A stretch of 64,000 nucleotides of DNA from Maribacter algarum (ex Lu et al. 2025) (nom. illeg.). GTDB lineage: Bacteria > Bacteroidota > Bacteroidia > Flavobacteriales > Flavobacteriaceae. Numbering within the stretch: the stretch's first letter is position 1; every line of letters begins with the position of its first letter. The notes beneath the pieces were generated by a model. That model was not told the DNA's origin, did no database searches, and saw only the letters and a program-made list of their open reading frames with translations. Shown in pieces: positions 1 to 64,000 of this stretch. The stretch covers positions 1 to 64,000 of the forward strand of contig CANMAW010000005.1 in NCBI GenBank assembly GCA_947495915.1. Direction: 5' to 3'. The position numbers were made by a program, and so were the translations under genes.

Positions 1-81
1 GAAAAAATAAAAATAATCTGGAATTATTATCCTTTTAATCATCACAAAAAAGGTCAACCTATTTCAGGACAAGACAAAATC

Positions 82-990
82 TCATTCCTTGGAAAAGTCT
101 TCTTCGAAATTGGAAATAAATTCATCAACATACTTTTTGACCTTATCGGCTTTACGAAAGACCAAATAATGCCTTCGTTTCAAACCATTTTTACCAATTC
201 TTTTAAAAATCAAATCATCAGACACCTTAAAGGATTTTAATGCCCATTTAGGCATACACATTATTCCCATATTGGCATCGACCATTTCCAAGGCGACCTC
301 GGTAAGAGGAATAGCGGAAATTTTAAGTGGAGTGATTTTATTCGGTTTTAAAAATTGTTCATACACCGAGACAGTTTCCAACGGAAAGGAATGTATTATC
401 AAATGTGCATCCGAAAAATCATTCGTATCCAAAAAATCAACTTTGTTCAACAGGCTTTCCTTATGTATAATCGCAAAAATCTCATCTTCGTAAACCTCGA
501 TACTGGACAAAACTTCATTTACTGGTTTTGAGGTAACAATAGCAATATCAATATCATTGGACAAAATCTTCGAAATCGGTTGATGTGTGGCTTCAAGAAT
601 CAAATCAACCTCTATTTCTGGATATAAAAGCCCCATTTTTTGAATAAAAGCAGAAAGACCTTGATAAAAACTGTAACATTCCGTGCTAACTTTAATAGTT
701 CCGACAGAACCGCTTCGCAATTGTTCAATGTTCTGAAAACCATTTTCGATACTTTCAAAAATAGAATTCCCTAATTTGTAAAGCTCGCCACCTTCATCGG
801 TCAATTGCCATTTATTACGCGTTCTATGAAAGACCTTGAATCCTAAACGCTCTTCCAATTCCCTTAATTGATGACTTAGAGCGGATTGCGTTAAAAATAG
901 TTTTTCGGAAGAATTTGCAATACTACCTTCTTCAACGATTGTTTTTATCAGCCTAAAATATTTGATTTCCATACGGGGCAAAGTTAGCAA
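82..990 (-). CDS. LysR-family transcriptional regulator
   Basis: ORF; N-terminal winged HTH (YFRLIKTIVEEGSIANSSEKLFLTQSALSHQLRELEERLGFKVFHRTRN) and substrate-binding-like C-terminus. Confidence 0.93.
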   Translation of the reverse strand: MLTLPRMEIKYFRLIKTIVEEGSIANSSEKLFLTQSALSHQLRELEERLGFKVFHRTRNKWQLTDEGGELYKLGNSIFESIENGFQNIEQLRSGSVGTIKVSTECYSFYQGLSAFIQKMGLLYPEIEVDLILEATHQPISKILSNDIDIAIVTSKPVNEVLSSIEVYEDEIFAIIHKESLLNKVDFLDTNDFSDAHLIIHSFPLETVSVYEQFLKPNKITPLKISAIPLTEVALEMVDANMGIMCMPKWALKSFKVSDDLIFKRIGKNGLKRRHYLVFRKADKVKKYVDEFISNFEEDFSKE

Positions 991-1039
991 TTTGTATAGA
1001 TGCTATAATTGAGAAATTTTCAGCTTTAAATTCAAAACC

Positions 1040-1073
1040 TTCAAGTTCAACATTTGAAAATAGGGTTATAACC
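1040..1073. promoter_or_regulatory. Candidate LysR-type operator/promoter region between divergent genes
   Basis: TTCAA-N9-TTGAA (1040-1058) and perfect palindrome GGTTATAACC (1064-1073) between divergent LysR and rhodanese genes. Confidence 0.3.
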
Positions 1074-1107
1074 TAACTAATTTTACCAAAATAAAAACTT
1101 AGAAATT

Positions 1108-1500
1108 ATGAAAAAACAAATTGAATTTTACGAAAACAAACTTGCTTACGAAATGGACCCATCAGATTTATGGGACGCTTTGGAAAAGGACGAAAATACA
1201 GTAGCTTTAGATGCCCGAAAAGCTTTCGGGTTTGAAAAAGAACATATTCCGACCGCTATCAACATTCCGCACAGGGAAATGAACGCAGAAAGCACAAAAC
1301 ATTTGGACAAGTCAAAAACCTATGTTTGCTACTGCGACGGAATCGGCTGTAATGCTTCAACAAAAGGAGCATTGAATATGACCAAACTTGGATTTAAAGT
1401 CAAAGAACTAATGGGCGGAATAGAATGGTGGAAATTTGACGGTTATGCAACCGAAGGCACAAACCCTGTGAGCGGGGAAAAAATGGAATGTGCCTGTTAA
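1108..1500 (+). CDS. Rhodanese-like domain protein
   Basis: ORF; ALDARKAFGFEKEHIPTAINIPHREM and YVCYCDGIGCNASTKGA active-site-like loop. Confidence 0.88.
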   Translation: MKKQIEFYENKLAYEMDPSDLWDALEKDENTVALDARKAFGFEKEHIPTAINIPHREMNAESTKHLDKSKTYVCYCDGIGCNASTKGALNMTKLGFKVKELMGGIEWWKFDGYATEGTNPVSGEKMECAC

Positions 1501-1512
1501 AAACCTGTAGGT

Positions 1513-1956
1513 ATGGACATAAGATTTGCCGAAAAAAAGGACTTGCCACAAATTATTGAATTATGCAAGGAACACGCTGAATACGAAAAAGCGAAATATG
1601 AACAAGAGAATAAAGCGAACTTGTTATCCGCTTTTATTTTTGGGCAAAACCCCAGTTTAAAATGCTTGATTGTAGAGCAAGATAATTCGATTATTGGCTA
1701 TGCTACATTTATGAAACAATTTTCGACTTGGGACGCGGATTTTTACATCTACCTTGATTGCTTATTCCTCAAAGCAAATACGAGAGGACAAGGTATAGGT
1801 ACTCGTCTGATTGAAAAGGTTGAGCAATATGCAAAAGTTGAAAATTGTAAAATTATACAATGGCAAACCCCTGATTTTAATAAGAAAGCTATAGATTTTT
1901 ATAAAAAAATTGGTGGAGTTTCCAAAACTAAAGAAAGATTCTGTCTGGAAATTTGA
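1513..1956 (+). CDS. GNAT-family N-acetyltransferase
   Basis: ORF; LFLKANTRGQGIGTRLIEKVEQYA acetyl-CoA binding motif. Confidence 0.92.
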   Translation: MDIRFAEKKDLPQIIELCKEHAEYEKAKYEQENKANLLSAFIFGQNPSLKCLIVEQDNSIIGYATFMKQFSTWDADFYIYLDCLFLKANTRGQGIGTRLIEKVEQYAKVENCKIIQWQTPDFNKKAIDFYKKIGGVSKTKERFCLEI

Positions 1957-1966
1957 GAACGGAAAA

Positions 1967-2161
1967 GCCAGCAGATAACAATGGCTATAAGCAATACCGG
2001 GCTTTAGACTGACCGAAAGTTAGTTAAGTAAATCGAAGTCCGTAAAGCCTTATTTTGAGTTTTTATCGTTAAATTTAAAAACAAAAAATAAGGCTTTACT
2101 ATGTGCCATTCGGAAAGGTCTGTGCTGAAAATCAAACATACGAGCCGAGACCGTTAGGCAA
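1967..2161 (+). repeat. attC-like palindromic intergenic element E1
   Basis: Left core GCCAGCAGATAAC + AATGGCTATAAG; right half CGAGCCGAGACC + core GTTAGGCAA; inner 15-bp stem GTAAAGCCTTATTTT/AAAATAAGGCTTTAC (2042-2056/2085-2099). Confidence 0.75.
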
Positions 2162-2186
2162 CATTAAAAACAAGGTAAAATCAAGA

Positions 2187-2957
2187 ATGCCATTCAATAA
2201 ATTAGAATACATCTCTATAGAAAATCAAACTACTGAATTCCCTAAGCATTTTCATGAAACGTTTTGTATTTCACTCATACATAAAGGAACAGAACAAATC
2301 GATTTTGAAAAACATAGTCTCTTTAGTGAAGCTGGTAGTATTTCAATTACCAACCCTTATGAAGTGCATTCAAACCCTTTGATTGATAAAACTTCCTGTT
2401 TAAAATTTGATACTATTTATGTTCCAAATGAACTTATGAAAAAAGCCTTAAACGGAAAAAATATAAAGTTCGCCAATGGGAGTAGGAAAATAAAAAGTAA
2501 AAAAATTACTCGCTTGTTTTTAGCCCTAAAAAATGCTTTAGAAACAACAAATAAAAACACTATTGCTAATAATTTTCATCTATTCGCTACTACTCTTGAG
2601 CAGTTTGCAGAGGAAAATAAAACAGACTATTCATACATCAACTTTAAAAACCTCACTAAGACAAACAACTATATAGAAAATCATATACAAGAAAAATTTC
2701 ACTTAGAAGAACTATCTAAAATGGCACATATTAATAAATATGGTTTTTCAAAAAAGTTCAAAACATTTACGGGAATGACACCAATGAATTATATACTTAT
2801 GCGAAAAGTATTTTCGAGTAAAAAGGTAATAAAAAACACTACAAACCTTACTGATTTAGCCTACCTATATAATTTTACAGACTTAGCTCACTATTCTAAA
2901 ACCTTTAAACGCTTTATAGGCATTTCACCAAAAGACTATAAAAACAGCTTGCTTTAA
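2187..2957 (+). CDS. AraC-family transcriptional regulator (cupin-like N-terminus)
   Basis: ORF; start taken at the internal Met (MPFNKLEYISIENQ) because the upstream part of the ORF lies in element E1; C-terminal double HTH. Confidence 0.9.
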   Translation: MPFNKLEYISIENQTTEFPKHFHETFCISLIHKGTEQIDFEKHSLFSEAGSISITNPYEVHSNPLIDKTSCLKFDTIYVPNELMKKALNGKNIKFANGSRKIKSKKITRLFLALKNALETTNKNTIANNFHLFATTLEQFAEENKTDYSYINFKNLTKTNNYIENHIQEKFHLEELSKMAHINKYGFSKKFKTFTGMTPMNYILMRKVFSSKKVIKNTTNLTDLAYLYNFTDLAHYSKTFKRFIGISPKDYKNSLL

Positions 2958-3027
2958 AATTGTCAATATTATACAAGTAATTAAGGTTCTGGCAGTATTA
3001 CATTTGTAAAAAACATATAATTTTACA

Positions 3028-4521
3028 ATGAGTACGATTACTAAACTTAGCATTTTTCTACTTATAATACTTGCAATTTCTTGCAATTTAGAACCAAAGA
3101 AGGGTGTAACTATTGAGGAAAATAGACTTTCAGAAAAAGAAATGCTTGACGATTATCAGTTGTTTAAAAATATCTTTGAACAAGCCAATGCGGGTCTATA
3201 TAAATACCATACAAAGCAAGCAATAGATAGTGTTTTTGAAGCAAACGAAAGGCTTATAAACGACAAACTATCATACCGAGAATATTATAATGTATTATGG
3301 AATGTAATCGATTATACAGGAAGTTGCCATAATGAACTGTATTTTCCAGACTCATTAAAACAGCAGTTAAATAAAGAACCAATATATTTCCCCTTACCAT
3401 TAAAACATTTGGATGATAAAATATACACCAAGCACAGATTTGAAACTATTCCTAAGGGAAGTGAAATTATAGCTGTAAATAATATACCCAATAAAAAATT
3501 AGCTTCATTATTAGCAAATTACACCAGCACTGATGGTCATAACAAAACAGGAAAACACGCATTTATAGAAACTGGTAGACTAGCAAGGTATATGTACTTG
3601 ATTTTTGGAAAACAACAACATTTTGAAATTGTCTACAAAGGTGAAAATTCATCTAGTATAAAAGAACAAATTACAGCAGTTGATTATACTACTTTCTTAA
3701 ATAATTTCAAGAAAAAGCAAACTAAAATAGAAGAAGAAAAAGAATATAGTTTTAAATATATAGACACTATAAAATCAGGTTACTTAAAAGTAAAAACTTT
3801 CGGTATGGGTGGACCAGATTCCAAAGGACATAAACAGTATGCTAAATTTCTAGATTCAGTTTTTATTCAATTAAAGACAAATAAAGCTACAAGCCTAATT
3901 GTAGATGTTCGAAATAATGGAGGTGGAAATGACCCAAACGATATACTTCTGTATTCGTACTTAACAAAAAGAAAATTTAAAGAGAATACATCTGCCTACA
4001 CTATTTTTCAAGACATTCCTTTTAAAGAACATTACATTGATGATGACATTAACGAATTACCAAAAAGTTTAAAAGAAGAACATTCTATTTTTAAAGATGG
4101 GAAATACTACCAAAACAACAGTTTTAATAAAGTTTGGAATCCGAATAAAAATGCATTTAACGGAACCATTTATTTGTTAGTAGACGCTTTTGTTGCCTCT
4201 GCAGGCTCATTATTCGCTAGTTTAGTTAAAAGTGATGAACAAACCATTGTAATAGGAGAAGAAACAGCTGGTGGATATTACGGACACACTGGCCACATCC
4301 CTGTAAATTACCAATTGCCAAACTCAAAATTAATTCTACAATTCTCAATAGTAGATTTAGAACAAGATGTAAAAGAATTACCCGATGAAAACTATGGTGA
4401 TGGTATTAAACCTGACTTCAATATAATTCAATCGCACTCAGATTTTATAGATAAGAAAGACACACAACTAAACTTTACCATTAATTTGATTAAAAGTAAA
4501 ACATTGCCTAACAAGGTATAA
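3028..4521 (+). CDS. S41-family peptidase-like lipoprotein
   Basis: ORF; lipobox LAISC; SLIVDVRNNGGG and AFVASAGSLFASLVK...VIGEETAGGYYG motifs. Confidence 0.88.
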   Translation: MSTITKLSIFLLIILAISCNLEPKKGVTIEENRLSEKEMLDDYQLFKNIFEQANAGLYKYHTKQAIDSVFEANERLINDKLSYREYYNVLWNVIDYTGSCHNELYFPDSLKQQLNKEPIYFPLPLKHLDDKIYTKHRFETIPKGSEIIAVNNIPNKKLASLLANYTSTDGHNKTGKHAFIETGRLARYMYLIFGKQQHFEIVYKGENSSSIKEQITAVDYTTFLNNFKKKQTKIEEEKEYSFKYIDTIKSGYLKVKTFGMGGPDSKGHKQYAKFLDSVFIQLKTNKATSLIVDVRNNGGGNDPNDILLYSYLTKRKFKENTSAYTIFQDIPFKEHYIDDDINELPKSLKEEHSIFKDGKYYQNNSFNKVWNPNKNAFNGTIYLLVDAFVASAGSLFASLVKSDEQTIVIGEETAGGYYGHTGHIPVNYQLPNSKLILQFSIVDLEQDVKELPDENYGDGIKPDFNIIQSHSDFIDKKDTQLNFTINLIKSKTLPNKV

Positions 4522-4703
4522 AAAACATAGGGCGGTTTAGGCTAAACCTGAAAGCCTATGTTTATTTACAAAGTCGCCAAATATAAAATTTAGAATTTTC
4601 AACAAAAAAGATAAAAAGCAAAATATTATATTTGGCTTAGTACCAATTCGAAACATATCACTTATCATCTGCCCTACGTTTATTATACTGAACGTTACCA
4701 CCA
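4504..4703 (+). repeat. attC-like palindromic intergenic element E2
   Basis: Left TTGCCTAACAAGGTATAAAAAACATAGGGCGG, right CTGCCCTACGTTTATTATACTGAACGTTACCACCA; inner stem GCCAAATATAA/TTATATTTGGC; overlaps the stop codon of the upstream CDS. Confidence 0.82.
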
Positions 4704-4712
4704 ATTTCGAAA

Positions 4713-5474
4713 ATGAAAAGATACTTAATAACAATATTGATTGGATTTAACCTTTTCTCATGTTTATCTGAAAGTAAAAAAGATGAGACAAACTCTAATC
4801 AAGAAACAACGACAACAAGTATTGAGAATACTGTTGGAGAAAGAATTGATGGACCCGCAAATGTTCGAGATACTATTAATGGAAAAATTATTTTCAAACT
4901 TTATGACAATGTTTTAGTTGAATCAACTCCTGAAGAAAACGACTGGAATGTTATAGGCATAATGCCAAGTAACCCTAAATCCGATTATAATGAAAATCTT
5001 CTGAAAAAAGGAGTTAAGATTTTAGTTGACGACCAAGTTATAGGAGAAACGCTTCATAACGTAGAAGTTATCATGGGTTTGTCGGGGTACACCCATAAAA
5101 ACAACATTAGACAAAATACAATTATAGAAAATGCATTAAAATCTCATTTAATTAGCACTAATTACAGTAGAAAAATAGAGGGCTTTAAAAGCTTTATAGC
5201 AGACTTTAATCTTGAAAAAGATGAACAGTTTGAGGGACTAGTAGTTTACTATAAATATGAGAATTGGATTGATGACCCGTCACCAATGATGCGTATTGGG
5301 CTTGTTTTTGAAAATGACAAATTGATTTCTATTTTACATTCTAGATCATTGATAATAAAAGAGACTACCGACCATAAATTGGATTATGCATTTGACTGCT
5401 TGACATACAATGATGTTAGTAACACGGAAAATATTGTAAAAAGATTCAACCATTTTGTTAATTCCGTGGACTAA
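4713..5474 (+). CDS. Lipoprotein with SH3-like domain
   Basis: ORF; lipobox LFSC; GPANVRDTINGKIIFKLYDNVLVESTPEENDWNVI resembles bacterial SH3-like repeats. Confidence 0.7.
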   Translation: MKRYLITILIGFNLFSCLSESKKDETNSNQETTTTSIENTVGERIDGPANVRDTINGKIIFKLYDNVLVESTPEENDWNVIGIMPSNPKSDYNENLLKKGVKILVDDQVIGETLHNVEVIMGLSGYTHKNNIRQNTIIENALKSHLISTNYSRKIEGFKSFIADFNLEKDEQFEGLVVYYKYENWIDDPSPMMRIGLVFENDKLISILHSRSLIIKETTDHKLDYAFDCLTYNDVSNTENIVKRFNHFVNSVD

Positions 5475-5478
5475 AAAC

Positions 5479-5679
5479 TGGTGGTAACACAACCAATAAA
5501 CAATACGGGCTTCTCTCCTATTCGAATGGTTTGCGTATTTTTATAGAGTCCGCCAAATCTTTTGATTTGGTATTAAAAGAAAAAAATTAAAACAAAACAC
5601 AAAAGATTTGGCTTGTGATTAACCTGAAAGTAATCGCTTATTTTCTGCCCAACTTGCCATATATTTAACGTTGGCAGTA
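5479..5679 (+). repeat. attC-like palindromic intergenic element E3 (type A)
   Basis: Left core TGGTGGTAAC, right core GTTGGCAGTA; inner stem GCCAAATCTTTTG/CAAAAGATTTGGC (5552-5564/5600-5612). Confidence 0.82.
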
Positions 5680-5691
5680 ATTAGGTACGAG

Positions 5692-6255
5692 ATGAAAAAC
5701 TATTTAGAATCTTTTGGAATATTAACTGCGAATGAAATTAAATCATTTGAAGATTTAGTCACATCTAGAAAATTAAACAAAGGAGAGTACTATATTAAAG
5801 AAGGCAACATATCAATGGATGTTTCATTTGTACGTTCGGGTTTGTTAAGGTCATTCTATTATAATTCACAAGGAGAAGAAACTACCTATTGTTTTACATT
5901 TTCAAATTCTTTTGTTACAGCGTATTCTTCATTCTTAAGTCAAACCAAAACATTAGAAAATATTCAGGCTTTAACCGATGTAGAATTATATTCTCTTTCA
6001 CGAGAACAAATTTTAAATCTCGAACAAAACAGCGAAAACTGGTTGCGACTATTTAAGTTTCTAACAGAACAAGAGTATATTAAAATGGAAAAACGAATTT
6101 TCTTGCTTCAAAAAGAAACAGCAGAAAAACGGTATGAAGATTTATTGAAATATAAATCAGACTATTTACAACAAATTCCTTTAAGCTATTTAGCTTCTTA
6201 TCTAGGTATTACACAACGACATTTAAGCAGAATTAGGGCGCATATTTCGAATTAG
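5692..6255 (+). CDS. Crp/Fnr-family transcriptional regulator
   Basis: ORF; cyclic-nucleotide-binding-like fold plus SYLASYLGITQRHLSRIRAHI HTH; upstream TTG start of the ORF track lies inside E3, so the ATG at 5692 is preferred. Confidence 0.88.
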   Translation: MKNYLESFGILTANEIKSFEDLVTSRKLNKGEYYIKEGNISMDVSFVRSGLLRSFYYNSQGEETTYCFTFSNSFVTAYSSFLSQTKTLENIQALTDVELYSLSREQILNLEQNSENWLRLFKFLTEQEYIKMEKRIFLLQKETAEKRYEDLLKYKSDYLQQIPLSYLASYLGITQRHLSRIRAHISN

Positions 6256-6307
6256 ACAAATGTCCTATTTAATTCACTATTGATCTTCGACTTTTGTATC
6301 AAAAAGA

Positions 6308-6886
6308 ATGATGAATATTTTAATTATCAATGGCCACCCTAACAAACAAAGCTATAATTATGCTTTGGCAGAAGCATACAAAGAAGGTGTTCAAAAAACG
6401 AGTGCAAAATTATCAACAATTAATATTGGTGAATTAAGCTTCAATCCAAATCTTCAGTTTGGCTATCAACAAAGAACCGAAATAGAACCAGATCTTAAAG
6501 TAGCAATTGAGAAAATTAAAAATGCTAATCATATTGTTTGGATATTTCCTATGTGGTGGTATGGTTACCCGGCAATAATGAAAGGATTTATTGACCGTAC
6601 GTTTCTGCCTGGTATTGCATTTAAACCAGTAAAAGGAAAGGCATTTCCTGAAAAATTACTTAAAGGAAAAACAGCACGAATAATAATTACATCAGATTCT
6701 CCAAGATGGTATGATTTTTTGTTTATGAAAAGCCCTGCAATTAATCAGTTTAGAAAAGGAACATTGAATTTTTGTGGAATAAAACCTGTAAAAGTTACTT
6801 ATATTGCTCCTATTAAAAATTCGTCAAAAGAATTTAGAAAACAATGGTTGAATGCTGTAACTATCTTAGGAGAGAAACTAAAATAA
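6308..6886 (+). CDS. NAD(P)H-dependent oxidoreductase, flavodoxin-like fold
   Basis: ORF; ILIINGHPNKQSYNYALAEAYKEG, FPMWWYGYPAIMKGFIDRTF. Confidence 0.92.
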   Translation: MMNILIINGHPNKQSYNYALAEAYKEGVQKTSAKLSTINIGELSFNPNLQFGYQQRTEIEPDLKVAIEKIKNANHIVWIFPMWWYGYPAIMKGFIDRTFLPGIAFKPVKGKAFPEKLLKGKTARIIITSDSPRWYDFLFMKSPAINQFRKGTLNFCGIKPVKVTYIAPIKNSSKEFRKQWLNAVTILGEKLK

Positions 6887-6887
6887 C

Positions 6888-7022
6888 TACTGCCAACAAT
6901 GTGTATAAGTAATAGCGGTTTAAGTGATAAAAGGAAAGTATAAACATAAAACAAAGGTCAGTGCAAAACCGAAAGGTTAGTGAATAGAAATCCACTACTG
7001 CTCATAGCCGATACCGTAGTGC
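6888..7022 (+). repeat. attC-like intergenic element E4 (short type)
   Basis: Left TACTGCCAACAATGTGTATAAG, right CTCATAGCCGATACCGTAGTGC; contains AATAGCGGTTTAAGTGATAAAAGGAAAG shared with 18396. Confidence 0.75.
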
Positions 7023-7038
7023 ATTAAAACCAAACTTT

Positions 7039-7572
7039 ATGGAAATAGGAAATAAAATGATAAAACTTAATTGGAAATTTAGAATTGTGTCAGCAATTTC
7101 AACTGGACTTTTATTTGTTGGAATTATGTGTCTTATGGACTATTTTTTAGATGGAGAATTTCAAAGTATGAATAGTTACTTGTTTCAAGGGATATTTTTC
7201 GGAATATTTATGGGAATTGGATTTCCGTATGTAACTCAAAAATTCGGAACTAAATTTAATTCTAAAATCGGAAAAAATATTAAGCCTGAATTGACTCAAG
7301 ACGAAAATATTGAAATAGAAGGTCCTGCAAATTTATTTCGTGGAATAGAAGGTGTTGGCGGTAAATTATTTTTAACGAACAAGAAAGTTGCTTTTAAATC
7401 CCATAAAATAAATATTCAAAAAGGACAGACTGACATTCCTTACGAGAATATTAGCGAAATAATAAAAAGAAAAACAGCAAAATTAATTGACAACGGAATT
7501 CGAATAATAACCAATGACGGAAATGAATTTGACTTTGTTGTTAATGAACGAGAAAAGTGGGTTGAAAGCTGA
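7039..7572 (+). CDS. Membrane protein with GRAM-like C-terminal domain
   Basis: ORF; two N-terminal TM segments, then EGPANLFRGIEGVGGKLFLTNKKVAFKSHKINIQKGQTDIPYENI. Confidence 0.6.
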   Translation: MEIGNKMIKLNWKFRIVSAISTGLLFVGIMCLMDYFLDGEFQSMNSYLFQGIFFGIFMGIGFPYVTQKFGTKFNSKIGKNIKPELTQDENIEIEGPANLFRGIEGVGGKLFLTNKKVAFKSHKINIQKGQTDIPYENISEIIKRKTAKLIDNGIRIITNDGNEFDFVVNEREKWVES

Positions 7573-7585
7573 ACGAAAAAATAAC

Positions 7586-7722
7586 GCACTACAACACCGT
7601 ATAAAATTAATGGCTAGTCCTTGCCTACTTACGAAAATCCTCGCGGATTTTCTATCTGGTGTTTCTTTGCTAAATAAAGTGCTTAAACACGCCACTAATT
7701 TTATACAAAACCGTTATAGCAC
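7586..7722 (+). repeat. attC-like palindromic intergenic element E5 (type B)
   Basis: GCACTACAACACCGTATAAAATTAATGGC...GCCACTAATTTTATACAAAACCGTTATAGCAC; internal hairpin GAAAATCCTCGCGGATTTTC (7633-7652). Confidence 0.85.
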
Positions 7723-7725
7723 ATT

Positions 7726-8322
7726 ATGAAAAACCAAATCAGCATGAATCGAATCTTGATAACTTCCCTCATCCTTTTATTCGGACTTGTAAGTTGTAAA
7801 AATTCTGAAAAGACAATTGACAAGCTTCAAATTGCTGAAAATTATTTCGTGGCTCTTGATGAATCAAATAGTGCCAAAATGGAAGGTTTATTAGCGGATA
7901 GTTTGATAACCACAATACCGAAATATGAATATGAAGTAAGATACTCTAAAAATGACTACTTGAGGGACTGGTTAAAATGGGACTCGATTTTTGAACCAAC
8001 TTATAAAGTGCTTGAAATGAATCTGGAAAACGGAAATGTCAAAGCAAAGGTTTCAAAATCGGACAAGAGAATTATTTTCTTTATGGGAAAGCCATTTATC
8101 ACAAATGAGATTCTAAGATTCAAAGATGATAAAATAATTGAATTAGAAACGGAGTACGTAAATTTCGAAGAAGATATTTGGGGAAAGAATAGAACTGAAC
8201 TTTTAAATTGGACTAAAGAAAATCATCCTGAACTCAATCTTGACCTTAATATTAATATACAAACTGAATCTGGAGGAAAGCTATTCTTAAAGGCAATTGA
8301 ACGGTATGAAAACGAGAAATAA
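7726..8322 (+). CDS. SnoaL/NTF2-like lipoprotein
   Basis: ORF; lipobox GLVSC; KIAENYFVALDESNSAKMEGLLADSL-like NTF2 start. Confidence 0.6.
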   Translation: MKNQISMNRILITSLILLFGLVSCKNSEKTIDKLQIAENYFVALDESNSAKMEGLLADSLITTIPKYEYEVRYSKNDYLRDWLKWDSIFEPTYKVLEMNLENGNVKAKVSKSDKRIIFFMGKPFITNEILRFKDDKIIELETEYVNFEEDIWGKNRTELLNWTKENHPELNLDLNINIQTESGGKLFLKAIERYENEK

Positions 8323-8323
8323 C

Positions 8324-8528
8324 GTGCTACAACAATGGCTATAATTAATACGGGTTTCGGTGCTTAACGCCAAGTTTAGGCATATTTATGAAGGCCGCCA
8401 AATCTTTTGGATTTGGCAATTAAAAAAGAAAAATAATTTTAAAAAAAAACTCTGGCTCGCAGACCAGACGGAAACGAAAGGTTTCCTTGCCTGCCCTACT
8501 TGCCATAGCTGAGACCGTTGTTGGGCAT
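8324..8528 (+). repeat. attC-like palindromic intergenic element E6 (type A)
   Basis: GTGCTACAACAATGGCTATAATTAATACGGG...CCCTACTTGCCATAGCTGAGACCGTTGTTGGGCAT; hairpins CCAAATCTTTTGGATTTGG and GGAAACGAAAGGTTTCC; very similar to E10. Confidence 0.87.
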
Positions 8529-8565
8529 CATTTTAAGCGCAACATTCAAATAGTATTCTTGCAAA

Positions 8566-9129
8566 ATGAAAGAAAAATTAAAAGAACATATTGAAAATTT
8601 AACACCTCTTACAGATGATGAATTTTCCTTTGTTTTATCACATTTCTCATTTGAAAAACACAAAAAAAATGATTTTCTTATTCGAGAAGGAGAAAACGTA
8701 AGGCACTGTTATTTTGTTGTTTCAGGGCTTTTGAAATTAGTTTTCAATGATAAAGATGAAAAGCAACACATTGTATCCTTTGCAATGGAAGATTGGTGGG
8801 AAAGTGATTTTTCGGCTTACTTTACAAAAACTAAAGCAAAAATGTCATTGCAATGTATTGAAAACACTACCGTATTTTCAATTAGCCTTGATAATTATGA
8901 AAAATTATCTACTGAATTACCCAAAATGGAGCGTTTCTTTCTTAAAAAATCTAATTCAGGACATATTGCTGCACAAAATAGGATTTTATCATTTCTAACA
9001 TCGAGTGCTAAGGAGAGATACGAACAATTACTTAAACAATACCCTTCATTATTTCAAAGAGTACCTAAAACCCTTTTAGCTTCTTATTTAGGGGTTTCTC
9101 GTGAGACGCTCAGTCGACTTTCTTCTTAA
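8566..9129 (+). CDS. Crp/Fnr-family transcriptional regulator (C-terminus ends early after LSRLSS)
   Basis: ORF; cNMP-binding fold and LLASYLGVSRETLSRLSS HTH. Confidence 0.88.
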   Translation: MKEKLKEHIENLTPLTDDEFSFVLSHFSFEKHKKNDFLIREGENVRHCYFVVSGLLKLVFNDKDEKQHIVSFAMEDWWESDFSAYFTKTKAKMSLQCIENTTVFSISLDNYEKLSTELPKMERFFLKKSNSGHIAAQNRILSFLTSSAKERYEQLLKQYPSLFQRVPKTLLASYLGVSRETLSRLSS

Positions 9130-9218
9130 AGTTTTCCTTTCTTTATAATTGTGATGTTTGTCACGCCCGAACAATACTATTATTTAAATATTTGCAGTGT
9201 AATCACAAAACTATAATT

Positions 9219-9314
9219 ATGAAAAATAAAGTAAAATTATTAGCAATTATATTATTAACAACTATGTCAACATACGCACAAAAGAAAGGAACAAATGGAA
9301 AAACGAATAATTAA
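9219..9314 (+). CDS. Short signal-peptide-like ORF (about 31 aa) overlapping the next gene out of frame
   Basis: ATG AAA AAT AAA ... translates MKNKVKLLAIILLTTMSTYAQKKGTNGKTNN*. Confidence 0.4.
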   Translation: MKNKVKLLAIILLTTMSTYAQKKGTNGKTNN

Positions 9315-9684
9315 TCCATGGCAATGGCAAAACGAAAGAAGTTATGTACAGGCAGTAGAAGTGAAAAAACCTGAAGGAACTTTATATATATCAGGGCAAA
9401 CAGCAACAAATGCAGATGGAAAATCAAGTATTGAAGATATGAAAACTCAACTAATTGAATCTTTGGCTAATTTAGAAAAAGTTATTACAGAAGCTGGATA
9501 CAAATGTGAGAATATAATTAGATTAAACGTATATACCACTTCAACAGATGAGCTATTTTCTTGTTTTGATATTTTCCAAAATTGGATAACTAGACATAAT
9601 ATAAAACAGACAAGTACCTTATTAGAGGTAAAAAGTCTTTTTGAAACATTAAAAGTAGAATTAGAAGTTACTGTTGTTAAGTAA
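9295..9684 (+). CDS. RidA/YjgF-family protein
   Basis: ORF; LYISGQTATNADGKSSIEDMKTQLIESLANLEKVITEAGYKCENIIRLNVYTT. Confidence 0.9.
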   Translation: MEKRIINPWQWQNERSYVQAVEVKKPEGTLYISGQTATNADGKSSIEDMKTQLIESLANLEKVITEAGYKCENIIRLNVYTTSTDELFSCFDIFQNWITRHNIKQTSTLLEVKSLFETLKVELEVTVVK

Positions 9685-9715
9685 TATTTGATTAAGGTAT
9701 TCGGATAAAAAACGA

Positions 9716-9856
9716 ATGCCCAACAACGTATAAAAGTAATAGTGGTTTGGGGCTTAACTGAAACCGCTATTACTTTTAATTTAATATATTGTTATGCGAA
9801 AAGTAAATGCATTTTACCCCCTATTACTCTAATACAAACCCGTTGTAATCAATAGC
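9716..9856 (+). repeat. attC-like intergenic element E7
   Basis: Left core ATGCCCAACAAC, right core GTTGTAATCAATAGC; internal stem AAGTAATAGTGGTTT/AAACCGCTATTACTT. Confidence 0.78.
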
Positions 9857-9930
9857 GAAAAAATACTTGTAAGAAATTTTCTAGAAAAGTTAAACTGCAA
9901 ATTGTACTTTAATACATCTTGTTTTTAATT

Positions 9931-10557
9931 TTACATTCCATATTTATAACCTATTCGGATGGTAAAATTAAAAAGGTAATTATCGGTTCCTTGAGAATCT
10001 AACTCTGATGTACTCCTAAAAAAGTTAAGTAAATCAAATCCCAAACCTGTTTTAAATTCGACATTCCATCTATAATTAATATTTCGTTTCATACCCCAGG
10101 CAAGTGTTAAAAATAAACCACTCTCAGCATTAATATCAACGTCTTTAGGTGAATAAGCTAAAAACCTAGGATAGTAACGAAAAGCCCCAGAGGCAAAATC
10201 ACCACTATTATGAAATGTGTTTTTGCTATTTCCCTGGCGTTTTCTTGAGTTGTAGTACCATCTAACCCACAAAGAACCTACTGGCAAAAATAACGGGTAT
10301 TGATAAAACAATGAGTTTGGGTTTTTCTGATTAGACATAATATTATCATCTGAAATTATTTTATCTTTAATAAAAATTGGTGCTTCATAGCCAAATTCGG
10401 TTCTAAAAGCCCAATTTTTATTCAAACCAGTTTCGTTATTCCACCAAATACCAAGGGCTCCTGTTTGTATTCCGCTAATAGATTCATCAACTATCTGAGC
10501 TTTACAAACAGAAAAAAATAAAATTAGAATAAAGGGACTCCGAAAGAGATATTTCAA
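9931..10557 (-). CDS. Predicted secreted/outer-membrane beta-barrel-like protein, reversed relative to the array
   Basis: ORF; signal peptide; similar by eye to the 27454-28011 product (SISGIQTGALGIWWNNETGLNKNWAFRTEFGYE vs SIFGMQTGFLGVWFNHELSLNHHWVLHTELGLD). Confidence 0.65.
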   Translation of the reverse strand: MKYLFRSPFILILFFSVCKAQIVDESISGIQTGALGIWWNNETGLNKNWAFRTEFGYEAPIFIKDKIISDDNIMSNQKNPNSLFYQYPLFLPVGSLWVRWYYNSRKRQGNSKNTFHNSGDFASGAFRYYPRFLAYSPKDVDINAESGLFLTLAWGMKRNINYRWNVEFKTGLGFDLLNFFRSTSELDSQGTDNYLFNFTIRIGYKYGM

Positions 10558-10753
10558 AATTAAAAATAGTTGTTAGTTAAACCTCACAAACGTAGGAAAA
10601 ATCAACTTCGTATGCGGTTGAATCTGTAATCACAAACGTTGTAGAGAAGGAATTTGCTCATGCGCAATCGTTATGTCGATGGACTTTTTAGCTTGTTTGA
10701 GCAAATGGACTTTAGCGTTTAAAACAAAACAGAATATGCTTACTCGGACGAAA

Positions 10754-10965
10754 GCTATTGATTACAACAAAACCTAAACGTAATGTGGGCTAAGGGTTTT
10801 ATTCGCAGCGTTTGCGTATTTTTATGAGGTCGCAAAATCTTTGGGATTTTGCTTTGGACGAGAAAAAAATAAATCAAAACAAAAAGATTTCGCTATGTGC
10901 GTGGCGGAAAGCAAACGCCAATTTGCTCCCGCACTGTTCATAGCTCAACCGTTGTATGCCATTGT
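10754..10965 (+). repeat. attC-like palindromic intergenic element E8 (type A)
   Basis: Left core GCTATTGATTACAAC, right core GTTGTATGCCATTGT; hairpin GCAAAATCTTTGGGATTTTGC. Confidence 0.82.
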
Positions 10966-11013
10966 GTACAACCTCTATAAAAATAGTGTCTAACAAGTTA
11001 AAAGGTTAACCCA

Positions 11014-11406
11014 ATGAAAAAAATCATCACTTTTACCGTTTTATTTCTAATTGTATTATCGTGCTCAGACTCAAAAGATGGCGACTGGGACGATAATATA
11101 AAACTATCCCAAAAAGAAGTACAACTTTCTTCTGGGCAAAACAATGTCGAAATATCAACGGAAGGCACCGGATGGTGGATTGGGGAAGTTTCAATGGACG
11201 GGGAATTATTCGACTTAAATGGAATTGACACAACAAAGGAAAATTTTACTATTGAAGAAACTGAATTCTCTATTGAAAGAAAAAATTCAACGGAAATTTA
11301 TATTTCAATGCAACAAAACCGAACTGAATCTACAAGGGTTTTGATAATTGGACTTCAAGCGGGTAATTATTTTGATGGAATAAAGATTACGCAGTCAGCG
11401 AATTAA
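11014..11406 (+). CDS. Small lipoprotein with BACON-like/Ig-like sequence
   Basis: ORF; lipobox VLSC; QLSSGQNNVEISTEGTGWWIG pattern. Confidence 0.55.
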   Translation: MKKIITFTVLFLIVLSCSDSKDGDWDDNIKLSQKEVQLSSGQNNVEISTEGTGWWIGEVSMDGELFDLNGIDTTKENFTIEETEFSIERKNSTEIYISMQQNRTESTRVLIIGLQAGNYFDGIKITQSAN

Positions 11407-11409
11407 AGA

Positions 11410-11614
11410 ACAACGGCATACCACAAAACCTATAAACAATACGGGCTTCGGGCTTAGTCGCAGGGTTTGTGTATTTTTATGATGTCGCTACATCTTATGG
11501 ATTTAGCTTTAGAACAAAAAAATAAAACGAAACAATAAGCTTTAGCTTCGTGCGCAGACGGCAACGAAAAGTTTCCTTACTACCGCACTACGCTTAGCCC
11601 AAACGTTGTAAGTA
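11410..11614 (+). repeat. attC-like palindromic intergenic element E9 (type A)
   Basis: Left ACAACGGCATACCACAAAACC, right GCTTAGCCCAAACGTTGTAAGTA; inner GTCGCTACATCTTATGGATTTAGC. Confidence 0.82.
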
Positions 11615-11630
11615 ATTTAAAAATATCCCT

Positions 11631-11906
11631 TTGAGAATATTTAAAAACATATTATTATTCCAAAAAAAAATATTTTTTATCTCTTATATGATTTCAATCG
11701 TGATTGGAATATTACTTGGCGGCAAATTTTCTACTATTGGATTCTGTTTCATTATAATTGCTCCAATAATTCAATATTACGTTTATGAAATAAAACATAA
11801 AAACGAATATTACTTCTACTATAATTTAGGATTAGGCAATCTTGAACTATGGGCTTCTACATTCATAATAGCTTTAATTAATCTGTTGATATTATCATTA
11901 ATATGA
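11631..11906 (+). CDS. Small multi-TM membrane protein, probable ABC partner
   Basis: ORF of 91 aa with several hydrophobic segments; overlaps the start of the ABC ATPase gene (ATGA-type overlap). Confidence 0.55.
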   Translation: MRIFKNILLFQKKIFFISYMISIVIGILLGGKFSTIGFCFIIIAPIIQYYVYEIKHKNEYYFYYNLGLGNLELWASTFIIALINLLILSLI

Positions 11907-12586
11907 ATGGACTACATATTGACAGTTTAACCAAAAAATACAATAATAAAGTCATCCTAAGTGATATATTCCTCTCGTGCGAAAAAGGCAAAATAACGGG
12001 TTTAATTGGTAGAAATGGTTCTGGAAAATCTACGTTTTTAAAAATAGTATTTGGGACTGAAAAGGCTGAATCGAAATTTGTACGAATAGGTAAAAAAATA
12101 ATTAGAAATATTTCAGATGGAAGAAATCTAATCAACTATTTGCCACAAGACAATTTCTTACCAAATAACATAAAAATAAGCACATTAATAAAGCTATTTC
12201 TTTCAAAAGAGAATTCGGATATTCTATTTAAGAACGAGCATATAATTCCATTGTTAAACAAACAAAATCAAGACTTGTCTGGCGGCGAAAAAAGAATAGT
12301 GGAAATATTACTAATCATTCATTCTGATACAGAGTACATTTTACTTGATGAACCATTTAACGGAGTAAGCCCCATTGTTCGGGATTATATCATAGAATAT
12401 ATTAAGAAAATGAAGTTGAATAAAGGATATATTATTACGGACCACGATTATGAAAATGTAATCAATTTAGCGGATAGTATTTTGTATTTGCAAAATGGAT
12501 ATTTAAAAGAAATCAATGACAAAAGCGAATTAGTTGAGTTAGGCTATCTAACAAAAACTACTTACAACAATACCTATAGCAAATAG
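11903..12586 (+). CDS. ABC transporter ATP-binding protein
   Basis: ORF; Walker A GLIGRNGSGKST, signature LSGGEKR, Walker B YILLDEP. Confidence 0.95.
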   Translation: MNGLHIDSLTKKYNNKVILSDIFLSCEKGKITGLIGRNGSGKSTFLKIVFGTEKAESKFVRIGKKIIRNISDGRNLINYLPQDNFLPNNIKISTLIKLFLSKENSDILFKNEHIIPLLNKQNQDLSGGEKRIVEILLIIHSDTEYILLDEPFNGVSPIVRDYIIEYIKKMKLNKGYIITDHDYENVINLADSILYLQNGYLKEINDKSELVELGYLTKTTYNNTYSK

Positions 12587-12769
12587 GGCGAAAAAGTGCT
12601 AAATTTAATGTCTTGGTATTATTTATTAAGTCCGCCAAATCTTTTGGATTTGGCAATTAAAAAAGAAAAAATAATTACAAAACAAAAAGCTTTGGCTCGC
12701 AGACCAGACGGAAACGAAAAGTTTCCTTGTCTGCCCTACTTGCCATAACTGAGACCGTTGTGTGTCAGC
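12559..12769 (+). repeat. attC-like palindromic intergenic element E10 (type A)
   Basis: Left core TACTTACAAC (inside the ABC gene 3' end), right GCCATAACTGAGACCGTTGTGTGTCAGC; near-identical body to E6. Confidence 0.85.
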
Positions 12770-12876
12770 TATCAAAACACCTAATAAAAATAAAATCTAT
12801 TAAAAATTCACAGTTTGCTTTTTCTACTGTCTAATATAATGTAGCCAAAACTCATTGGTTATTTAAATTTATTAAA

Positions 12877-13287
12877 ATGTCAGTAATTAAAAATCACGAT
12901 GTACAAAGTATTAACCTATCAACATCAACCGAAAAAGCATTTGATTACATTGCCAATCCTGTAAACTTAGAAAAATGGACTGGAGCTTTTAAAAATGCCG
13001 ATGACAAATCTGCACTATTAGTTACTCCAAACGGAGAACTTAAAATTGGTTTAGAAACAAAAACTAATAGAGAATTAGGAACTATAGATTGGTACATGAC
13101 AATGCCGGACAAAAGTGTAGGCGCTGCATATTCAAGAGTAACTTCAGGACCTGATGGTAAGGCTATTTATTCTTTTGTTTTAATAGCTCCACCTGTGCCT
13201 TTAGAAGAAATAGAAGGAACTTTGACAGCTCAAATAGGTCAACTTAAGGATGAACTAATAAAATTACAAGAAATTTTAACAGTATAA
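12877..13287 (+). CDS. SRPBCC-family (START-like) protein
   Basis: ORF; INLSTSTEKAFDYIANPVNLEKWTGAFKNA. Confidence 0.75.
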   Translation: MSVIKNHDVQSINLSTSTEKAFDYIANPVNLEKWTGAFKNADDKSALLVTPNGELKIGLETKTNRELGTIDWYMTMPDKSVGAAYSRVTSGPDGKAIYSFVLIAPPVPLEEIEGTLTAQIGQLKDELIKLQEILTV

Positions 13288-13338
13288 AAAAACATAAAAA
13301 AGGCTAAATTTCATTTTAGCCTTTTTATAAATCTAAAC

Positions 13339-14139
13339 ATGAAAGAGCAACTGATAAAAGAAAGCTTAGCAGGAAATAAAAAAAGTCTTGAAAAATTGAT
13401 AAAATCTATTGAAGGTTTAGTGTACAATTTGACACTTCGTTTTTTATGGAATAAAGCGGATGCAGAAGATGCCACCCAAGAAATTTTGATAAAAGTAATA
13501 ACCAATTTAAGTAAATTTAATAGGAAAAGTAAATTTGATACTTGGGTTTATAGCGTTTCTACTAATTACTTAATCAACCAAAAGAAAAGTTCGTTTGAGA
13601 AGCATCCTATGTCGTTTAGTAGCTTTTCTGAAGAATTATATATGATTAAAGAGCCTGTTAGTTATGATTTACCTGATAAATATTTATTAGAAAAAGAAAT
13701 GAAAACAGGTTGTACCTTAGCAATGTTACAATGCCTGAGCAGAAATTTGAGAATTGTTTTTATACTAGGTAGTGTTCTTAAAATAAAAAGTAATGTAGCT
13801 TGTGAAATTTTAGAAATTACACCTGTAAATTTTAGAAAAAGACTGGAAAAGTCAAGAAAACTAATAGATACTTTTATGAATTCTAATTGTGGTGTTTACA
13901 ATCCTAAAAACCTTTGTAGGTGCAACAATAAAATAAACAATGCTTTAGCTTGTAAAAGAATTATAAAGAACGACCTGAGTTTTGTTTCTGATGTAGAAGT
14001 TTATAATGACGAAATGGAAGAATTAAATTCTATGACTGGTATTTATGGAAATCACGGAAAATTTAAAAGTAAATCAGACTTTTATAATGAGCTAGCAAAA
14101 CTTGTAATGAATAAAAGAATAATAAATTTCGAGCAATAA
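13339..14139 (+). CDS. ECF-type RNA polymerase sigma factor
   Basis: ORF; RFLWNKADAEDATQEILIKVITNLSKFNRKSKFDTWVYSVSTNYLIN region 2 motif. Confidence 0.88.
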   Translation: MKEQLIKESLAGNKKSLEKLIKSIEGLVYNLTLRFLWNKADAEDATQEILIKVITNLSKFNRKSKFDTWVYSVSTNYLINQKKSSFEKHPMSFSSFSEELYMIKEPVSYDLPDKYLLEKEMKTGCTLAMLQCLSRNLRIVFILGSVLKIKSNVACEILEITPVNFRKRLEKSRKLIDTFMNSNCGVYNPKNLCRCNNKINNALACKRIIKNDLSFVSDVEVYNDEMEELNSMTGIYGNHGKFKSKSDFYNELAKLVMNKRIINFEQ

Positions 14140-14144
14140 ATAAA

Positions 14145-14289
14145 GCCGAACCCACAACAAAGTATAAAATTAATTGCTTGGTTCTAGCCTACTTACGAAA
14201 ATCTTCGCGGATTTTCAGCTTGGTGTGTACTTGCAAAGTTAAGTGCTAACTCACGCAACTACTCATAGCTGATACCGTTAGTTGTAAGC
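14145..14289 (+). repeat. attC-like palindromic intergenic element E11 (type B)
   Basis: GCCGAACCCACAACAAAGTATAAAATTAATTGC...ACTCATAGCTGATACCGTTAGTTG; hairpin GAAAATCTTCGCGGATTTTC (14197-14216). Confidence 0.82.
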
Positions 14290-14305
14290 AGAAAAAACAA
14301 ACCTC

Positions 14306-15232
14306 ATGAGTCCAAAAATAAAAACATTAAAGCCAAATGAACTTTTGGAATCTTTCATGGATTTTGGATTAAAACGGAATGACATTTTCAAAAAGGGACA
14401 TGAACTTTTCTATATTGCCAAGTTACAAGATTTAACACCAATTTCTCGGCCCCCTGTTCCTCCTGTAAAATCAAAAACACATTCTTTAATTTTTCTTACA
14501 AGTGGTGTTTTAGAAATGAATGTTGGTTATCAAAAAATTCATATCAATAAAAATGAATGTGTTATAATTCCGGCTGGTATGGTTTTTAGTCATAGTATTG
14601 AAAATTATAATAAAGGAAAAGAAGGAAAAGGCATTATTTGTGGATTTAGTGATGATTTTTTAATTGGACAAATTGGTAGTCGTGATTTGTTAAAATCTTT
14701 CGAATTTTTGACAATTTTAGGAAATCCAATTATCAAGCCTAAAAAACAATCCATAAAATATCTAGTTCAATCACTGAATAGAATTATGTATGAATACAAA
14801 ACATCAAATCTAAAAAACGTACTCATACTACAATCTTACTTTATTTCTATACTTTGCGAATTAAACACTGATTACCTATCTGCTTCTTTAAAAAAAAATA
14901 AAACTGCAATTAAGATAACTAATAGATTTATAGAGTTAGTTCACAAAAAAATAAATACTACACACCAAGTTTCTACTTATGCTTCATTGCTAAATATCAG
15001 CCCTAATCATTTAAATAAAACTATTAAAATAATTACCCAAAAATCTCCTTCTAATTGGATTAGAGAGATTTTGATTAACGAAGCAAAAGTATATCTCTTT
15101 CAAACTGACCTTTCTATACAGGAAATATCCTTACAATTAGGATTTGATGACCAATCATATTTTACTCGCATATTTAAAAAACAAGAAGGCATAACGCCAG
15201 TCGCTTATCGAGAATTGATTGATTTGTCCTAA
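14306..15232 (+). CDS. AraC-family transcriptional regulator
   Basis: ORF; C-terminal INEAKVYLFQTDLSIQEISLQLGFDDQSYFTRIFKKQEGITPVAYR. Confidence 0.93.
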   Translation: MSPKIKTLKPNELLESFMDFGLKRNDIFKKGHELFYIAKLQDLTPISRPPVPPVKSKTHSLIFLTSGVLEMNVGYQKIHINKNECVIIPAGMVFSHSIENYNKGKEGKGIICGFSDDFLIGQIGSRDLLKSFEFLTILGNPIIKPKKQSIKYLVQSLNRIMYEYKTSNLKNVLILQSYFISILCELNTDYLSASLKKNKTAIKITNRFIELVHKKINTTHQVSTYASLLNISPNHLNKTIKIITQKSPSNWIREILINEAKVYLFQTDLSIQEISLQLGFDDQSYFTRIFKKQEGITPVAYRELIDLS

Positions 15233-15348
15233 CATCAGATTGTTCTCTTCTAGTCTTGTTCTTCTCTCACCCCCTACTTTTGTTGGAGAAAAAATAAATG
15301 GTAAGCAATTATCATTTTATACGTTGTAAAAAAACATAATAAAATTGA

Positions 15349-15558
15349 ATGATTCACGTATTTAAGACTTCGGTTAGAACTACAAAGGATGTTGACAAAA
15401 TAAGACCTCTGCTAGATAATTTATCTTAGAATCTAAAATGGAATTTTGATTTAGAAGATTGTGACAATATTTTACGAATTGAAACTTCCTTTATCTCACC
15501 AAACACAATTATAAACCTACTGGTTGATGCCTCATTTGATTGTCAAGAATTAGAATAA
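15349..15558 (+). pseudogene. Small ORF interrupted by in-frame TAG
   Basis: MIHVFKTSVRTTKDVDKIRPLLDNLS*NLKWNFDLEDCDNILRIETSFISPNTIINLLVDASFDCQELE*; TAG at 15427-15429. Confidence 0.5.
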
Positions 15559-15567
15559 ATAGAAATT

Positions 15568-16530
15568 ATGAAAAAAATGAAAGCAATAATATGCACAGAA
15601 TATGGAGAGCCAAACGTCTTAAAATTGACTGAAGTCCAAAAACCAATTCCAAAAAAAAATGAGGTAATAGTAAAAATTCACTCAACTGCTGTTACTGCAA
15701 GTGACTGCCTTATTCGTGGATTAAAGATACCTGGAGGACATCGCTTTCCTATGAAGCAGTTAATGAAATTTGGAATGCGTGTATTTATTGGATTTACAAA
15801 ACCACGAAACCCTATACTTGGTTTAGTATTCTCTGGTGTAATAGAAAAAACTAATAATGTTTCTAACTATAAACTTGGAGATGAAGTATATGGTTTTACG
15901 GGAGTAAGCAGAGGAACTTATGCAGAATATAAATGCGTATCTAATAAAGAAATAATATCAGGACAAATGGCTTTGAAACCTAAAAATGCCAGCCATCAAG
16001 AGGCTACAGCAATTGTTTACGGAGGAACATTAGCTATACATTTTATGAGGAATGCAAATATTAAAAAAGGACAAAAGGTTTTAATTTATGGAGCTTCTGG
16101 TGCGAATGGTACAGTTGCTGTACAAATTGCCCAGTATCATGGAGCTGAAGTCACAGCAGTTTGTAGTAATAAAAATTTTGATTTAGTAAAATCACTTGGT
16201 GCGAATAAAGTAATTGATTACACATCTAAAGATGCAATCAATAAGTTAGAAAAATATGATTTTATTTTAGATGCAGTTGGAAAAAACAAAACATCAAGTT
16301 TAAAAGTAGCATCTAAAACTTCACTTACATCGAATGGTATTTATGCATCCGTTGATGATGGTTTTTTAAAAATAAAACCAAGCTATTTACAAAAATTAAA
16401 TACCTATTTTGAAACTGGAAATTTTAAAGCTATAATTGATAGAACCTATTCTTTGAATGATACAGAAAAAGCCCACGAGTACGTAGAAGAAGGTCATAAA
16501 AAAGGGAATGTTATAATAAATGTGGTGTAA
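15568..16530 (+). CDS. NAD(P)-dependent alcohol dehydrogenase/quinone oxidoreductase (MDR superfamily)
   Basis: ORF; GQKVLIYGASGANGTVAVQIAQYHGAEVTAVCS. Confidence 0.93.
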   Translation: MKKMKAIICTEYGEPNVLKLTEVQKPIPKKNEVIVKIHSTAVTASDCLIRGLKIPGGHRFPMKQLMKFGMRVFIGFTKPRNPILGLVFSGVIEKTNNVSNYKLGDEVYGFTGVSRGTYAEYKCVSNKEIISGQMALKPKNASHQEATAIVYGGTLAIHFMRNANIKKGQKVLIYGASGANGTVAVQIAQYHGAEVTAVCSNKNFDLVKSLGANKVIDYTSKDAINKLEKYDFILDAVGKNKTSSLKVASKTSLTSNGIYASVDDGFLKIKPSYLQKLNTYFETGNFKAIIDRTYSLNDTEKAHEYVEEGHKKGNVIINVV

Positions 16531-16630
16531 AGAGTTAAGATATACCTTGTATTCGAACCTTCTTTATATTCAGAACTTTTTCAATAATTTACTTTAAATA
16601 TAGAAGGAGTTTTACTTAATTGATTAAAAA

Positions 16631-16774
16631 GCCAGCAGCTAACACAGTATATAATTTATTGCTAGGTATAGTCTATTTTCGAAAACCCTCGCGTATTTTC
16701 TATTCGGTTTGTATTTGCTAAATTAGTTGCATAAACCATGCAGCTAATCTTATACAAAACCATTATGCCCAATT
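16631..16774 (+). repeat. attC-like intergenic element E12 (type B, diverged)
   Basis: GCCAGCAGCTAACACAGTATATAATTTATTGC...CTAATCTTATACAAAACCATTATGCCC; GAAAACCCTCGCGTATTTTC hairpin. Confidence 0.78.
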
Positions 16775-16782
16775 AAGAGAGA

Positions 16783-17469
16783 ATGAATAGACTAACTCGA
16801 ATAACAGCAATTCTAATTCAATTACAATCTAAAAAAATTGTTACTGCAAGTGAAATAGCTGAAAGATTTGAAATTAGCTTAAGAACTGTTTACAGAGACA
16901 TTAAAACACTTCAAGATGCTGGAGTTCCGGTAGGTTCTGAAAACGGAGTTGGATATTTTATGGTGAATGGCTATTCATTACCACCAATAATGATTACTCA
17001 AGAAGAAGCAAATGCTCTAATTGTTTCGGAAAAATTAATTCTAAACCAAGGAGACACTTCCTTGATTAAAGATTTCAATTCCTTACTAATAAAAATAAAA
17101 TCGACTCTTAGGGCTTTTGAAAAAGAAGAAATTTCAAAACTGGAGAATAGGATAGAACCTTCAACAAAAAACAAAAAAAACACAAGTAATTGGTTGTCTT
17201 CAATACAAAAATCAATCACCCACTCCAATGTTATAAAAATCAATTACTTATCAATTTACAAGGATGAACATACAACTCGTGAAATTGAACCTCTTGCCAT
17301 TTATTTCACCGAGAGTTCTTGGGTTTTAGTTGCATTCTGTCGTTTACGAAACAACCTACGCGAATTTAGATTAGATAGAATTTCTACACTCTTTATTACC
17401 TCAGAAACGTTTGATTATCAACAAGATTTCTCATTAAATGATTATTTCAAGAAATTTATTGAAGTATAG
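16783..17469 (+). CDS. YafY-like HTH/WYL-domain transcriptional regulator
   Basis: ORF; RLTRITAILIQLQSKKIVTASEIAERFEISLRTVYRDIKTLQDAGVPVGSENGVGYFM. Confidence 0.92.
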   Translation: MNRLTRITAILIQLQSKKIVTASEIAERFEISLRTVYRDIKTLQDAGVPVGSENGVGYFMVNGYSLPPIMITQEEANALIVSEKLILNQGDTSLIKDFNSLLIKIKSTLRAFEKEEISKLENRIEPSTKNKKNTSNWLSSIQKSITHSNVIKINYLSIYKDEHTTREIEPLAIYFTESSWVLVAFCRLRNNLREFRLDRISTLFITSETFDYQQDFSLNDYFKKFIEV

Positions 17470-17528
17470 CTGACATAGGGTTGTCACTCCTCCCATTTAC
17501 ATTTGTCTCATAAACTTAAATATACCAA

Positions 17529-17918
17529 ATGAAGCATTTATTAATTGGTATTATAGCTGTCGCATTGTTTAGCTGTAATACCCAGAACAAAACAAGTATG
17601 AGCGAACAAAGTAAAAAGGTTGGAACAATTGAATTGGTTATTTTTGATACCTATCCTCAATATTCCAAAGCAGAAGTGATAGCAGCAGCAAAAGCCGTGA
17701 ATCCTGTTGCAGAAAAATTTGATGGCTACATTGGAAGAAAGCTAGCGGTAGACAAAAACGGTAAATGGACTGATATTGTTTATTGGACTGACCTGAAATC
17801 AGCTGAACATGCTGCACAAGAAATTTTGAAAAGTGAAACCTGTAAAAAATTCTTTGGAATGATAAATCAAGAAACTATGCAATTTATGCATCTTGATCCT
17901 GTAATGGATTCCAAATAA
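17529..17918 (+). CDS. Small lipoprotein, dimeric alpha/beta-barrel (monooxygenase)-like
   Basis: ORF; lipobox LFSC; DGYIGRKLAVDKNGKWTDIVYWTDLKSAEHAAQE. Confidence 0.6.
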   Translation: MKHLLIGIIAVALFSCNTQNKTSMSEQSKKVGTIELVIFDTYPQYSKAEVIAAAKAVNPVAEKFDGYIGRKLAVDKNGKWTDIVYWTDLKSAEHAAQEILKSETCKKFFGMINQETMQFMHLDPVMDSK

Positions 17919-17924
17919 AAAGGT

Positions 17925-18398
17925 ATGACTAAAAACGACATAATTAAAAGGGTTCAGGAAAAATTTGATGGTCTTGTCCTAAATAAAAATTGGGGAGAAA
18001 TAGGACTATTTTACAATCCAGAAAATAAACTAAGTAAGGGTATCTATCTATTGACATTCAAAGAAAAAGATGGTTTAAATGACAAAGCATCAAATACGGA
18101 TAGAAATGGCGTATTTAGGCTAAACGTTGGAATATCAAAAGATACCTTTTTTAGGTTGTTTGGAGAAAGACCCAAAAGACCAAAAGCAGGCCAAATAATT
18201 GATATGCCTTATGACTTTTCTGAACTTAATAAAATAATGCCTCATCCGATTTATGGTTGGATGAGTTGGATTTGTATTTTAAATCCGACAAGGGAAACTT
18301 TTGATAAATTATTCCCACTAATCGAAGAAGGATATTATTTAGCTTTGAAAAAATACGAAAAGAAAATAGAAGGGCTTAACAATTTAAATTTAAAATAG
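17925..18398 (+). CDS. DUF6194-like protein
   Basis: ORF; GVFRLNVGISKDTFFRLFG...YGWMSWICILNPTRETFDKLFPLIEEGY; family assignment from memory. Confidence 0.6.
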   Translation: MTKNDIIKRVQEKFDGLVLNKNWGEIGLFYNPENKLSKGIYLLTFKEKDGLNDKASNTDRNGVFRLNVGISKDTFFRLFGERPKRPKAGQIIDMPYDFSELNKIMPHPIYGWMSWICILNPTRETFDKLFPLIEEGYYLALKKYEKKIEGLNNLNLK

Positions 18399-18507
18399 CG
18401 GTTTAAGTGATAAAATGAAAGATAACGTATATAATTAAGTTCCGTTATAAACGAAAAAGTTAGAGAGAAAACCCCACTTCTTCTCATATACAAAAATGTT
18501 ACGTTCC
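18396..18507 (+). repeat. Degenerate/composite attC-like elements (E13/E14)
   Basis: ATAGCGGTTTAAGTGATAAAATGAAAG (as in E4, left end missing) followed by GATAACGTATATAATTAAG...CTCATATACAAAAATGTTACGTTCC. Confidence 0.6.
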
Positions 18508-18846
18508 TACGGATTTCCGCAAAGAGACGCATCCCAAGTAATCCATTACGTAAAAGACGGGCACAATGGAGGTTTTGCACTAAAAGCACCAACAACAACA
18601 GTTTATGATATTGTTGGCAAACCAGCAGATGATTTTGAAACCATTACTCGACGATATTTAAAAGACAATCCTATGGTAAAACAATCGCTTCTCAACAAGT
18701 TGCGAACTATGGGAATTATGATGAAAGCAATAACCACTACTAAATGGAATATGACCGAATTTGAAAAAAATCAAGGTTTTCCAATATTTAAAAATATGAT
18801 GCTATCAAATAACTCGGAGGAATGGAAATCGGAACATTTAATATAG
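18498..18846 (+). pseudogene. C-terminal fragment of an NmrA-like NAD(P)-binding protein
   Basis: DIVGKPADDFETITRRYLKDNPMVKQSL resembles the C-terminus of NmrA-like proteins (compare LGRPAKDFETFASETAATG at 33169-34014); N-terminal Rossmann domain absent. Confidence 0.7.
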
Positions 18847-18921
18847 TACGGAGAAAGTACGGGCGACAACAACATATTTAAAACATAGCTATTTCAGGAC
18901 AAGACACGATTTACAAACATC

Positions 18922-19805
18922 CTTTACAAAGTTATAGAAACATCGTTTACACTTTTTAAGTTGCATCTGGAACCAATATTCAGATGCTATGCCTCGGAAA
19001 GAACAGACGATTATGGAACAAAAAATTGAATTTATCTGTGAATGGCGAACTGGAAAATATGCCATCACAGAGCTTTGTAAATGTTTTGATATTTCAAGGC
19101 CAACGGCCTATAAAATCATCGCGCGATTCGAAAATGAGGGCTATGAAGGGCTAAAGGAACTATCTAGAAAACCTCGAAGGCCACACCCGAATACGACCAA
19201 CGAAAAAGTGGTAGAGCGCATCCTTTCCCTGAAAGAAAAACACAAGCTCTGGGGTGCTAAAAAATTACATACCCTATTGTATAAAGATTTCTCTGATGAT
19301 ATAATCACATCTGTCCTGACCGTAGACAACGTCCTTAAAAAACATGGTTTGGTGTCGCCTCAAAAACGACTTAGAAGAGTCAAGCCCATACCCCCCGTTT
19401 TTGACCTGAAAGCGCAACAATTACGTTTGAACAGCTTTGTAAAAGAATATAACAGCCTAAGACCTCATGAAGTATTGAACATGAAAACACCCGCCTCAGT
19501 ACATGAATTTTCAACAAGACCTTTCCCCGAAAGAATCCTAAACTTTGATTACGATGCCAAATGAAAGTCTTAAAAGTTACACAGAATGGAGCCATCAGAT
19601 GGAAGGCCTACAATTGGGTTTACCTTTCCGCTTCGCACCAAGGTAAACATATCGGAGCACTAGACATTGGTAATGGTATTTGGAGGGTGTTTTATAGAAA
19701 CGTATTTTTAGGATACTTTGATGAACATGTGATTAGAAAGAAAGAACAATCAATAAGGTTAGAAACTAACTTAGTGTAAACTCTAATCTATAACTTTTGT
19801 AAACT
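18922..19805 (+). mobile_element. Decayed IS481-like insertion sequence with inverted terminal repeats
   Basis: TIRs: CTTTACAAAGTTATAGAAACATCGTTTACACTT (about 18922-18954) vs reverse complement of TAGTGTAAACTCTAATCTATAACTTTTGTAAACTA (about 19772-19806). Confidence 0.75.
18989..19779 (+). pseudogene. IS481-like transposase: catalytic core missing and C-terminus frameshifted
   Basis: HTH N-terminus joins directly from ...KPIPPVFD to LKAQQLRLNSFVKEYNSLRPHEVLNMKTPASV; C-terminal part MKVLKVTQNGAIRWKAYNWVYLS in a second frame (19561-19779). Confidence 0.82.
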
Positions 19806-19829
19806 ATGTATATTAACGAACATTAATGA

Positions 19830-20609
19830 ATGAAATTAGAAAGCAATACTTTTTTAGGCAAAACATTCCAAAAATTTAATACTAACTACGGTACAATTTC
19901 ATTAGTTGATTATAAAAACCCCGTGTCAGAAAAATGGCATTATCATGAAAATATTCATCTTTCATTAATTCTCCAAGGCGGAAATTTAGAATCCAGAAAA
20001 AAGAATGACTTACAAGTGTCAACTGGGAAAATATTATTTTATAATGAAGGAGAATTACATTGCAATAAGCACACCATATTTCCTTCTAAGAATCTTAATA
20101 TAGAATTGAGCAATGATTTTTTTAAAAATAATGGAATAAAATTCGATGGTAAAGAACTATATAATGAAAACACCTTTTCTTCTTATTTAAAACTAGTTAA
20201 CATCTATCATGAATTGAGTTTTAATGATATATATACTTCCGATTCAATCCACAATATTTTATATGATTTGTTTGCTAATACATTAGAAAATAATAAACCA
20301 AGTTGGTTAAAAGATTTAACAGAAATTATAGAAGATCGTTGGAATGAGTTTATCCCTCTAAATGAATTAGCCTCTATTCTTAATGTGCATCCCGTTACTA
20401 TTTCGAAATATTTTAGAAAATACCTAAATGGCACGCTTGGAGATTATATGAGAATTGTAAAACTGAAGAGAGCGTTTAATTTCTTATTAAATTCGAAAAA
20501 ATCAATCACAGAGATTGCCTATATCTGTGGCTTTTCAGATCAAAGTCATATGACCAAAGTTTTTAAAATATATGTTGGCTTTACTCCAAAAGAAATAAGG
20601 CTACTATAA
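19830..20609 (+). CDS. AraC-family transcriptional regulator
   Basis: ORF; KRAFNFLLNSKKSITEIAYICGFSDQSHMTKVFKIYVGFTPKEIR. Confidence 0.93.
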   Translation: MKLESNTFLGKTFQKFNTNYGTISLVDYKNPVSEKWHYHENIHLSLILQGGNLESRKKNDLQVSTGKILFYNEGELHCNKHTIFPSKNLNIELSNDFFKNNGIKFDGKELYNENTFSSYLKLVNIYHELSFNDIYTSDSIHNILYDLFANTLENNKPSWLKDLTEIIEDRWNEFIPLNELASILNVHPVTISKYFRKYLNGTLGDYMRIVKLKRAFNFLLNSKKSITEIAYICGFSDQSHMTKVFKIYVGFTPKEIRLL

Positions 20610-20777
20610 TATATTCTGGCTAATATCATACTATTTTTCAATGTTTAAACCCTATAATTTTACCATTAGTAATGTTACTATGTTTTAAGTTATTCATAGT
20701 AAAGTCTGTTTGCACAAAATACAGCTCAATAAAAAACAAAGTAGATTCTAGCCGTTAATCTAAAATCATCAGTTGAA

Positions 20778-21737
20778 ATGAAATCAAAACTAATTACCAT
20801 TGTGCTAATTCTTTTGGGCATTAACCTAAATGCGCAAGAGCTTAATAAAAAAAGGATCAAGGAAGTTATTGACAAAATTCCTGAATTAATTAAATCAAAT
20901 TACGTAAACCCAAAAAAAGGAAATCAAATTGCATTACAAATTCAAAAAGAAATAAATTCTGGCAAATATTACAAAATCAGACATCCAGACTCTTTGGCTA
21001 GTGTACTCACAAAAGATTTAAAAAGAATAAGTAACGATGGACATATGTATGTAAATCACTTAACTAAAAACGGTAAAGAAACAAAGGAAACCACTGATTG
21101 GGAAGCAGAAGAAAAAGCTCTAGAAATTAAGCTTAACTATGGTTTTACAGAAATTCAGATTTTTGAAGACAATACTGGGTATATTAAAATAGTAGAATTT
21201 ATGCACCCTAAACGTTCAATGCAAACCGCGGTAGCTGCAATGAAATTTGTAGAAAATACAGATAATCTAATTATTGATATTCGAGATAATGGTGGTGGAT
21301 ACCCAGGTATATTAGAGTACATCATGAATCATTACTTCGAAGGGGCGCCAACATTGCTATCTACAACCTATTTTTCTGATCCAAAAATAACTCCTTATAC
21401 CAATTACACGTCAGATTTAGTCTATGGAAAATTGAGAATAGGAAAGCCATTGTATATTTTAATAAACAAAAACACAGGTTCAGCATCTGAATATTTTGCG
21501 TATACTTTACAAGCTTTTGGAAAAGCAATACTTGTTGGAGAAACATCTGGAGGTTCTGCACATAATAATGATTACTTTTCGTTAAGTAAAGATTTTAGAA
21601 TTTCTATATCTACAGCTATGCCAATTAATGAGATTACTAAAACGAATTGGGAAGTAAAAGGTGTAGTACCTGATGTTAAAGTTAAAAGTGAAAATGCTAA
21701 GAAAAAAGCACTAGATATAATTTTGAAAAATAAATAA
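20778..21737 (+). CDS. S41-family peptidase
   Basis: ORF; signal peptide; NLIIDIRDNGGGYPG, NKNTGSASEYFAYTLQAFGKAILVGETSGG. Confidence 0.9.
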   Translation: MKSKLITIVLILLGINLNAQELNKKRIKEVIDKIPELIKSNYVNPKKGNQIALQIQKEINSGKYYKIRHPDSLASVLTKDLKRISNDGHMYVNHLTKNGKETKETTDWEAEEKALEIKLNYGFTEIQIFEDNTGYIKIVEFMHPKRSMQTAVAAMKFVENTDNLIIDIRDNGGGYPGILEYIMNHYFEGAPTLLSTTYFSDPKITPYTNYTSDLVYGKLRIGKPLYILINKNTGSASEYFAYTLQAFGKAILVGETSGGSAHNNDYFSLSKDFRISISTAMPINEITKTNWEVKGVVPDVKVKSENAKKKALDIILKNK

Positions 21738-21870
21738 CTGCTGCCATCAAAGTATATTAATCGTTGGTTGATTAGAACTAACTTCAAGTGCGTTACAATT
21801 AGCAAACATTGTAGTGGTTTGAAAGGGAAGTGTTTAGAAATACCTGACGCTTCAACCGCTAACCTTCAAC
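21738..21870 (+). repeat. Possible degenerate attC-like element
   Basis: TAACTGCTGCCATCAAAGTATATTAATCG directly after the stop codon resembles other left halves; right half not convincing. Confidence 0.3.
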
Positions 21871-21936
21871 AACATGTTTGAAAATTCACCGTCAAAAATT
21901 AAATTCATTATTCTTTTTGGTAGCACAAACTTCACT

Positions 21937-22392
21937 CTATTTCCAATTTTCTAACTTATAGTCTTCAATTGTCTTTTTGATATAAGTTTCTTTATTATTT
22001 TTTACAATTTGAAGCGATTCACCAGAATATAATTCTGGATGAAATTCTCTAACGTGCTTATCGCTCCAAAGAGATAATTCTGCTATTATGGGCATTAGGT
22101 CTACACCCTTTTCGGTTAATGTATAAATATTGGTTTTCTTATTATCTGGCAATTTATCTTTTGTGATAATCTTAAACTCTTCGAGCATTTTTAATCTTGA
22201 AGACAATATGTTAGTAGCAATAGCTTCTTCACTCTCAATAAAATCTTTAAACGTTTTTTTTCCTTCAGTCAGCATTTGTTTAACAATAACCAAAGCCCAT
22301 TTATCGCCAATAACATCAAGCGCAACAGTTATAGGACAATTACATCTGAATTTATGATCCATTATATCTAATGTATTAATAATTGATTGCAA
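21937..22392 (-). CDS. HxlR-family transcriptional regulator
   Basis: ORF; CPITVALDVIGDKWALVIVKQMLTEGKKTFKDFIESEEAIATNILSSRLKMLEEFKII. Confidence 0.94.
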   Translation of the reverse strand: MQSIINTLDIMDHKFRCNCPITVALDVIGDKWALVIVKQMLTEGKKTFKDFIESEEAIATNILSSRLKMLEEFKIITKDKLPDNKKTNIYTLTEKGVDLMPIIAELSLWSDKHVREFHPELYSGESLQIVKNNKETYIKKTIEDYKLENWK

Positions 22393-22410
22393 AGGTACAA
22401 TTTTTATTTT

Positions 22411-22493
22411 TTTACTTGCAAAATGAAATTAATTATATTTTTACTTGCATAGCAAAAGTAATGTATATATTTTTGCTTGCACTTTAAAAGTAA
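22411..22493. promoter_or_regulatory. Putative HxlR operator cluster
   Basis: TTTACTTGCA (22411), palindrome TTACTT-N9-AAGTAA (22441-22461), TTGCTTGCACTTTAAAAGTAA (about 22473-22493) between divergent hxlR-like and SDR genes. Confidence 0.6.
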
Positions 22494-22518
22494 TAAATAA
22501 TATATAAAACAAATAAAA

Positions 22519-23388
22519 ATGAAAAATGTAATTATCACAGGAAGCAGTAACGGGTTCGGATACCTATCAGCAAAACTATTTGCAGACAACGGTTATAAGG
22601 TTTATGCAACAATGAGAAATCCTGACGGAAGCAATTCTGAAAAGAAATAAGAACTGGAAAATTATTCTTCAAATGTGAAAGTTGTAGCTATAGATGTTGC
22701 TAATGATGACTCCGTTTCAAAAGCAATGGACAGCATCATTAAAGAAGAAGGTACCATAGATGTTTTAATAAACAACGCTGGTATTATGCATTTAGGAATT
22801 GCAGAGGCGTTTAGTGTAGCCCAAGCAGATGACTTAATGAACATTAACTATTATGGTATTATTAGAACCTCTCAGGCTGTACTACCAACTATGCGTAAAG
22901 CTGGAAAAGGGTTAATAATTAATACAACATCTGCTTATGGTAGAGTACCTGCTCCGTTTGCAGCAACTTATAGCGCATCTAAAGCAGCTGTAGAAGCATA
23001 TACACAAAGTTTAAAATATGAATTGGCACCTACTGGAGTAGAATCTATTTTAGTAGAACCAGGACCATTTGCTACGAATTTAGGAAATTCATTTGTTCCA
23101 GAAGCTAGAACAGAAATTGTAGCGGAGAACCCAGAATTACAGAAGATTCTTGGCAGTATGGTTGAAGGATTTGGTGAGTTAATGCAGTCAGAAGATATTC
23201 CACAGCCTAGTATAGTTGCCGACGCTTATTTAAAACTGGCAGAAATGCCACAAGGCGCAAGACCAACACGTACAACCGTTGGATTACCATTTGGTGCAGA
23301 CAAGGTTAATGAACTAACGCAGTCTATACAAGATGAGTCTTTAAACAATTACAAATTAGAGTACTTATTAGAAACAAAAATCAAATAA
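22519..23388 (+). pseudogene. SDR-family oxidoreductase interrupted by in-frame TAA
   Basis: MKNVIITGSSNGFGYLSAKLFADNGYKVYATMRNPDGSNSEKK*ELENYSSNVKVVAIDVAN; TAA at 22648-22650; rest intact. Confidence 0.8.
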
Positions 23389-23389
23389 A

Positions 23390-24130
23390 ATGAACAATAA
23401 TATAGCAGGCAAAGTAGTCGTCATTACAGGAGGAAGCAGCGGATTAGGAGAAGCTACAGCGCATTATTTGGCAGAAAAAGGAGCAAAAGTAGTATTAGGT
23501 GCTCGTAGAGTAGAAAAATTAGAAAAAGTGGCTACCGAAATTAAAAAAAAAGGAGGTGCTGTTGAAATTTTAAGAACCGATGTTACCAATGCCGATGATG
23601 TAAAAGCTTTGGTAAAAAAAGCCATTGACAGTTTTGGCAAAATTGATGTTATGGTCAATAATGCCGGTATTATGCCTTTAGCACCATTAAGTGCTTTAAA
23701 AGTTAACGAATGGGACAGTATGATCGATGTTAACATAAAAGGTGTGCTATACGGTATTGCTGCAGCCTTGCCAGAATTTGAAAAACAAAAATCGGGTCAC
23801 TTTATTAATCTAGCATCTGTTGCGGGATTAAAAGTTAGTCCAGGCGGAGCAGGGTATAGCGGTACTAAATACGCAGTACGTGCCATAAGTGAAGGATTAA
23901 GGCAAGAGGTTGGTAAAGATATTAGAACCACTATTCTTTCACCGGGTTTAATAGATTCTGAACTACAACTAGGAAGCTCAGATGAGGGAACTTCGCAATT
24001 TATACAACAAGTTTACAAAGATGCTATTCCTGCAATTTCCATTGCAAAAGCTGTTGCTTACGCTATTGAACAACCTGCAGATGTAGATATTAACGAACTG
24101 GTAATTCGTCCTACGATACAAGAATTTTAA
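23390..24130 (+). CDS. SDR-family oxidoreductase
   Basis: ORF; VVITGGSSGLGEATAHYLAEKGAKVV, YSGTKYAVRAISEGLRQE. Confidence 0.94.
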   Translation: MNNNIAGKVVVITGGSSGLGEATAHYLAEKGAKVVLGARRVEKLEKVATEIKKKGGAVEILRTDVTNADDVKALVKKAIDSFGKIDVMVNNAGIMPLAPLSALKVNEWDSMIDVNIKGVLYGIAAALPEFEKQKSGHFINLASVAGLKVSPGGAGYSGTKYAVRAISEGLRQEVGKDIRTTILSPGLIDSELQLGSSDEGTSQFIQQVYKDAIPAISIAKAVAYAIEQPADVDINELVIRPTIQEF

Positions 24131-24148
24131 AAATTAAATAAGAATAAA

Positions 24149-24514
24149 ATGGAAGATTTTAAAAAAATATGGAATAACTGGTGTGAAAGTTGGACTATCA
24201 CTAATAACACGGAAAGAGAACAAGAGTTACAGAAATTTATAGCTGAAGATTTTAAATATACAGATCCACTTCTTTCAGTTAATGGTCGTGTACAAATATC
24301 GAATTATATCGGTCAGTTTCAAGAGCAATTTCCGGGTACAACATTTGTTCCAACAAAAATAACTTCTCATCACGATAGATATCTAATAAAATGGGATATG
24401 CTAAACGAAAAGAATGAAGTTGTTGATGATGTAACGAGTTTTGCATTAGTTGAAGACAATAGATTAAAAGACATTACTGGATTCTTTGATGTAGAAAATT
24501 ATCCTAATTTATAA
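24149..24514 (+). CDS. SnoaL/NTF2-like protein
   Basis: ORF; LQKFIAEDFKYTDPLLSVNGRVQISNYIGQFQEQFPG. Confidence 0.78.
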   Translation: MEDFKKIWNNWCESWTITNNTEREQELQKFIAEDFKYTDPLLSVNGRVQISNYIGQFQEQFPGTTFVPTKITSHHDRYLIKWDMLNEKNEVVDDVTSFALVEDNRLKDITGFFDVENYPNL

Positions 24515-24603
24515 TTCAGTCTTTTAACAAATTAATGTTATTTCGAAAATCACAGTAGTATATTTCATTATTATTGTGATTTTTTATTGACCAAATAATT
24601 AAA

Positions 24604-24640
24604 AGCCAGTTGCCAACAACGTATGCATTCATAGACTACC
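24604..24640 (+). repeat. Left half of an attC-like element (truncated)
   Basis: GCCAGTTGCCAACAACGTATGCATTCATAG resembles left ends of E1/E6/E7; no right half before the next CDS. Confidence 0.5.
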
Positions 24641-24688
24641 TTAACCTGTACCTGGATTCAAAACATTTTCTTATCAAAAAACAATTTT

Positions 24689-27181
24689 ATGAAAATTTTA
24701 AATATTCTTTTTCTTGTCTTAGTATTAATAGTACAAAAAAGCTTTTGTCAAGTACCTGTGCAAGAAGAAAGAACAGTTACGGAACCTTTTATAGCAGGAA
24801 GGTTATCAAAAGATAGTTTAAGGCTTGGATATTTTAAAGGTGAAAATGGCAAAAAAGGTTTGTACGTTAATGGAAAACATATAACAGAACCCATATATGA
24901 TAAAGTGATTCCGCGAAATAGAAAAGGCTACATTGTAAAACTTAATGGAAAGTTTGGTTTTATAGATTATGAATCGAAACCAATTATTCCCATAAAATAT
25001 GATTCTATATATGATGTAACTAGTGATTTTCTAGTTGTTAAAAAAGGTTCAAAAAATGGTGTTATTAATTACACTGGAAAAAAAGTGATTCCCATTAAAT
25101 ATGCCAAAATATTTGGCGGAAATACAAATGGCTTTATGCTTGTAGAGAATCATAAGGGCTTATTACTACTCAATAAAAAAGCTAAACCTGTTTTTAAAGC
25201 AAAATTAGACAGAGTCGATATGTATGCCAATGCTGCTTTTGTTAAGGCTAACGATAAATATGCCTTAGTTACAAACTTCTTAAAAACAGAATTTATTTAC
25301 GATACTTTAACAACGAAGGAATACCACAAAACAGGTGAAAATATAAAAGTAAAACCAAATAAAAACTATTCATTTAAACGCCAGAAATTAAACAAAATAA
25401 TAGTAGTTAAAAATGAAAAAGCAGGTATGATAGATACCTTAAACAACACCATTATTCCAATAGAAAATGATGGCATTACTTATGAAAGTATTAAAAGATA
25501 CTATACTATCACAAAGGACAAAAAAATAGGTGTTTATCTATTAAAATGTAACAAATACCTAGCACCAGAATATGATCATATTTCTATGGATGGAACCACA
25601 TTTTTGCAAGTTGCAAAAGACAAAAATATAGGATTAATAGACGATGCGACTGGCGAATTTATTTTACCAATAGAATATGAACAAATCTACAAACAAGACA
25701 CCATTTTTGTGGTTACAAAAAATAAGAAGAAAGGTGTTTTTAACCGCAAAGGCATACAGCTCATCCCAAATAAGTACGACGATATTGACAACCTTGGTGG
25801 TTTTCTTAGTCATGAATATGATGGCTTATTAAAGGTAAAAATAGATACGCTTTATGGTTTGCTAAATGGAAAAAATAAAACACTTTTGCCTGTAAAATAC
25901 ACTTGGTTAAATGATTTTGAAAACAAACTTATCATTGCCGGCGTAAATAGTAAATTTGGATTGTTTGATGGAAATGGAAACGAAATTCAACCTTTAACGT
26001 ATAACTATATTCAACGAAAACGAACACCTCGTTCTAAAATATATTTCACTGTAAAAAATAGGCTATATGGTGTTTTAAATGAAGCCGGTTCAGTAAAGCA
26101 CAAAAATGAATTCAAGAACGTAAATCACATTCATGATGATAGAAATAACTTAAACCTTTTAACCCCACATTCGAAATACCTTCTTCAAGTAATTCATAAA
26201 GATGGAAAACAAGGGGTTATTGATGGTTTCAATGGAGAATTTATAGTACCCTTAGCTGACTTAGAAATTCTTCAGACTATGAAAAACCACTTTACAAACG
26301 TAACTTATTTTTTAGTTAGAAAAGGCTCTAAATATGGTGTGATTGATGAAACTAATAAAATAATTATTGATTTTCAGTATACAGATTTAGATATTTCACT
26401 GACGTCAATAGTTAGCTCCCCTCAAAACTCTTTAAGGCAAACAACTTTAGTAGCAAAAAAAGGTGACAAATATGGAATTATAAATCTATTGAATGAAGTT
26501 CTTGTACCATTTAAATATAAAAACCTAAAAAAAATAGATTCTGATGGTTTATTTAAAGCAAAACTAAATGAACATTTCATATTGATAGACGCCAAAGGTA
26601 CCATATTAAATAAAGGCCCATTTGATGAGATTTCAAATTTTGAAAACTTAGGCTCCGAAAAATCATCAATAGCACTAGGGTTTTCTAATGGAAAAATGAA
26701 AGAAATAAATTCAAAAGGTGAATTTATTTCTAAAGAAGTAGCTATGGAGCCTCACAAAGGTTTTAAATCTTTTTTAGAGTTAAAGCTTGCACTTATTGAA
26801 GCTTTGGAAAATGAAAACGATACACTTTTGTTCGATTTTGTTGAAAAAATTTCACCCTCAAAACATTTAGTATACTGGCTCAAAAACGCAGATCAGCGCA
26901 TATCTTCTAGAGTAAGATATTTAGATTATGATTATATCACAAAAACCTATTTTGAACGACTTTTAAGATTTAAACGATACCGTTGGAATCGTTCGTATTT
27001 TAACAAAAATAATCTTCATACCGAAGATTTTACGACGATCAATGATTTTGGTCTAACAACAAATAAACGTGTTTCAGATTGGGCATATGATGACACCAAA
27101 ACCTTAGAAAAATTCTTGAGAAACTCAATAAAAATAAACGGATATTGGATAAGCTCTTACTTTGCAAGTAGAAGATTTTAA
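24689..27181 (+). CDS. Large WG-repeat-containing secreted protein
   Basis: ORF; signal peptide and many K(Y/F)G-hydrophobic repeats (GKFGFIDYESKPIIPIKYDSI, GSKYGVIDETNKIIIDFQY, GDKYGIINLLNEVLVPFKY). Confidence 0.88.
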   Translation: MKILNILFLVLVLIVQKSFCQVPVQEERTVTEPFIAGRLSKDSLRLGYFKGENGKKGLYVNGKHITEPIYDKVIPRNRKGYIVKLNGKFGFIDYESKPIIPIKYDSIYDVTSDFLVVKKGSKNGVINYTGKKVIPIKYAKIFGGNTNGFMLVENHKGLLLLNKKAKPVFKAKLDRVDMYANAAFVKANDKYALVTNFLKTEFIYDTLTTKEYHKTGENIKVKPNKNYSFKRQKLNKIIVVKNEKAGMIDTLNNTIIPIENDGITYESIKRYYTITKDKKIGVYLLKCNKYLAPEYDHISMDGTTFLQVAKDKNIGLIDDATGEFILPIEYEQIYKQDTIFVVTKNKKKGVFNRKGIQLIPNKYDDIDNLGGFLSHEYDGLLKVKIDTLYGLLNGKNKTLLPVKYTWLNDFENKLIIAGVNSKFGLFDGNGNEIQPLTYNYIQRKRTPRSKIYFTVKNRLYGVLNEAGSVKHKNEFKNVNHIHDDRNNLNLLTPHSKYLLQVIHKDGKQGVIDGFNGEFIVPLADLEILQTMKNHFTNVTYFLVRKGSKYGVIDETNKIIIDFQYTDLDISLTSIVSSPQNSLRQTTLVAKKGDKYGIINLLNEVLVPFKYKNLKKIDSDGLFKAKLNEHFILIDAKGTILNKGPFDEISNFENLGSEKSSIALGFSNGKMKEINSKGEFISKEVAMEPHKGFKSFLELKLALIEALENENDTLLFDFVEKISPSKHLVYWLKNADQRISSRVRYLDYDYITKTYFERLLRFKRYRWNRSYFNKNNLHTEDFTTINDFGLTTNKRVSDWAYDDTKTLEKFLRNSIKINGYWISSYFASRRF

Positions 27182-27190
27182 AAGCAATGA

Positions 27191-27326
27191 AATGCCAACA
27201 CTGTATATATAAAATAACGGTTTAAGCGATTATTTCAAGATGAGTTTTGTAAATTGAAAAGTAATAGTAATTTAAAAAGCCTCTTTGTAAAACTTAGTGC
27301 TTTTCATATACATAAACTGTTACCCA
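27191..27326 (+). repeat. attC-like intergenic element E16
   Basis: AATGCCAACACTGTATATATAAAATAACGGTTTAAGCG...TTTTCATATACATAAACTGTTACCCA. Confidence 0.72.
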
Positions 27327-27453
27327 TCATTTTCACAAACAAAAAACCATCTCAACCCGTTTGACTTAAACGATAGAAAAATCTTACGGTATTTGAAGTG
27401 TACTATAAGAAATCTTAACATTTACCGTTTGTCGTTTTAGATAAGTATGGTAA

Positions 27454-28011
27454 ATGAAATCAAAACCTTTTTTAATTATCCTTTGTATTGCACTCTGGTT
27501 AAACTCTACATTTTCTCAAGAAGTTGAAAAATCGATTTTTGGAATGCAAACAGGTTTTTTAGGGGTTTGGTTTAACCATGAATTAAGTTTAAATCATCAT
27601 TGGGTTTTACATACTGAATTAGGACTAGACGGAGCCTTAAGCAGAATAGTTGACAATGGAGATTTTCCTATCATATTACCAATGATTAGCTTTCAACCAA
27701 GGTATTATTATAATCTACCTAAAAGACAGGCTGAAATGAAAGATATTTCTGATAATTCAGGAAACTATTTAGCAATAAATTTTCTTTTTTATCCAAATTT
27801 CCTATCCTATTCCACGCAAGAGAATATTAATATAAAAAATGGTTTGTTTATTATGCCATCATGGGGTATCAGGAGGAATTTTAATCGGTATTTTTATTAT
27901 GAATTGGGGCTTGGCGCTGGTTTTAACCTTAGTGGTATTAGTGAAATAAAAGGTAACGAAAGTATACTCATTTATAATATACTCGCAAGAGTAGGTTATA
28001 AAATGTTTTAA
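27454..28011 (+). CDS. Predicted secreted/outer-membrane beta-barrel-like protein (relative of 9931-10557)
   Basis: ORF; signal peptide; similar by eye to the 9931-10557 product. Confidence 0.65.
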   Translation: MKSKPFLIILCIALWLNSTFSQEVEKSIFGMQTGFLGVWFNHELSLNHHWVLHTELGLDGALSRIVDNGDFPIILPMISFQPRYYYNLPKRQAEMKDISDNSGNYLAINFLFYPNFLSYSTQENINIKNGLFIMPSWGIRRNFNRYFYYELGLGAGFNLSGISEIKGNESILIYNILARVGYKMF

Positions 28012-28184
28012 ATTCAATCAGGTAAGAGTTTTCAAATATCATATCAATTGATTTACTCCTATGTAATTGTTATGTCGATGGACTTTTTAGTTTATTTCGC
28101 AAATGGACAACTTACTCAATCGAAGCTGTTGTGCTTATGGACTTACCAATTATGCGAAAAAGCTAACTCGGACGGAAAAAACGC

Positions 28185-28380
28185 TGGGTAACAAAACCAA
28201 AACTTAATAAGAGCTTTAGGGCAAAATCAAAAGGTCTATGTATATTTATAATGTCGCTAAATCTTATGGATTTAGCTTTGGATAAAAAAAATAAAACTAA
28301 ACAATAAGCTTTAGCTTTGTGGTTCAGTAAGAAACAAAAAAAACAATACCTGCCTTAGCCTCAATCACGGGTTATAATTA
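28185..28380 (+). repeat. attC-like intergenic element E17 (type A, diverged)
   Basis: Left core TGGGTAAC; AATGTCGCTAAATCTTATGGATTTAGCTTTGG and AATAAGCTTTAGCTTTGTG as in E9; right end GGGTTATAATTA. Confidence 0.72.
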
Positions 28381-28422
28381 CGAAAATAACACTATAGATA
28401 AGGTTTATAAACTAAAACTGAA

Positions 28423-29016
28423 TTGAACTACAAGAATTCACATACTCTAATTCTTAATAATATAGCAAGGTTCATCGATTTAACTGAATTAGAAAAGAAA
28501 AAATACCTCTCATTACTTACAGAAATTAAAGTCAAAAAAAAGGCATTTTTGATGAAAGCAGGTGATGTTACTAAGTATGAATACTTTATAACAAAAGGAT
28601 GTTTAAAAGTTTATACCATAGGTGAAGATGGTGCACCCCATATTTCCATGTTTGCTATAGAGGATTATTGGACGGGTGACATGGTGAGCTTTATGACAAA
28701 AGAACCAACACACTATTTCATCAAGGCTACGGAAGATTCAGAATTATTAGGTGTTTCTAGGGCTAATTATGATTTACTATTTCATGAAATACCAAAATTT
28801 GAAAGATTTTATCGTATGCTATATCAAAGGTCACTCGTAAGTTATATTAAGCGCTCTAATCATGGATTATCATTAACAGCTGAGGAACGATATATCGAAT
28901 TCAAGATGAAATATCCAAAAGTGATCAATAGAATCACCCAAAAAGACCTAGCGGGTTATATTGGTATTACTCCAGAATTTATGAGTAAGATAATTACAAA
29001 AGTTAATCGAAGGTAA
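28423..29016 (+). CDS. Crp/Fnr-family transcriptional regulator
   Basis: ORF (TTG start); cNMP-binding fold and QKDLAGYIGITPEFMSKIITKV. Confidence 0.88.
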   Translation: MNYKNSHTLILNNIARFIDLTELEKKKYLSLLTEIKVKKKAFLMKAGDVTKYEYFITKGCLKVYTIGEDGAPHISMFAIEDYWTGDMVSFMTKEPTHYFIKATEDSELLGVSRANYDLLFHEIPKFERFYRMLYQRSLVSYIKRSNHGLSLTAEERYIEFKMKYPKVINRITQKDLAGYIGITPEFMSKIITKVNRR

Positions 29017-29069
29017 AAGTCTTAAACTAGTTCATTTTTTTTCATGCCTAGCTATCGGAATTTTGAAGC

Positions 29070-29711
29070 ATGAAAAAAATCACAATTATTACTTTTCTTT
29101 TAATCATTGGGTTTTCGCATTCTTTTCAAGCTCAATTTACACAGGTAGAACTGTTTTCTGGTTTTGATAAAACAGATTTTACTTTATACTCGAGCTATGC
29201 CATAACCAAAAATCAGACCCTTAGCCTAAATACCCTTGCTTTCTTTCAAAAGTTTACAAAAGAAAACCAAGAATTCGATGAGATAGGTGTACAACCCACT
29301 TTATTCTGGAACGTTAATAAGCGTATTGCAATTGGACCATCGATTTATTACAACAGCTTTGCGGGTTATTCTAATCGAATATCTGCAAAGTTCGCAGTAC
29401 AAAATTCACGTATTGTTTTTGTAATTATTCCTACTGTTGCCCATTCTCAAAAAAAGAATGCCAGCTATGCAGAAGCATTCGCACAATTTCAATTCCATAT
29501 ACCCATAAATGATCGAGTTTCTCTATGGTTAAACGGTCAGTTTTTAACCGTATGGGATGAATTTAAAACACATTCAAGAAGCTTTCAGCAGTTAAGAGCT
29601 GGCTCATCATTCAACCAACACCAATTTGGTATCGGTGCCGACTTTGATCAATACGGACAAAAACCAATTGAAAAATCATCTTTTGGTGTGTATTACCGAA
29701 AAACTTTATAA
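29070..29711 (+). CDS. Predicted outer-membrane beta-barrel-like protein
   Basis: ORF; signal peptide, amphipathic strands. Confidence 0.55.
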   Translation: MKKITIITFLLIIGFSHSFQAQFTQVELFSGFDKTDFTLYSSYAITKNQTLSLNTLAFFQKFTKENQEFDEIGVQPTLFWNVNKRIAIGPSIYYNSFAGYSNRISAKFAVQNSRIVFVIIPTVAHSQKKNASYAEAFAQFQFHIPINDRVSLWLNGQFLTVWDEFKTHSRSFQQLRAGSSFNQHQFGIGADFDQYGQKPIEKSSFGVYYRKTL

Positions 29712-29734
29712 ACAATTTTTAAATCATAAATAGT

Positions 29735-30190
29735 ATGAAACATTTAGTACAAAAACTTTTAAAAACGCATCCAAATATTGGGTTTAGTATTGCACGATTA
29801 ACGCTTGGTTTAGTAATACTTCCTCATGGCTCACAAAAATTACTAGGACTCTTTGGCGGATATGGCTATGAAGCAACCATTGATTTTTTTACAACGCAAA
29901 TGGGATTACCCAGTTTTGTATCATTCTCAATAATTATGATAGAGTTTTTTGGTGCAATCTCACTAATTTTAGGCCTCTTCAGTAGATTTTGGGCATTCGC
30001 ACTCACCGGAATGTTTATGGGTATCATTTATACCACGCAACTTGAACATGGGTTTTTCATGAATTGGTTCGGCAATCAAGCTGGTGAAGGTTACGAATAT
30101 TCGCTACTAATTATAGGCCTTGCATTAACCATAATAAATAATGGTAGTGGAAAATGGTCATTAGACAATGTAATCTCTAAAAAACAATAA
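29735..30190 (+). CDS. DoxX-family membrane protein
   Basis: ORF; RLTLGLVILPHGSQKLLGLFGGYGYEATIDFF. Confidence 0.9.
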   Translation: MKHLVQKLLKTHPNIGFSIARLTLGLVILPHGSQKLLGLFGGYGYEATIDFFTTQMGLPSFVSFSIIMIEFFGAISLILGLFSRFWAFALTGMFMGIIYTTQLEHGFFMNWFGNQAGEGYEYSLLIIGLALTIINNGSGKWSLDNVISKKQ

Positions 30191-30192
30191 TC

Positions 30193-30723
30193 ATGAAAAA
30201 AATAATCACAATTGCAGGAAGTAATAGTCAAAAATCGATCAATAAAAGTTTATTAATGTACACTTCAAGTTTATTAAAAAATGTAGAATTGATTCCAATT
30301 GATTTAAATGATTTTGTATTACCCATTTATGGCGTTGATTATGAAGATGAAAATGGTATACCTACTGCGGTTAAAAGACTAAACGAAAGACTTAGAATTG
30401 CAGATGGGTTTATAATATCTTTAGCAGAACATAATGGCTCTTATGCTGCTGTATTCAAAAATGCTATCGATTGGCTTTCACGAGTAAATATGAAAATATG
30501 GAGAGAAAAACCTATGCTGTTGATGGCAACCTCGCCAGGAGCTAGAGGCGGCCAAACAGTGCTACAATCTGCCAAAACATATTTTCCCTTTTTAGGTGCT
30601 CAAGTAATTATAGACTTTTCATTGCCAAACTTCTATACCAATTTTAATAATGACCAGATTGTAGATAGTAACTATAAAAAGATACTTCAAGAAAAAGTAA
30701 ATAAATACTATAACAAACTCTGA
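30193..30723 (+). CDS. NADPH-dependent FMN reductase-like protein
   Basis: ORF; IAGSNSQKSINKSLLMY, SLAEHNGSYAAVFKNAIDWLSR. Confidence 0.9.
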   Translation: MKKIITIAGSNSQKSINKSLLMYTSSLLKNVELIPIDLNDFVLPIYGVDYEDENGIPTAVKRLNERLRIADGFIISLAEHNGSYAAVFKNAIDWLSRVNMKIWREKPMLLMATSPGARGGQTVLQSAKTYFPFLGAQVIIDFSLPNFYTNFNNDQIVDSNYKKILQEKVNKYYNKL

Positions 30724-30769
30724 ATTTTGCATCAAAATGGCGAAACATTTAATAAAAACAGGTTGATAG

Positions 30770-30801
30770 AATTAGGCATACTCATACTGTTACCCGTCAT
30801 G
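30770..30801 (+). repeat. Possible right-half remnant of an attC-like element
   Basis: AGGCATACTCATACTGTTACCCGTCATG resembles the right end of E16 (TCATATACATAAACTGTTACCCATCATT). Confidence 0.4.
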
Positions 30802-30863
30802 TGAACATTTCAAAATAATTTCACACCTTTATTTGGCTTATTTTTTTAAGTTTATACTCATCT

Positions 30864-31718
30864 ATGACACGTGATTTTATACATATAAATGATTTTATAA
30901 TTTTGGTAGAAGAAGCTGAATCTACCAAAATAGAAGTTGATTCGTGTCGCTTTGAAGAATCCTTAGTTGCTGTTGCTTTCTATGGTTCAGGTAATGTAGA
31001 TTTAAATGTAAAATACGGTCAAAACCAAAAAAAATTTCAACATACCAAAGGGCTCTCCCTCGCATTTTATGCAGATGAACAAGTAGAATTTGAACATACC
31101 ATAAGCCCTGGAAAAAATTTAAAATGCATTGTTGTAGCAACTAAACTAAGTAATCTAGAACAGCTTCCAAATCAAGAAGGAGAATTATTTTCTGATCTAT
31201 TAAAAGAGTTAGTACATCCTAAAGACAACTATGTAGAAGGCCCTAGTTTATTGATGACTCCAGAAATGGAAAATATCTTGGATGCTTTTTTCTCAAACAA
31301 CTATACTGGTAAAACCAAAATGATGTTTTACAGAAGCCAAATTACCGCTTTATTATCACACTTCTTTGGCCAGCTTGCTGTTAAACAAGAAGAAGCTTCA
31401 AAACCAGAACACAGAAAACAATTAAATAAAGCAAAAGAAATACTGTTAGAAAATTTAGATAATCCACCCTCACTATTAGAATTGTCTAAAGCAATTGGAT
31501 TTAATACTACCCGACTTAAAAAAGAGTTTAAGTCCATTTTTGGAGTTCCAGTCTTTAAATATCTTCAAAATGAAAGGCTTACTTCGGCGCATAATCTCAT
31601 AAGTAAAAAAGAAGCCACAGTACAAGAAGCCGCATGGCAGGTTGGTTATGACAGCCTAAGTTCTTTCTCCAATGCCTTCACAAAAAAATTTGGCTATCGT
31701 CCAAGCCAAATCAAATAA
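30864..31718 (+). CDS. AraC-family transcriptional regulator
   Basis: ORF; KAIGFNTTRLKKEFKSIFGVPVFKYLQNERLTSAHNLI...VGYDSLSSFSNAFTKKFGYRPSQIK. Confidence 0.93.
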   Translation: MTRDFIHINDFIILVEEAESTKIEVDSCRFEESLVAVAFYGSGNVDLNVKYGQNQKKFQHTKGLSLAFYADEQVEFEHTISPGKNLKCIVVATKLSNLEQLPNQEGELFSDLLKELVHPKDNYVEGPSLLMTPEMENILDAFFSNNYTGKTKMMFYRSQITALLSHFFGQLAVKQEEASKPEHRKQLNKAKEILLENLDNPPSLLELSKAIGFNTTRLKKEFKSIFGVPVFKYLQNERLTSAHNLISKKEATVQEAAWQVGYDSLSSFSNAFTKKFGYRPSQIK

Positions 31719-31902
31719 ACTTCTTCATTCGTGTATAAAGAAATTAAAAGAAGAGAGAACATTTTTCATTCAAATCATTCGCTAAAAACTTATTGACCTT
31801 AATTTTTGGCTAAAGCACTTTTCGAACAAATCATATTTCTTTTCGAATAACTGCCTACCTATTCTTGAATATAGATTTGTGGCATAATTAAAAAACACGA
31901 TT

Positions 31903-32295
31903 ATGTTAAGCAACAGATTACTTAGTATTGCCTTGGGTGCTTTGGTTTGGGTATTAGCTGTTAGCGTTTACTTGCTTTCATTTTATTTTCCATTTCTCGA
32001 AGACATAGAATTACAAACTAACATAGCACTTGTCTTAGCCATTATTCCCAGTGCTTGCATAGGAACGTATCTATTTTATAACAATGGACAAATGAAACCT
32101 AGTGTATTAGCACTAACCTTTGTTCTCATTGCCACCTTGTTGGATGTATTGATTACGGTACCAGTATTTATTATCCCCGCAGGAGGTAGCTATTCAGGTT
32201 TTTTTGGTGACCATATGTTTTACATCATCGTCGTTGAATTTTATTTCATCGTACTGTACCATGGTACATACATAACACAAAAAGTAGCGACATGA
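31903..32295 (+). CDS. Small integral membrane protein (DUF5367-like)
   Basis: ORF with four hydrophobic segments. Confidence 0.5.
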   Translation: MLSNRLLSIALGALVWVLAVSVYLLSFYFPFLEDIELQTNIALVLAIIPSACIGTYLFYNNGQMKPSVLALTFVLIATLLDVLITVPVFIIPAGGSYSGFFGDHMFYIIVVEFYFIVLYHGTYITQKVAT

Positions 32296-32657
32296 CAACG
32301 GTAATAAAATTAATTGTCGCACTAATTCTAAAGTATACTTTAGGGCAAAACATTCCTATAGCAACCTTTCAAGAAAAAGATTCATTTACTACTGCATTGT
32401 CAATAACAAAAGACCCTAAAAAAACTAATGCTTTTGTAATTCTAAACACTAAATGCAACACATGTCATAGGAAACGAAACAAACGAAGAGTATTCACTGA
32501 AGATAACATGAATAATCAGGCTGATGATGTTTACAAGCAGGTCTTTATTAAAAAAAGAATGCCAAAGGGTAACATAAAACTTACCTCTAAAGAATATCAA
32601 GAATTATTAACCTGGATATCATCCATTAAAAACAATAAAAATGGAAATAAAATTTAA
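32292..32657 (+). CDS. Small protein with c-type heme motif CxxCH
   Basis: ORF; NTKCNTCHRKRNKRRVF ... KKRMPKGNIKLTSKEYQELLTWI; overlaps neighbours on both sides. Confidence 0.6.
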   Translation: MTTVIKLIVALILKYTLGQNIPIATFQEKDSFTTALSITKDPKKTNAFVILNTKCNTCHRKRNKRRVFTEDNMNNQADDVYKQVFIKKRMPKGNIKLTSKEYQELLTWISSIKNNKNGNKI

Positions 32658-33132
32658 AATAATCGTATTGATACTCGGTATTTTATTTACTGGGTTAACA
32701 GCGGGCTTATGTTTTACATGGTCAAATGCCATAACACCAGGTATTGGAAGATTAGATGACTTTGGTTTTTTGAGATCTTTTCAAGCGATGAACCGTGCCA
32801 TTATCAACCCTAGTTTTCTTATTGTGTTTTTTAGCCCTGTATTAATTCTGTCTTTAAATACTTACCTATTTAGAAGTGATAATGTTAGTTTCTGGTTATT
32901 TCTAACCGCTACTATACTCTTTTTAGGGGGTGCTTTCTTAGTCACCATTTTAGGTAACGTACCATTAAATGAAATCTTAGATAAAATGGATTTAGAAATT
33001 CTTTCAAAATCTGAAATACAAGAGTTTCGAAACAAATTTGAACAACCCTGGAAACGCTGGCATTTTATTAGAACAATTACTTCTTTTTCATCCTTTACGC
33101 TATTATTAATAGGACTTATTTACACAAAATAA
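32641..33132 (+). CDS. DUF1772-like membrane protein
   Basis: ORF; LTAGLCFTWSNAITPGIGRLDDFGFLRSFQAMNRAIINPSF. Confidence 0.75.
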   Translation: MEIKFKIIVLILGILFTGLTAGLCFTWSNAITPGIGRLDDFGFLRSFQAMNRAIINPSFLIVFFSPVLILSLNTYLFRSDNVSFWLFLTATILFLGGAFLVTILGNVPLNEILDKMDLEILSKSEIQEFRNKFEQPWKRWHFIRTITSFSSFTLLLIGLIYTK

Positions 33133-33168
33133 ACAACAAGAAGATTATAAACATTTAAAATTAAAAAA

Positions 33169-34014
33169 ATGAAATCAGAAAACATTTTAGTTATCGGAGG
33201 TACTGGAAAAACCGGTCGTCGAGTAGCGGAAAACTTAAAGCAACTGGGCCATAACGTACGAGTTGTTGGCAGAAACACAAACCCCGTTTTTGATTGGGAA
33301 GACCCGAACACTTATGATGATGCTTTAAAAGATATGGATAGAGCCTACATCGTATATTACCCAGATTTGGCCGTTCCTGGTGCTAGAGATGCAATTACAA
33401 CCCTTACTAAAAAAGCATTAGAAGCCGAATTAGAAAAGGTTGTTTTGCTATCTGGCAAAGGAGAAACCGAAGCGGAAGCCTGTGAAGAAATAGTTGCTAA
33501 CTCTGGACTAAACTATACGCTAGTTAGGGCCTCTTGGTTTAATCAAAATTTCAGTGAAGGTGCCTTTTTAGAATTTATATTAGATGGTACGGTTGCTTTA
33601 CCAATGGCAGAAGCTGAAATTCCATTTGTAGATGTAAACGACATAGCAGATGTAGTTTCAAAAGTTTTAATAGATGATTCTTATAATGGACAAACCATAA
33701 CTGTTACTGGACCTGAAAAAAGAACTTTTAAGGAAGTTGTAGCTATCATGAGTGAAGCCTCTAGTATGCCTATTCAATTTATACCTATTTCTATTGAAGA
33801 GTTTAAAGAAGGAATGCGAAAAGCAGGATTACCCGATTCGTATGTATGGTTGTTTGGCTATTTATTTCAAGAGGTTTTAGGAAACCCTGATAACCAAGAT
33901 ATTTCCAATGATGTTATCAAAGTGCTAGGTAGACCCGCTAAAGATTTTGAAACCTTTGCTAGTGAAACAGCTGCCACTGGTATTTGGAATCCGTCTATTT
34001 CCTTGAAATCATAA
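33169..34014 (+). CDS. NmrA-like NAD(P)-binding protein
   Basis: ORF; ILVIGGTGKTGRRVAENLKQLGHNVRVVGR. Confidence 0.93.
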   Translation: MKSENILVIGGTGKTGRRVAENLKQLGHNVRVVGRNTNPVFDWEDPNTYDDALKDMDRAYIVYYPDLAVPGARDAITTLTKKALEAELEKVVLLSGKGETEAEACEEIVANSGLNYTLVRASWFNQNFSEGAFLEFILDGTVALPMAEAEIPFVDVNDIADVVSKVLIDDSYNGQTITVTGPEKRTFKEVVAIMSEASSMPIQFIPISIEEFKEGMRKAGLPDSYVWLFGYLFQEVLGNPDNQDISNDVIKVLGRPAKDFETFASETAATGIWNPSISLKS

Positions 34015-34288
34015 CTTAACCATGTACTATAATCAAAATATCTAAAATTGTGATGTAGCTACAGGTTTGGTTTTTTAGAGTAACAATTAATCTTGGTGTC
34101 AGAATTTTAAAAACTACTATTTGTAGTTGACTTGTCTTTAAAAGTTTTAGTTAATGTCTAACTGAAAATTCGTCCTATTTCGTTGCCGTGCTCAGCACAG
34201 TATAACCCAAATGTAACAGCAGAAAAATCATAAAAAGTGTGATTTTTTTCAAGGTTTGCGAATAACAAGTAAACTAAGTTATACTATT

Positions 34289-34750
34289 ATGGAGTCAAGA
34301 AAAATAATCGGAGGCGCATTTTCACTTATAGGAATACTATGTAGCATCATTTTCCTAATACAGTCAGACATAAACATGAACTTAAAAGAATACTTTGATT
34401 TTTCTTTTAAGAGTTATTTCAGTTTATCATATTTCAATCAAATTTTGCCGCTGGTTATGTGCTTAATCTTATCATACGGCGGCATTTTACTATTAGTAAA
34501 ACCTACAAAATCAAACCCTATTCTAGCCTTATTCGCATTTACCGTAATTGAGGGTATTCTATTTCATCTGTTTGGTATAATTTCTATAGATTTTCCTACC
34601 TATATTATTATTGTCTATTTGTTATGTGTTTTGCTAGCCCTATGGATTGCCTATTCTGACCATATCAATCAAAAGCACTTATCATTTAAAGCAGGGGTTT
34701 CTAGTTTAATTCTAGGCACTTTATTCAACGCTTTGTCATACTATTTCTAA
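34289..34750 (+). CDS. Hypothetical membrane protein
   Basis: ORF with TM segments; internal Met preferred over the 34256 start. Confidence 0.5.
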   Translation: MESRKIIGGAFSLIGILCSIIFLIQSDINMNLKEYFDFSFKSYFSLSYFNQILPLVMCLILSYGGILLLVKPTKSNPILALFAFTVIEGILFHLFGIISIDFPTYIIIVYLLCVLLALWIAYSDHINQKHLSFKAGVSSLILGTLFNALSYYF

Positions 34751-34829
34751 TTTTTTTCTAAAAAAGTGTGATTTTATTTAAATGCTGCGAATAATACAGT
34801 ATACAATCATCATCAAAAAACGAACAATC

Positions 34830-35873
34830 ATGAAACGAACATTCTTTAAAAGTATTTTTACGACACTATTTCTTATGACACTTCCATTAATGGCTCAGAA
34901 CAATAAAGAGCAATTTGAGAAGGTTGAAGTTGAAATTGAAAAGCTCATCAATTTACCCGATCCAACATTTAATTCAAATGTTACGCAAGAACCCATGTCG
35001 GCCGAAGCAATTGCCGACTTAGGTTTTGAGCAACCATACAAAAACACTCCTCGAAAGTTCACAATGAGAGACGGAAAAAAATTGTCCTCTTATACCTATG
35101 AACGAGAAAGTAAAACCACCATTGTTTTATTGCACGGAATTCTTTCAAGCGCTTATTTAATGAACAAAACGGCTGGTTTATTAAGAGACGCTTCTACAAG
35201 TCAAATAATTGCCTTAGACTTTCGTGGTCACGGTCAATCAGAAGGTGCCCCAGGTGATGTAGATTACATCAATCAATATGTAGATGATTTAGAAGACGTC
35301 ATCTTAACTATAAAAAAGGAGGACCCCAATCAAAAAATTATACTTGCTGGTCATTCGATGGGAGGCGGAATAATATTACGTTATGCCATGAAAGAAAATA
35401 AGCCGCCAATTGATGGTTACCTTTTGCTGGCTCCACATTTAGGTTCGAATACCCCAACAATAAAAGTAGTAAACCCTGAAAACGAAGATGATTCATTTAT
35501 TAAACTTCATATCAATAGAATTATCGGTTTGAAAATGATGAATGCCATTGGCGAAACTAAATACAATAGCCTTCCCGTTTTATTTTTTAATCTTCCGGAA
35601 GCAATGCCAATTACTACGTATAGTTATCGTGCCAATGAAAGTATGTATCCTTTAGACTATAAAAAAGGTTTAAGTGCAATAGATAAACCATTATTAGTCA
35701 TTGTCGGTAGCGAAGATGAGGCTTTTGATGCCTCTAAATTTACATCAGCAATTACAGAAAATAGTACAGGAGAAGTATATGTTGTTGAAAATGAATCTCA
35801 CAATGGTATTCGTCACAACGAAAATACCATGAATTTGGTTTCGAAATGGGTTAATAATTATCAACTACATTAG
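34830..35873 (+). CDS. Secreted alpha/beta hydrolase
   Basis: ORF; signal peptide; LLHGILSS, LDFRGHGQSEG, LAGHSMGGGI. Confidence 0.92.
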   Translation: MKRTFFKSIFTTLFLMTLPLMAQNNKEQFEKVEVEIEKLINLPDPTFNSNVTQEPMSAEAIADLGFEQPYKNTPRKFTMRDGKKLSSYTYERESKTTIVLLHGILSSAYLMNKTAGLLRDASTSQIIALDFRGHGQSEGAPGDVDYINQYVDDLEDVILTIKKEDPNQKIILAGHSMGGGIILRYAMKENKPPIDGYLLLAPHLGSNTPTIKVVNPENEDDSFIKLHINRIIGLKMMNAIGETKYNSLPVLFFNLPEAMPITTYSYRANESMYPLDYKKGLSAIDKPLLVIVGSEDEAFDASKFTSAITENSTGEVYVVENESHNGIRHNENTMNLVSKWVNNYQLH

Positions 35874-35888
35874 TAGAGATACAAACCA

Positions 35889-36413
35889 ATGAGAGCAGAT
35901 AAAAAAGACATTTTCATAAAGACTATAGATGAACACAAAAAAATCATCTATAAAATTGTGAATTTATATTGCTCAAATCAAGAAGACAGAAAAGATTTAG
36001 AACAAGAAATTATTATTCAACTATGGAAAACATTTGACCATTATAATAGCGACTATAAGTACTCTACTTGGATGTATCGCATTGCCCTTAACATAGCAAT
36101 ATCATTTTATAGAAAAGAAAAGAAATGGTCTAAAAAGAGTGCATTTTATAATGAAGAATCTATTTTCAATCTAGAAGAAGATGAGCAGGAAGAAGCTACA
36201 GCATTAGATTATCATTTGAATTTACTACAAGAGTTTATTCATAAACTAAACGAGCTTAACAAAGCTTTAATGCTATTGTATTTAGAAGAAAAAAGCTATG
36301 AAGAAATAGCAGAAATACTGGGTATTACCAAAACTAATGTAGCCACAAAAATTAGTAGAATAAAAGCAAAATTAAAAAACGAATTTAAAAATATAACGCA
36401 AAATGAAAACTGA
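35889..36413 (+). CDS. ECF-type RNA polymerase sigma factor
   Basis: ORF; region 2 and YEEIAEILGITKTNVATKISRIKAKLK. Confidence 0.93.
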   Translation: MRADKKDIFIKTIDEHKKIIYKIVNLYCSNQEDRKDLEQEIIIQLWKTFDHYNSDYKYSTWMYRIALNIAISFYRKEKKWSKKSAFYNEESIFNLEEDEQEEATALDYHLNLLQEFIHKLNELNKALMLLYLEEKSYEEIAEILGITKTNVATKISRIKAKLKNEFKNITQNEN

Positions 36414-37062
36414 AGAATTGAAGAAAATATTAGCTGCGTACGATACCAAATTAGACCAGAAATTAAGTTTAAACGTAGCATCTTTAAAAAACATAGACCT
36501 TGATAAATCAGAAAAGAACACGCAAACTATTCTAAAATATAGAATTGTAGAAATTGTAGTATTTTCTTTGTTAGCACTTGTTATAGGTAATTATACTGCT
36601 CATAACTTCAACCAAACCCATTTATTCATAAGTGGAGTTATAGTGGGTATTTTTACACTGATAGCCTTAGCTGGTAGTATAGGTCAAGTAGTTTTGCTAC
36701 AGCAGATTGATTTTTCGAAACCTATTGTTGATATAAGAAAAAAGATCGAATTAGTAAACTCTCACGGTTTGTTATTTGTAAAACTAATGTTGCTATCTAC
36801 CCCAATATGGTGGGCTTATGTTATTGTCGGTAGCGATTACATGTTCAGTGTTGACCTTTATACCCACATGAATGTTGATTTTGTTTTCAAATACCTTATC
36901 GTTAATTCCTTATTAATAATTCCGCTGGTTTGGTTTTTAAATAAACTAACCTATAAAAACTTACATGTGAAATGGGTAAGAAAAACTATAGGGTTATTTA
37001 CAGGTTCAAAAACAATGAAGGCCTTAGAATTTTTAAATGATATTGAGAAGTTTAAAAACTAA
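36403..37062 (+). CDS. Membrane protein downstream of sigma factor (candidate anti-sigma-like)
   Basis: ORF overlapping the sigma gene; N-terminal cytosolic part then TM segments. Confidence 0.5.
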   Translation: MKTEELKKILAAYDTKLDQKLSLNVASLKNIDLDKSEKNTQTILKYRIVEIVVFSLLALVIGNYTAHNFNQTHLFISGVIVGIFTLIALAGSIGQVVLLQQIDFSKPIVDIRKKIELVNSHGLLFVKLMLLSTPIWWAYVIVGSDYMFSVDLYTHMNVDFVFKYLIVNSLLIIPLVWFLNKLTYKNLHVKWVRKTIGLFTGSKTMKALEFLNDIEKFKN

Positions 37063-37183
37063 ATTACCACGGTACTGATGATATTTGGTACAGGGGTTCG
37101 TATTTCAACGAATAAATGAAGTGCCATAATCGTAATCAAAACATGGTTTATTTCTATTTGGTTTTTCACTTCATCATAAGCAA

Positions 37184-37375
37184 GAATTAATACACGATTT
37201 AGGACCTTCAAATTACGATAAACTAAGTACAGCCACAGCAATTACGGCTCGATATTTAAAAACAAAATCACAAAGTGTAATTATTACTGAAGGAAAATTA
37301 GCAGATCTAGTACTACTAGAGAGAAATCCTTGAGAACATACAAAAAACACCAAAACAATTATTAGTTTAGTTATA
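37184..37375 (+). pseudogene. Amidohydrolase C-terminal remnant
   Basis: Frame reads ELIHDLGPSNYDKLSTATAITARYLKTKSQSVIITEGKLADLVLLERNP*EHTKNTKTI, the typical G-x-I-x-x-GK-x-ADLVLL-x-x-NP ending with an in-frame TGA. Confidence 0.7.
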
Positions 37376-37667
37376 AAAAGTTCATGGTGTAACAGAGAAA
37401 AATCAGAAACCCTTTTGTTAGAAGTTGAAACGCCATACCAGAGTCTGAATCAGAAATAGAACGCTAAAACGGCCACATAAATAACAGCACAAATTAAAAT
37501 TTACACTACCCTATTGCTTATAAATATTACAGATTTTAACTTATTTATTACCTACTATCAAAACCTTAGATAAAGTCATTGTCAGCAATTTACGTTCTGA
37601 ATAGTATTACATTTATAGTCAAAAGAGTATCCAAAAAGCATTACAAAATTTTCGCTTAACCAAAGAG

Positions 37668-38168
37668 ATGAATAAAATACTGAAAGATTTATTCGAAAAA
37701 TCACTGAATACAATTGAAAACAATCATTTTACTGCTGAGCAAAGAGCTAATAATTGGATTGGCAATCTACCTGCAACAAAAACAGAAATAGAAGAAACCG
37801 AACTAAGACTTGCAATAGAATTGCCCAATGATTATAAAGAATTTGTACAAATAGCGAACGGTTATCTTACTTATAATGATGCGGTTGAACCCAGTTTTGA
37901 AAAAATCACTGAAATTCAATTCTTAAAAAATTTTAACCCCGAACTTATACAGATATGGAGTGATACAGGAAACGAACAAATCAGCATTGAGCTAGCCCGA
38001 AGTATAATAGTTGCTGGAAAAAATGAAGAACAACATTTTCTGTTAATTCCGCCAAATGATACCGATAAAAATTGGAAATATTGGAAATTCGCTAGTTGGA
38101 TTCCAGGTGAACTAGAATACAAAAATTTACAAGAATATTTCTTAGACACTTTAAACGATATGGAATAA
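37668..38168 (+). CDS. SMI1/KNR4-family protein
   Basis: ORF; LPATKTEIEETELRLAIELPNDYKEFVQIANGY. Confidence 0.85.
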   Translation: MNKILKDLFEKSLNTIENNHFTAEQRANNWIGNLPATKTEIEETELRLAIELPNDYKEFVQIANGYLTYNDAVEPSFEKITEIQFLKNFNPELIQIWSDTGNEQISIELARSIIVAGKNEEQHFLLIPPNDTDKNWKYWKFASWIPGELEYKNLQEYFLDTLNDME

Positions 38169-38332
38169 AAATTACTACCCTTAATAACTTGCTTTTCTTA
38201 CCTTATAGTTTTTACTGAGAGATCTAAGCTAAGCCTGTAAAGATATCCCCAAGCATATAGCGACTATATTCAACAAGTAATTTCATGAATAGGGAAAGCG
38301 CAAAACCAAAAAAAAACAAAAATTTTAAAATA

Positions 38333-38704
38333 ATGAATAGAAAGAAAATAGCACAACAATACATTATACACCTTGAAAAAGGTAATATTGAAGAAGTGGT
38401 AGCTTTGTTTAATCAGAACGGAATGGTTGATTCTCCCTTATACGGAATTAAAAAAGCAGATGAATTTTACCGTGAATTGAGCAGTGACACTTCAAATTCT
38501 GAACTTTATTTAAAAGGTATATTTGAAGAAAATGAATCGCATAGTTTAGCACTATATTTTACCTACAAATGGACGCTAAAGAATGACCAAATAGTGGAAT
38601 TTGATGTAGTAGATATTATTGAATTTGATGATCAAAACAAAATAAGCAAACTAAAAATTATTTATGATACAGTGACGGCTAGAAAACTTGTAGCACAGTT
38701 GTAA
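38333..38704 (+). CDS. SnoaL/NTF2-like protein
   Basis: ORF; QQYIIHLEKGNIEEVVALFNQNGMVDSPLYGIKKADEFYREL. Confidence 0.8.
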   Translation: MNRKKIAQQYIIHLEKGNIEEVVALFNQNGMVDSPLYGIKKADEFYRELSSDTSNSELYLKGIFEENESHSLALYFTYKWTLKNDQIVEFDVVDIIEFDDQNKISKLKIIYDTVTARKLVAQL

Positions 38705-38810
38705 GCTTGTTGAAATTAACCCCTATAAAAGAAGGAACTTTAATTTAATGGTATTTACCTTCTACCCTTCTTGGTTTACCCAAATACCATATCAACTATA
38801 AATGTAGAAA

Positions 38811-39284
38811 TTGAATATAGCAAAAAATATTAGAGTTTTAGAATTACGAGAAATCACCCTTGCTAAAGTGGAATACAAGGGTAGCTTTCAAGGCATTGGA
38901 AAAGCTTACAGCCGATTAATGGATTGGGCTATAGCTAACGGTTTTTCGAACTCCAAAACGAACAAAACACTTACTATTTATCATGATGACCCCAACGAAG
39001 TCGGAATGAATAATGTACGACAAAGCGCCTGTATCATTACTGATCAACCATTTGAACCAACAAATGAAATAAAAAAAGAGAAATTTAGGGCGGGTAAATG
39101 TGCCGTGGGCAGGTTTGAAATTTCATATTTTCAATTCAAAAAAGCTTGGTCAGAAATGTTTGAATGGATACACGAAAATGGATTAAAAGTATCAGAAAAA
39201 GATGCTTTTGAAGTTTATCAGAATCACTCAAATACGCCATCGAACAAAAAATGTATAATAGATATTTGTATTCCTATAAAATAA
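38811..39284 (+). CDS. GyrI-like/AraC effector-binding domain protein
   Basis: ORF (TTG start); LRVLELREITLAKVEYKGSFQGIGKAYSRLMDWA...AGKCAVGRFEI. Confidence 0.85.
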   Translation: MNIAKNIRVLELREITLAKVEYKGSFQGIGKAYSRLMDWAIANGFSNSKTNKTLTIYHDDPNEVGMNNVRQSACIITDQPFEPTNEIKKEKFRAGKCAVGRFEISYFQFKKAWSEMFEWIHENGLKVSEKDAFEVYQNHSNTPSNKKCIIDICIPIK

Positions 39285-39364
39285 TATCAGAATACCAGAA
39301 ATTTCAATTCCGTCTTCAAATAGGTGTTAGTCAAATTCATCATATTGCAAAAATCAACACTAAA

Positions 39365-39382
39365 TAGTTGCTTAGCTAACTA
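39365..39382. promoter_or_regulatory. Putative MarR operator (site 1)
   Basis: TAGTTGCTTAGCTAACTA imperfect palindrome just upstream of the MarR gene; second copy at 39840. Confidence 0.55.
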
Positions 39383-39401
39383 ATTTCATTATATTTGTAC
39401 C

Positions 39402-39827
39402 ATGATTAATACTAATACTTACTTTCAGATTGAACTTACGGCGCGACGAATTAGGCAATATGGCCAAAACGTACTAAAATCTCACGGCATTGACCTTACA
39501 ATAGAACAATGGTTAGTATTGAATGTAATCAATGAAAATGAACTAATTAATCAAATACGTGTAGGTGAACTACTGGTTAAAGATAAACCGACCATATCAA
39601 GAATGGTAAATCAATTAGAACAGAAAAAATATATTATTAAAACCCCCTCCTCTAACGACTCTAGAAAGGTGGAACTGTCCATCTCAAAAAAAGGTAAAAA
39701 AATGATTGATGAGCTGTATCCTATAATTGAAAAAATACGCTTCACCGGTTTGAACAAACTATCAGAAAACGAAAAAGAAAGTATAAAGACGATTCTAGAA
39801 AAAATACAAAAAAACCTTGATGACTAA
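39402..39827 (+). CDS. MarR-family transcriptional regulator
   Basis: ORF; IRVGELLVKDKPTISRMVNQLEQKKYIIKTPSSNDSRKVELSISKKG. Confidence 0.94.
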   Translation: MINTNTYFQIELTARRIRQYGQNVLKSHGIDLTIEQWLVLNVINENELINQIRVGELLVKDKPTISRMVNQLEQKKYIIKTPSSNDSRKVELSISKKGKKMIDELYPIIEKIRFTGLNKLSENEKESIKTILEKIQKNLDD

Positions 39828-39839
39828 TTTTTACATTTT

Positions 39840-39857
39840 TAGTTGTCTAGCTAACTT
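39840..39857. promoter_or_regulatory. Putative MarR operator (site 2)
   Basis: TAGTTGTCTAGCTAACTT upstream of the NTF2-like gene, near-copy of site 1. Confidence 0.55.
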
Positions 39858-39883
39858 TAATATCTAATTTTAAAATTAAATTC

Positions 39884-40315
39884 ATGAAAACAAACATTTT
39901 AGCAATTTTAGTAATTTTCACATTAGCATCTTGTCAATCAAATGCTCAAAATAGCCAAATCAAGGAAGTAAAATCAGCTCTAAAATCATACATAGATGCT
40001 GGAGATATTAATAATTCAGACAAACTGAGACCCTTTCTACACGATGATTTTAGAGTTGTCTTATATGACAAAAAGAAAGACCAAGCTTCAATACTTGATA
40101 AAACAACCTATCTATCATTTATAAAAACCAAAAAATTTGGAGGATATAAGAGGAATGCTACTTATGAAGATATTCAATTTATAGGGCAAAACATGGCCAC
40201 TATAAAAGCTACACTGACAAGTAAAGGAAAACCAACCCTAAAGAACTTCTATTCTCTTGTAAAAATAAAATCTAAATGGATGGTAGTTCAAGATTATGTA
40301 ACCCTTATACCCTAG
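39884..40315 (+). CDS. SnoaL/NTF2-like lipoprotein
   Basis: ORF; lipobox LASC; ALKSYIDAGDINNSDKLRPFLHDDFRVVLYDKKKD. Confidence 0.8.
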   Translation: MKTNILAILVIFTLASCQSNAQNSQIKEVKSALKSYIDAGDINNSDKLRPFLHDDFRVVLYDKKKDQASILDKTTYLSFIKTKKFGGYKRNATYEDIQFIGQNMATIKATLTSKGKPTLKNFYSLVKIKSKWMVVQDYVTLIP

Positions 40316-40534
40316 AATTCCAATCTACCAATTCTATTTATGACAATGAGACTTATTGAATAGTACATCTTAGGCGCTTGGCATCTGGCCAAGCGTTTTT
40401 CTTTTATGCACAAAGTCATTAAAAAAAATCTATACGTGTAAAACTACGAAGCAAAATGCTGTTTCTTAGCCAAGCGAAAAGCAAGCATTTAACTCCTACC
40501 CTAGTTCAGCACGAATAAATAAAACACTTCAATT

Positions 40535-40552
40535 TTGGAATGAACACTCCAA
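40535..40552. promoter_or_regulatory. Putative TetR operator (site 1)
   Basis: TTGGAATGAACACTCCAA upstream of the TetR gene; shares GGAATGAACA with 41140. Confidence 0.5.
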
Positions 40553-40570
40553 TTTTCATATATTTGCAAT

Positions 40571-41122
40571 GTGAAAAAAAATCAAGAAATATTATCTTCA
40601 GCGCTAAACCTATTGGTAGAAAAAGGTATTCACGACACCCCAATGTCTGCCATTGCGAAAGCCGCTGGTACTGGCATGGGAACAATCTACAACTACTTTC
40701 CTAATAAAAATGTCTTAATTAATGAGATTTACACCAGTATTAAAAAACAAGAACAATCACTCTTCGTAAATTTTGACTCAAGTAAACCATTCAGAACACA
40801 ATTTGAAGACTATTTTACGATAACAGTGACCTTTTTCATCGATAACCCTGAGTATTTTCAATTTATGGAGCAATTACAAGCGTCGCCAATTATTACTCAA
40901 GAAAGTAAAGAAGAAGGGCGAAAATCGATTGCACCTGTGTATGAACTTTTAATGATCGGAAAACAACAACGTATTATAAAAGATATAGCAATTGAAGAAA
41001 TTTTAATGTTTATAGGTGGAGCCGTTTTTTCTTACTTAAGGTGGTATTTCAGTCAAACAGAAAAACAAAACACTTCACTTAAAAATCAAATGGCGTTGGT
41101 TTGGGACGGTATCAAAGAATAA
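40571..41122 (+). CDS. TetR-family transcriptional regulator
   Basis: ORF; ILSSALNLLVEKGIHDTPMSAIAKAAGTGMGTIYNYFPNKNVLINEIY. Confidence 0.94.
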   Translation: MKKNQEILSSALNLLVEKGIHDTPMSAIAKAAGTGMGTIYNYFPNKNVLINEIYTSIKKQEQSLFVNFDSSKPFRTQFEDYFTITVTFFIDNPEYFQFMEQLQASPIITQESKEEGRKSIAPVYELLMIGKQQRIIKDIAIEEILMFIGGAVFSYLRWYFSQTEKQNTSLKNQMALVWDGIKE

Positions 41123-41139
41123 AAAATTTATCCATAAAC

Positions 41140-41156
41140 GGAATGAACATTCACTC
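41140..41156. promoter_or_regulatory. Putative TetR operator (site 2)
   Basis: GGAATGAACATTCACTC immediately upstream of the SDR gene. Confidence 0.45.
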
Positions 41157-41169
41157 TAATTTAAAAAAT

Positions 41170-42030
41170 ATGAAAACGAACGTATTAATAACAGGTACAT
41201 CTTCAGGTGTAGGATTTGAAAGTGCTATTCTATTCGCAAAAAATAATTTCAAAGTTTATGCTACCATGCGTAATCTTAAAAAATCAAACAAACTAAAGCA
41301 GCGCATTGAAGAAGAAAATTTAGACATAGAAATACTTCCTTTAGATGTTACCAAAATAGATTCAATACACTCAGCAGTACAAACAATTATCGAAAAAGAT
41401 GGAAAAATTGATGTATTAGTTAACAATGCCGGAGCAGGTTTTGCAAAAACTACCGAACAGGCTTCAGAAGATGAAATTAAATGGGTTACTGAAGTCAATT
41501 ATCATGGAGTCGTCTTTTGTACTCAAGCGGTCTTACCTCATATGAGAAAACAAAAATTTGGTCAAATCATTTCCATTACTTCTGTTGGTGGATTGGTCGG
41601 ACAGCCATTTAACGAATTATATTGCGGTGCTAAATTCGCTGTTGAAGGATTTATGGAAGGACTAGCAACTTACGTAAGTGATGCTTTTAACATTAATATC
41701 ACCTGTGTTGAACCCGGAGGAATAGCAACCGAATTTATGACTTCTGCTATTGAAAAAACTGCTATTGAAGGGCAATTTGCTACGGGTGAATACGCCCCAA
41801 TTTTTGAACGATATATGGCAGGAAATCAAAAAAGAGCTAATGAAAGTGAACATCAAGTTTATCAAACGGGTATAGAAGTAGCTGAAATTGTTCTTGGCAT
41901 TGCTAAAAATGACAATCCGCCATTAAGAATACGAACTTCAGAATGGGCTGAAAATTTTTGTGAATTAAAAACATTAGCAGATCCGACAGGCCGTAAAATA
42001 GTGAAACAAATACAAGATAGTTTCTTATAA
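41170..42030 (+). CDS. SDR-family oxidoreductase
   Basis: ORF; VLITGTSSGVGFESAILFAKNNFKVYATMRN, NAGAGFAKT, YCGAKFAVEGF; internal Met at 41170 preferred. Confidence 0.94.
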   Translation: MKTNVLITGTSSGVGFESAILFAKNNFKVYATMRNLKKSNKLKQRIEEENLDIEILPLDVTKIDSIHSAVQTIIEKDGKIDVLVNNAGAGFAKTTEQASEDEIKWVTEVNYHGVVFCTQAVLPHMRKQKFGQIISITSVGGLVGQPFNELYCGAKFAVEGFMEGLATYVSDAFNINITCVEPGGIATEFMTSAIEKTAIEGQFATGEYAPIFERYMAGNQKRANESEHQVYQTGIEVAEIVLGIAKNDNPPLRIRTSEWAENFCELKTLADPTGRKIVKQIQDSFL

Positions 42031-42031
42031 T

Positions 42032-42385
42032 ATGAAATTGATATATTGGTCATCAACAGTAATTATTTCAACATTCCTTCTACTCAGTGCCTATAGTTAT
42101 TTATTCAGCACAAATACTATTCAAGGAATCAAGTCTTTAGGATTTCCAGATTTTTTTCGCATTGAACTTGCTGTTTTAAAATTGATAGCTGCCATGGTCT
42201 TAATAATTCCCATGGCTTCTTTGCAAGTAAAAGAATGGGCTTATGCAGGTGTAGCGCTATTTTTGTTAACCGCCCTAATCGCACACATCAAACACAAAGA
42301 CTCTATTTTTATAATGTTAGTACTAATCATACTTATGGTGATTCTTGTCATATCTAACATATATATGAACAAGCTCATGAAATAA
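42032..42385 (+). CDS. DoxX-like membrane protein
   Basis: ORF; SLGFPDFFRIELAVLKLIAAMVLIIP. Confidence 0.75.
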   Translation: MKLIYWSSTVIISTFLLLSAYSYLFSTNTIQGIKSLGFPDFFRIELAVLKLIAAMVLIIPMASLQVKEWAYAGVALFLLTALIAHIKHKDSIFIMLVLIILMVILVISNIYMNKLMK

Positions 42386-42525
42386 TTACAGTTGGTGATG
42401 TTTGCCGTGACACATTCAGCGTTATATCGAAAAACTGTACCTTAGAACCAGTAATAGGAAGTTCATATCAGGCACATTGGCCTCGCCCTACGCTACTGCG
42501 CTATTACTGAGGTTGTAAAGTAATT
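42386..42525 (+). repeat. Possible diverged attC-like intergenic element
   Basis: CAGTAATAG...CTATTACTG stem and CCTCGCCCTACG...GAGGTTGTAAAG end; weak resemblance to E7. Confidence 0.3.
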
Positions 42526-42537
42526 CAAACGAATCGA

Positions 42538-43266
42538 ATGAAGATTTGCTTAGCTCAAACTAATTCAGATAAAGGCAAAATTGAAAAAAATATTGTCAAC
42601 CATAAAAAATGGATTGCAATTGCTGTTTTGAATAAGGCAGACCTGATAATTTTTCCAGAACTATCGCTAACAGGCTACGAGCCAGAACTCGCAGCAGAAT
42701 TAGCAACTACAGCTTACGATTCTAGACTAGATGAATTTCAAAACATCAGTGACCAAAACAAAATTGCTATTGGTGTGGGCTTACCTACCATAGCGGCCAA
42801 CGGAGTTTTAATAAGCATGGTCATCTTTCAACCCAAAAGACCGAGACAAATTTATTCCAAACAACATTTACATTATGATGAAAAACCTTTTTTTGTAGCA
42901 GCTTGTGAACAGGTTATACTTACCATTGAAAAAACTAAAATCGCCCTTGCTATCTGTTATGAATCATTGCTGTTACAACATTCAGAAAACGCCAATAAAT
43001 TAGGTGCAGCTATATATGTAGCCAGTGTAGCAAAATCTAAAAAGGGCATTGAAAAAGCATCTGCTCATTTCCCATCAATTGCGAACAAATTTTCAATGAA
43101 CGTCTTAATGGTTAACAGTGTCGGTTATTGTGATAATTTTTTAAGTGCCGGAAAATCATCAGCTTGGAATGAAAATGGAATGTTAGTCGAACAATTAGAT
43201 CATCATAAAGAGGGATGCTTAATCTACGACACGGTATTAAAGCAAGCAATTAAGTCCAAACTATAA
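42538..43266 (+). CDS. Carbon-nitrogen hydrolase (nitrilase superfamily)
   Basis: ORF; ADLIIFPELSLTGYEPE, KIALAICYESL. Confidence 0.92.
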   Translation: MKICLAQTNSDKGKIEKNIVNHKKWIAIAVLNKADLIIFPELSLTGYEPELAAELATTAYDSRLDEFQNISDQNKIAIGVGLPTIAANGVLISMVIFQPKRPRQIYSKQHLHYDEKPFFVAACEQVILTIEKTKIALAICYESLLLQHSENANKLGAAIYVASVAKSKKGIEKASAHFPSIANKFSMNVLMVNSVGYCDNFLSAGKSSAWNENGMLVEQLDHHKEGCLIYDTVLKQAIKSKL

Positions 43267-43430
43267 GCACCACGGTTTAAGGTGTAGTTTAAGAATATCT
43301 ACCAACAAAATAATTGGTATTATTAATCTACCAAGATTAAGCTAAAAGCCCCTAAAAATGCTAATGACTAGAGCTTACCATTTATTTGTAAAGCGGGTTA
43401 GTTTGCCAATTTTTTGTTCCTTTACAAAAA

Positions 43431-43444
43431 ATACTAAATAGTAT
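43431..43444. promoter_or_regulatory. Putative TetR operator (site 1)
   Basis: ATACT-AAAT-AGTAT inverted repeat upstream of the 43450 TetR gene. Confidence 0.6.
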
Positions 43445-43449
43445 CTTTA

Positions 43450-44040
43450 ATGAAAAAAGCAGCGGCGACTCGACTTACAATTTTAGAAAAAGCATTTGAT
43501 CTTATTTATGAAAAAGGGTATCAAACGACAAGTATAGACGATATTATAGCTACAACTCAAGTAACTAAAGGTGCTTTTTACTATCATTTCAAATCTAAAG
43601 ACGAAATGGGACTGGCCATAATCAATGAAATTCTCAAACCAACATTTCTAAGCAGTTTTATTGCACCGCTACAACAAGAAGAAAATCCGTTAGATGCTAT
43701 TTATAATCTAATACACAATCTGTTGATGAAAAATGAAATTCTAAAAGTGGAGTATGGTTGTCCCGCTTCAAATTTTACCCAAGAAATGACGCCTTGGAAT
43801 GCTGATTTCAATAAAGCCATGAATGAACTTGTTTACCAGTGGACCGAGGCGTTGAGCCAAAAAATTGAAGAAGGAAAGACACGGGGTTTGGTGCATAAAA
43901 ACGTAAATGCTAAACAAGTTACGGTTTTTGTATGGTCTGGCTATTGGGGAATAAGAAACTTTGGAAAACTAGAAAATGGTAAAGAAATATACCTGCCTTA
44001 TTTAAAGCAACTTAAACACTATCTACAGACATTGGCATAA
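43450..44040 (+). CDS. TetR-family transcriptional regulator
   Basis: ORF; ILEKAFDLIYEKGYQTTSIDDIIATTQVTKGAFYYHFKSKDEMGLAII. Confidence 0.95.
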   Translation: MKKAAATRLTILEKAFDLIYEKGYQTTSIDDIIATTQVTKGAFYYHFKSKDEMGLAIINEILKPTFLSSFIAPLQQEENPLDAIYNLIHNLLMKNEILKVEYGCPASNFTQEMTPWNADFNKAMNELVYQWTEALSQKIEEGKTRGLVHKNVNAKQVTVFVWSGYWGIRNFGKLENGKEIYLPYLKQLKHYLQTLA

Positions 44041-44051
44041 TTTTTTTATCC

Positions 44052-44077
44052 AAAAACATACTAACTAGTATGTTTTT
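44052..44077. promoter_or_regulatory. Putative TetR operator (site 2)
   Basis: AAAAACATACTA-AC-TAGTATGTTTTT: 12-bp perfect arms, shares the ATACT/AGTAT core with 43431. Confidence 0.65.
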
Positions 44078-44112
44078 ATTAATTTTGTTTCGAACCAATT
44101 TTATGAGCTAGA

Positions 44113-44577
44113 ATGTCTACTTTATTATTATTCTTACACTCCCTATTTCGTTGGCTTGTTTTAGCTTTTTTACTCTATTCTATTGCACGCGCCTTTATAG
44201 GTTACACGCAAAACAAAACCTCTACCGCAACTGATAATACCATTCGACACTTAACTGCTACCGTTGCCCATATTCAACTCATCATTGGTATGATACTTTA
44301 CACCCAAAGCCCTATTGTAAAAAATTTTTGGCAAGATGGTGAAATGGGGCTCCATCAAGTAGATCTAACATTTTATGGTATAATACATATCATATTAATG
44401 ATCACGGCTATCGTACTGTTAACAGTTGGCTCGGCAATGGCCAAACGGAGATCACTTGACAAAGAAAAATTTAAAACAATCTTAATATGGTTTACCATAG
44501 CACTAGTTTTAATATTGATCGCCATTCCTTGGCCATTTTCTCCATTATCAAATAGACCATTACTAAGAACGCTATAA
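44113..44577 (+). CDS. Integral membrane protein (four TM segments)
   Basis: ORF; LHSLFRWLVLAFLLYSIARAFIGY...VAHIQLIIGMILY. Confidence 0.65.
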   Translation: MSTLLLFLHSLFRWLVLAFLLYSIARAFIGYTQNKTSTATDNTIRHLTATVAHIQLIIGMILYTQSPIVKNFWQDGEMGLHQVDLTFYGIIHIILMITAIVLLTVGSAMAKRRSLDKEKFKTILIWFTIALVLILIAIPWPFSPLSNRPLLRTL

Positions 44578-44579
44578 AC

Positions 44580-44897
44580 ATGAAGAACTATTTCAAAACT
44601 TCAATTGGTCGTTTGCGACTTTTAGCTCTTTTAGAAGGCTTTTCATTATTAATTCTCGTTTTTATTGCTGTTCCTTTAAAGTACTATTTCGACATCCCTA
44701 CCCTATCAAAACATTTAGGCCCAATTCACGGAGCATTGTTTCTACTCTTTATTTTCAGTGCTTTAAAAGTGGGTATTGAACAACAATGGAAATTCACCAA
44801 AACAACATGGAAAGTTATTCTCTCTTGTTTTATTCCATTTGGCACTTTTTACATTGACTACAAAATACTTCGAAAATTATCTTTTGATGAGTCCTAA
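44580..44897 (+). CDS. DUF3817-like membrane protein
   Basis: ORF; GRLRLLALLEGFSLLILVFIAVPLKYYFDIPTLSKHLGPIHGALFLLFI. Confidence 0.85.
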   Translation: MKNYFKTSIGRLRLLALLEGFSLLILVFIAVPLKYYFDIPTLSKHLGPIHGALFLLFIFSALKVGIEQQWKFTKTTWKVILSCFIPFGTFYIDYKILRKLSFDES

Positions 44898-45039
44898 GAA
44901 AACGACAAATTCAAAACTTTTAGCTGATTATGTAAACCGTATTGTCCTGATAGCTTTTTGTATATTTAAGCTTCATGTTAAACTGTTAATTTAATGTAGA
45001 CTTCTAATACTTCAGGTCTACGAATAACAATCAATCAGA

Positions 45040-45414
45040 ATGAACGAAAATCTTAAAAAAAATGCTGTTGAATTTTACAAAATGGCATATGAGGGAAATC
45101 CGAGAAAAGCGACAGAACTATATGTTGGTTCTGAATATATTCAACATAACCCTGATGTAAAAAATGGTATTGAAGGATTTATAGAATATTTTGAGCGAAT
45201 GCAAAGAGAATATCCAGACAAATCAATTGAATTTGTTCGGGTAATATCTGAAAATGATTTAGTAGCATTACATACCCATCAAGTATGGCCCGATAATGAC
45301 GAGTATGTAACGATGGATTTTTTTAGATTTGATGCCAACGAAAAAATTGTAGAGCACTGGGATGCTATTCAACAAATTCCTAAAACTGCAGCCAACAAAA
45401 ACAAAATGTACTAG
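45040..45414 (+). CDS. SnoaL-like protein
   Basis: ORF; VEFYKMAYEGNPRKATELYVGSEYIQHNPDVKNGIEGFIEYF. Confidence 0.88.
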   Translation: MNENLKKNAVEFYKMAYEGNPRKATELYVGSEYIQHNPDVKNGIEGFIEYFERMQREYPDKSIEFVRVISENDLVALHTHQVWPDNDEYVTMDFFRFDANEKIVEHWDAIQQIPKTAANKNKMY

Positions 45415-45660
45415 AAATAATTCGCAATAGTCTTATCACAAACATATTGAAAAGTACGGTTTTAATACCCAATAAAAACAGCTAAATCATTATAAACAGC
45501 GTTATTCATTCATTTTAGAAGATAGCGACTAAACATCATTTCTTAAGATTTAAGTGTCGTTCAAATAAACTTCACCAGAATAACTAGTTAATACACTTTC
45601 AAGGTGCAAACCTTGAAATTAATCGTTCAATTAAAGAGGCTTTTAAGAGCAAAATAAATT

Positions 45661-46242
45661 ATGGATAAAATAATAAAAACCATCAACACCTATGTATCGC
45701 TTACAAAACTAGAAATAGAATATTTAAAAGAAGCCATTACCAAAAAAGTATATCAAAAAAATGAACTAATCTTCTCGCAAGGTAAGATCTCTAATGAAAT
45801 TTATTTTGTAAATGAGGGCTGTGTACGGCTTTTTTATAACGTAGATGGTAAAGATAAAACTGCTTTTTTTTATACTTCTTCACAGTATATATGTGCTGGA
45901 GAAAGTTACACCTATAATATTCCGGCAACAGAAAATTACCAAGCCATGAGCCCGACAGAATTGTATGTTATGACCAAGCCAAAAATTGAACAATTATTAA
46001 AGAAAGTGCCCAAAATGGAGATCATTGCGAGGGTTGCTACCGAAAACGAACTCATTACTTGCCAAAAACTAATTGCATGTTTCATCACTAAATCACCAGA
46101 AGAAAGATATGTAGATTTATTAGAAACACAAGGGAAATTATTTCAACAAGTACCCCAACAATACATAGCATCCTATTTGGGTGTTTCTCCTGAAACCCTT
46201 AGTAGAATTAAAAAACGAATTCTTGACAAAAGTCGTTCTTGA
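45661..46242 (+). CDS. Crp/Fnr-family transcriptional regulator
   Basis: ORF; QQYIASYLGVSPETLSRIKKRI. Confidence 0.92.
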   Translation: MDKIIKTINTYVSLTKLEIEYLKEAITKKVYQKNELIFSQGKISNEIYFVNEGCVRLFYNVDGKDKTAFFYTSSQYICAGESYTYNIPATENYQAMSPTELYVMTKPKIEQLLKKVPKMEIIARVATENELITCQKLIACFITKSPEERYVDLLETQGKLFQQVPQQYIASYLGVSPETLSRIKKRILDKSRS

Positions 46243-46492
46243 CGATCGTCAAGAGAAAACAACAAACCAGCATATAAATTTGTGAAAGAATGAATATGCT
46301 ATGAATAGCTTTATTCATCATTGCTTTTGGGTTTTAGTTCAACCCTTAAGCTCAGAGCTAATAAAATGTTTGTTTGTAGCCCTATTTATTAAGGAGAGAA
46401 CAGCAAACAAGTCTTTTTTAGCGCTTATAATTACATTGCAAGGTATGAACACCATTAATCAAAAAAATCAATAATCTATCAAATTGTACTAA

Positions 46493-47215
46493 ATGAAAAA
46501 TATTGTATTACACAAAGCAGAAACTAGGGGGCATGCAAATCATGGTTGGTTACAAAGTTATCATACCTTCAGTTTTGCAAATTACCATAATGCTGAACGC
46601 ATGAGTTTCGGTGTTCTAAGAGTTCTTAATGACGATACAGTGGCCCCAGGTATGGGATTTGGCACTCACCCACACCAAAATATGGAGATCATATCTATTC
46701 CTCTTGAAGGTGATTTAGAACATAAAGACAGCATGGGCAATACTACAGCAATACATTATGGCGATGTTCAAGTAATGAGTGCCGGAACTGGTGTACAGCA
46801 TAGCGAGTTTAATAGAAATAAAGAAAGTCAAGTAAAATTTTTGCAAATCTGGATTATTCCGAATAAAGAAAATGTAACCCCTCGGTACGACCAAATTTCT
46901 CTTGATAAAAAAGACAGGCTAAACACCTTTCAGCAGATCTTGTCACCAAACCCTAATGATGAAGGCGTATGGATTCATCAAAACGCCTGGTTTCATTTGG
47001 CAAATTTTGAAAATGATTTTTCGTCAGAATATCAAATTAAGTCAAAAGGTAACGGACTTTATATATTTAACCTAAAAGGAAATATTTTGGTTGGAGACCA
47101 AGAATTAACAACTAGAGATGGTCTTGGTATTTGGAATATAAGTGAAATTACAATCAAGGCTAATAGTGATTCCGAATTTTTATTAATGGAAGTTCCATTA
47201 GACCTTCCCAAATAA
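46493..47215 (+). CDS. Pirin-family protein
   Basis: ORF; SYHTFSFANYHNAERMSFGVLRVLNDDTVAPGMGFGTHPHQNMEIISIPLEGDLEHKDSMGN. Confidence 0.96.
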   Translation: MKNIVLHKAETRGHANHGWLQSYHTFSFANYHNAERMSFGVLRVLNDDTVAPGMGFGTHPHQNMEIISIPLEGDLEHKDSMGNTTAIHYGDVQVMSAGTGVQHSEFNRNKESQVKFLQIWIIPNKENVTPRYDQISLDKKDRLNTFQQILSPNPNDEGVWIHQNAWFHLANFENDFSSEYQIKSKGNGLYIFNLKGNILVGDQELTTRDGLGIWNISEITIKANSDSEFLLMEVPLDLPK

Positions 47216-47221
47216 GCATCA

Positions 47222-47791
47222 ATGAAAACAGGAAGGCTTGAAGCTTTTAGTGATGGTGTTTTGGCCATTATAATTACCATCATGGTTTTAGAAATGAAAA
47301 TTCCGAAAGGCGATAATTTTAGTGCTCTAAAACCATTAGCCCCATTGTTTTTATCGTATGTATTAAGCTTTTTTTATCTCGGTATTTATTGGAATAATCA
47401 CCACCATTTGTTTCAAGCTGCAAATGGGGTAAACGGAAAAATACTATGGGCAAATTTGAACCTTTTATTTTGGCTGTCTTTATTTCCTTTGGTCACCGGT
47501 TGGATGGGAGAAAATAACTTTGACAAAAAACCAGTAGCTTTATACGGAGTTGTACTTTTATTAGCCTCCATTGCTTATAAAATACTAATACAAAGTATTC
47601 TGAAAATTGAAAATAAAAACGCTATTCTACACAAAGCAATAAAAAAAGATCGTAAAGGAAATTTCTCATTATTTCTATACATGGTAGCAATAGGCATTTC
47701 ACTATACTTTCCAATAGTAAGCTTAGGCATCTATTTTATGGTGGCATTAATATGGCTAATTCCTGAAAAAAGAATTGAACGCATCTTTTAA
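47222..47791 (+). CDS. TMEM175-like/DUF1211 membrane protein
   Basis: ORF; RLEAFSDGVLAIIITIMVLEMKIP. Confidence 0.9.
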   Translation: MKTGRLEAFSDGVLAIIITIMVLEMKIPKGDNFSALKPLAPLFLSYVLSFFYLGIYWNNHHHLFQAANGVNGKILWANLNLLFWLSLFPLVTGWMGENNFDKKPVALYGVVLLLASIAYKILIQSILKIENKNAILHKAIKKDRKGNFSLFLYMVAIGISLYFPIVSLGIYFMVALIWLIPEKRIERIF

Positions 47792-47803
47792 CTAAACAAG
47801 AAA

Positions 47804-48193
47804 ATGAATTTAAATCAAATAACCATTCCATCTTTAGATCTCACAAAATCAATTCCGTTTTATGAAAAATTAGGCCTAACACTAATTGTTAAATCTTTAC
47901 CTGATTATGCTAGGTTTGTATGTCCTGATGGAAATTCTAGTTTTTCTATTCATCGAACTAACGAACTTCCAACAGGCGATGGCATTTATGTTTATTTTGA
48001 ATGTGAAAATTTAGATGAGCAAGTAGAACAATTAAAAGCCAAAGGGCTGGTGTTTGATTTAGAACCAACGAACCAAAGTTGGCTTTGGAGAGAAGCCAGA
48101 TTAAAAGATTTAGACGGCAATCAATTAATTCTATTTTACGGTGGAGAAAATAGATTAAATCCGCCCTGGCGAATAAACGCAAACAAAGAATAA
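47804..48193 (+). CDS. VOC (glyoxalase)-family protein
   Basis: ORF; IPSLDLTKSIPFYEKLGLTLIVKSLPDYARFVCPDG. Confidence 0.9.
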   Translation: MNLNQITIPSLDLTKSIPFYEKLGLTLIVKSLPDYARFVCPDGNSSFSIHRTNELPTGDGIYVYFECENLDEQVEQLKAKGLVFDLEPTNQSWLWREARLKDLDGNQLILFYGGENRLNPPWRINANKE

Positions 48194-48212
48194 TACTTAT
48201 AATTAATAATCT

Positions 48213-48512
48213 TTGGAAGGAAAAATTAAATATCAGTTCTCAGGGCAAATATGGAAAGATAATATCGAAGGTGGTTGGCATTTTATAACGATACCTAAAG
48301 CCTTTTCAAAAGAAATCAGAGAAACTCTGCAATGGCAAGAAGAAGGCTGGGGAAGAATGAAAGCTTCTATTATTATAAATAATATAAGCTGGAAAACTTC
48401 AATTTGGTTTGACACTAAAATAAATTGCTACATTTTACCAGTTAAGGCTGAAATCAGAAAAAAAGCAGCGATCAAAAAAGACCAAAAACTTCAAGTTACC
48501 CTATTGGTGTAA
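48213..48512 (+). CDS. DUF1905-family protein
   Basis: ORF (TTG start); GGWHFITIPKAFSKEIRE...GWGRMKASIIINNISWKTSIWFD. Confidence 0.85.
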   Translation: MEGKIKYQFSGQIWKDNIEGGWHFITIPKAFSKEIRETLQWQEEGWGRMKASIIINNISWKTSIWFDTKINCYILPVKAEIRKKAAIKKDQKLQVTLLV

Positions 48513-48534
48513 CAACGTCAATTCAAAAACAACC

Positions 48535-48888
48535 ATGATAAAAACAGTTTTATTAATTCTCTTAGGATTATTTTTTGTGCTCAATGGTATTAATCATCTC
48601 ATTAACACCCATATCTATGAAGAATACTCTTTAAAGAGAGGACTCATTTCACCCCGTCTAATGGTTCAACTAAGTAGTGTTGTTCTTATTTTCGGAGGAA
48701 TAACGCTAATGTTTAACTATTTAATATGCTACGGGGTAATCGCGCTTTCAATTTTTCTTGTAATAGCATCTTTTAGTATTCATCAATTCTGGAACGAAAA
48801 AGATAATCAATCTAAATTATTAGAAAGTATGCATTTCGCTAAAAACATGGCCATACTAACAGAACTTATTTATATTGCTTTTTCATAA
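48535..48888 (+). CDS. DoxX-like small membrane protein
   Basis: ORF; FFVLNGINHLINTHIYEEYSLKRGLISPRLMVQLSSVVLIFGG. Confidence 0.7.
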   Translation: MIKTVLLILLGLFFVLNGINHLINTHIYEEYSLKRGLISPRLMVQLSSVVLIFGGITLMFNYLICYGVIALSIFLVIASFSIHQFWNEKDNQSKLLESMHFAKNMAILTELIYIAFS

Positions 48889-48917
48889 AACTGAATTTAA
48901 AAATAGTTATAGAAAAA

Positions 48918-49484
48918 ATGCCCCAAGAGTTAGAAAACAATCTAATAGCAATAATTGAAAGTGATCAGTTCATGACTAATATTTTGGAAAATGTTAGAGA
49001 TTTAAACCTAAATGATTGTTGGATTGGAGCTGGTTTTGTCAGAAATAAAGTTTGGGATGTGTTACATCAAAAGACCAGAACCGAACTCAATGATATAGAT
49101 GTCATTCATTTTAACAATTCCGACCTGACTGAACAGAGCGATTTGCTAATTGAAAATCAATTGAAAACAGCTATTTCAAATATAAATTGGTCTGTTAAAA
49201 ACCAATCAAGAATGCACCTAAAAAATGAACATCAACCCTATAGCAATTGCGAAGACGCTATAGCTTATTGGCCAGAAACTGCTACTGCCATTGCTATTCG
49301 TCTGACTTTAGAAAATCAAATTGAATATATTGCCCCCTATGGGTTAGCTGACTTATTCAACCTTGTGGTAAAACCAACTCCAAATTTTAATTCTACAATA
49401 TATAAGAATAGAATAAATGATAAAAGATGGAAAGAGAAGTGGAAAAAACTAGACATACAATTAGCCAACAACGCTAATTTGTAA
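48918..49484 (+). CDS. Nucleotidyltransferase-like family protein
   Basis: ORF; NDCWIGAGFVRNKVWDVLH...NDIDVIHFN. Confidence 0.85.
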   Translation: MPQELENNLIAIIESDQFMTNILENVRDLNLNDCWIGAGFVRNKVWDVLHQKTRTELNDIDVIHFNNSDLTEQSDLLIENQLKTAISNINWSVKNQSRMHLKNEHQPYSNCEDAIAYWPETATAIAIRLTLENQIEYIAPYGLADLFNLVVKPTPNFNSTIYKNRINDKRWKEKWKKLDIQLANNANL

Positions 49485-49569
49485 TGAGAATTCTTATCTT
49501 TTTACCAAAACAAGCATTTTTCACATGCCTTAACTGGACTTTTGAATTTTGTCGGATAAAAAAGAAATT

Positions 49570-50157
49570 ATGAGTTCTTCTCGTTTACAGCAACTTCTAA
49601 ATTATTTTGAGGATTATTGGGCAGTTGAAGAGTCAACTGTAAAGTTACTTGGTACATGTGTATTAGAAAGAAAGCTTAAAAGAAAAGAAAGTATCTTAGG
49701 TGAAGGGCAACTTTGTAACCATCTTACTTTTGTTGTTCAGGGAATTTTAAAAACTTTTCATACCGACAAAAATGGAAACCAACACAATCTTCAATTTACC
49801 TCTGAAAACAAATGGGTTACCGACTTTGGTAGTTTATACAATAATAAACCTACAGAACTTTGTATTACAGCATTAGAACCTTCCATTGTGCTACAAATAA
49901 AGAAAGAAGATCTTTTTAATCTATATGACAATTCTCCGATGTTTGATCGTAATATGAGAATTATTACAGAAAATGCATTTATAGAACAACAAGAAAGAGT
50001 GCTACAACATATCAGCGCTACTGCTTATGAGCGATACCTATACTTTCTAAATAAATACCCTAACTTATCAAACCGTATTTCCAATATACAGATAGCTTCA
50101 TATATTGGGGTAACTCCTGAGTTTTTAAGCACTATAAGAAAAAAAGCAACGGCCTAA
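49570..50157 (+). CDS. Crp/Fnr-family transcriptional regulator
   Basis: ORF; NIQIASYIGVTPEFLSTIRKKA; ATG at 49570 preferred over TTG at 49549. Confidence 0.9.
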   Translation: MSSSRLQQLLNYFEDYWAVEESTVKLLGTCVLERKLKRKESILGEGQLCNHLTFVVQGILKTFHTDKNGNQHNLQFTSENKWVTDFGSLYNNKPTELCITALEPSIVLQIKKEDLFNLYDNSPMFDRNMRIITENAFIEQQERVLQHISATAYERYLYFLNKYPNLSNRISNIQIASYIGVTPEFLSTIRKKATA

Positions 50158-50244
50158 AGTTAATTTTCTTAAACTATCTTATGGTTCTGTACAAAAATAT
50201 CAAAGTAGTTTTGCTATTCACAATTAATACAAAACCACCTAAAA

Positions 50245-50550
50245 ATGATAGTAGAAATCACCACTTACAAAGCAGCTGAAAATGTAACTCATGAAGAGCT
50301 TTTGATAGCTTCAAAAGCTTTTAACAACGATTATTGCTCTAAATGTAAGGGTTTAATTAGTAGACAATTTTTGAAAACAGAAGATGGCTATATGGATATT
50401 TTTGTATGGAAAAGTAAAGCAGCTGTTGAAGAGGTTCAAAAAACGTTTATGCAAAACAAAGACGCTATGACCTTTGCCAGTTTAACAGACCCAAATAGTT
50501 TATCAATGCACAATTACGAGGTATTAGAAGCTACTAGCTTTAATAATTAA
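50245..50550 (+). CDS. Small alpha/beta-barrel-like hypothetical protein
   Basis: ORF; SRQFLKTEDGYMDIFVWKSKAAVEEVQ. Confidence 0.55.
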   Translation: MIVEITTYKAAENVTHEELLIASKAFNNDYCSKCKGLISRQFLKTEDGYMDIFVWKSKAAVEEVQKTFMQNKDAMTFASLTDPNSLSMHNYEVLEATSFNN

Positions 50551-50617
50551 TAGGATAATCAAAATGTCACGTTTTTATATTTTTAATTGTCATGTTAGAA
50601 GTGCTTAAAAATAAGAT

Positions 50618-51448
50618 TTGAAAAATTATCACGAAATACTGTTTCCATACGCTTATAATATACTGGGGTCTTCTGAAGATGCTAAAGATACCATTCAAGA
50701 TATTTTAGTAAAATATTTAGTAATTGACAAAAAGCATATTAAAAATGAAGTAGGTTATTTAATCAAGTCCGTAATCAATCAATCTATTAATTTGAAAAAT
50801 AGAAAAAAGAAAACAACGAATACCAATGTATGGCTACCTGAACCTATTTCAACTGAAACCGCAGATCATATAATTCATCAGAATGAAATATTATCTTATT
50901 CTATACTCACGCTTCTAGAAAAGTTAACCGCAAAAGAACGTGCGGTATTTATACTAAAAGAAGCTTTCGACTATTCACACAAAGAAATTGCTGAGACCAT
51001 TGATTTTACCATTGAAAATTCAAGAAAAATATTGAGTAGATCAAAAAGCAAACTGAATAAACACAAGACCAAAAACCACAAAATTCAGAAAAACGAAACC
51101 CAAAATTTGCAACGGTATATTGTAGCCATGCAAAAAGGAGACCTTGCAGCCTTAGAAAGGCTATTATCTAAAGATATTGTATTGGCTGCCGATGGTGGAA
51201 AAGACATTAAAGTTGTTAGAGAACTAACTACCGGAATAACTGACACTTCAAAACTATTGTTATACGTATACCGCGCATTTTTATCTGGATTAGAGATAAA
51301 ATACAGCGTCATAAATCATCAAGCAGCCCTATTATTTTTTAAAAATGAAATATTACATAATTGCCAAGTTTTTGAGTTCAACAAAACTAAAATAACAGGT
51401 ATCTTTTCTATAGTTGATGCCAATAAACTAAAATCTCTTTCATTGTAA
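50618..51448 (+). CDS. SigJ-like sigma factor with C-terminal NTF2-like domain
   Basis: ORF (TTG start); ILGSSEDAKDTIQDI, LTAKERAVFILKEAFDYSHKEIAETIDFTIENSRKILSRSKSKL, then NTF2-like region. Confidence 0.88.
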   Translation: MKNYHEILFPYAYNILGSSEDAKDTIQDILVKYLVIDKKHIKNEVGYLIKSVINQSINLKNRKKKTTNTNVWLPEPISTETADHIIHQNEILSYSILTLLEKLTAKERAVFILKEAFDYSHKEIAETIDFTIENSRKILSRSKSKLNKHKTKNHKIQKNETQNLQRYIVAMQKGDLAALERLLSKDIVLAADGGKDIKVVRELTTGITDTSKLLLYVYRAFLSGLEIKYSVINHQAALLFFKNEILHNCQVFEFNKTKITGIFSIVDANKLKSLSL

Positions 51449-51505
51449 ACCTGTCACGTTTTCACCTTATAATTTGTCAATCTATTGAATATAAACAATC
51501 AATAG

Positions 51506-52123
51506 ATGAAAAAATTATTACGAATAGATGCCAGCTTAAGAAAAGAAGGTTCGCACTCAAGACAATTAGCTGATTATTTTGAAAAGAATTGGTTAAAAGC
51601 CTATCCTACAGGAAAAGTGATTTATAAAGACTTAACCAATACTGAAATACCTCACTTGCAGAATGAAACAGTAGAAGCATTCCATATTCCTCTGAAAGAG
51701 CAGAACAAGATTAATAGACAAGCTACAAGGTTATCTGACAAACTTATTTCGGAACTAAAATCTGCAGACTATGTACTCATTAGTAGTCCTTTGTATAATT
51801 TAAATATCCCATCCACTTTAAAATCGTACTTAGATCACATCGTTAGATCTGATCATACATTTAGAGTAAATAAAGATGGTAGTTATCAAGGTTTACTCAA
51901 AAACACTAAAGCATATGTAATAACAACTAAAGGCGAAACCTATAAAGGTACAGCAATGGCTTCGTTAGATTTTCAAGAGCCATATCTTAAAACAATTTTC
52001 GGTTTTATCAATTTAGAGCTTAAAGCTATTTTTTCTCTTGAAGGAACAGCTTATCCGGAGCTTCTAGCAAAGAATAATAAAATACAACAGGAAAAGATTT
52101 TAATGAACTTACAAAATATTTAA
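51506..52123 (+). CDS. FMN-dependent NADH-azoreductase-like protein
   Basis: ORF; RIDASLRKEGSHSRQLADYF, SPLYNLNIPSTLKSYLDHIVR. Confidence 0.92.
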   Translation: MKKLLRIDASLRKEGSHSRQLADYFEKNWLKAYPTGKVIYKDLTNTEIPHLQNETVEAFHIPLKEQNKINRQATRLSDKLISELKSADYVLISSPLYNLNIPSTLKSYLDHIVRSDHTFRVNKDGSYQGLLKNTKAYVITTKGETYKGTAMASLDFQEPYLKTIFGFINLELKAIFSLEGTAYPELLAKNNKIQQEKILMNLQNI

Positions 52124-52126
52124 TCC

Positions 52127-52633
52127 ATGAAACCAGATTATTTTAATGACAAGCTTGAAAATAAAGCTTCTATTATACAGCCCAATGAAGGTGAAAAATT
52201 AGAGTTAAGTACCATTGCAATAACATTTAAAGTAACTAGTGAAATGTCTAATGACCAATTAGGTGTTTATGAAATTACGCTTCCGCCAATGGCAATTGGA
52301 GCAAAATTGCATTACCATAGATTTATGGACGAAACTTTTATTGTAAACCAAGGAGAGTTAACCATACAAGTTGGCAAAGAAGAATACAAAGCCAAACCAG
52401 GTACTGTTGCTTACGTTCCAAGATTTACAGCCCACGGATTTAAAAATGACACGGATAAAACCGTAAAACTGACCTTGATTTTTAATCCATCTCAAAAACG
52501 AGAAGGTTTTTTTAAAGGTTTATATGAAACCTTAATTGAAGTACCAATTGACCCCGAAAAATATTTAAAACTATACAATAAATATGATAGTTTTCCTGTA
52601 GATACTTCTAATATGATACCACTAAGGAATTAA
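52127..52633 (+). CDS. Cupin-domain protein
   Basis: ORF; MAIGAKLHYHRFMDETFIVNQGELTIQVGKEEYKAKPGTVAYVPRFTAHGFKN. Confidence 0.93.
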   Translation: MKPDYFNDKLENKASIIQPNEGEKLELSTIAITFKVTSEMSNDQLGVYEITLPPMAIGAKLHYHRFMDETFIVNQGELTIQVGKEEYKAKPGTVAYVPRFTAHGFKNDTDKTVKLTLIFNPSQKREGFFKGLYETLIEVPIDPEKYLKLYNKYDSFPVDTSNMIPLRN

Positions 52634-52696
52634 TTTCTAAAAATGAAAGCAGCTTTAACTGGCGACTAAAGTTGCTTTTTCTATTTTAGTTGTTAA

Positions 52697-53443
52697 TTGG
52701 AATATAAAGAATACATACCATCTATTAAATTGAATTCAATTGTTGATACAATTTGGCTAGCCACAAATTTTAATCAAGAAATTGAATCAAGAATAATTCC
52801 TGATGGTCATATCGACGTTATTTTTGAGCTTGATAAGGAAACTTACAATTATTCAAAGAATGAAATTAGAGTTTCAGGAATGATGACCACTTATAAAAAA
52901 GTAACCTCAAAAAAAAATTCACAAACCATAGGAGTACGTTTTAAAGCTGGTCAATTTAATACAATTTCAAACATTCCTGTATCAGAGTTAAAGAATGAAA
53001 CATTGAGTGCTTCAGATATCTTTCCACACATCAGTTATTCTATTTTAGACAAGCTCGTTGAATGTGAAAATCAATTTGAAAAAATAGCGCTTGTCAATGA
53101 TTTTATAACAAATATTATTCAATGGAATAAGGTAAACAAAAACAAGTTAGAACTATCTGTTTGTAAGTCTATTGAAACTAATTTTCAAGATATTGACCTT
53201 GCTAAAATTGCAAAAGAACATTTTATAAGTTTAAGGCAGTTAGAAAGACGTTTTAAAGCCATAGTGGGTGTTACCATGAAAGAATATCATGCTATAACCC
53301 GATTTAAAAATACAATTGATTGTATGGCTACAAACCCAAAAACTAGTTTACTACATGTTGCTTTTGATAATGGTTATTTTGACCATTCTCACTTGACTAA
53401 AGAGGTTTATAAAATGACAGGATTGAACCCCTCTGAAATTTAA
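52697..53443 (+). CDS. AraC-family transcriptional regulator (DUF6597-like N-terminus)
   Basis: ORF (TTG start); RIIPDGHIDVIFEL, ISLRQLERRFKAIVGVTMKEYHAITRFKNTI. Confidence 0.93.
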   Translation: MEYKEYIPSIKLNSIVDTIWLATNFNQEIESRIIPDGHIDVIFELDKETYNYSKNEIRVSGMMTTYKKVTSKKNSQTIGVRFKAGQFNTISNIPVSELKNETLSASDIFPHISYSILDKLVECENQFEKIALVNDFITNIIQWNKVNKNKLELSVCKSIETNFQDIDLAKIAKEHFISLRQLERRFKAIVGVTMKEYHAITRFKNTIDCMATNPKTSLLHVAFDNGYFDHSHLTKEVYKMTGLNPSEI

Positions 53444-53489
53444 TATTGTCGCTTTTTTACAAAGCACTTCACTTTTTCATCTTTTACAT

Positions 53490-53969
53490 TTGTCATTAAA
53501 AACAACCATGAACTATTACTTATTGATAGTCTGTCTTAGTATTTCTATTTCTGTAAATTCTCAAATTAAAAACCACAATATGACAACATTAAAATCGCTT
53601 ACCCCAAACATAATGGTTAAAAGTGTTAATAAAACACTTGACTATTATACCCATAAATTAGGCTTTAAAATTATAGATACAAACCCTGAACAAGGAGAAT
53701 ATGAATGGGGTTATGTAATGTTAGACCAGGTAGGGTTAATGTTTCAAGAAGAGAATTCTCTAAAAAACGAATACAAAGAACTAGAGTCAATGACTGTTGG
53801 TGCGGCATTAACCTTATATATTAGAGTAAAAAATATACACCATTATTATAATCAAATATCAAAAAAGGTAACCGTAGTGAAACCAATAAACAAAACCTTC
53901 TACGGCACTCATGAATTTGCAATTATAGATAATAACGGTATTATCTTAACTTTTTCAGAAACCCATTAA
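53490..53969 (+). CDS. VOC-family protein with signal peptide-like N-terminus
   Basis: ORF; MVKSVNKTLDYYTHKLGFKIIDTNPEQGEYEWGYVMLD. Confidence 0.88.
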   Translation: MSLKTTMNYYLLIVCLSISISVNSQIKNHNMTTLKSLTPNIMVKSVNKTLDYYTHKLGFKIIDTNPEQGEYEWGYVMLDQVGLMFQEENSLKNEYKELESMTVGAALTLYIRVKNIHHYYNQISKKVTVVKPINKTFYGTHEFAIIDNNGIILTFSETH

Positions 53970-53982
53970 AAAACAGTTTTAT

Positions 53983-54645
53983 TTGGATTTTGAAATTATA
54001 GCCAAACAACTGGCCAACCCATCAGGTGAATTTGGAATCGATGTTGCAAAAGGTATGAATACGATGAACCGTTTCATAAGTAAATCAACTTATGATTTGT
54101 TGCATATAAAAAATAGAGATGCGGTTTTAGAAATCGGACTAGGTAACGGAAAATTCATTGATTATATAATCGCTCAGGCAAATCAAATATCATATACCGG
54201 CATTGATATCTCTGAAACCATGATAGCCGAAGCAAAAAGAATAAATCAGAACTTAATTAATAGAAAAGCCATCGATCTATTTCATGCTGACATCGAGAAA
54301 ATTCCTGTCTGGGATGAAACTTTTCATAAGGTTTGCACAGTGAACACTATTTACTTTTGGAAAAACCCAGTAAAGGCTTTAAAAGAAATTTATAGAGTAT
54401 TAAAACCTAATGGAATATTAATTGTATCATTTAGACCATATATTGAAGGGCAAACACTAGACTTTAGTAATTATGGTTTTAAAGAATACCGATCTGAAGA
54501 TTTTAACTTGGTAATTCAAGAAACAAGTTTTAAATTAATTGAAATAATTAATAAAAAAGAACCTGAAGTTTTGTTCAACGGGCAAACTCATCATTTAACA
54601 TCTCAATATTTTATAATAAAAAAACTACCCCTAAATTGGTATTAA
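53983..54645 (+). CDS. Class I SAM-dependent methyltransferase
   Basis: ORF (TTG start); VLEIGLGNGKFIDYIIAQANQISYTGIDIS. Confidence 0.93.
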   Translation: MDFEIIAKQLANPSGEFGIDVAKGMNTMNRFISKSTYDLLHIKNRDAVLEIGLGNGKFIDYIIAQANQISYTGIDISETMIAEAKRINQNLINRKAIDLFHADIEKIPVWDETFHKVCTVNTIYFWKNPVKALKEIYRVLKPNGILIVSFRPYIEGQTLDFSNYGFKEYRSEDFNLVIQETSFKLIEIINKKEPEVLFNGQTHHLTSQYFIIKKLPLNWY

Positions 54646-54740
54646 AGTACTAACGAATTGAATTACTATTGAATTGGCACCTTTTTAGCAAACTAAAGTT
54701 ATTTCCTGATACGAATTAAAGCCACATAATTGACTTAACG

Positions 54741-55796
54741 ATGAACAAAATAGCAATATTATATCAAGCACAATTACCACCAGCAAAAGATGGAATTCAA
54801 AAGCCTATGAAACCCGGAGGATATTCTGATAGTGGTGCCGATATTGCATTTGAATTATTAAAAAATAATATTGAATTAGCAACCCCTGTAGAAAATCCGA
54901 ATCAAGCAATTGATAAAGATTGGGTTTTTCCTGACACCCGAAATGGAATTGAAGCGGCATTAAATAAGGGGGTCAAAATATTTTGGTTGAATACCATTTT
55001 ATACCAAAATCACGAGATTGAAAATTTTATAAATAATGATTTAGAATTTATAGGGCAATCACCGCAATTGGTTGATCTTTTTGATGATAAAATGTACACC
55101 AACAATTTGTTGAACAATAATCAAATTCCAATTCCAAAAAATGAGTTAATCACAAAAGAGAATTACCGTCAATTGTCGATAACATTAGATTTTCCATTGG
55201 TTTTAAAGCCCCTTAGAGGCCGAGGAAGCCAAGGGGTTACTAAAATTACCAATCGAAATGAATTTATAGAAAATCTAGACCAATTGTTTTCAGAAGGCAC
55301 ATACGGCAACGCTGCTTACGTAGAACACTATTTAGACGGACAAGAAATTACAATTACAGTAATGCCTAAAGGTAATTACTCGATAAATAATAGTCAAAAG
55401 TTCTTCAGTGAACCTTGGTGTTTACCTGCTGTTAAAAGGTTTAATCACCATAACGGCATTGCACCTTACAATGGCACAGTTGCAGTCATCGAAAACAGTG
55501 AAGTTTTAAGTGATGAAGAACTTCAGTCAACTGAAATTCAAGAAGTATATAAAAATTGTATCAAATCTGCTCAATTAATAGGAATAAAAGCTCCTATCAG
55601 AATAGATTGCCGGGCCAATGAGCAAGGAAAATATTTTCTATTTGACCTAAATATGAAACCAAACATGACCGGCCCTTCAAGAACTCATAGAAAAAACCAA
55701 GATAGTTTGACCTTACTTTCTGCCAGAAAAATTGGGTGGAATTATTTTGATCTATTGAACAATATTATGAATCAAAAATGGAAAGCTAACAGCTGA
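54741..55796 (+). CDS. ATP-grasp-family protein (D-Ala-D-Ala ligase-like)
   Basis: ORF; FPLVLKPLRGRGSQGVTKI, GQEITITVMPKG, FLFDLNMKPNMTGPSR. Confidence 0.88.
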   Translation: MNKIAILYQAQLPPAKDGIQKPMKPGGYSDSGADIAFELLKNNIELATPVENPNQAIDKDWVFPDTRNGIEAALNKGVKIFWLNTILYQNHEIENFINNDLEFIGQSPQLVDLFDDKMYTNNLLNNNQIPIPKNELITKENYRQLSITLDFPLVLKPLRGRGSQGVTKITNRNEFIENLDQLFSEGTYGNAAYVEHYLDGQEITITVMPKGNYSINNSQKFFSEPWCLPAVKRFNHHNGIAPYNGTVAVIENSEVLSDEELQSTEIQEVYKNCIKSAQLIGIKAPIRIDCRANEQGKYFLFDLNMKPNMTGPSRTHRKNQDSLTLLSARKIGWNYFDLLNNIMNQKWKANS

Positions 55797-56119
55797 TAAT
55801 GTATTGCTGATTATTTGCTTCACTATTATTAATAATTTTTAAAAACAAACCAGTCATACCTTAGTTAAATATTTTTTTTATTAAAAGCTATATAGCATTC
55901 CCCTTTGATACAAAAGCACAATAATAAGAATACAAAGACTATGTTTATTAAATAATTTAAGACATAAACACCAAAGTTGATGTATATTTAATTGGGTGGT
56001 AAGTACTTGGTCTTCAATTTTTTTGAGTTTTTAATTTAAGTAAACTCTAAAGTTTTTGCTCAGGCAATCTAGAAATCCACTACATTTTTGAATACCAAAT
56101 CAATTCAAAACCGATAATT

Positions 56120-56506
56120 ATGAGTATGAAGGTTACAATCGAAAAAAACGATAAGGTTGCAAAGATGATATTTGCATCTATTTATCCACTATACCTAAAT
56201 AGATTGGAGAAAAATGGTAGAACAAAAGAAGAATTAGACCAAGTACTTACCTGGTTCACTGGTTATGATAAAGCTGCATTACAAACTCTAATTAATGAAA
56301 AGGCCACTTTTAAAACTTTTTTCCAGAATGCAAAAATACATGCCAATGCTCATCTGATTAAAGGAGTGGTTTGCGGATACCGTATTGAAGAAATAGAAGA
56401 TGAATTTGAAGTGTATAAACAATGTAGACAAATGGAAAAGCTAATTGATGAGTTGGCAAAAGGTCGTAAAATGGAAAAAATTCTACGTAAGAGTAAAAGC
56501 TCTTAA
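56120..56506 (+). CDS. DUF2200-family protein
   Basis: ORF; YPLYLNRLEKNGRTKEELDQVLTWFTGYD...FQNAKIHANAHLIKGVVCGYRIEEI. Confidence 0.88.
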   Translation: MSMKVTIEKNDKVAKMIFASIYPLYLNRLEKNGRTKEELDQVLTWFTGYDKAALQTLINEKATFKTFFQNAKIHANAHLIKGVVCGYRIEEIEDEFEVYKQCRQMEKLIDELAKGRKMEKILRKSKSS

Positions 56507-56566
56507 CAACTTAATTTATAGATCTTTAACTACAGGAGTATTAAAAGCGTATCCTTATTCCTCAGT

Positions 56567-56977
56567 TTAAACTTTTGATAAAATCAAAAAGGTATTTGTA
56601 TCACTAAAATTCATTAATTCATCAAGTAAACCCTGTAATTTTACCTGATTTTGAACAACAACTTTTAAATGAATATTTTGGCTACCCGTTACCCGATGCG
56701 CTTCCTTTATTTCAGGAAAGTTGTTTATTTTTTTTAATATGTGCTTGAGTTGACCAGGAAAAACTTTTAATAAAATAAAGGCCTCTAAATCATTTCCAAG
56801 TTTTTTATTGTCAACTTGTATACTATACTTTTGAATAACCTCAAACTCTTCTAACTTTTGTACCCTCTCACGAACAGCAGATGGAGATAAATTTATTTTT
56901 CTTCCCAAATCGGCAAATGACAGACGTGAATTGTCATTCAAAATATCAAGCAATTGTCTATCTATATCATCAACCAT
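56567..56977 (-). CDS. Lrp/AsnC-family transcriptional regulator
   Basis: ORF; VDDIDRQLLDILNDNSRLSFADLGRKINLSPSAVRERVQKLEEFEVIQKY. Confidence 0.95.
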   Translation of the reverse strand: MVDDIDRQLLDILNDNSRLSFADLGRKINLSPSAVRERVQKLEEFEVIQKYSIQVDNKKLGNDLEAFILLKVFPGQLKHILKKINNFPEIKEAHRVTGSQNIHLKVVVQNQVKLQGLLDELMNFSDTNTFLILSKV

Positions 56978-57095
56978 TGATTCGACTAAATTATTTCATA
57001 AAAACACTTTTTCAATGGCAAATATAACTAATATCCATAGAATCCATTTTAAATTATCTTATCGGGAATATATCTTTGTATAAAATTCTAACCTG

Positions 57096-58025
57096 ATGAG
57101 TATACTTCTACTATTTGAAAATAAAGATGTTATTCCCTGGGAAAAAGCATTAAAAGATAAATTACCAAATGATACTATCGAAGTCTATCCTAATGTTAAG
57201 GACAATGCTGCGGTAACATTTGTAATTTGCTGGAAACCGCCTCGTAATGTTCTTTTAAAATTCCCCAATATTAAGGTTATTCAATCTGTGGGTGCTTCTA
57301 TTGACCATATAACTCAATCGCAGGTGCTACCGGAAGAAGTAACCATTACGCGAATTGTTGATGAGAAACTATCAAATGATATGTGGGAGTTTTTATTGGC
57401 TATCGTTTTAGGGGAGTTAAAAAATTTGAAAACCTATGAAGGTCAACAATCAGAAAAGCTATGGCAGCAACAAGAATACCAGTCTATAACCAACACCACC
57501 ATCTCAATTTTAGGTTTAGGAAAAATTGGTTCATATGTTGCTGAAAAGTTTGCTCAACTTGGTTTTATTGTAAAGGGCTGGAGTACCAGTGCTAAGCAAA
57601 TTGATCAGGTGCAAAGTTTTCACGGTCAGGCGGAGTTCGAATCCTTTTTAAGTGCTTCCGATTTTCTAATCAACATTTTACCCCTAACAAGGAGTACCGT
57701 TGATATTCTCAATAAAAATACATTGAAAAATCTACCTCAACATGCATTTCTTATCAATGTTGGTCGAGGCGAACATGTCGTTGATGAAGAGCTATTACAA
57801 CTACTTGATGATTCTAAGCTTGCTGGAGCATTTTTAGATGTCTTTAGAACAGAACCTTTACCCAAAGCACACAAGTTTTGGAATCATTCGAAAATACAAA
57901 TGACGCCACACGTGGCTAGTTTAACCAATGTAGCCTCTGCTACAAAGCAAATAGCAGAAAACTATAACCGGTTTTTGAACAATGAATCGCTTATCAATGA
58001 AGTATCAATAAAAAAAGGGTATTAA
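57096..58025 (+). CDS. D-isomer-specific 2-hydroxyacid dehydrogenase family (glyoxylate/hydroxypyruvate reductase-like)
   Basis: ORF; ISILGLGKIGSYVAEKFAQLGFIVKGWS, FLINVGRGEHVVDEELLQLLDDSKLAGAFLDVFRTEPLP. Confidence 0.93.
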   Translation: MSILLLFENKDVIPWEKALKDKLPNDTIEVYPNVKDNAAVTFVICWKPPRNVLLKFPNIKVIQSVGASIDHITQSQVLPEEVTITRIVDEKLSNDMWEFLLAIVLGELKNLKTYEGQQSEKLWQQQEYQSITNTTISILGLGKIGSYVAEKFAQLGFIVKGWSTSAKQIDQVQSFHGQAEFESFLSASDFLINILPLTRSTVDILNKNTLKNLPQHAFLINVGRGEHVVDEELLQLLDDSKLAGAFLDVFRTEPLPKAHKFWNHSKIQMTPHVASLTNVASATKQIAENYNRFLNNESLINEVSIKKGY

Positions 58026-58029
58026 AACT

Positions 58030-58443
58030 ATGGAGAGTAAATTTCATCTCGCTTTTAAAGTAAAAGATATTCAAAGTACAATTAAGTTTTATCATAGTAT
58101 ATTAGGATGTAAACTCGGCAGGCAAACTTCAGATTGGGTAGACTTTGATTTTTTCGGACATCAATTATCGGCACATGTTTCTACTGAAATTCCCACTTTA
58201 GATTATTGTGGAAAAGTAGACGGACTTGAAGTACCAATTCCGCATTTTGGGGCAATTTTAGATTATGATAGTTTCAATCAGGTAAAAAACAGGTTAGAAC
58301 GTTACGACATTGAATTTATAGTTTCTCCTCAAAAGAGATATGAAGGTAAAAAGGGCGCGCAACAAACCATGTTTATTTTAGACTACAGCAACAACCCCTT
58401 AGAATTTAAAACTTTTGAGAATAATCAAGAAGTTTTTAAATAA
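58030..58443 (+). CDS. VOC-family protein
   Basis: ORF; FHLAFKVKDIQSTIKFYHSILGCKLGRQTSDWVDFDFFGHQLS. Confidence 0.92.
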   Translation: MESKFHLAFKVKDIQSTIKFYHSILGCKLGRQTSDWVDFDFFGHQLSAHVSTEIPTLDYCGKVDGLEVPIPHFGAILDYDSFNQVKNRLERYDIEFIVSPQKRYEGKKGAQQTMFILDYSNNPLEFKTFENNQEVFK

Positions 58444-58490
58444 GCTATTTAAAATAAGAAGGTTATATTTATTAGACATCAACCGCTCCT

Positions 58491-59603
58491 TTGTTTATAT
58501 ATAGCTTAGAAGCTTTATTCCTATTATTGAAAACTATGAGATTTACATTTCTATTATTAATTACATTGTTTTTTCTAAGCTGCTCTGGGGAAGCACAGAC
58601 ATATCCTGATAGCAACTGGGTTGTTAATGAAAATCCTGCGAAATCAGGTTGGAGAGATGAAGATCGTTCCGCCTTTACCCAATACATAATTGATAGTACC
58701 AATATCACCGGGCTGACTATAATTCATAAAGGAGAAATTGTACTTCAATATGGTGACATAGAAGAGACCAGCTATATAGCATCTTGTAGAAAAAGTGTAC
58801 TGGCTATGCTTTATGGTAAATATGTAGACAATCGCCAGATAGATTTAAACAAAACCCTCGGCGAATTACAAATTGAAGATCATTCACCTTTACTTGAAAT
58901 TGAAAAATCAGCGACCATAAAAGATGTTATTTCTGCGCGTTCAGGTGTTTTTTTATATGGATCTAACGGAGGTGATTTTAGAAGAATGGCACCAGAAAGA
59001 GGAAGTGTAAAGCCTGGTAGTTATTGGCTTTATAGCAATTGGGATTTTAATTTAGCAGGCCATATTTTTGAACAAGAAACAAACCAAAATATCTTTGATG
59101 AAATTGAAGTTCAATTGGCGAAACCACTACAAATGCAAGATTGGGATAGATCTTTACAACGAAAAGACGGAGATTTAACCGTATCAAAGTTTCCTGCCTA
59201 TCATATGTGGTTTTCCACGAGAGATATGGCCCGTTTAGGGCTATTGATGCTACGAAATGGAAAATGGAAAGAGCAGCAAATACTACCAAAAGATTGGGTA
59301 CAAGAAATGATCAACCAAAGAACATCGTACAAAGAAGCACAAAAAAATGTCCCCGTATTAAAGAAAGACGGTCTTGACCTCGGGTATGGTTATATGTGGT
59401 GGTTGGTAGAAAATACAGAAGATTATAGAATAAAAAATGCGTACTCCGCTCAAGGTGCTTTAGGGCAAAACATTACGGTATACCCCGAAATAGATGTGGT
59501 TTTAGCATTTAAAACAAAAAGTGACTATCGTAGAGGAAACAGCATTCAAAAGCAAATGAAGGTGATTAGAAAAGTAGCTGCAACCTACCGCCCTTACAAT
59601 TAG
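58491..59603 (+). CDS. Serine hydrolase, beta-lactamase family; ATG at 58536 likely the true start
   Basis: ORF; YIASCRKSVLAMLYG (SxxK), YSNWDFNLAGHIFEQ. Confidence 0.92.
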   Translation: MFIYSLEALFLLLKTMRFTFLLLITLFFLSCSGEAQTYPDSNWVVNENPAKSGWRDEDRSAFTQYIIDSTNITGLTIIHKGEIVLQYGDIEETSYIASCRKSVLAMLYGKYVDNRQIDLNKTLGELQIEDHSPLLEIEKSATIKDVISARSGVFLYGSNGGDFRRMAPERGSVKPGSYWLYSNWDFNLAGHIFEQETNQNIFDEIEVQLAKPLQMQDWDRSLQRKDGDLTVSKFPAYHMWFSTRDMARLGLLMLRNGKWKEQQILPKDWVQEMINQRTSYKEAQKNVPVLKKDGLDLGYGYMWWLVENTEDYRIKNAYSAQGALGQNITVYPEIDVVLAFKTKSDYRRGNSIQKQMKVIRKVAATYRPYN

Positions 59604-59692
59604 AACAAGCATTGTTGAAAATGGAAGATACTATATGCTAACTAATATATAGCATCAACAAAAGCTGTTACAACACCACTTCGACTTTAGCT

Positions 59693-60421
59693 TTAAATAG
59701 TTCTTAAACAGCGTAGCAACATCTCTTTATGAGATTTACTTAAAGGAATTACCTTTCTATTAATTTCTAAATGATCATCTGCGACAACATCTAAGTTGTT
59801 GATGTTTACGATAAAACTACGATGTACTCGTAAGAATTGATTGTCTGGTAATTTACTTTCCATAGACTTTAAAGTACTCGCTAATAAATGCTTGCCTGAT
59901 CTTGAAACTATAGTGCAGTAATTTCTATCAGCCTCTACGTACAGAATATCATTGAGCATTAGTTTTTCCATCTTTCCGTGATGTCTAACAAAAATTCGAT
60001 CTTGTAAAACTTCCAAAGTATTATTGGCAGCAATCTCTTGCTTTTCATTAAGCGCTGCAAAGACTAATGAAATGGTACGTTGTAGATTTAATTTACTAAA
60101 TGGTTTGGTGATAAAGGCTTTCGGAAATGTTGCTTTCGCACGTGTAAATGTTGCATCATCAGAGTTAGCCGTGAGATAAATGATAGGAATTTTATGGGTA
60201 TGATTAATACGATGGGCAGTTTCAATTCCGTTGATGGTTCCTTTTAGATTAATATCTAATAATAACAGATCAGGACAATTACTTTGTACATGTGCAATAG
60301 CGTCTTCTCCCCTAGCAACTAGTCCATCTACCTCGTAGCCTAAATTTGTTAATTGTAATGAAATATTGGCCCCAATAATCATATCATCTTCAACAATCAA
60401 TATGCGTTTAGGTGGAGTCAT
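59693..60421 (-). CDS. LytTR-family response regulator
   Basis: ORF; receiver domain ILIVEDDMIIGANISLQLTNLGYEVDG...LLLLDINLKG and C-terminal LytTR. Confidence 0.95.
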   Translation of the reverse strand: MTPPKRILIVEDDMIIGANISLQLTNLGYEVDGLVARGEDAIAHVQSNCPDLLLLDINLKGTINGIETAHRINHTHKIPIIYLTANSDDATFTRAKATFPKAFITKPFSKLNLQRTISLVFAALNEKQEIAANNTLEVLQDRIFVRHHGKMEKLMLNDILYVEADRNYCTIVSRSGKHLLASTLKSMESKLPDNQFLRVHRSFIVNINNLDVVADDHLEINRKVIPLSKSHKEMLLRCLRTI

Positions 60422-62385
60422 TAGGCTGCTTTTTTAAGTTGAAATTTTATTGATACTGACGTTCCTTTATTGGTGTTTAAGACGATCTTGCCATCTAGCT
60501 GTTTGGTTAAAAGTTGAATCAACTGAGAACCAAAACCAGTGCCTTTAATGTCATTATCAGCAGACATTCCGATGCCATTATCCATTACGTTTAATTGCAA
60601 AATTGAATCCTGTTCTTCAAGTGATATTCTAATAGTTCCTTCCTTATGATTAGGAAAAGCATACTTTAGTGAATTTGTTATCAACTCATTAACAATCAAC
60701 CCTATAGGAATTGCCAAATCTACATCTAGTTCAAATTGCTGCATCGCTACATCAATATTAATCGTATCATCTGCACCATAAGCATTAACGATATATTCTG
60801 CCAGGTTGATAAAGTAATCTTTCATTTCAATGGTGGCTAAATTCTCGCCCATATACAGTTTTTGATGAATCATTCCCATACTTTGTACACGGTGTTGACT
60901 TTCTTCCATAGCAGCTAATACATTCTGATCTTCTATATGTGCTGATTGTAATGATAACAGGCTTGAGATTATCTCGAGATTATTTTTAACACGGTGATGA
61001 ATTTCCTTTAGTAAAAACTCTTTCTCTTCATTTTGTTGTTGCAGTAGCTCATTTCGTTTACGATGGTTTGAAAAAGCTTTGTAAGCTACAATCAACAAAA
61101 GCAATAAAAGGGCTGCTATTATACTAATAAAAATTTGCTGTGAATGTTGTCGTTTAATTTGCGATTCTTGAATTTCAATGGTTCCTTCTTTTTGAGCCAC
61201 TTGGTATTCCGTTCTTAATTTAGATGTTCGTTGATCGGCTTCAGCGGTAAATACAGCACTCTTAAACTTGTCATACTTTTCAAAAGATAAATAAGCCTCT
61301 TTATATTGAAACATAGCTGCATGGGCTTTACCTAATTCATTATATGCCTGACTTAAGAAAAAGGCATCACCAAATTCAGAGGTGGCAATTTTTATACATT
61401 TATCGAGACTTTCAATAGCGGCAGCATGATCGCCTTTTAAATTTTGTATGCTTCCTAGTTCAATCCAGCTTCGCATGACCATGAAATTATTATGCAATAA
61501 TTCAGCATATTTAAGTGCGTTTTCTGCAGCAGCAAAAGCAAGGTCGAATTCTTTTTGCTCTGAATGTACTTCAGCCAAAAGTATATACGCATCACTTAGA
61601 TTGTTGTAAAAACCATAACGTTTACCAATACTAATCGCATGATTTAAATAATGAAGTGCCTTATCATATTGTTTCAGCGCCAAATAGTTGTTGCCGACAA
61701 CATACAGCGTGAAATCATAATCGAGATCGTTTATTCCCCTTTCTTCAAATAGACTTAATGACTTTAGTCCGTATTCTAATCCGATTTCATATTTTGATTG
61801 TTTCCAAAAGAGGTTACTCAAATCACTATACGCCATGGCTACAGCCCATTGATCATCAATTTCTTCACCTATTGCTTTAGTCTTTAAAGCATAATCAGCA
61901 GCCTTATCAAGTTGACCTCTACGTTCATAAACATAACCTAATTGGGTATTTAATAGGGGGAGATCCTTTTTTGTTACCTTATGTAAAGCATCTTTAAGTA
62001 CTACTTCAGCACTATCAAGTTTCTCCATCCGAAGATATAATGCGCCTTGAGTTATTTGAAAACGACCTTCCCAAACCAAATCATTCTCGCGCTTGGCCAA
62101 GTCTAAACTCAGCTTATTAAAATATAAGCCCTTTAATAGATTACGTGTATGTGAATAATATGCCAAATCATTAAGCATCGAAAATTTGATGGAATCGACT
62201 TTGACCAACGGGTAATTCTTTTCTAATACCTCTAAATAGGAAGCTCCAAAATTATCAGTAATTACAAATACTTTTTTGTAGGGGGGGACACTTTCGAAAT
62301 CTACAAATTGAGCAACAGCAATACCGCAATTCAAAATAATGAAAAGGCAAAATACCACTACCCTATATATAGAATTCCAATACAT
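60421..62385 (-). CDS. TPR-containing sensor histidine kinase (HisKA_2-type)
   Basis: ORF; TPR repeats, one TM, EIHHRVKNNLEIISSLLSLQSAHI, ATPase domain NELITNSLKYAFPNHKEGTI. Confidence 0.95.
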   Translation of the reverse strand: MYWNSIYRVVVFCLFIILNCGIAVAQFVDFESVPPYKKVFVITDNFGASYLEVLEKNYPLVKVDSIKFSMLNDLAYYSHTRNLLKGLYFNKLSLDLAKRENDLVWEGRFQITQGALYLRMEKLDSAEVVLKDALHKVTKKDLPLLNTQLGYVYERRGQLDKAADYALKTKAIGEEIDDQWAVAMAYSDLSNLFWKQSKYEIGLEYGLKSLSLFEERGINDLDYDFTLYVVGNNYLALKQYDKALHYLNHAISIGKRYGFYNNLSDAYILLAEVHSEQKEFDLAFAAAENALKYAELLHNNFMVMRSWIELGSIQNLKGDHAAAIESLDKCIKIATSEFGDAFFLSQAYNELGKAHAAMFQYKEAYLSFEKYDKFKSAVFTAEADQRTSKLRTEYQVAQKEGTIEIQESQIKRQHSQQIFISIIAALLLLLLIVAYKAFSNHRKRNELLQQQNEEKEFLLKEIHHRVKNNLEIISSLLSLQSAHIEDQNVLAAMEESQHRVQSMGMIHQKLYMGENLATIEMKDYFINLAEYIVNAYGADDTINIDVAMQQFELDVDLAIPIGLIVNELITNSLKYAFPNHKEGTIRISLEEQDSILQLNVMDNGIGMSADNDIKGTGFGSQLIQLLTKQLDGKIVLNTNKGTSVSIKFQLKKAA

Positions 62386-62587
62386 ATTTTGTTTGGTTGG
62401 TATAGGGGGAAGTAATAACTAAATATACAATATTAATTTGACGAATTCTTCGGTAAATAAAACCGCACCTTCGGACAAGAAATTGATACCCTCGTCCTGA
62501 TTCGTTTATCAAAGTGCTAATAAAATCATTCTTTCGTTTTGGTTCCCATTAACTAATGCAACGCTGCTATTCAACTAGTAATGTATT

Positions 62588-63124
62588 ATGGGAAAATATA
62601 CGTCTTACCTGTTTTTTATTATACTTCTAACGAGTGTTGCATGCAACGATCATAAAAGTACTGCGGCACTCCATAGCCCCAGCATAGATTCGCAATTGAC
62701 TGCCCGATTAAAAGAATCATCACAAAATTACCTTAAAGCATGGAGTGAAATTAACCGTACCATTTTGAATGAAATCACCATTCGAAATGTAGTTCGAAAC
62801 GTGAATGGAGAAATCGCTTCAAGCAACCAAACAGAACTTCAAAACCGCATCAAGTTTTGGCATATCGCATTACCTGATTTTAAACTGTTTGCTAATGAAG
62901 TAACGGTGATTGGCAACCGAACATTTATTAGTTGGATTCTTACTGGCACCAATACCGGAATGTATGGAGAAATGACACCTACAGGTAAAAAATGTGAATC
63001 CCACGGTTTTAGCATTCTAACATTTGATGAATCTCAGCAAATTATACATATCACCGACTACCTCGATGTGTTAGGCTTGATGACTCAAATGGGCTATTCA
63101 TTACAACCGCCAAATACCGATTGA
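62588..63124 (+). CDS. SnoaL-like/ester cyclase-type lipoprotein
   Basis: ORF; lipobox SVAC; FWHIALPDFKLFANEVTVIGNRTFISWILTGTNTG. Confidence 0.8.
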   Translation: MGKYTSYLFFIILLTSVACNDHKSTAALHSPSIDSQLTARLKESSQNYLKAWSEINRTILNEITIRNVVRNVNGEIASSNQTELQNRIKFWHIALPDFKLFANEVTVIGNRTFISWILTGTNTGMYGEMTPTGKKCESHGFSILTFDESQQIIHITDYLDVLGLMTQMGYSLQPPNTD

Positions 63125-63164
63125 AATTCCAATATTTTTTTAATAAAACCAAAATGAAACAATT

Positions 63165-63932
63165 ATGAAAACAAAACAAATTAAACTATTAGGAACATTA
63201 TTATTACTACTATGTCTTGCCTTGTCAACGGCACAAGAAACTAAGAATCAAGCCTATTATGTTCATGAAGACCAAGTAAAACCTTCTATGATCAGTGAGT
63301 ACCATGCTATTTCAAAAGAATTTTCGGAAGCCTGTAAAAAACACAATCTTCAAGATTATAGCTACAATGTTGCTGCAACAAATACGGGCAAATACATGTC
63401 GATTACTCCTATTGAAAAATTCGCAGATCTCGATGTAAATGTAATGGCACCTTTAGCAGAAAAAATGGGTGAAGAGGCGTTTACAGATCTTTTCAATCGC
63501 TTTAATTCTTGCTATGACAAACATGGTGATTATATCGTGTTTTTAAACAATGAATTGACCTATATGCCACAGGGTATTGATGTAAATACACCTGGTGAAG
63601 ATTATCGTATTTGGCATCGAATGAATGTAGCCCCAGAAAACATTCAAAAACTAAAGGGTAAGCTAAAAGAATTAAAAGCGCTGTATACCAAAAAAGGAGC
63701 TAAAGAATACTATAGAATTTATCACAATGGCTTTGGCAATATGGGAGATTACTATTTAGCAGTTATATCAGCAAAAGATGCCCAAGACTTGGCAAGAAAA
63801 ACAGCTGAGTCAGATGCATTACTTGGTGAAGAAGGAGAAAAACTGTTTCAAGAAATATTTAAATATGTTTCAAGCTATACTGTTGAAAGGGGTCGAATGC
63901 TACCTGATCTAGCTTACACACCTTCTAAATAG
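63165..63932 (+). CDS. Secreted hypothetical protein
   Basis: ORF; signal peptide LALSTAQE; no family recognised. Confidence 0.6.
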   Translation: MKTKQIKLLGTLLLLLCLALSTAQETKNQAYYVHEDQVKPSMISEYHAISKEFSEACKKHNLQDYSYNVAATNTGKYMSITPIEKFADLDVNVMAPLAEKMGEEAFTDLFNRFNSCYDKHGDYIVFLNNELTYMPQGIDVNTPGEDYRIWHRMNVAPENIQKLKGKLKELKALYTKKGAKEYYRIYHNGFGNMGDYYLAVISAKDAQDLARKTAESDALLGEEGEKLFQEIFKYVSSYTVERGRMLPDLAYTPSK

Positions 63933-64000
63933 TTTCCCACAACTATAGATTCATTCTGAATGCAAGGCAATTTTAATTTTAAAACAACAACATGAAAAAA

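Follow-up and report, generated by a model that had tools for sequence, protein, structure and literature searches.

A probable integron-like gene-capture system in Flavobacteriaceae whose tyrosine recombinase lacks the IntI insert

The repeated units in the 64,000-nucleotide stretch of Maribacter algarum DNA analyzed here (the window) are very likely mobile gene cassettes of an integron-like gene-capture system. This reading best explains the observations jointly, and we infer the recombination step itself from sequence. Each unit spans GTT to AAC and carries an attC-like site at its 3′ end, with the layout R''-spacer-L''...L'-spacer-R' (Table 1). A literature search found no prior description of such a system, and an Rfam scan of the window returned no matches. 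The end core of the first site, which closes a cassette truncated by the contig start, pairs over 9 bases with a start core left orphaned where another contig (C12) ends. Core decay affects several window cassettes, and part of this array may therefore be inactive. IS elements also occur within it, with a transposase at 18989, and IS ends lie at contig edges.

Table 1. Cassettes and attC-like sites of the array in the window
Feature	Coordinates	Strand	Cores (start / end) and remarks	Basis
attC-like site, AAC to GTT	1975..2155	+	end core GCAGATAAC; ends truncated cassette	flank profile, core
Cassette 1: AraC-type regulator, S41 peptidase	2153..4512	+	GTTAGGCAA / TTGCCTAAC	
attC-like site	4510..4696	+		site model R1, 37.9 bits
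Cassette 2: 253-aa ORF, unknown family	4694..5488	+	GTTACCACCA / TGGTGGTAAC	
attC-like site	5486..5672	+		flank profiles
Cassette 3: cNMP-binding regulator, flavodoxin-like oxidoreductase	5670..6897	+	GTTGGCAGTA / TACTGCCAAC	
attC-like site	6895..7018	+	3′ GTT triplet absent (CCGTAGTGC)	R1 68.8 bits; sequence
Cassette 4: GRAM-domain ORF	7016..7595	+	GTAGTGC / GCACTAC(AAC)	
attC-like site	7593..7715	+	best example in the window	R1 102.3 bits
Cassette 5: 198-aa ORF, unknown family	7713..8333	+	GTTATAGCAC / GTGCTACAAC	
attC-like site, long type	8331..8519	+		R1 39.9 bits
Cassette 6: Crp-type regulator, RidA-family protein	8517..9727	+	GTTGTTGGGCAT / ATGCCCAACAAC	
attC-like site	9722..9844	+		R1 68.1 bits
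Cassette 7: single ORF, on minus strand	9842..10768	+	15/15, without base-11 opposition	
attC-like site, long type	10766..10953	+	weak by model	sequence; R1 17.3 bits
Cassette 8: 130-aa ORF	10951..11424	+	GTTGTATGCC / GGCATACCAC	
attC-like site	11422..11607	+	AAC changed to CAC	sequence; flank profile
Cassette 9: 91-aa ORF, ABC-type ATPase	11605..12568	+	GTTGTAAGTA / TACTTACAAC	
attC-like site, long type	12566..12759	+		R1 38.7 bits
Cassette 10: 136-aa ORF, sigma-70 region 2 protein	12757..14158	+	partly decayed, run 6	
attC-like site	14156..14279	+		R1 84.3 bits
Cassette 11: AraC-type regulator, zinc-binding dehydrogenase	14277..16643	+	partly decayed, run 5	
attC-like site	16641..16764	+	GTT changed to ATT	R1 78.8 bits
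Cassette 12: WYL regulator, 129-aa ORF, DUF6194	16762..18389	+	near copy of second cassette of contig C6	
attC-like site, decayed	18378..18500	+		R1 35.9 bits
Isolated attC-like site, after WG-repeat protein	27197..27321	+		R1 33.3 bits

A sequence-only reading of the window had proposed that the start and end cores of nine consecutive units are complementary in a unit-specific manner. All nine pairs are present where it placed them, and same-unit matches are enriched as it predicted, averaging 9.6 of the first 10 bases versus 4.9 for off-diagonal comparisons (off-diagonal maximum 8). In an exact permutation test, the true pairing of ends with starts outscored every alternative arrangement of the nine (1/362,880). 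Two units call for qualification: the match of the unit at 8517 is real but its count of 12/12 depends on the register chosen (AACAAC/GTTGTT), and that of the unit at 7016 begins only at GTAGTGC, the GTT triplet being absent from its start as though 3 bases had been lost.

To avoid defining units by the very feature under test, sites were located independently with flank profiles that excluded the cores, giving 143 sites and 123 consecutive units from the window and 19 other loci. The contiguous same-unit run averaged 7.95 bases (median 9) against 3.88 off the diagonal, and 5000 within-array shuffles reached a maximum of 635, compared with 978 observed. Runs of at least 8 bases occurred in 76 of the 94 units in a separate set of named-genome loci, and the same pattern holds in many other genomes, bearing out the proposal that the matches are longer than 7 bases. 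In the general core profile, 10 paired bases are followed by base 11, which almost always forms an opposition (paired in 1%), and then by about 3 further paired bases. Core bases 4 to 10 vary freely between units while their pairing within each unit is kept, and in a homologous pair of cassettes the changes at positions 6, 8, and 9 of the core are compensated at the opposite end. The matches belong to the circular form of the unit; for 85 of 87 sites, the reconstituted circular version has a higher predicted stability than the in-array one.

The suggestion that this extended match sets recombination specificity was not supported. Its presumed partners, attI and the neighboring sites, have only GTT/AAC in common and not the variable bases, and pairing across in-array junctions mostly covers 3 to 5 bases; the match therefore cannot serve as partner recognition, and we rejected that role. 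Nor does it set these arrays apart from integrons. Canonical IntI-associated arrays from the same phylum also match over 8 to 15 bases (the canonical attC detector is strand-blind and lists each unit twice, so that distinct units number about half of its rows), and the extended match is thus neither a special specificity code nor a novel trait. When the circular cassette folds into its recombination hairpin, the match forms the base of that hairpin; the true departures from integrons are the recombinase and the oppositions within the hairpin.

These hairpins are strongly strand-polar. The oppositions that occur at fixed places in the sites, including two in the L stem and one at core base 11, read A.C on the top strand and become G.T wobbles solely on the bottom strand; the ratio of A.C to G.T on the top strand is 108:2. 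Predicted energies favor folding of the bottom strand in all 87 reconstructed sites, and covariation is seen in the L stem. Extrahelical bases are absent from 80 of 137 flavobacterial sites and number one in another 45, whereas 44 of 46 canonical sites contain bulges.

Of 151 Flavobacteriaceae genomes sampled, nearly all of them from different genera, 136 contain attC-like sites. Site flanks match one strand only (124/124 and 130/130). Cassettes are repeated within arrays and are common to different genomes; one was found at four places in a single array, each time with different neighbors. The sites track a tyrosine recombinase, which is absent from 14 of the 15 genomes without sites versus 34 of the 136 with them (p=2.8e-7). 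Sites lie only downstream of the recombinase gene in 37 of 80 named loci that have them.

In the host genome this recombinase, a protein of 384 aa with Y346 as its catalytic tyrosine, is encoded not on the window's contig but on contig C6, where it heads an array with the same type of site; the two contigs are linked only through core pairing and shared IS ends. Orthologous recombinases head arrays of up to ~70 kb in the same orientation, with the gene directed towards the array and not away from it. Another genome of the same genus contains only a distant relative of the recombinase. The recombinase gene is followed by a conserved attI-like site, ATATAACNA|GTT, whose motif occupies this position at 60 of the 69 orthologous loci, and in about one third of loci a promoter-like motif lies just 5′ of attI. 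The IntI-specific insert of ~42 residues is absent in every member measured, with 65 to 66 residues separating the K-loop from HxLRH versus 107 in IntI, as judged from a 30-member alignment and an alignment to IntI4 (2a3v). The protein has an extra N-terminal domain of ~85 residues and scores 203.6 bits against the integron integrase model TIGR02249, below the cut-off of 265; no protein of the host genome exceeded the curated integron integrase cut-off. Among solved structures, XerA and other Xer tyrosine recombinases come nearest to it in both sequence and fold. An AlphaFold model has modest global confidence (pLDDT 82, pTM 0.51), and the Foldseek matches to this predicted structure are recombinases that give no assignment for the N-terminal domain. 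In the tree, the recombinase and IntI form separate clades; Xer sampling is thin and long-branched, and the tree does not resolve which groups are nearest.

We read the system as integron-like, one that would use bottom-strand folding without the IntI insert. Recombination between neighboring sites, at the GTT or beside it, would let the recombinase cut out a cassette in circular form, which it would then insert into attI or a further site. As putative substrate, the circular cassette would offer its bottom strand in folded form, the start core pairing with the end core over about 10 bases, followed by a G.T wobble and about 3 more pairs. The strand would be chosen by the A.C (top) and G.T (bottom) oppositions rather than by extrahelical bases as in IntI, which fits a recombinase without the insert that docks such bases. 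The promoter-like motif could drive the first cassette.

The most serious alternative, though an improbable one, is classical Xer-type recombination, with the cassettes moved by the recombinase in double-stranded form; the hairpin would then be a by-product of having two binding sites, R and L, in inverted orientation, and the circular match would only reflect their symmetry. The sequence proximity to XerA favors it, and the insert that is held to be required for single-strand recombination (PMC7790495) is absent, which would argue for double-stranded use. However, binding to double-stranded DNA would not select strand-polar mismatches, and core bases that vary between units yet stay paired by compensatory change are unlike a fixed binding sequence. 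These variable cores would also make a fixed dif-type site, as in XerC/XerD-dif modules, unlikely. Xer recombinases likewise lack the IntI insert, but the flavobacterial enzyme differs in its N-terminal domain, its own attI-like site, its downstream cassette arrays, and its separate clade.

We give little credence to the idea that this is an ordinary integron, simply with a divergent integrase and divergent attC sites that fall below general models. The resemblance to chromosomal (sedentary) integrons is extensive: tandem, mostly single- or two-gene cassettes with co-oriented sites and a GTT/AAC core, same-unit R''/R' pairing of 8 to 15 bases, foldability of the bottom strand, an attI-like site beside the recombinase at the array start, arrays of tens of kilobases, and cassettes common to several genomes. 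The sub-cut-off match to the integrase model points the same way. The IntI-specific additional domain (I2 patch), however, is regarded as a defining characteristic of integrons (PMC9668308), and what these loci do not have is that domain, a TIGR02249 score above cut-off, and, in most sites, extrahelical attC bases; the fixed oppositions, the N-terminal domain, the separate clade, and the gene reading towards its array are further differences. Taken alone, the window would resemble a CALIN, a cluster of sites without an integrase. We rejected this identity because the host genome has a dedicated recombinase, simply missed by IntI models, that heads a same-type array on C6, and because core pairing links the broken contigs. 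For the insert-less members of an "integron-like" tyrosine recombinase subgroup, the accessible part of the source (PMC8138268) describes neither cassette arrays nor attC-like sites.

A role in RNA stability or regulation, in which the inverted cores of immobile units would fold the mRNA of each gene into a panhandle, is very improbable. The cores do flank coding sequence and would share one transcript, but the oppositions are A.C mismatches on the transcribed top strand and pair only on the bottom strand, the same cassette occurs among different neighbors, and a recombinase and attI-like site head the arrays. The idea that terminal inverted repeats mark the units as transposons can practically be dismissed despite the IS elements in the array, since a single transposase would need shared ends whereas the inverted cores differ per unit, and the units, all in one direction, carry unrelated cargo with only the site and GTT/AAC in common.

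In the accepted account, the integron integrase descends from a Xer-like ancestor that acquired the I2 helix; this helix docks extrahelical bases, permits single-stranded recombination, and is found in no other protein (PMC7790495). Our results somewhat favor a separate gene-capture lineage, common among Flavobacteriaceae and also found in other Bacteroidota. Its recombinase would never have had this helix; it would recombine folded single-stranded attC-like hairpins and tell the strands apart by G.T wobbles, not by extrahelical bases. If so, integron-style capture would have arisen, or persisted, without the domain held to make it possible, and there may be a second route to gene capture via folded single-stranded DNA. 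Insert-less recombinases heading attC-like arrays, with hairpins mostly free of extrahelical bases, make the account of I2 gain directly testable. IntegronFinder 2.0 reported one complete integron in Bacteroidetes proper (PMC9024848); set against the sites in 136 of 151 genomes, this suggests that a large gene-exchange pool of an abundant bacterial family may have gone unnoticed.

The unit-specific complementarity claimed by the sequence-only reading is borne out in the window: all nine start/end core pairs are present at the coordinates given, and cores of the same unit match over a mean of 9.6 of ten bases versus 4.9 off the diagonal, where the maximum is 8. Among 362,880 assignments of ends to starts, the same-unit one is the best and is unmatched by any other pairing. 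Across the window and 19 other loci, sites were also located with profiles of the flanks only, leaving the cores out of the unit definition, for a total of 143 sites and 123 consecutive units. The contiguous same-unit match in these 123 units averaged 7.95 bases versus 3.88 off-diagonal, and none of 5,000 within-array shuffles rose above 635 versus the observed 978. A separate set from named genomes behaved in the same way, with runs of at least 8 bases in 76 of its 94 units. The extended match is not a special trait: in canonical arrays, those associated with the integron integrase IntI, same-unit matches are likewise mostly 8-15 bases long. What sets the flavobacterial matches apart is not length but base 11 of the core, paired in 71% of matching canonical units versus 1% of flavobacterial units.

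Each unit runs from a GTT start through usually one to three genes to an AAC end; the attC-like hairpin site that comes next measures about 117-121 or 180-190 bases. The L stem of the hairpin has 6 pairs, an opposition, 4 pairs, a second opposition, and about 5 pairs; several pairs of the stem are altered on both sides. On the top strand, A faces C at the two oppositions in 45/48 and 47/48 sites, and over the whole stem A.C outnumbers G.T by 108 to 2. At base 11 of the core stem, A faces C in 75 of 87 units. These A.C oppositions of L stem and core are G.T wobbles on the bottom strand, which predicted folding prefers in 87/87 reconstituted circular sites (mean −30.2 versus −25.7 kcal/mol). In 85 of the 87 predictions, folding also favors the reconstituted circular site over its in-array form. 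The folded bottom strand would be the recombination substrate, with strand identity given by G.T versus A.C. Among canonical attC sites, taken from IntI loci and processed identically, 44 of 46 had bulges and A.C oppositions were few, whereas 80 of 137 flavobacterial sites had no bulge and 45 had one, counts that may be affected by the different detectors from which the two site sets came. One site type, AATGTATAACCGCAATTACGGCGG, is nearly invariant across many genomes amid diverse sites (for example L049, L051, L053, and L062).

Several observations bear on cassette movement. One cassette occupies four places of a single array with different neighbors and bodies 95.6-99.8% identical, and cassettes are also shared between genomes. 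Arrays of both recombinase clades have a cassette in common (L049 versus L117 of Algibacter onchidii, 93% over 810 bases), and in several shared-cassette pairs homology starts or stops at unit borders. In the homologous pair L066/L117 (bodies 85% identical), core bases 6, 8, and 9 are altered at both start and end while 10/10 core pairing is kept, the compensatory change that selection for pairing in the circle would predict.

The host array is split across contigs C6, C11, C9, C12, and the window's C5, its assembly broken because of IS copies, and the window array and the recombinase sit on separate contigs. An identical IS end terminates C6, C11, and C12 some 10-25 bases past a start core, as if the IS favored cassette starts, and a second IS end opens both C12 and the window. 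The three orphan start cores (C6, C11, C12) have exactly one long partner each among four orphan end cores, with pairing runs of 9 (C6-C11), 10 (C11-C9), and 9 (C12-window) versus a next best of 6. As a post hoc observation on assembled contigs, this pairing suggests the contig order.

Coordinates of features in the host genome and in compared loci
Feature	Sequence	Position	Strand
Nine consecutive units	Window	2153-12568	
Near copy of a C6 cassette	Window	16783-18398	
Half-sites or decayed sites past the main array (GTTGCCAACAACGTATGC; TGGGTAACAAAACCAAAAC)	Window	24605-24632 and 28185-28385	
IS end	Window	1-80	
IS end	L014	oriented tail	
IS end	L169	1-100	
IS end	L170	tail	
Tyrosine recombinase, 384 residues	C6	9647-10801	minus
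First cassettes behind the recombinase, defence-like genes	L014	7790-9589 and 2567-4249	minus
Listed sites	G114 (closed genome)	173 to 240 kb	
Recombinase	G114 (closed genome)	242-243 kb	
Recombinase N-terminal alpha/beta domain	L017	residues 1-85	

One array head lies on C6, where the recombinase is followed by an attI-like site and then by cassettes with like cores and sites; one of these cassettes (WYL regulator, 129-aa ORF, DUF6194) has a near copy in the window. Of the defence-like genes in the first cassettes, one encodes a DUF4365 protein similar to the nuclease portion of an Aga system and another a PLD-type restriction-like protein, assignments that come from weak PADLOC and Pfam hits. 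In 37/37 named loci having sites, these are downstream of the recombinase and share its strand, more distant recombinase relatives in other Bacteroidota families show an identical layout, and in the closed genome G114 the listed sites lie beside the recombinase. Behind the recombinase gene, 60 of 69 orthologous loci carry the motif ATATAACNA running directly into GTT, which is the start of the first cassette. The Bacteroidetes-type −7 box, TAnnTTTG, occurs just upstream of this attI-like motif in 20/57 cases, compared with 2% for random windows. Another conserved block, TTATCC[CG]G, found ~40-45 bases ahead of the attI core in most orthologous loci and partly within the recombinase gene end, may be an accessory binding site.

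A covariance model of the site, the E-values of which are rough, matched 136 of 151 Flavobacteriaceae genomes. Recombinase matches were absent from 14 of the 15 siteless genomes, which are mostly small, versus 34 of the 136 site-bearing ones (p=2.8e-7, in a test that ignores kinship and genome size). When run on 16 genomes from other classes that carry IntI, the model gave no match in 11 and no more than weak ones (at most 63 bits) in 5. Distant recombinase relatives at five Flavobacterium loci (L124, L126, L128, L129, L131) end in the attI-like motifs TATATACNAGTT or ATATAAACNAGTT; a search within 10 kb of them yielded no sites, and the sites of these loci may have diverged.

The closest recombinase among named genomes is that of Maribacter vaceletii (79% identity). 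Orthologues (44-57% identity) occur in about 39/151 Flavobacteriaceae genomes, often at contig edges, and further genomes of the family carry more distant relatives. The recombinase scores below the cut-offs of both the XerA-like model (212.6/220 bits) and the integron integrase model (203.6/265 bits). From the K-loop to HxLRH, the recombinases measured have 65-66 residues versus 107 in IntI, and ~42 residues, the IntI-specific insert, are therefore missing; in a tree, the two form separate, well supported clades. The N-terminal alpha/beta domain is common to all orthologues, and in L017 it is covered by no Pfam family and explained by no PDB hit.

True IntI scored over the cut-off in 105 of 396 genomes searched in the GTDB phylum, being common in other classes, outside Bacteroidia, and no genome marked as the same family was among those matching. 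This frequency, for GTDB Bacteroidota outside class Bacteroidia, is far above what the literature consulted suggests for the group. One genome (G155, locus L167) carries a true IntI and a broken relative of the insert-less recombinase ~145 kb apart, with attC-like sites of flavobacterial type near both.

Inferred from sequence, the system would be integron-like in its working. Among the defining features of a canonical integron that were tested, the IntI insert is missing here and extrahelical bases are mostly so, and for this reason it should not be filed as one. The insert has been called necessary for capture, and unique (PMC7790495). One classification describes the insertion as incompletely conserved in its "integron-like" recombinase subgroup (PMC8138268), and such recombinases may therefore already belong there. 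No description of these arrays was found in the open-access papers searched. The main new point is that an insert-less recombinase is coupled to sites that mostly lack the bases docked by the insert.
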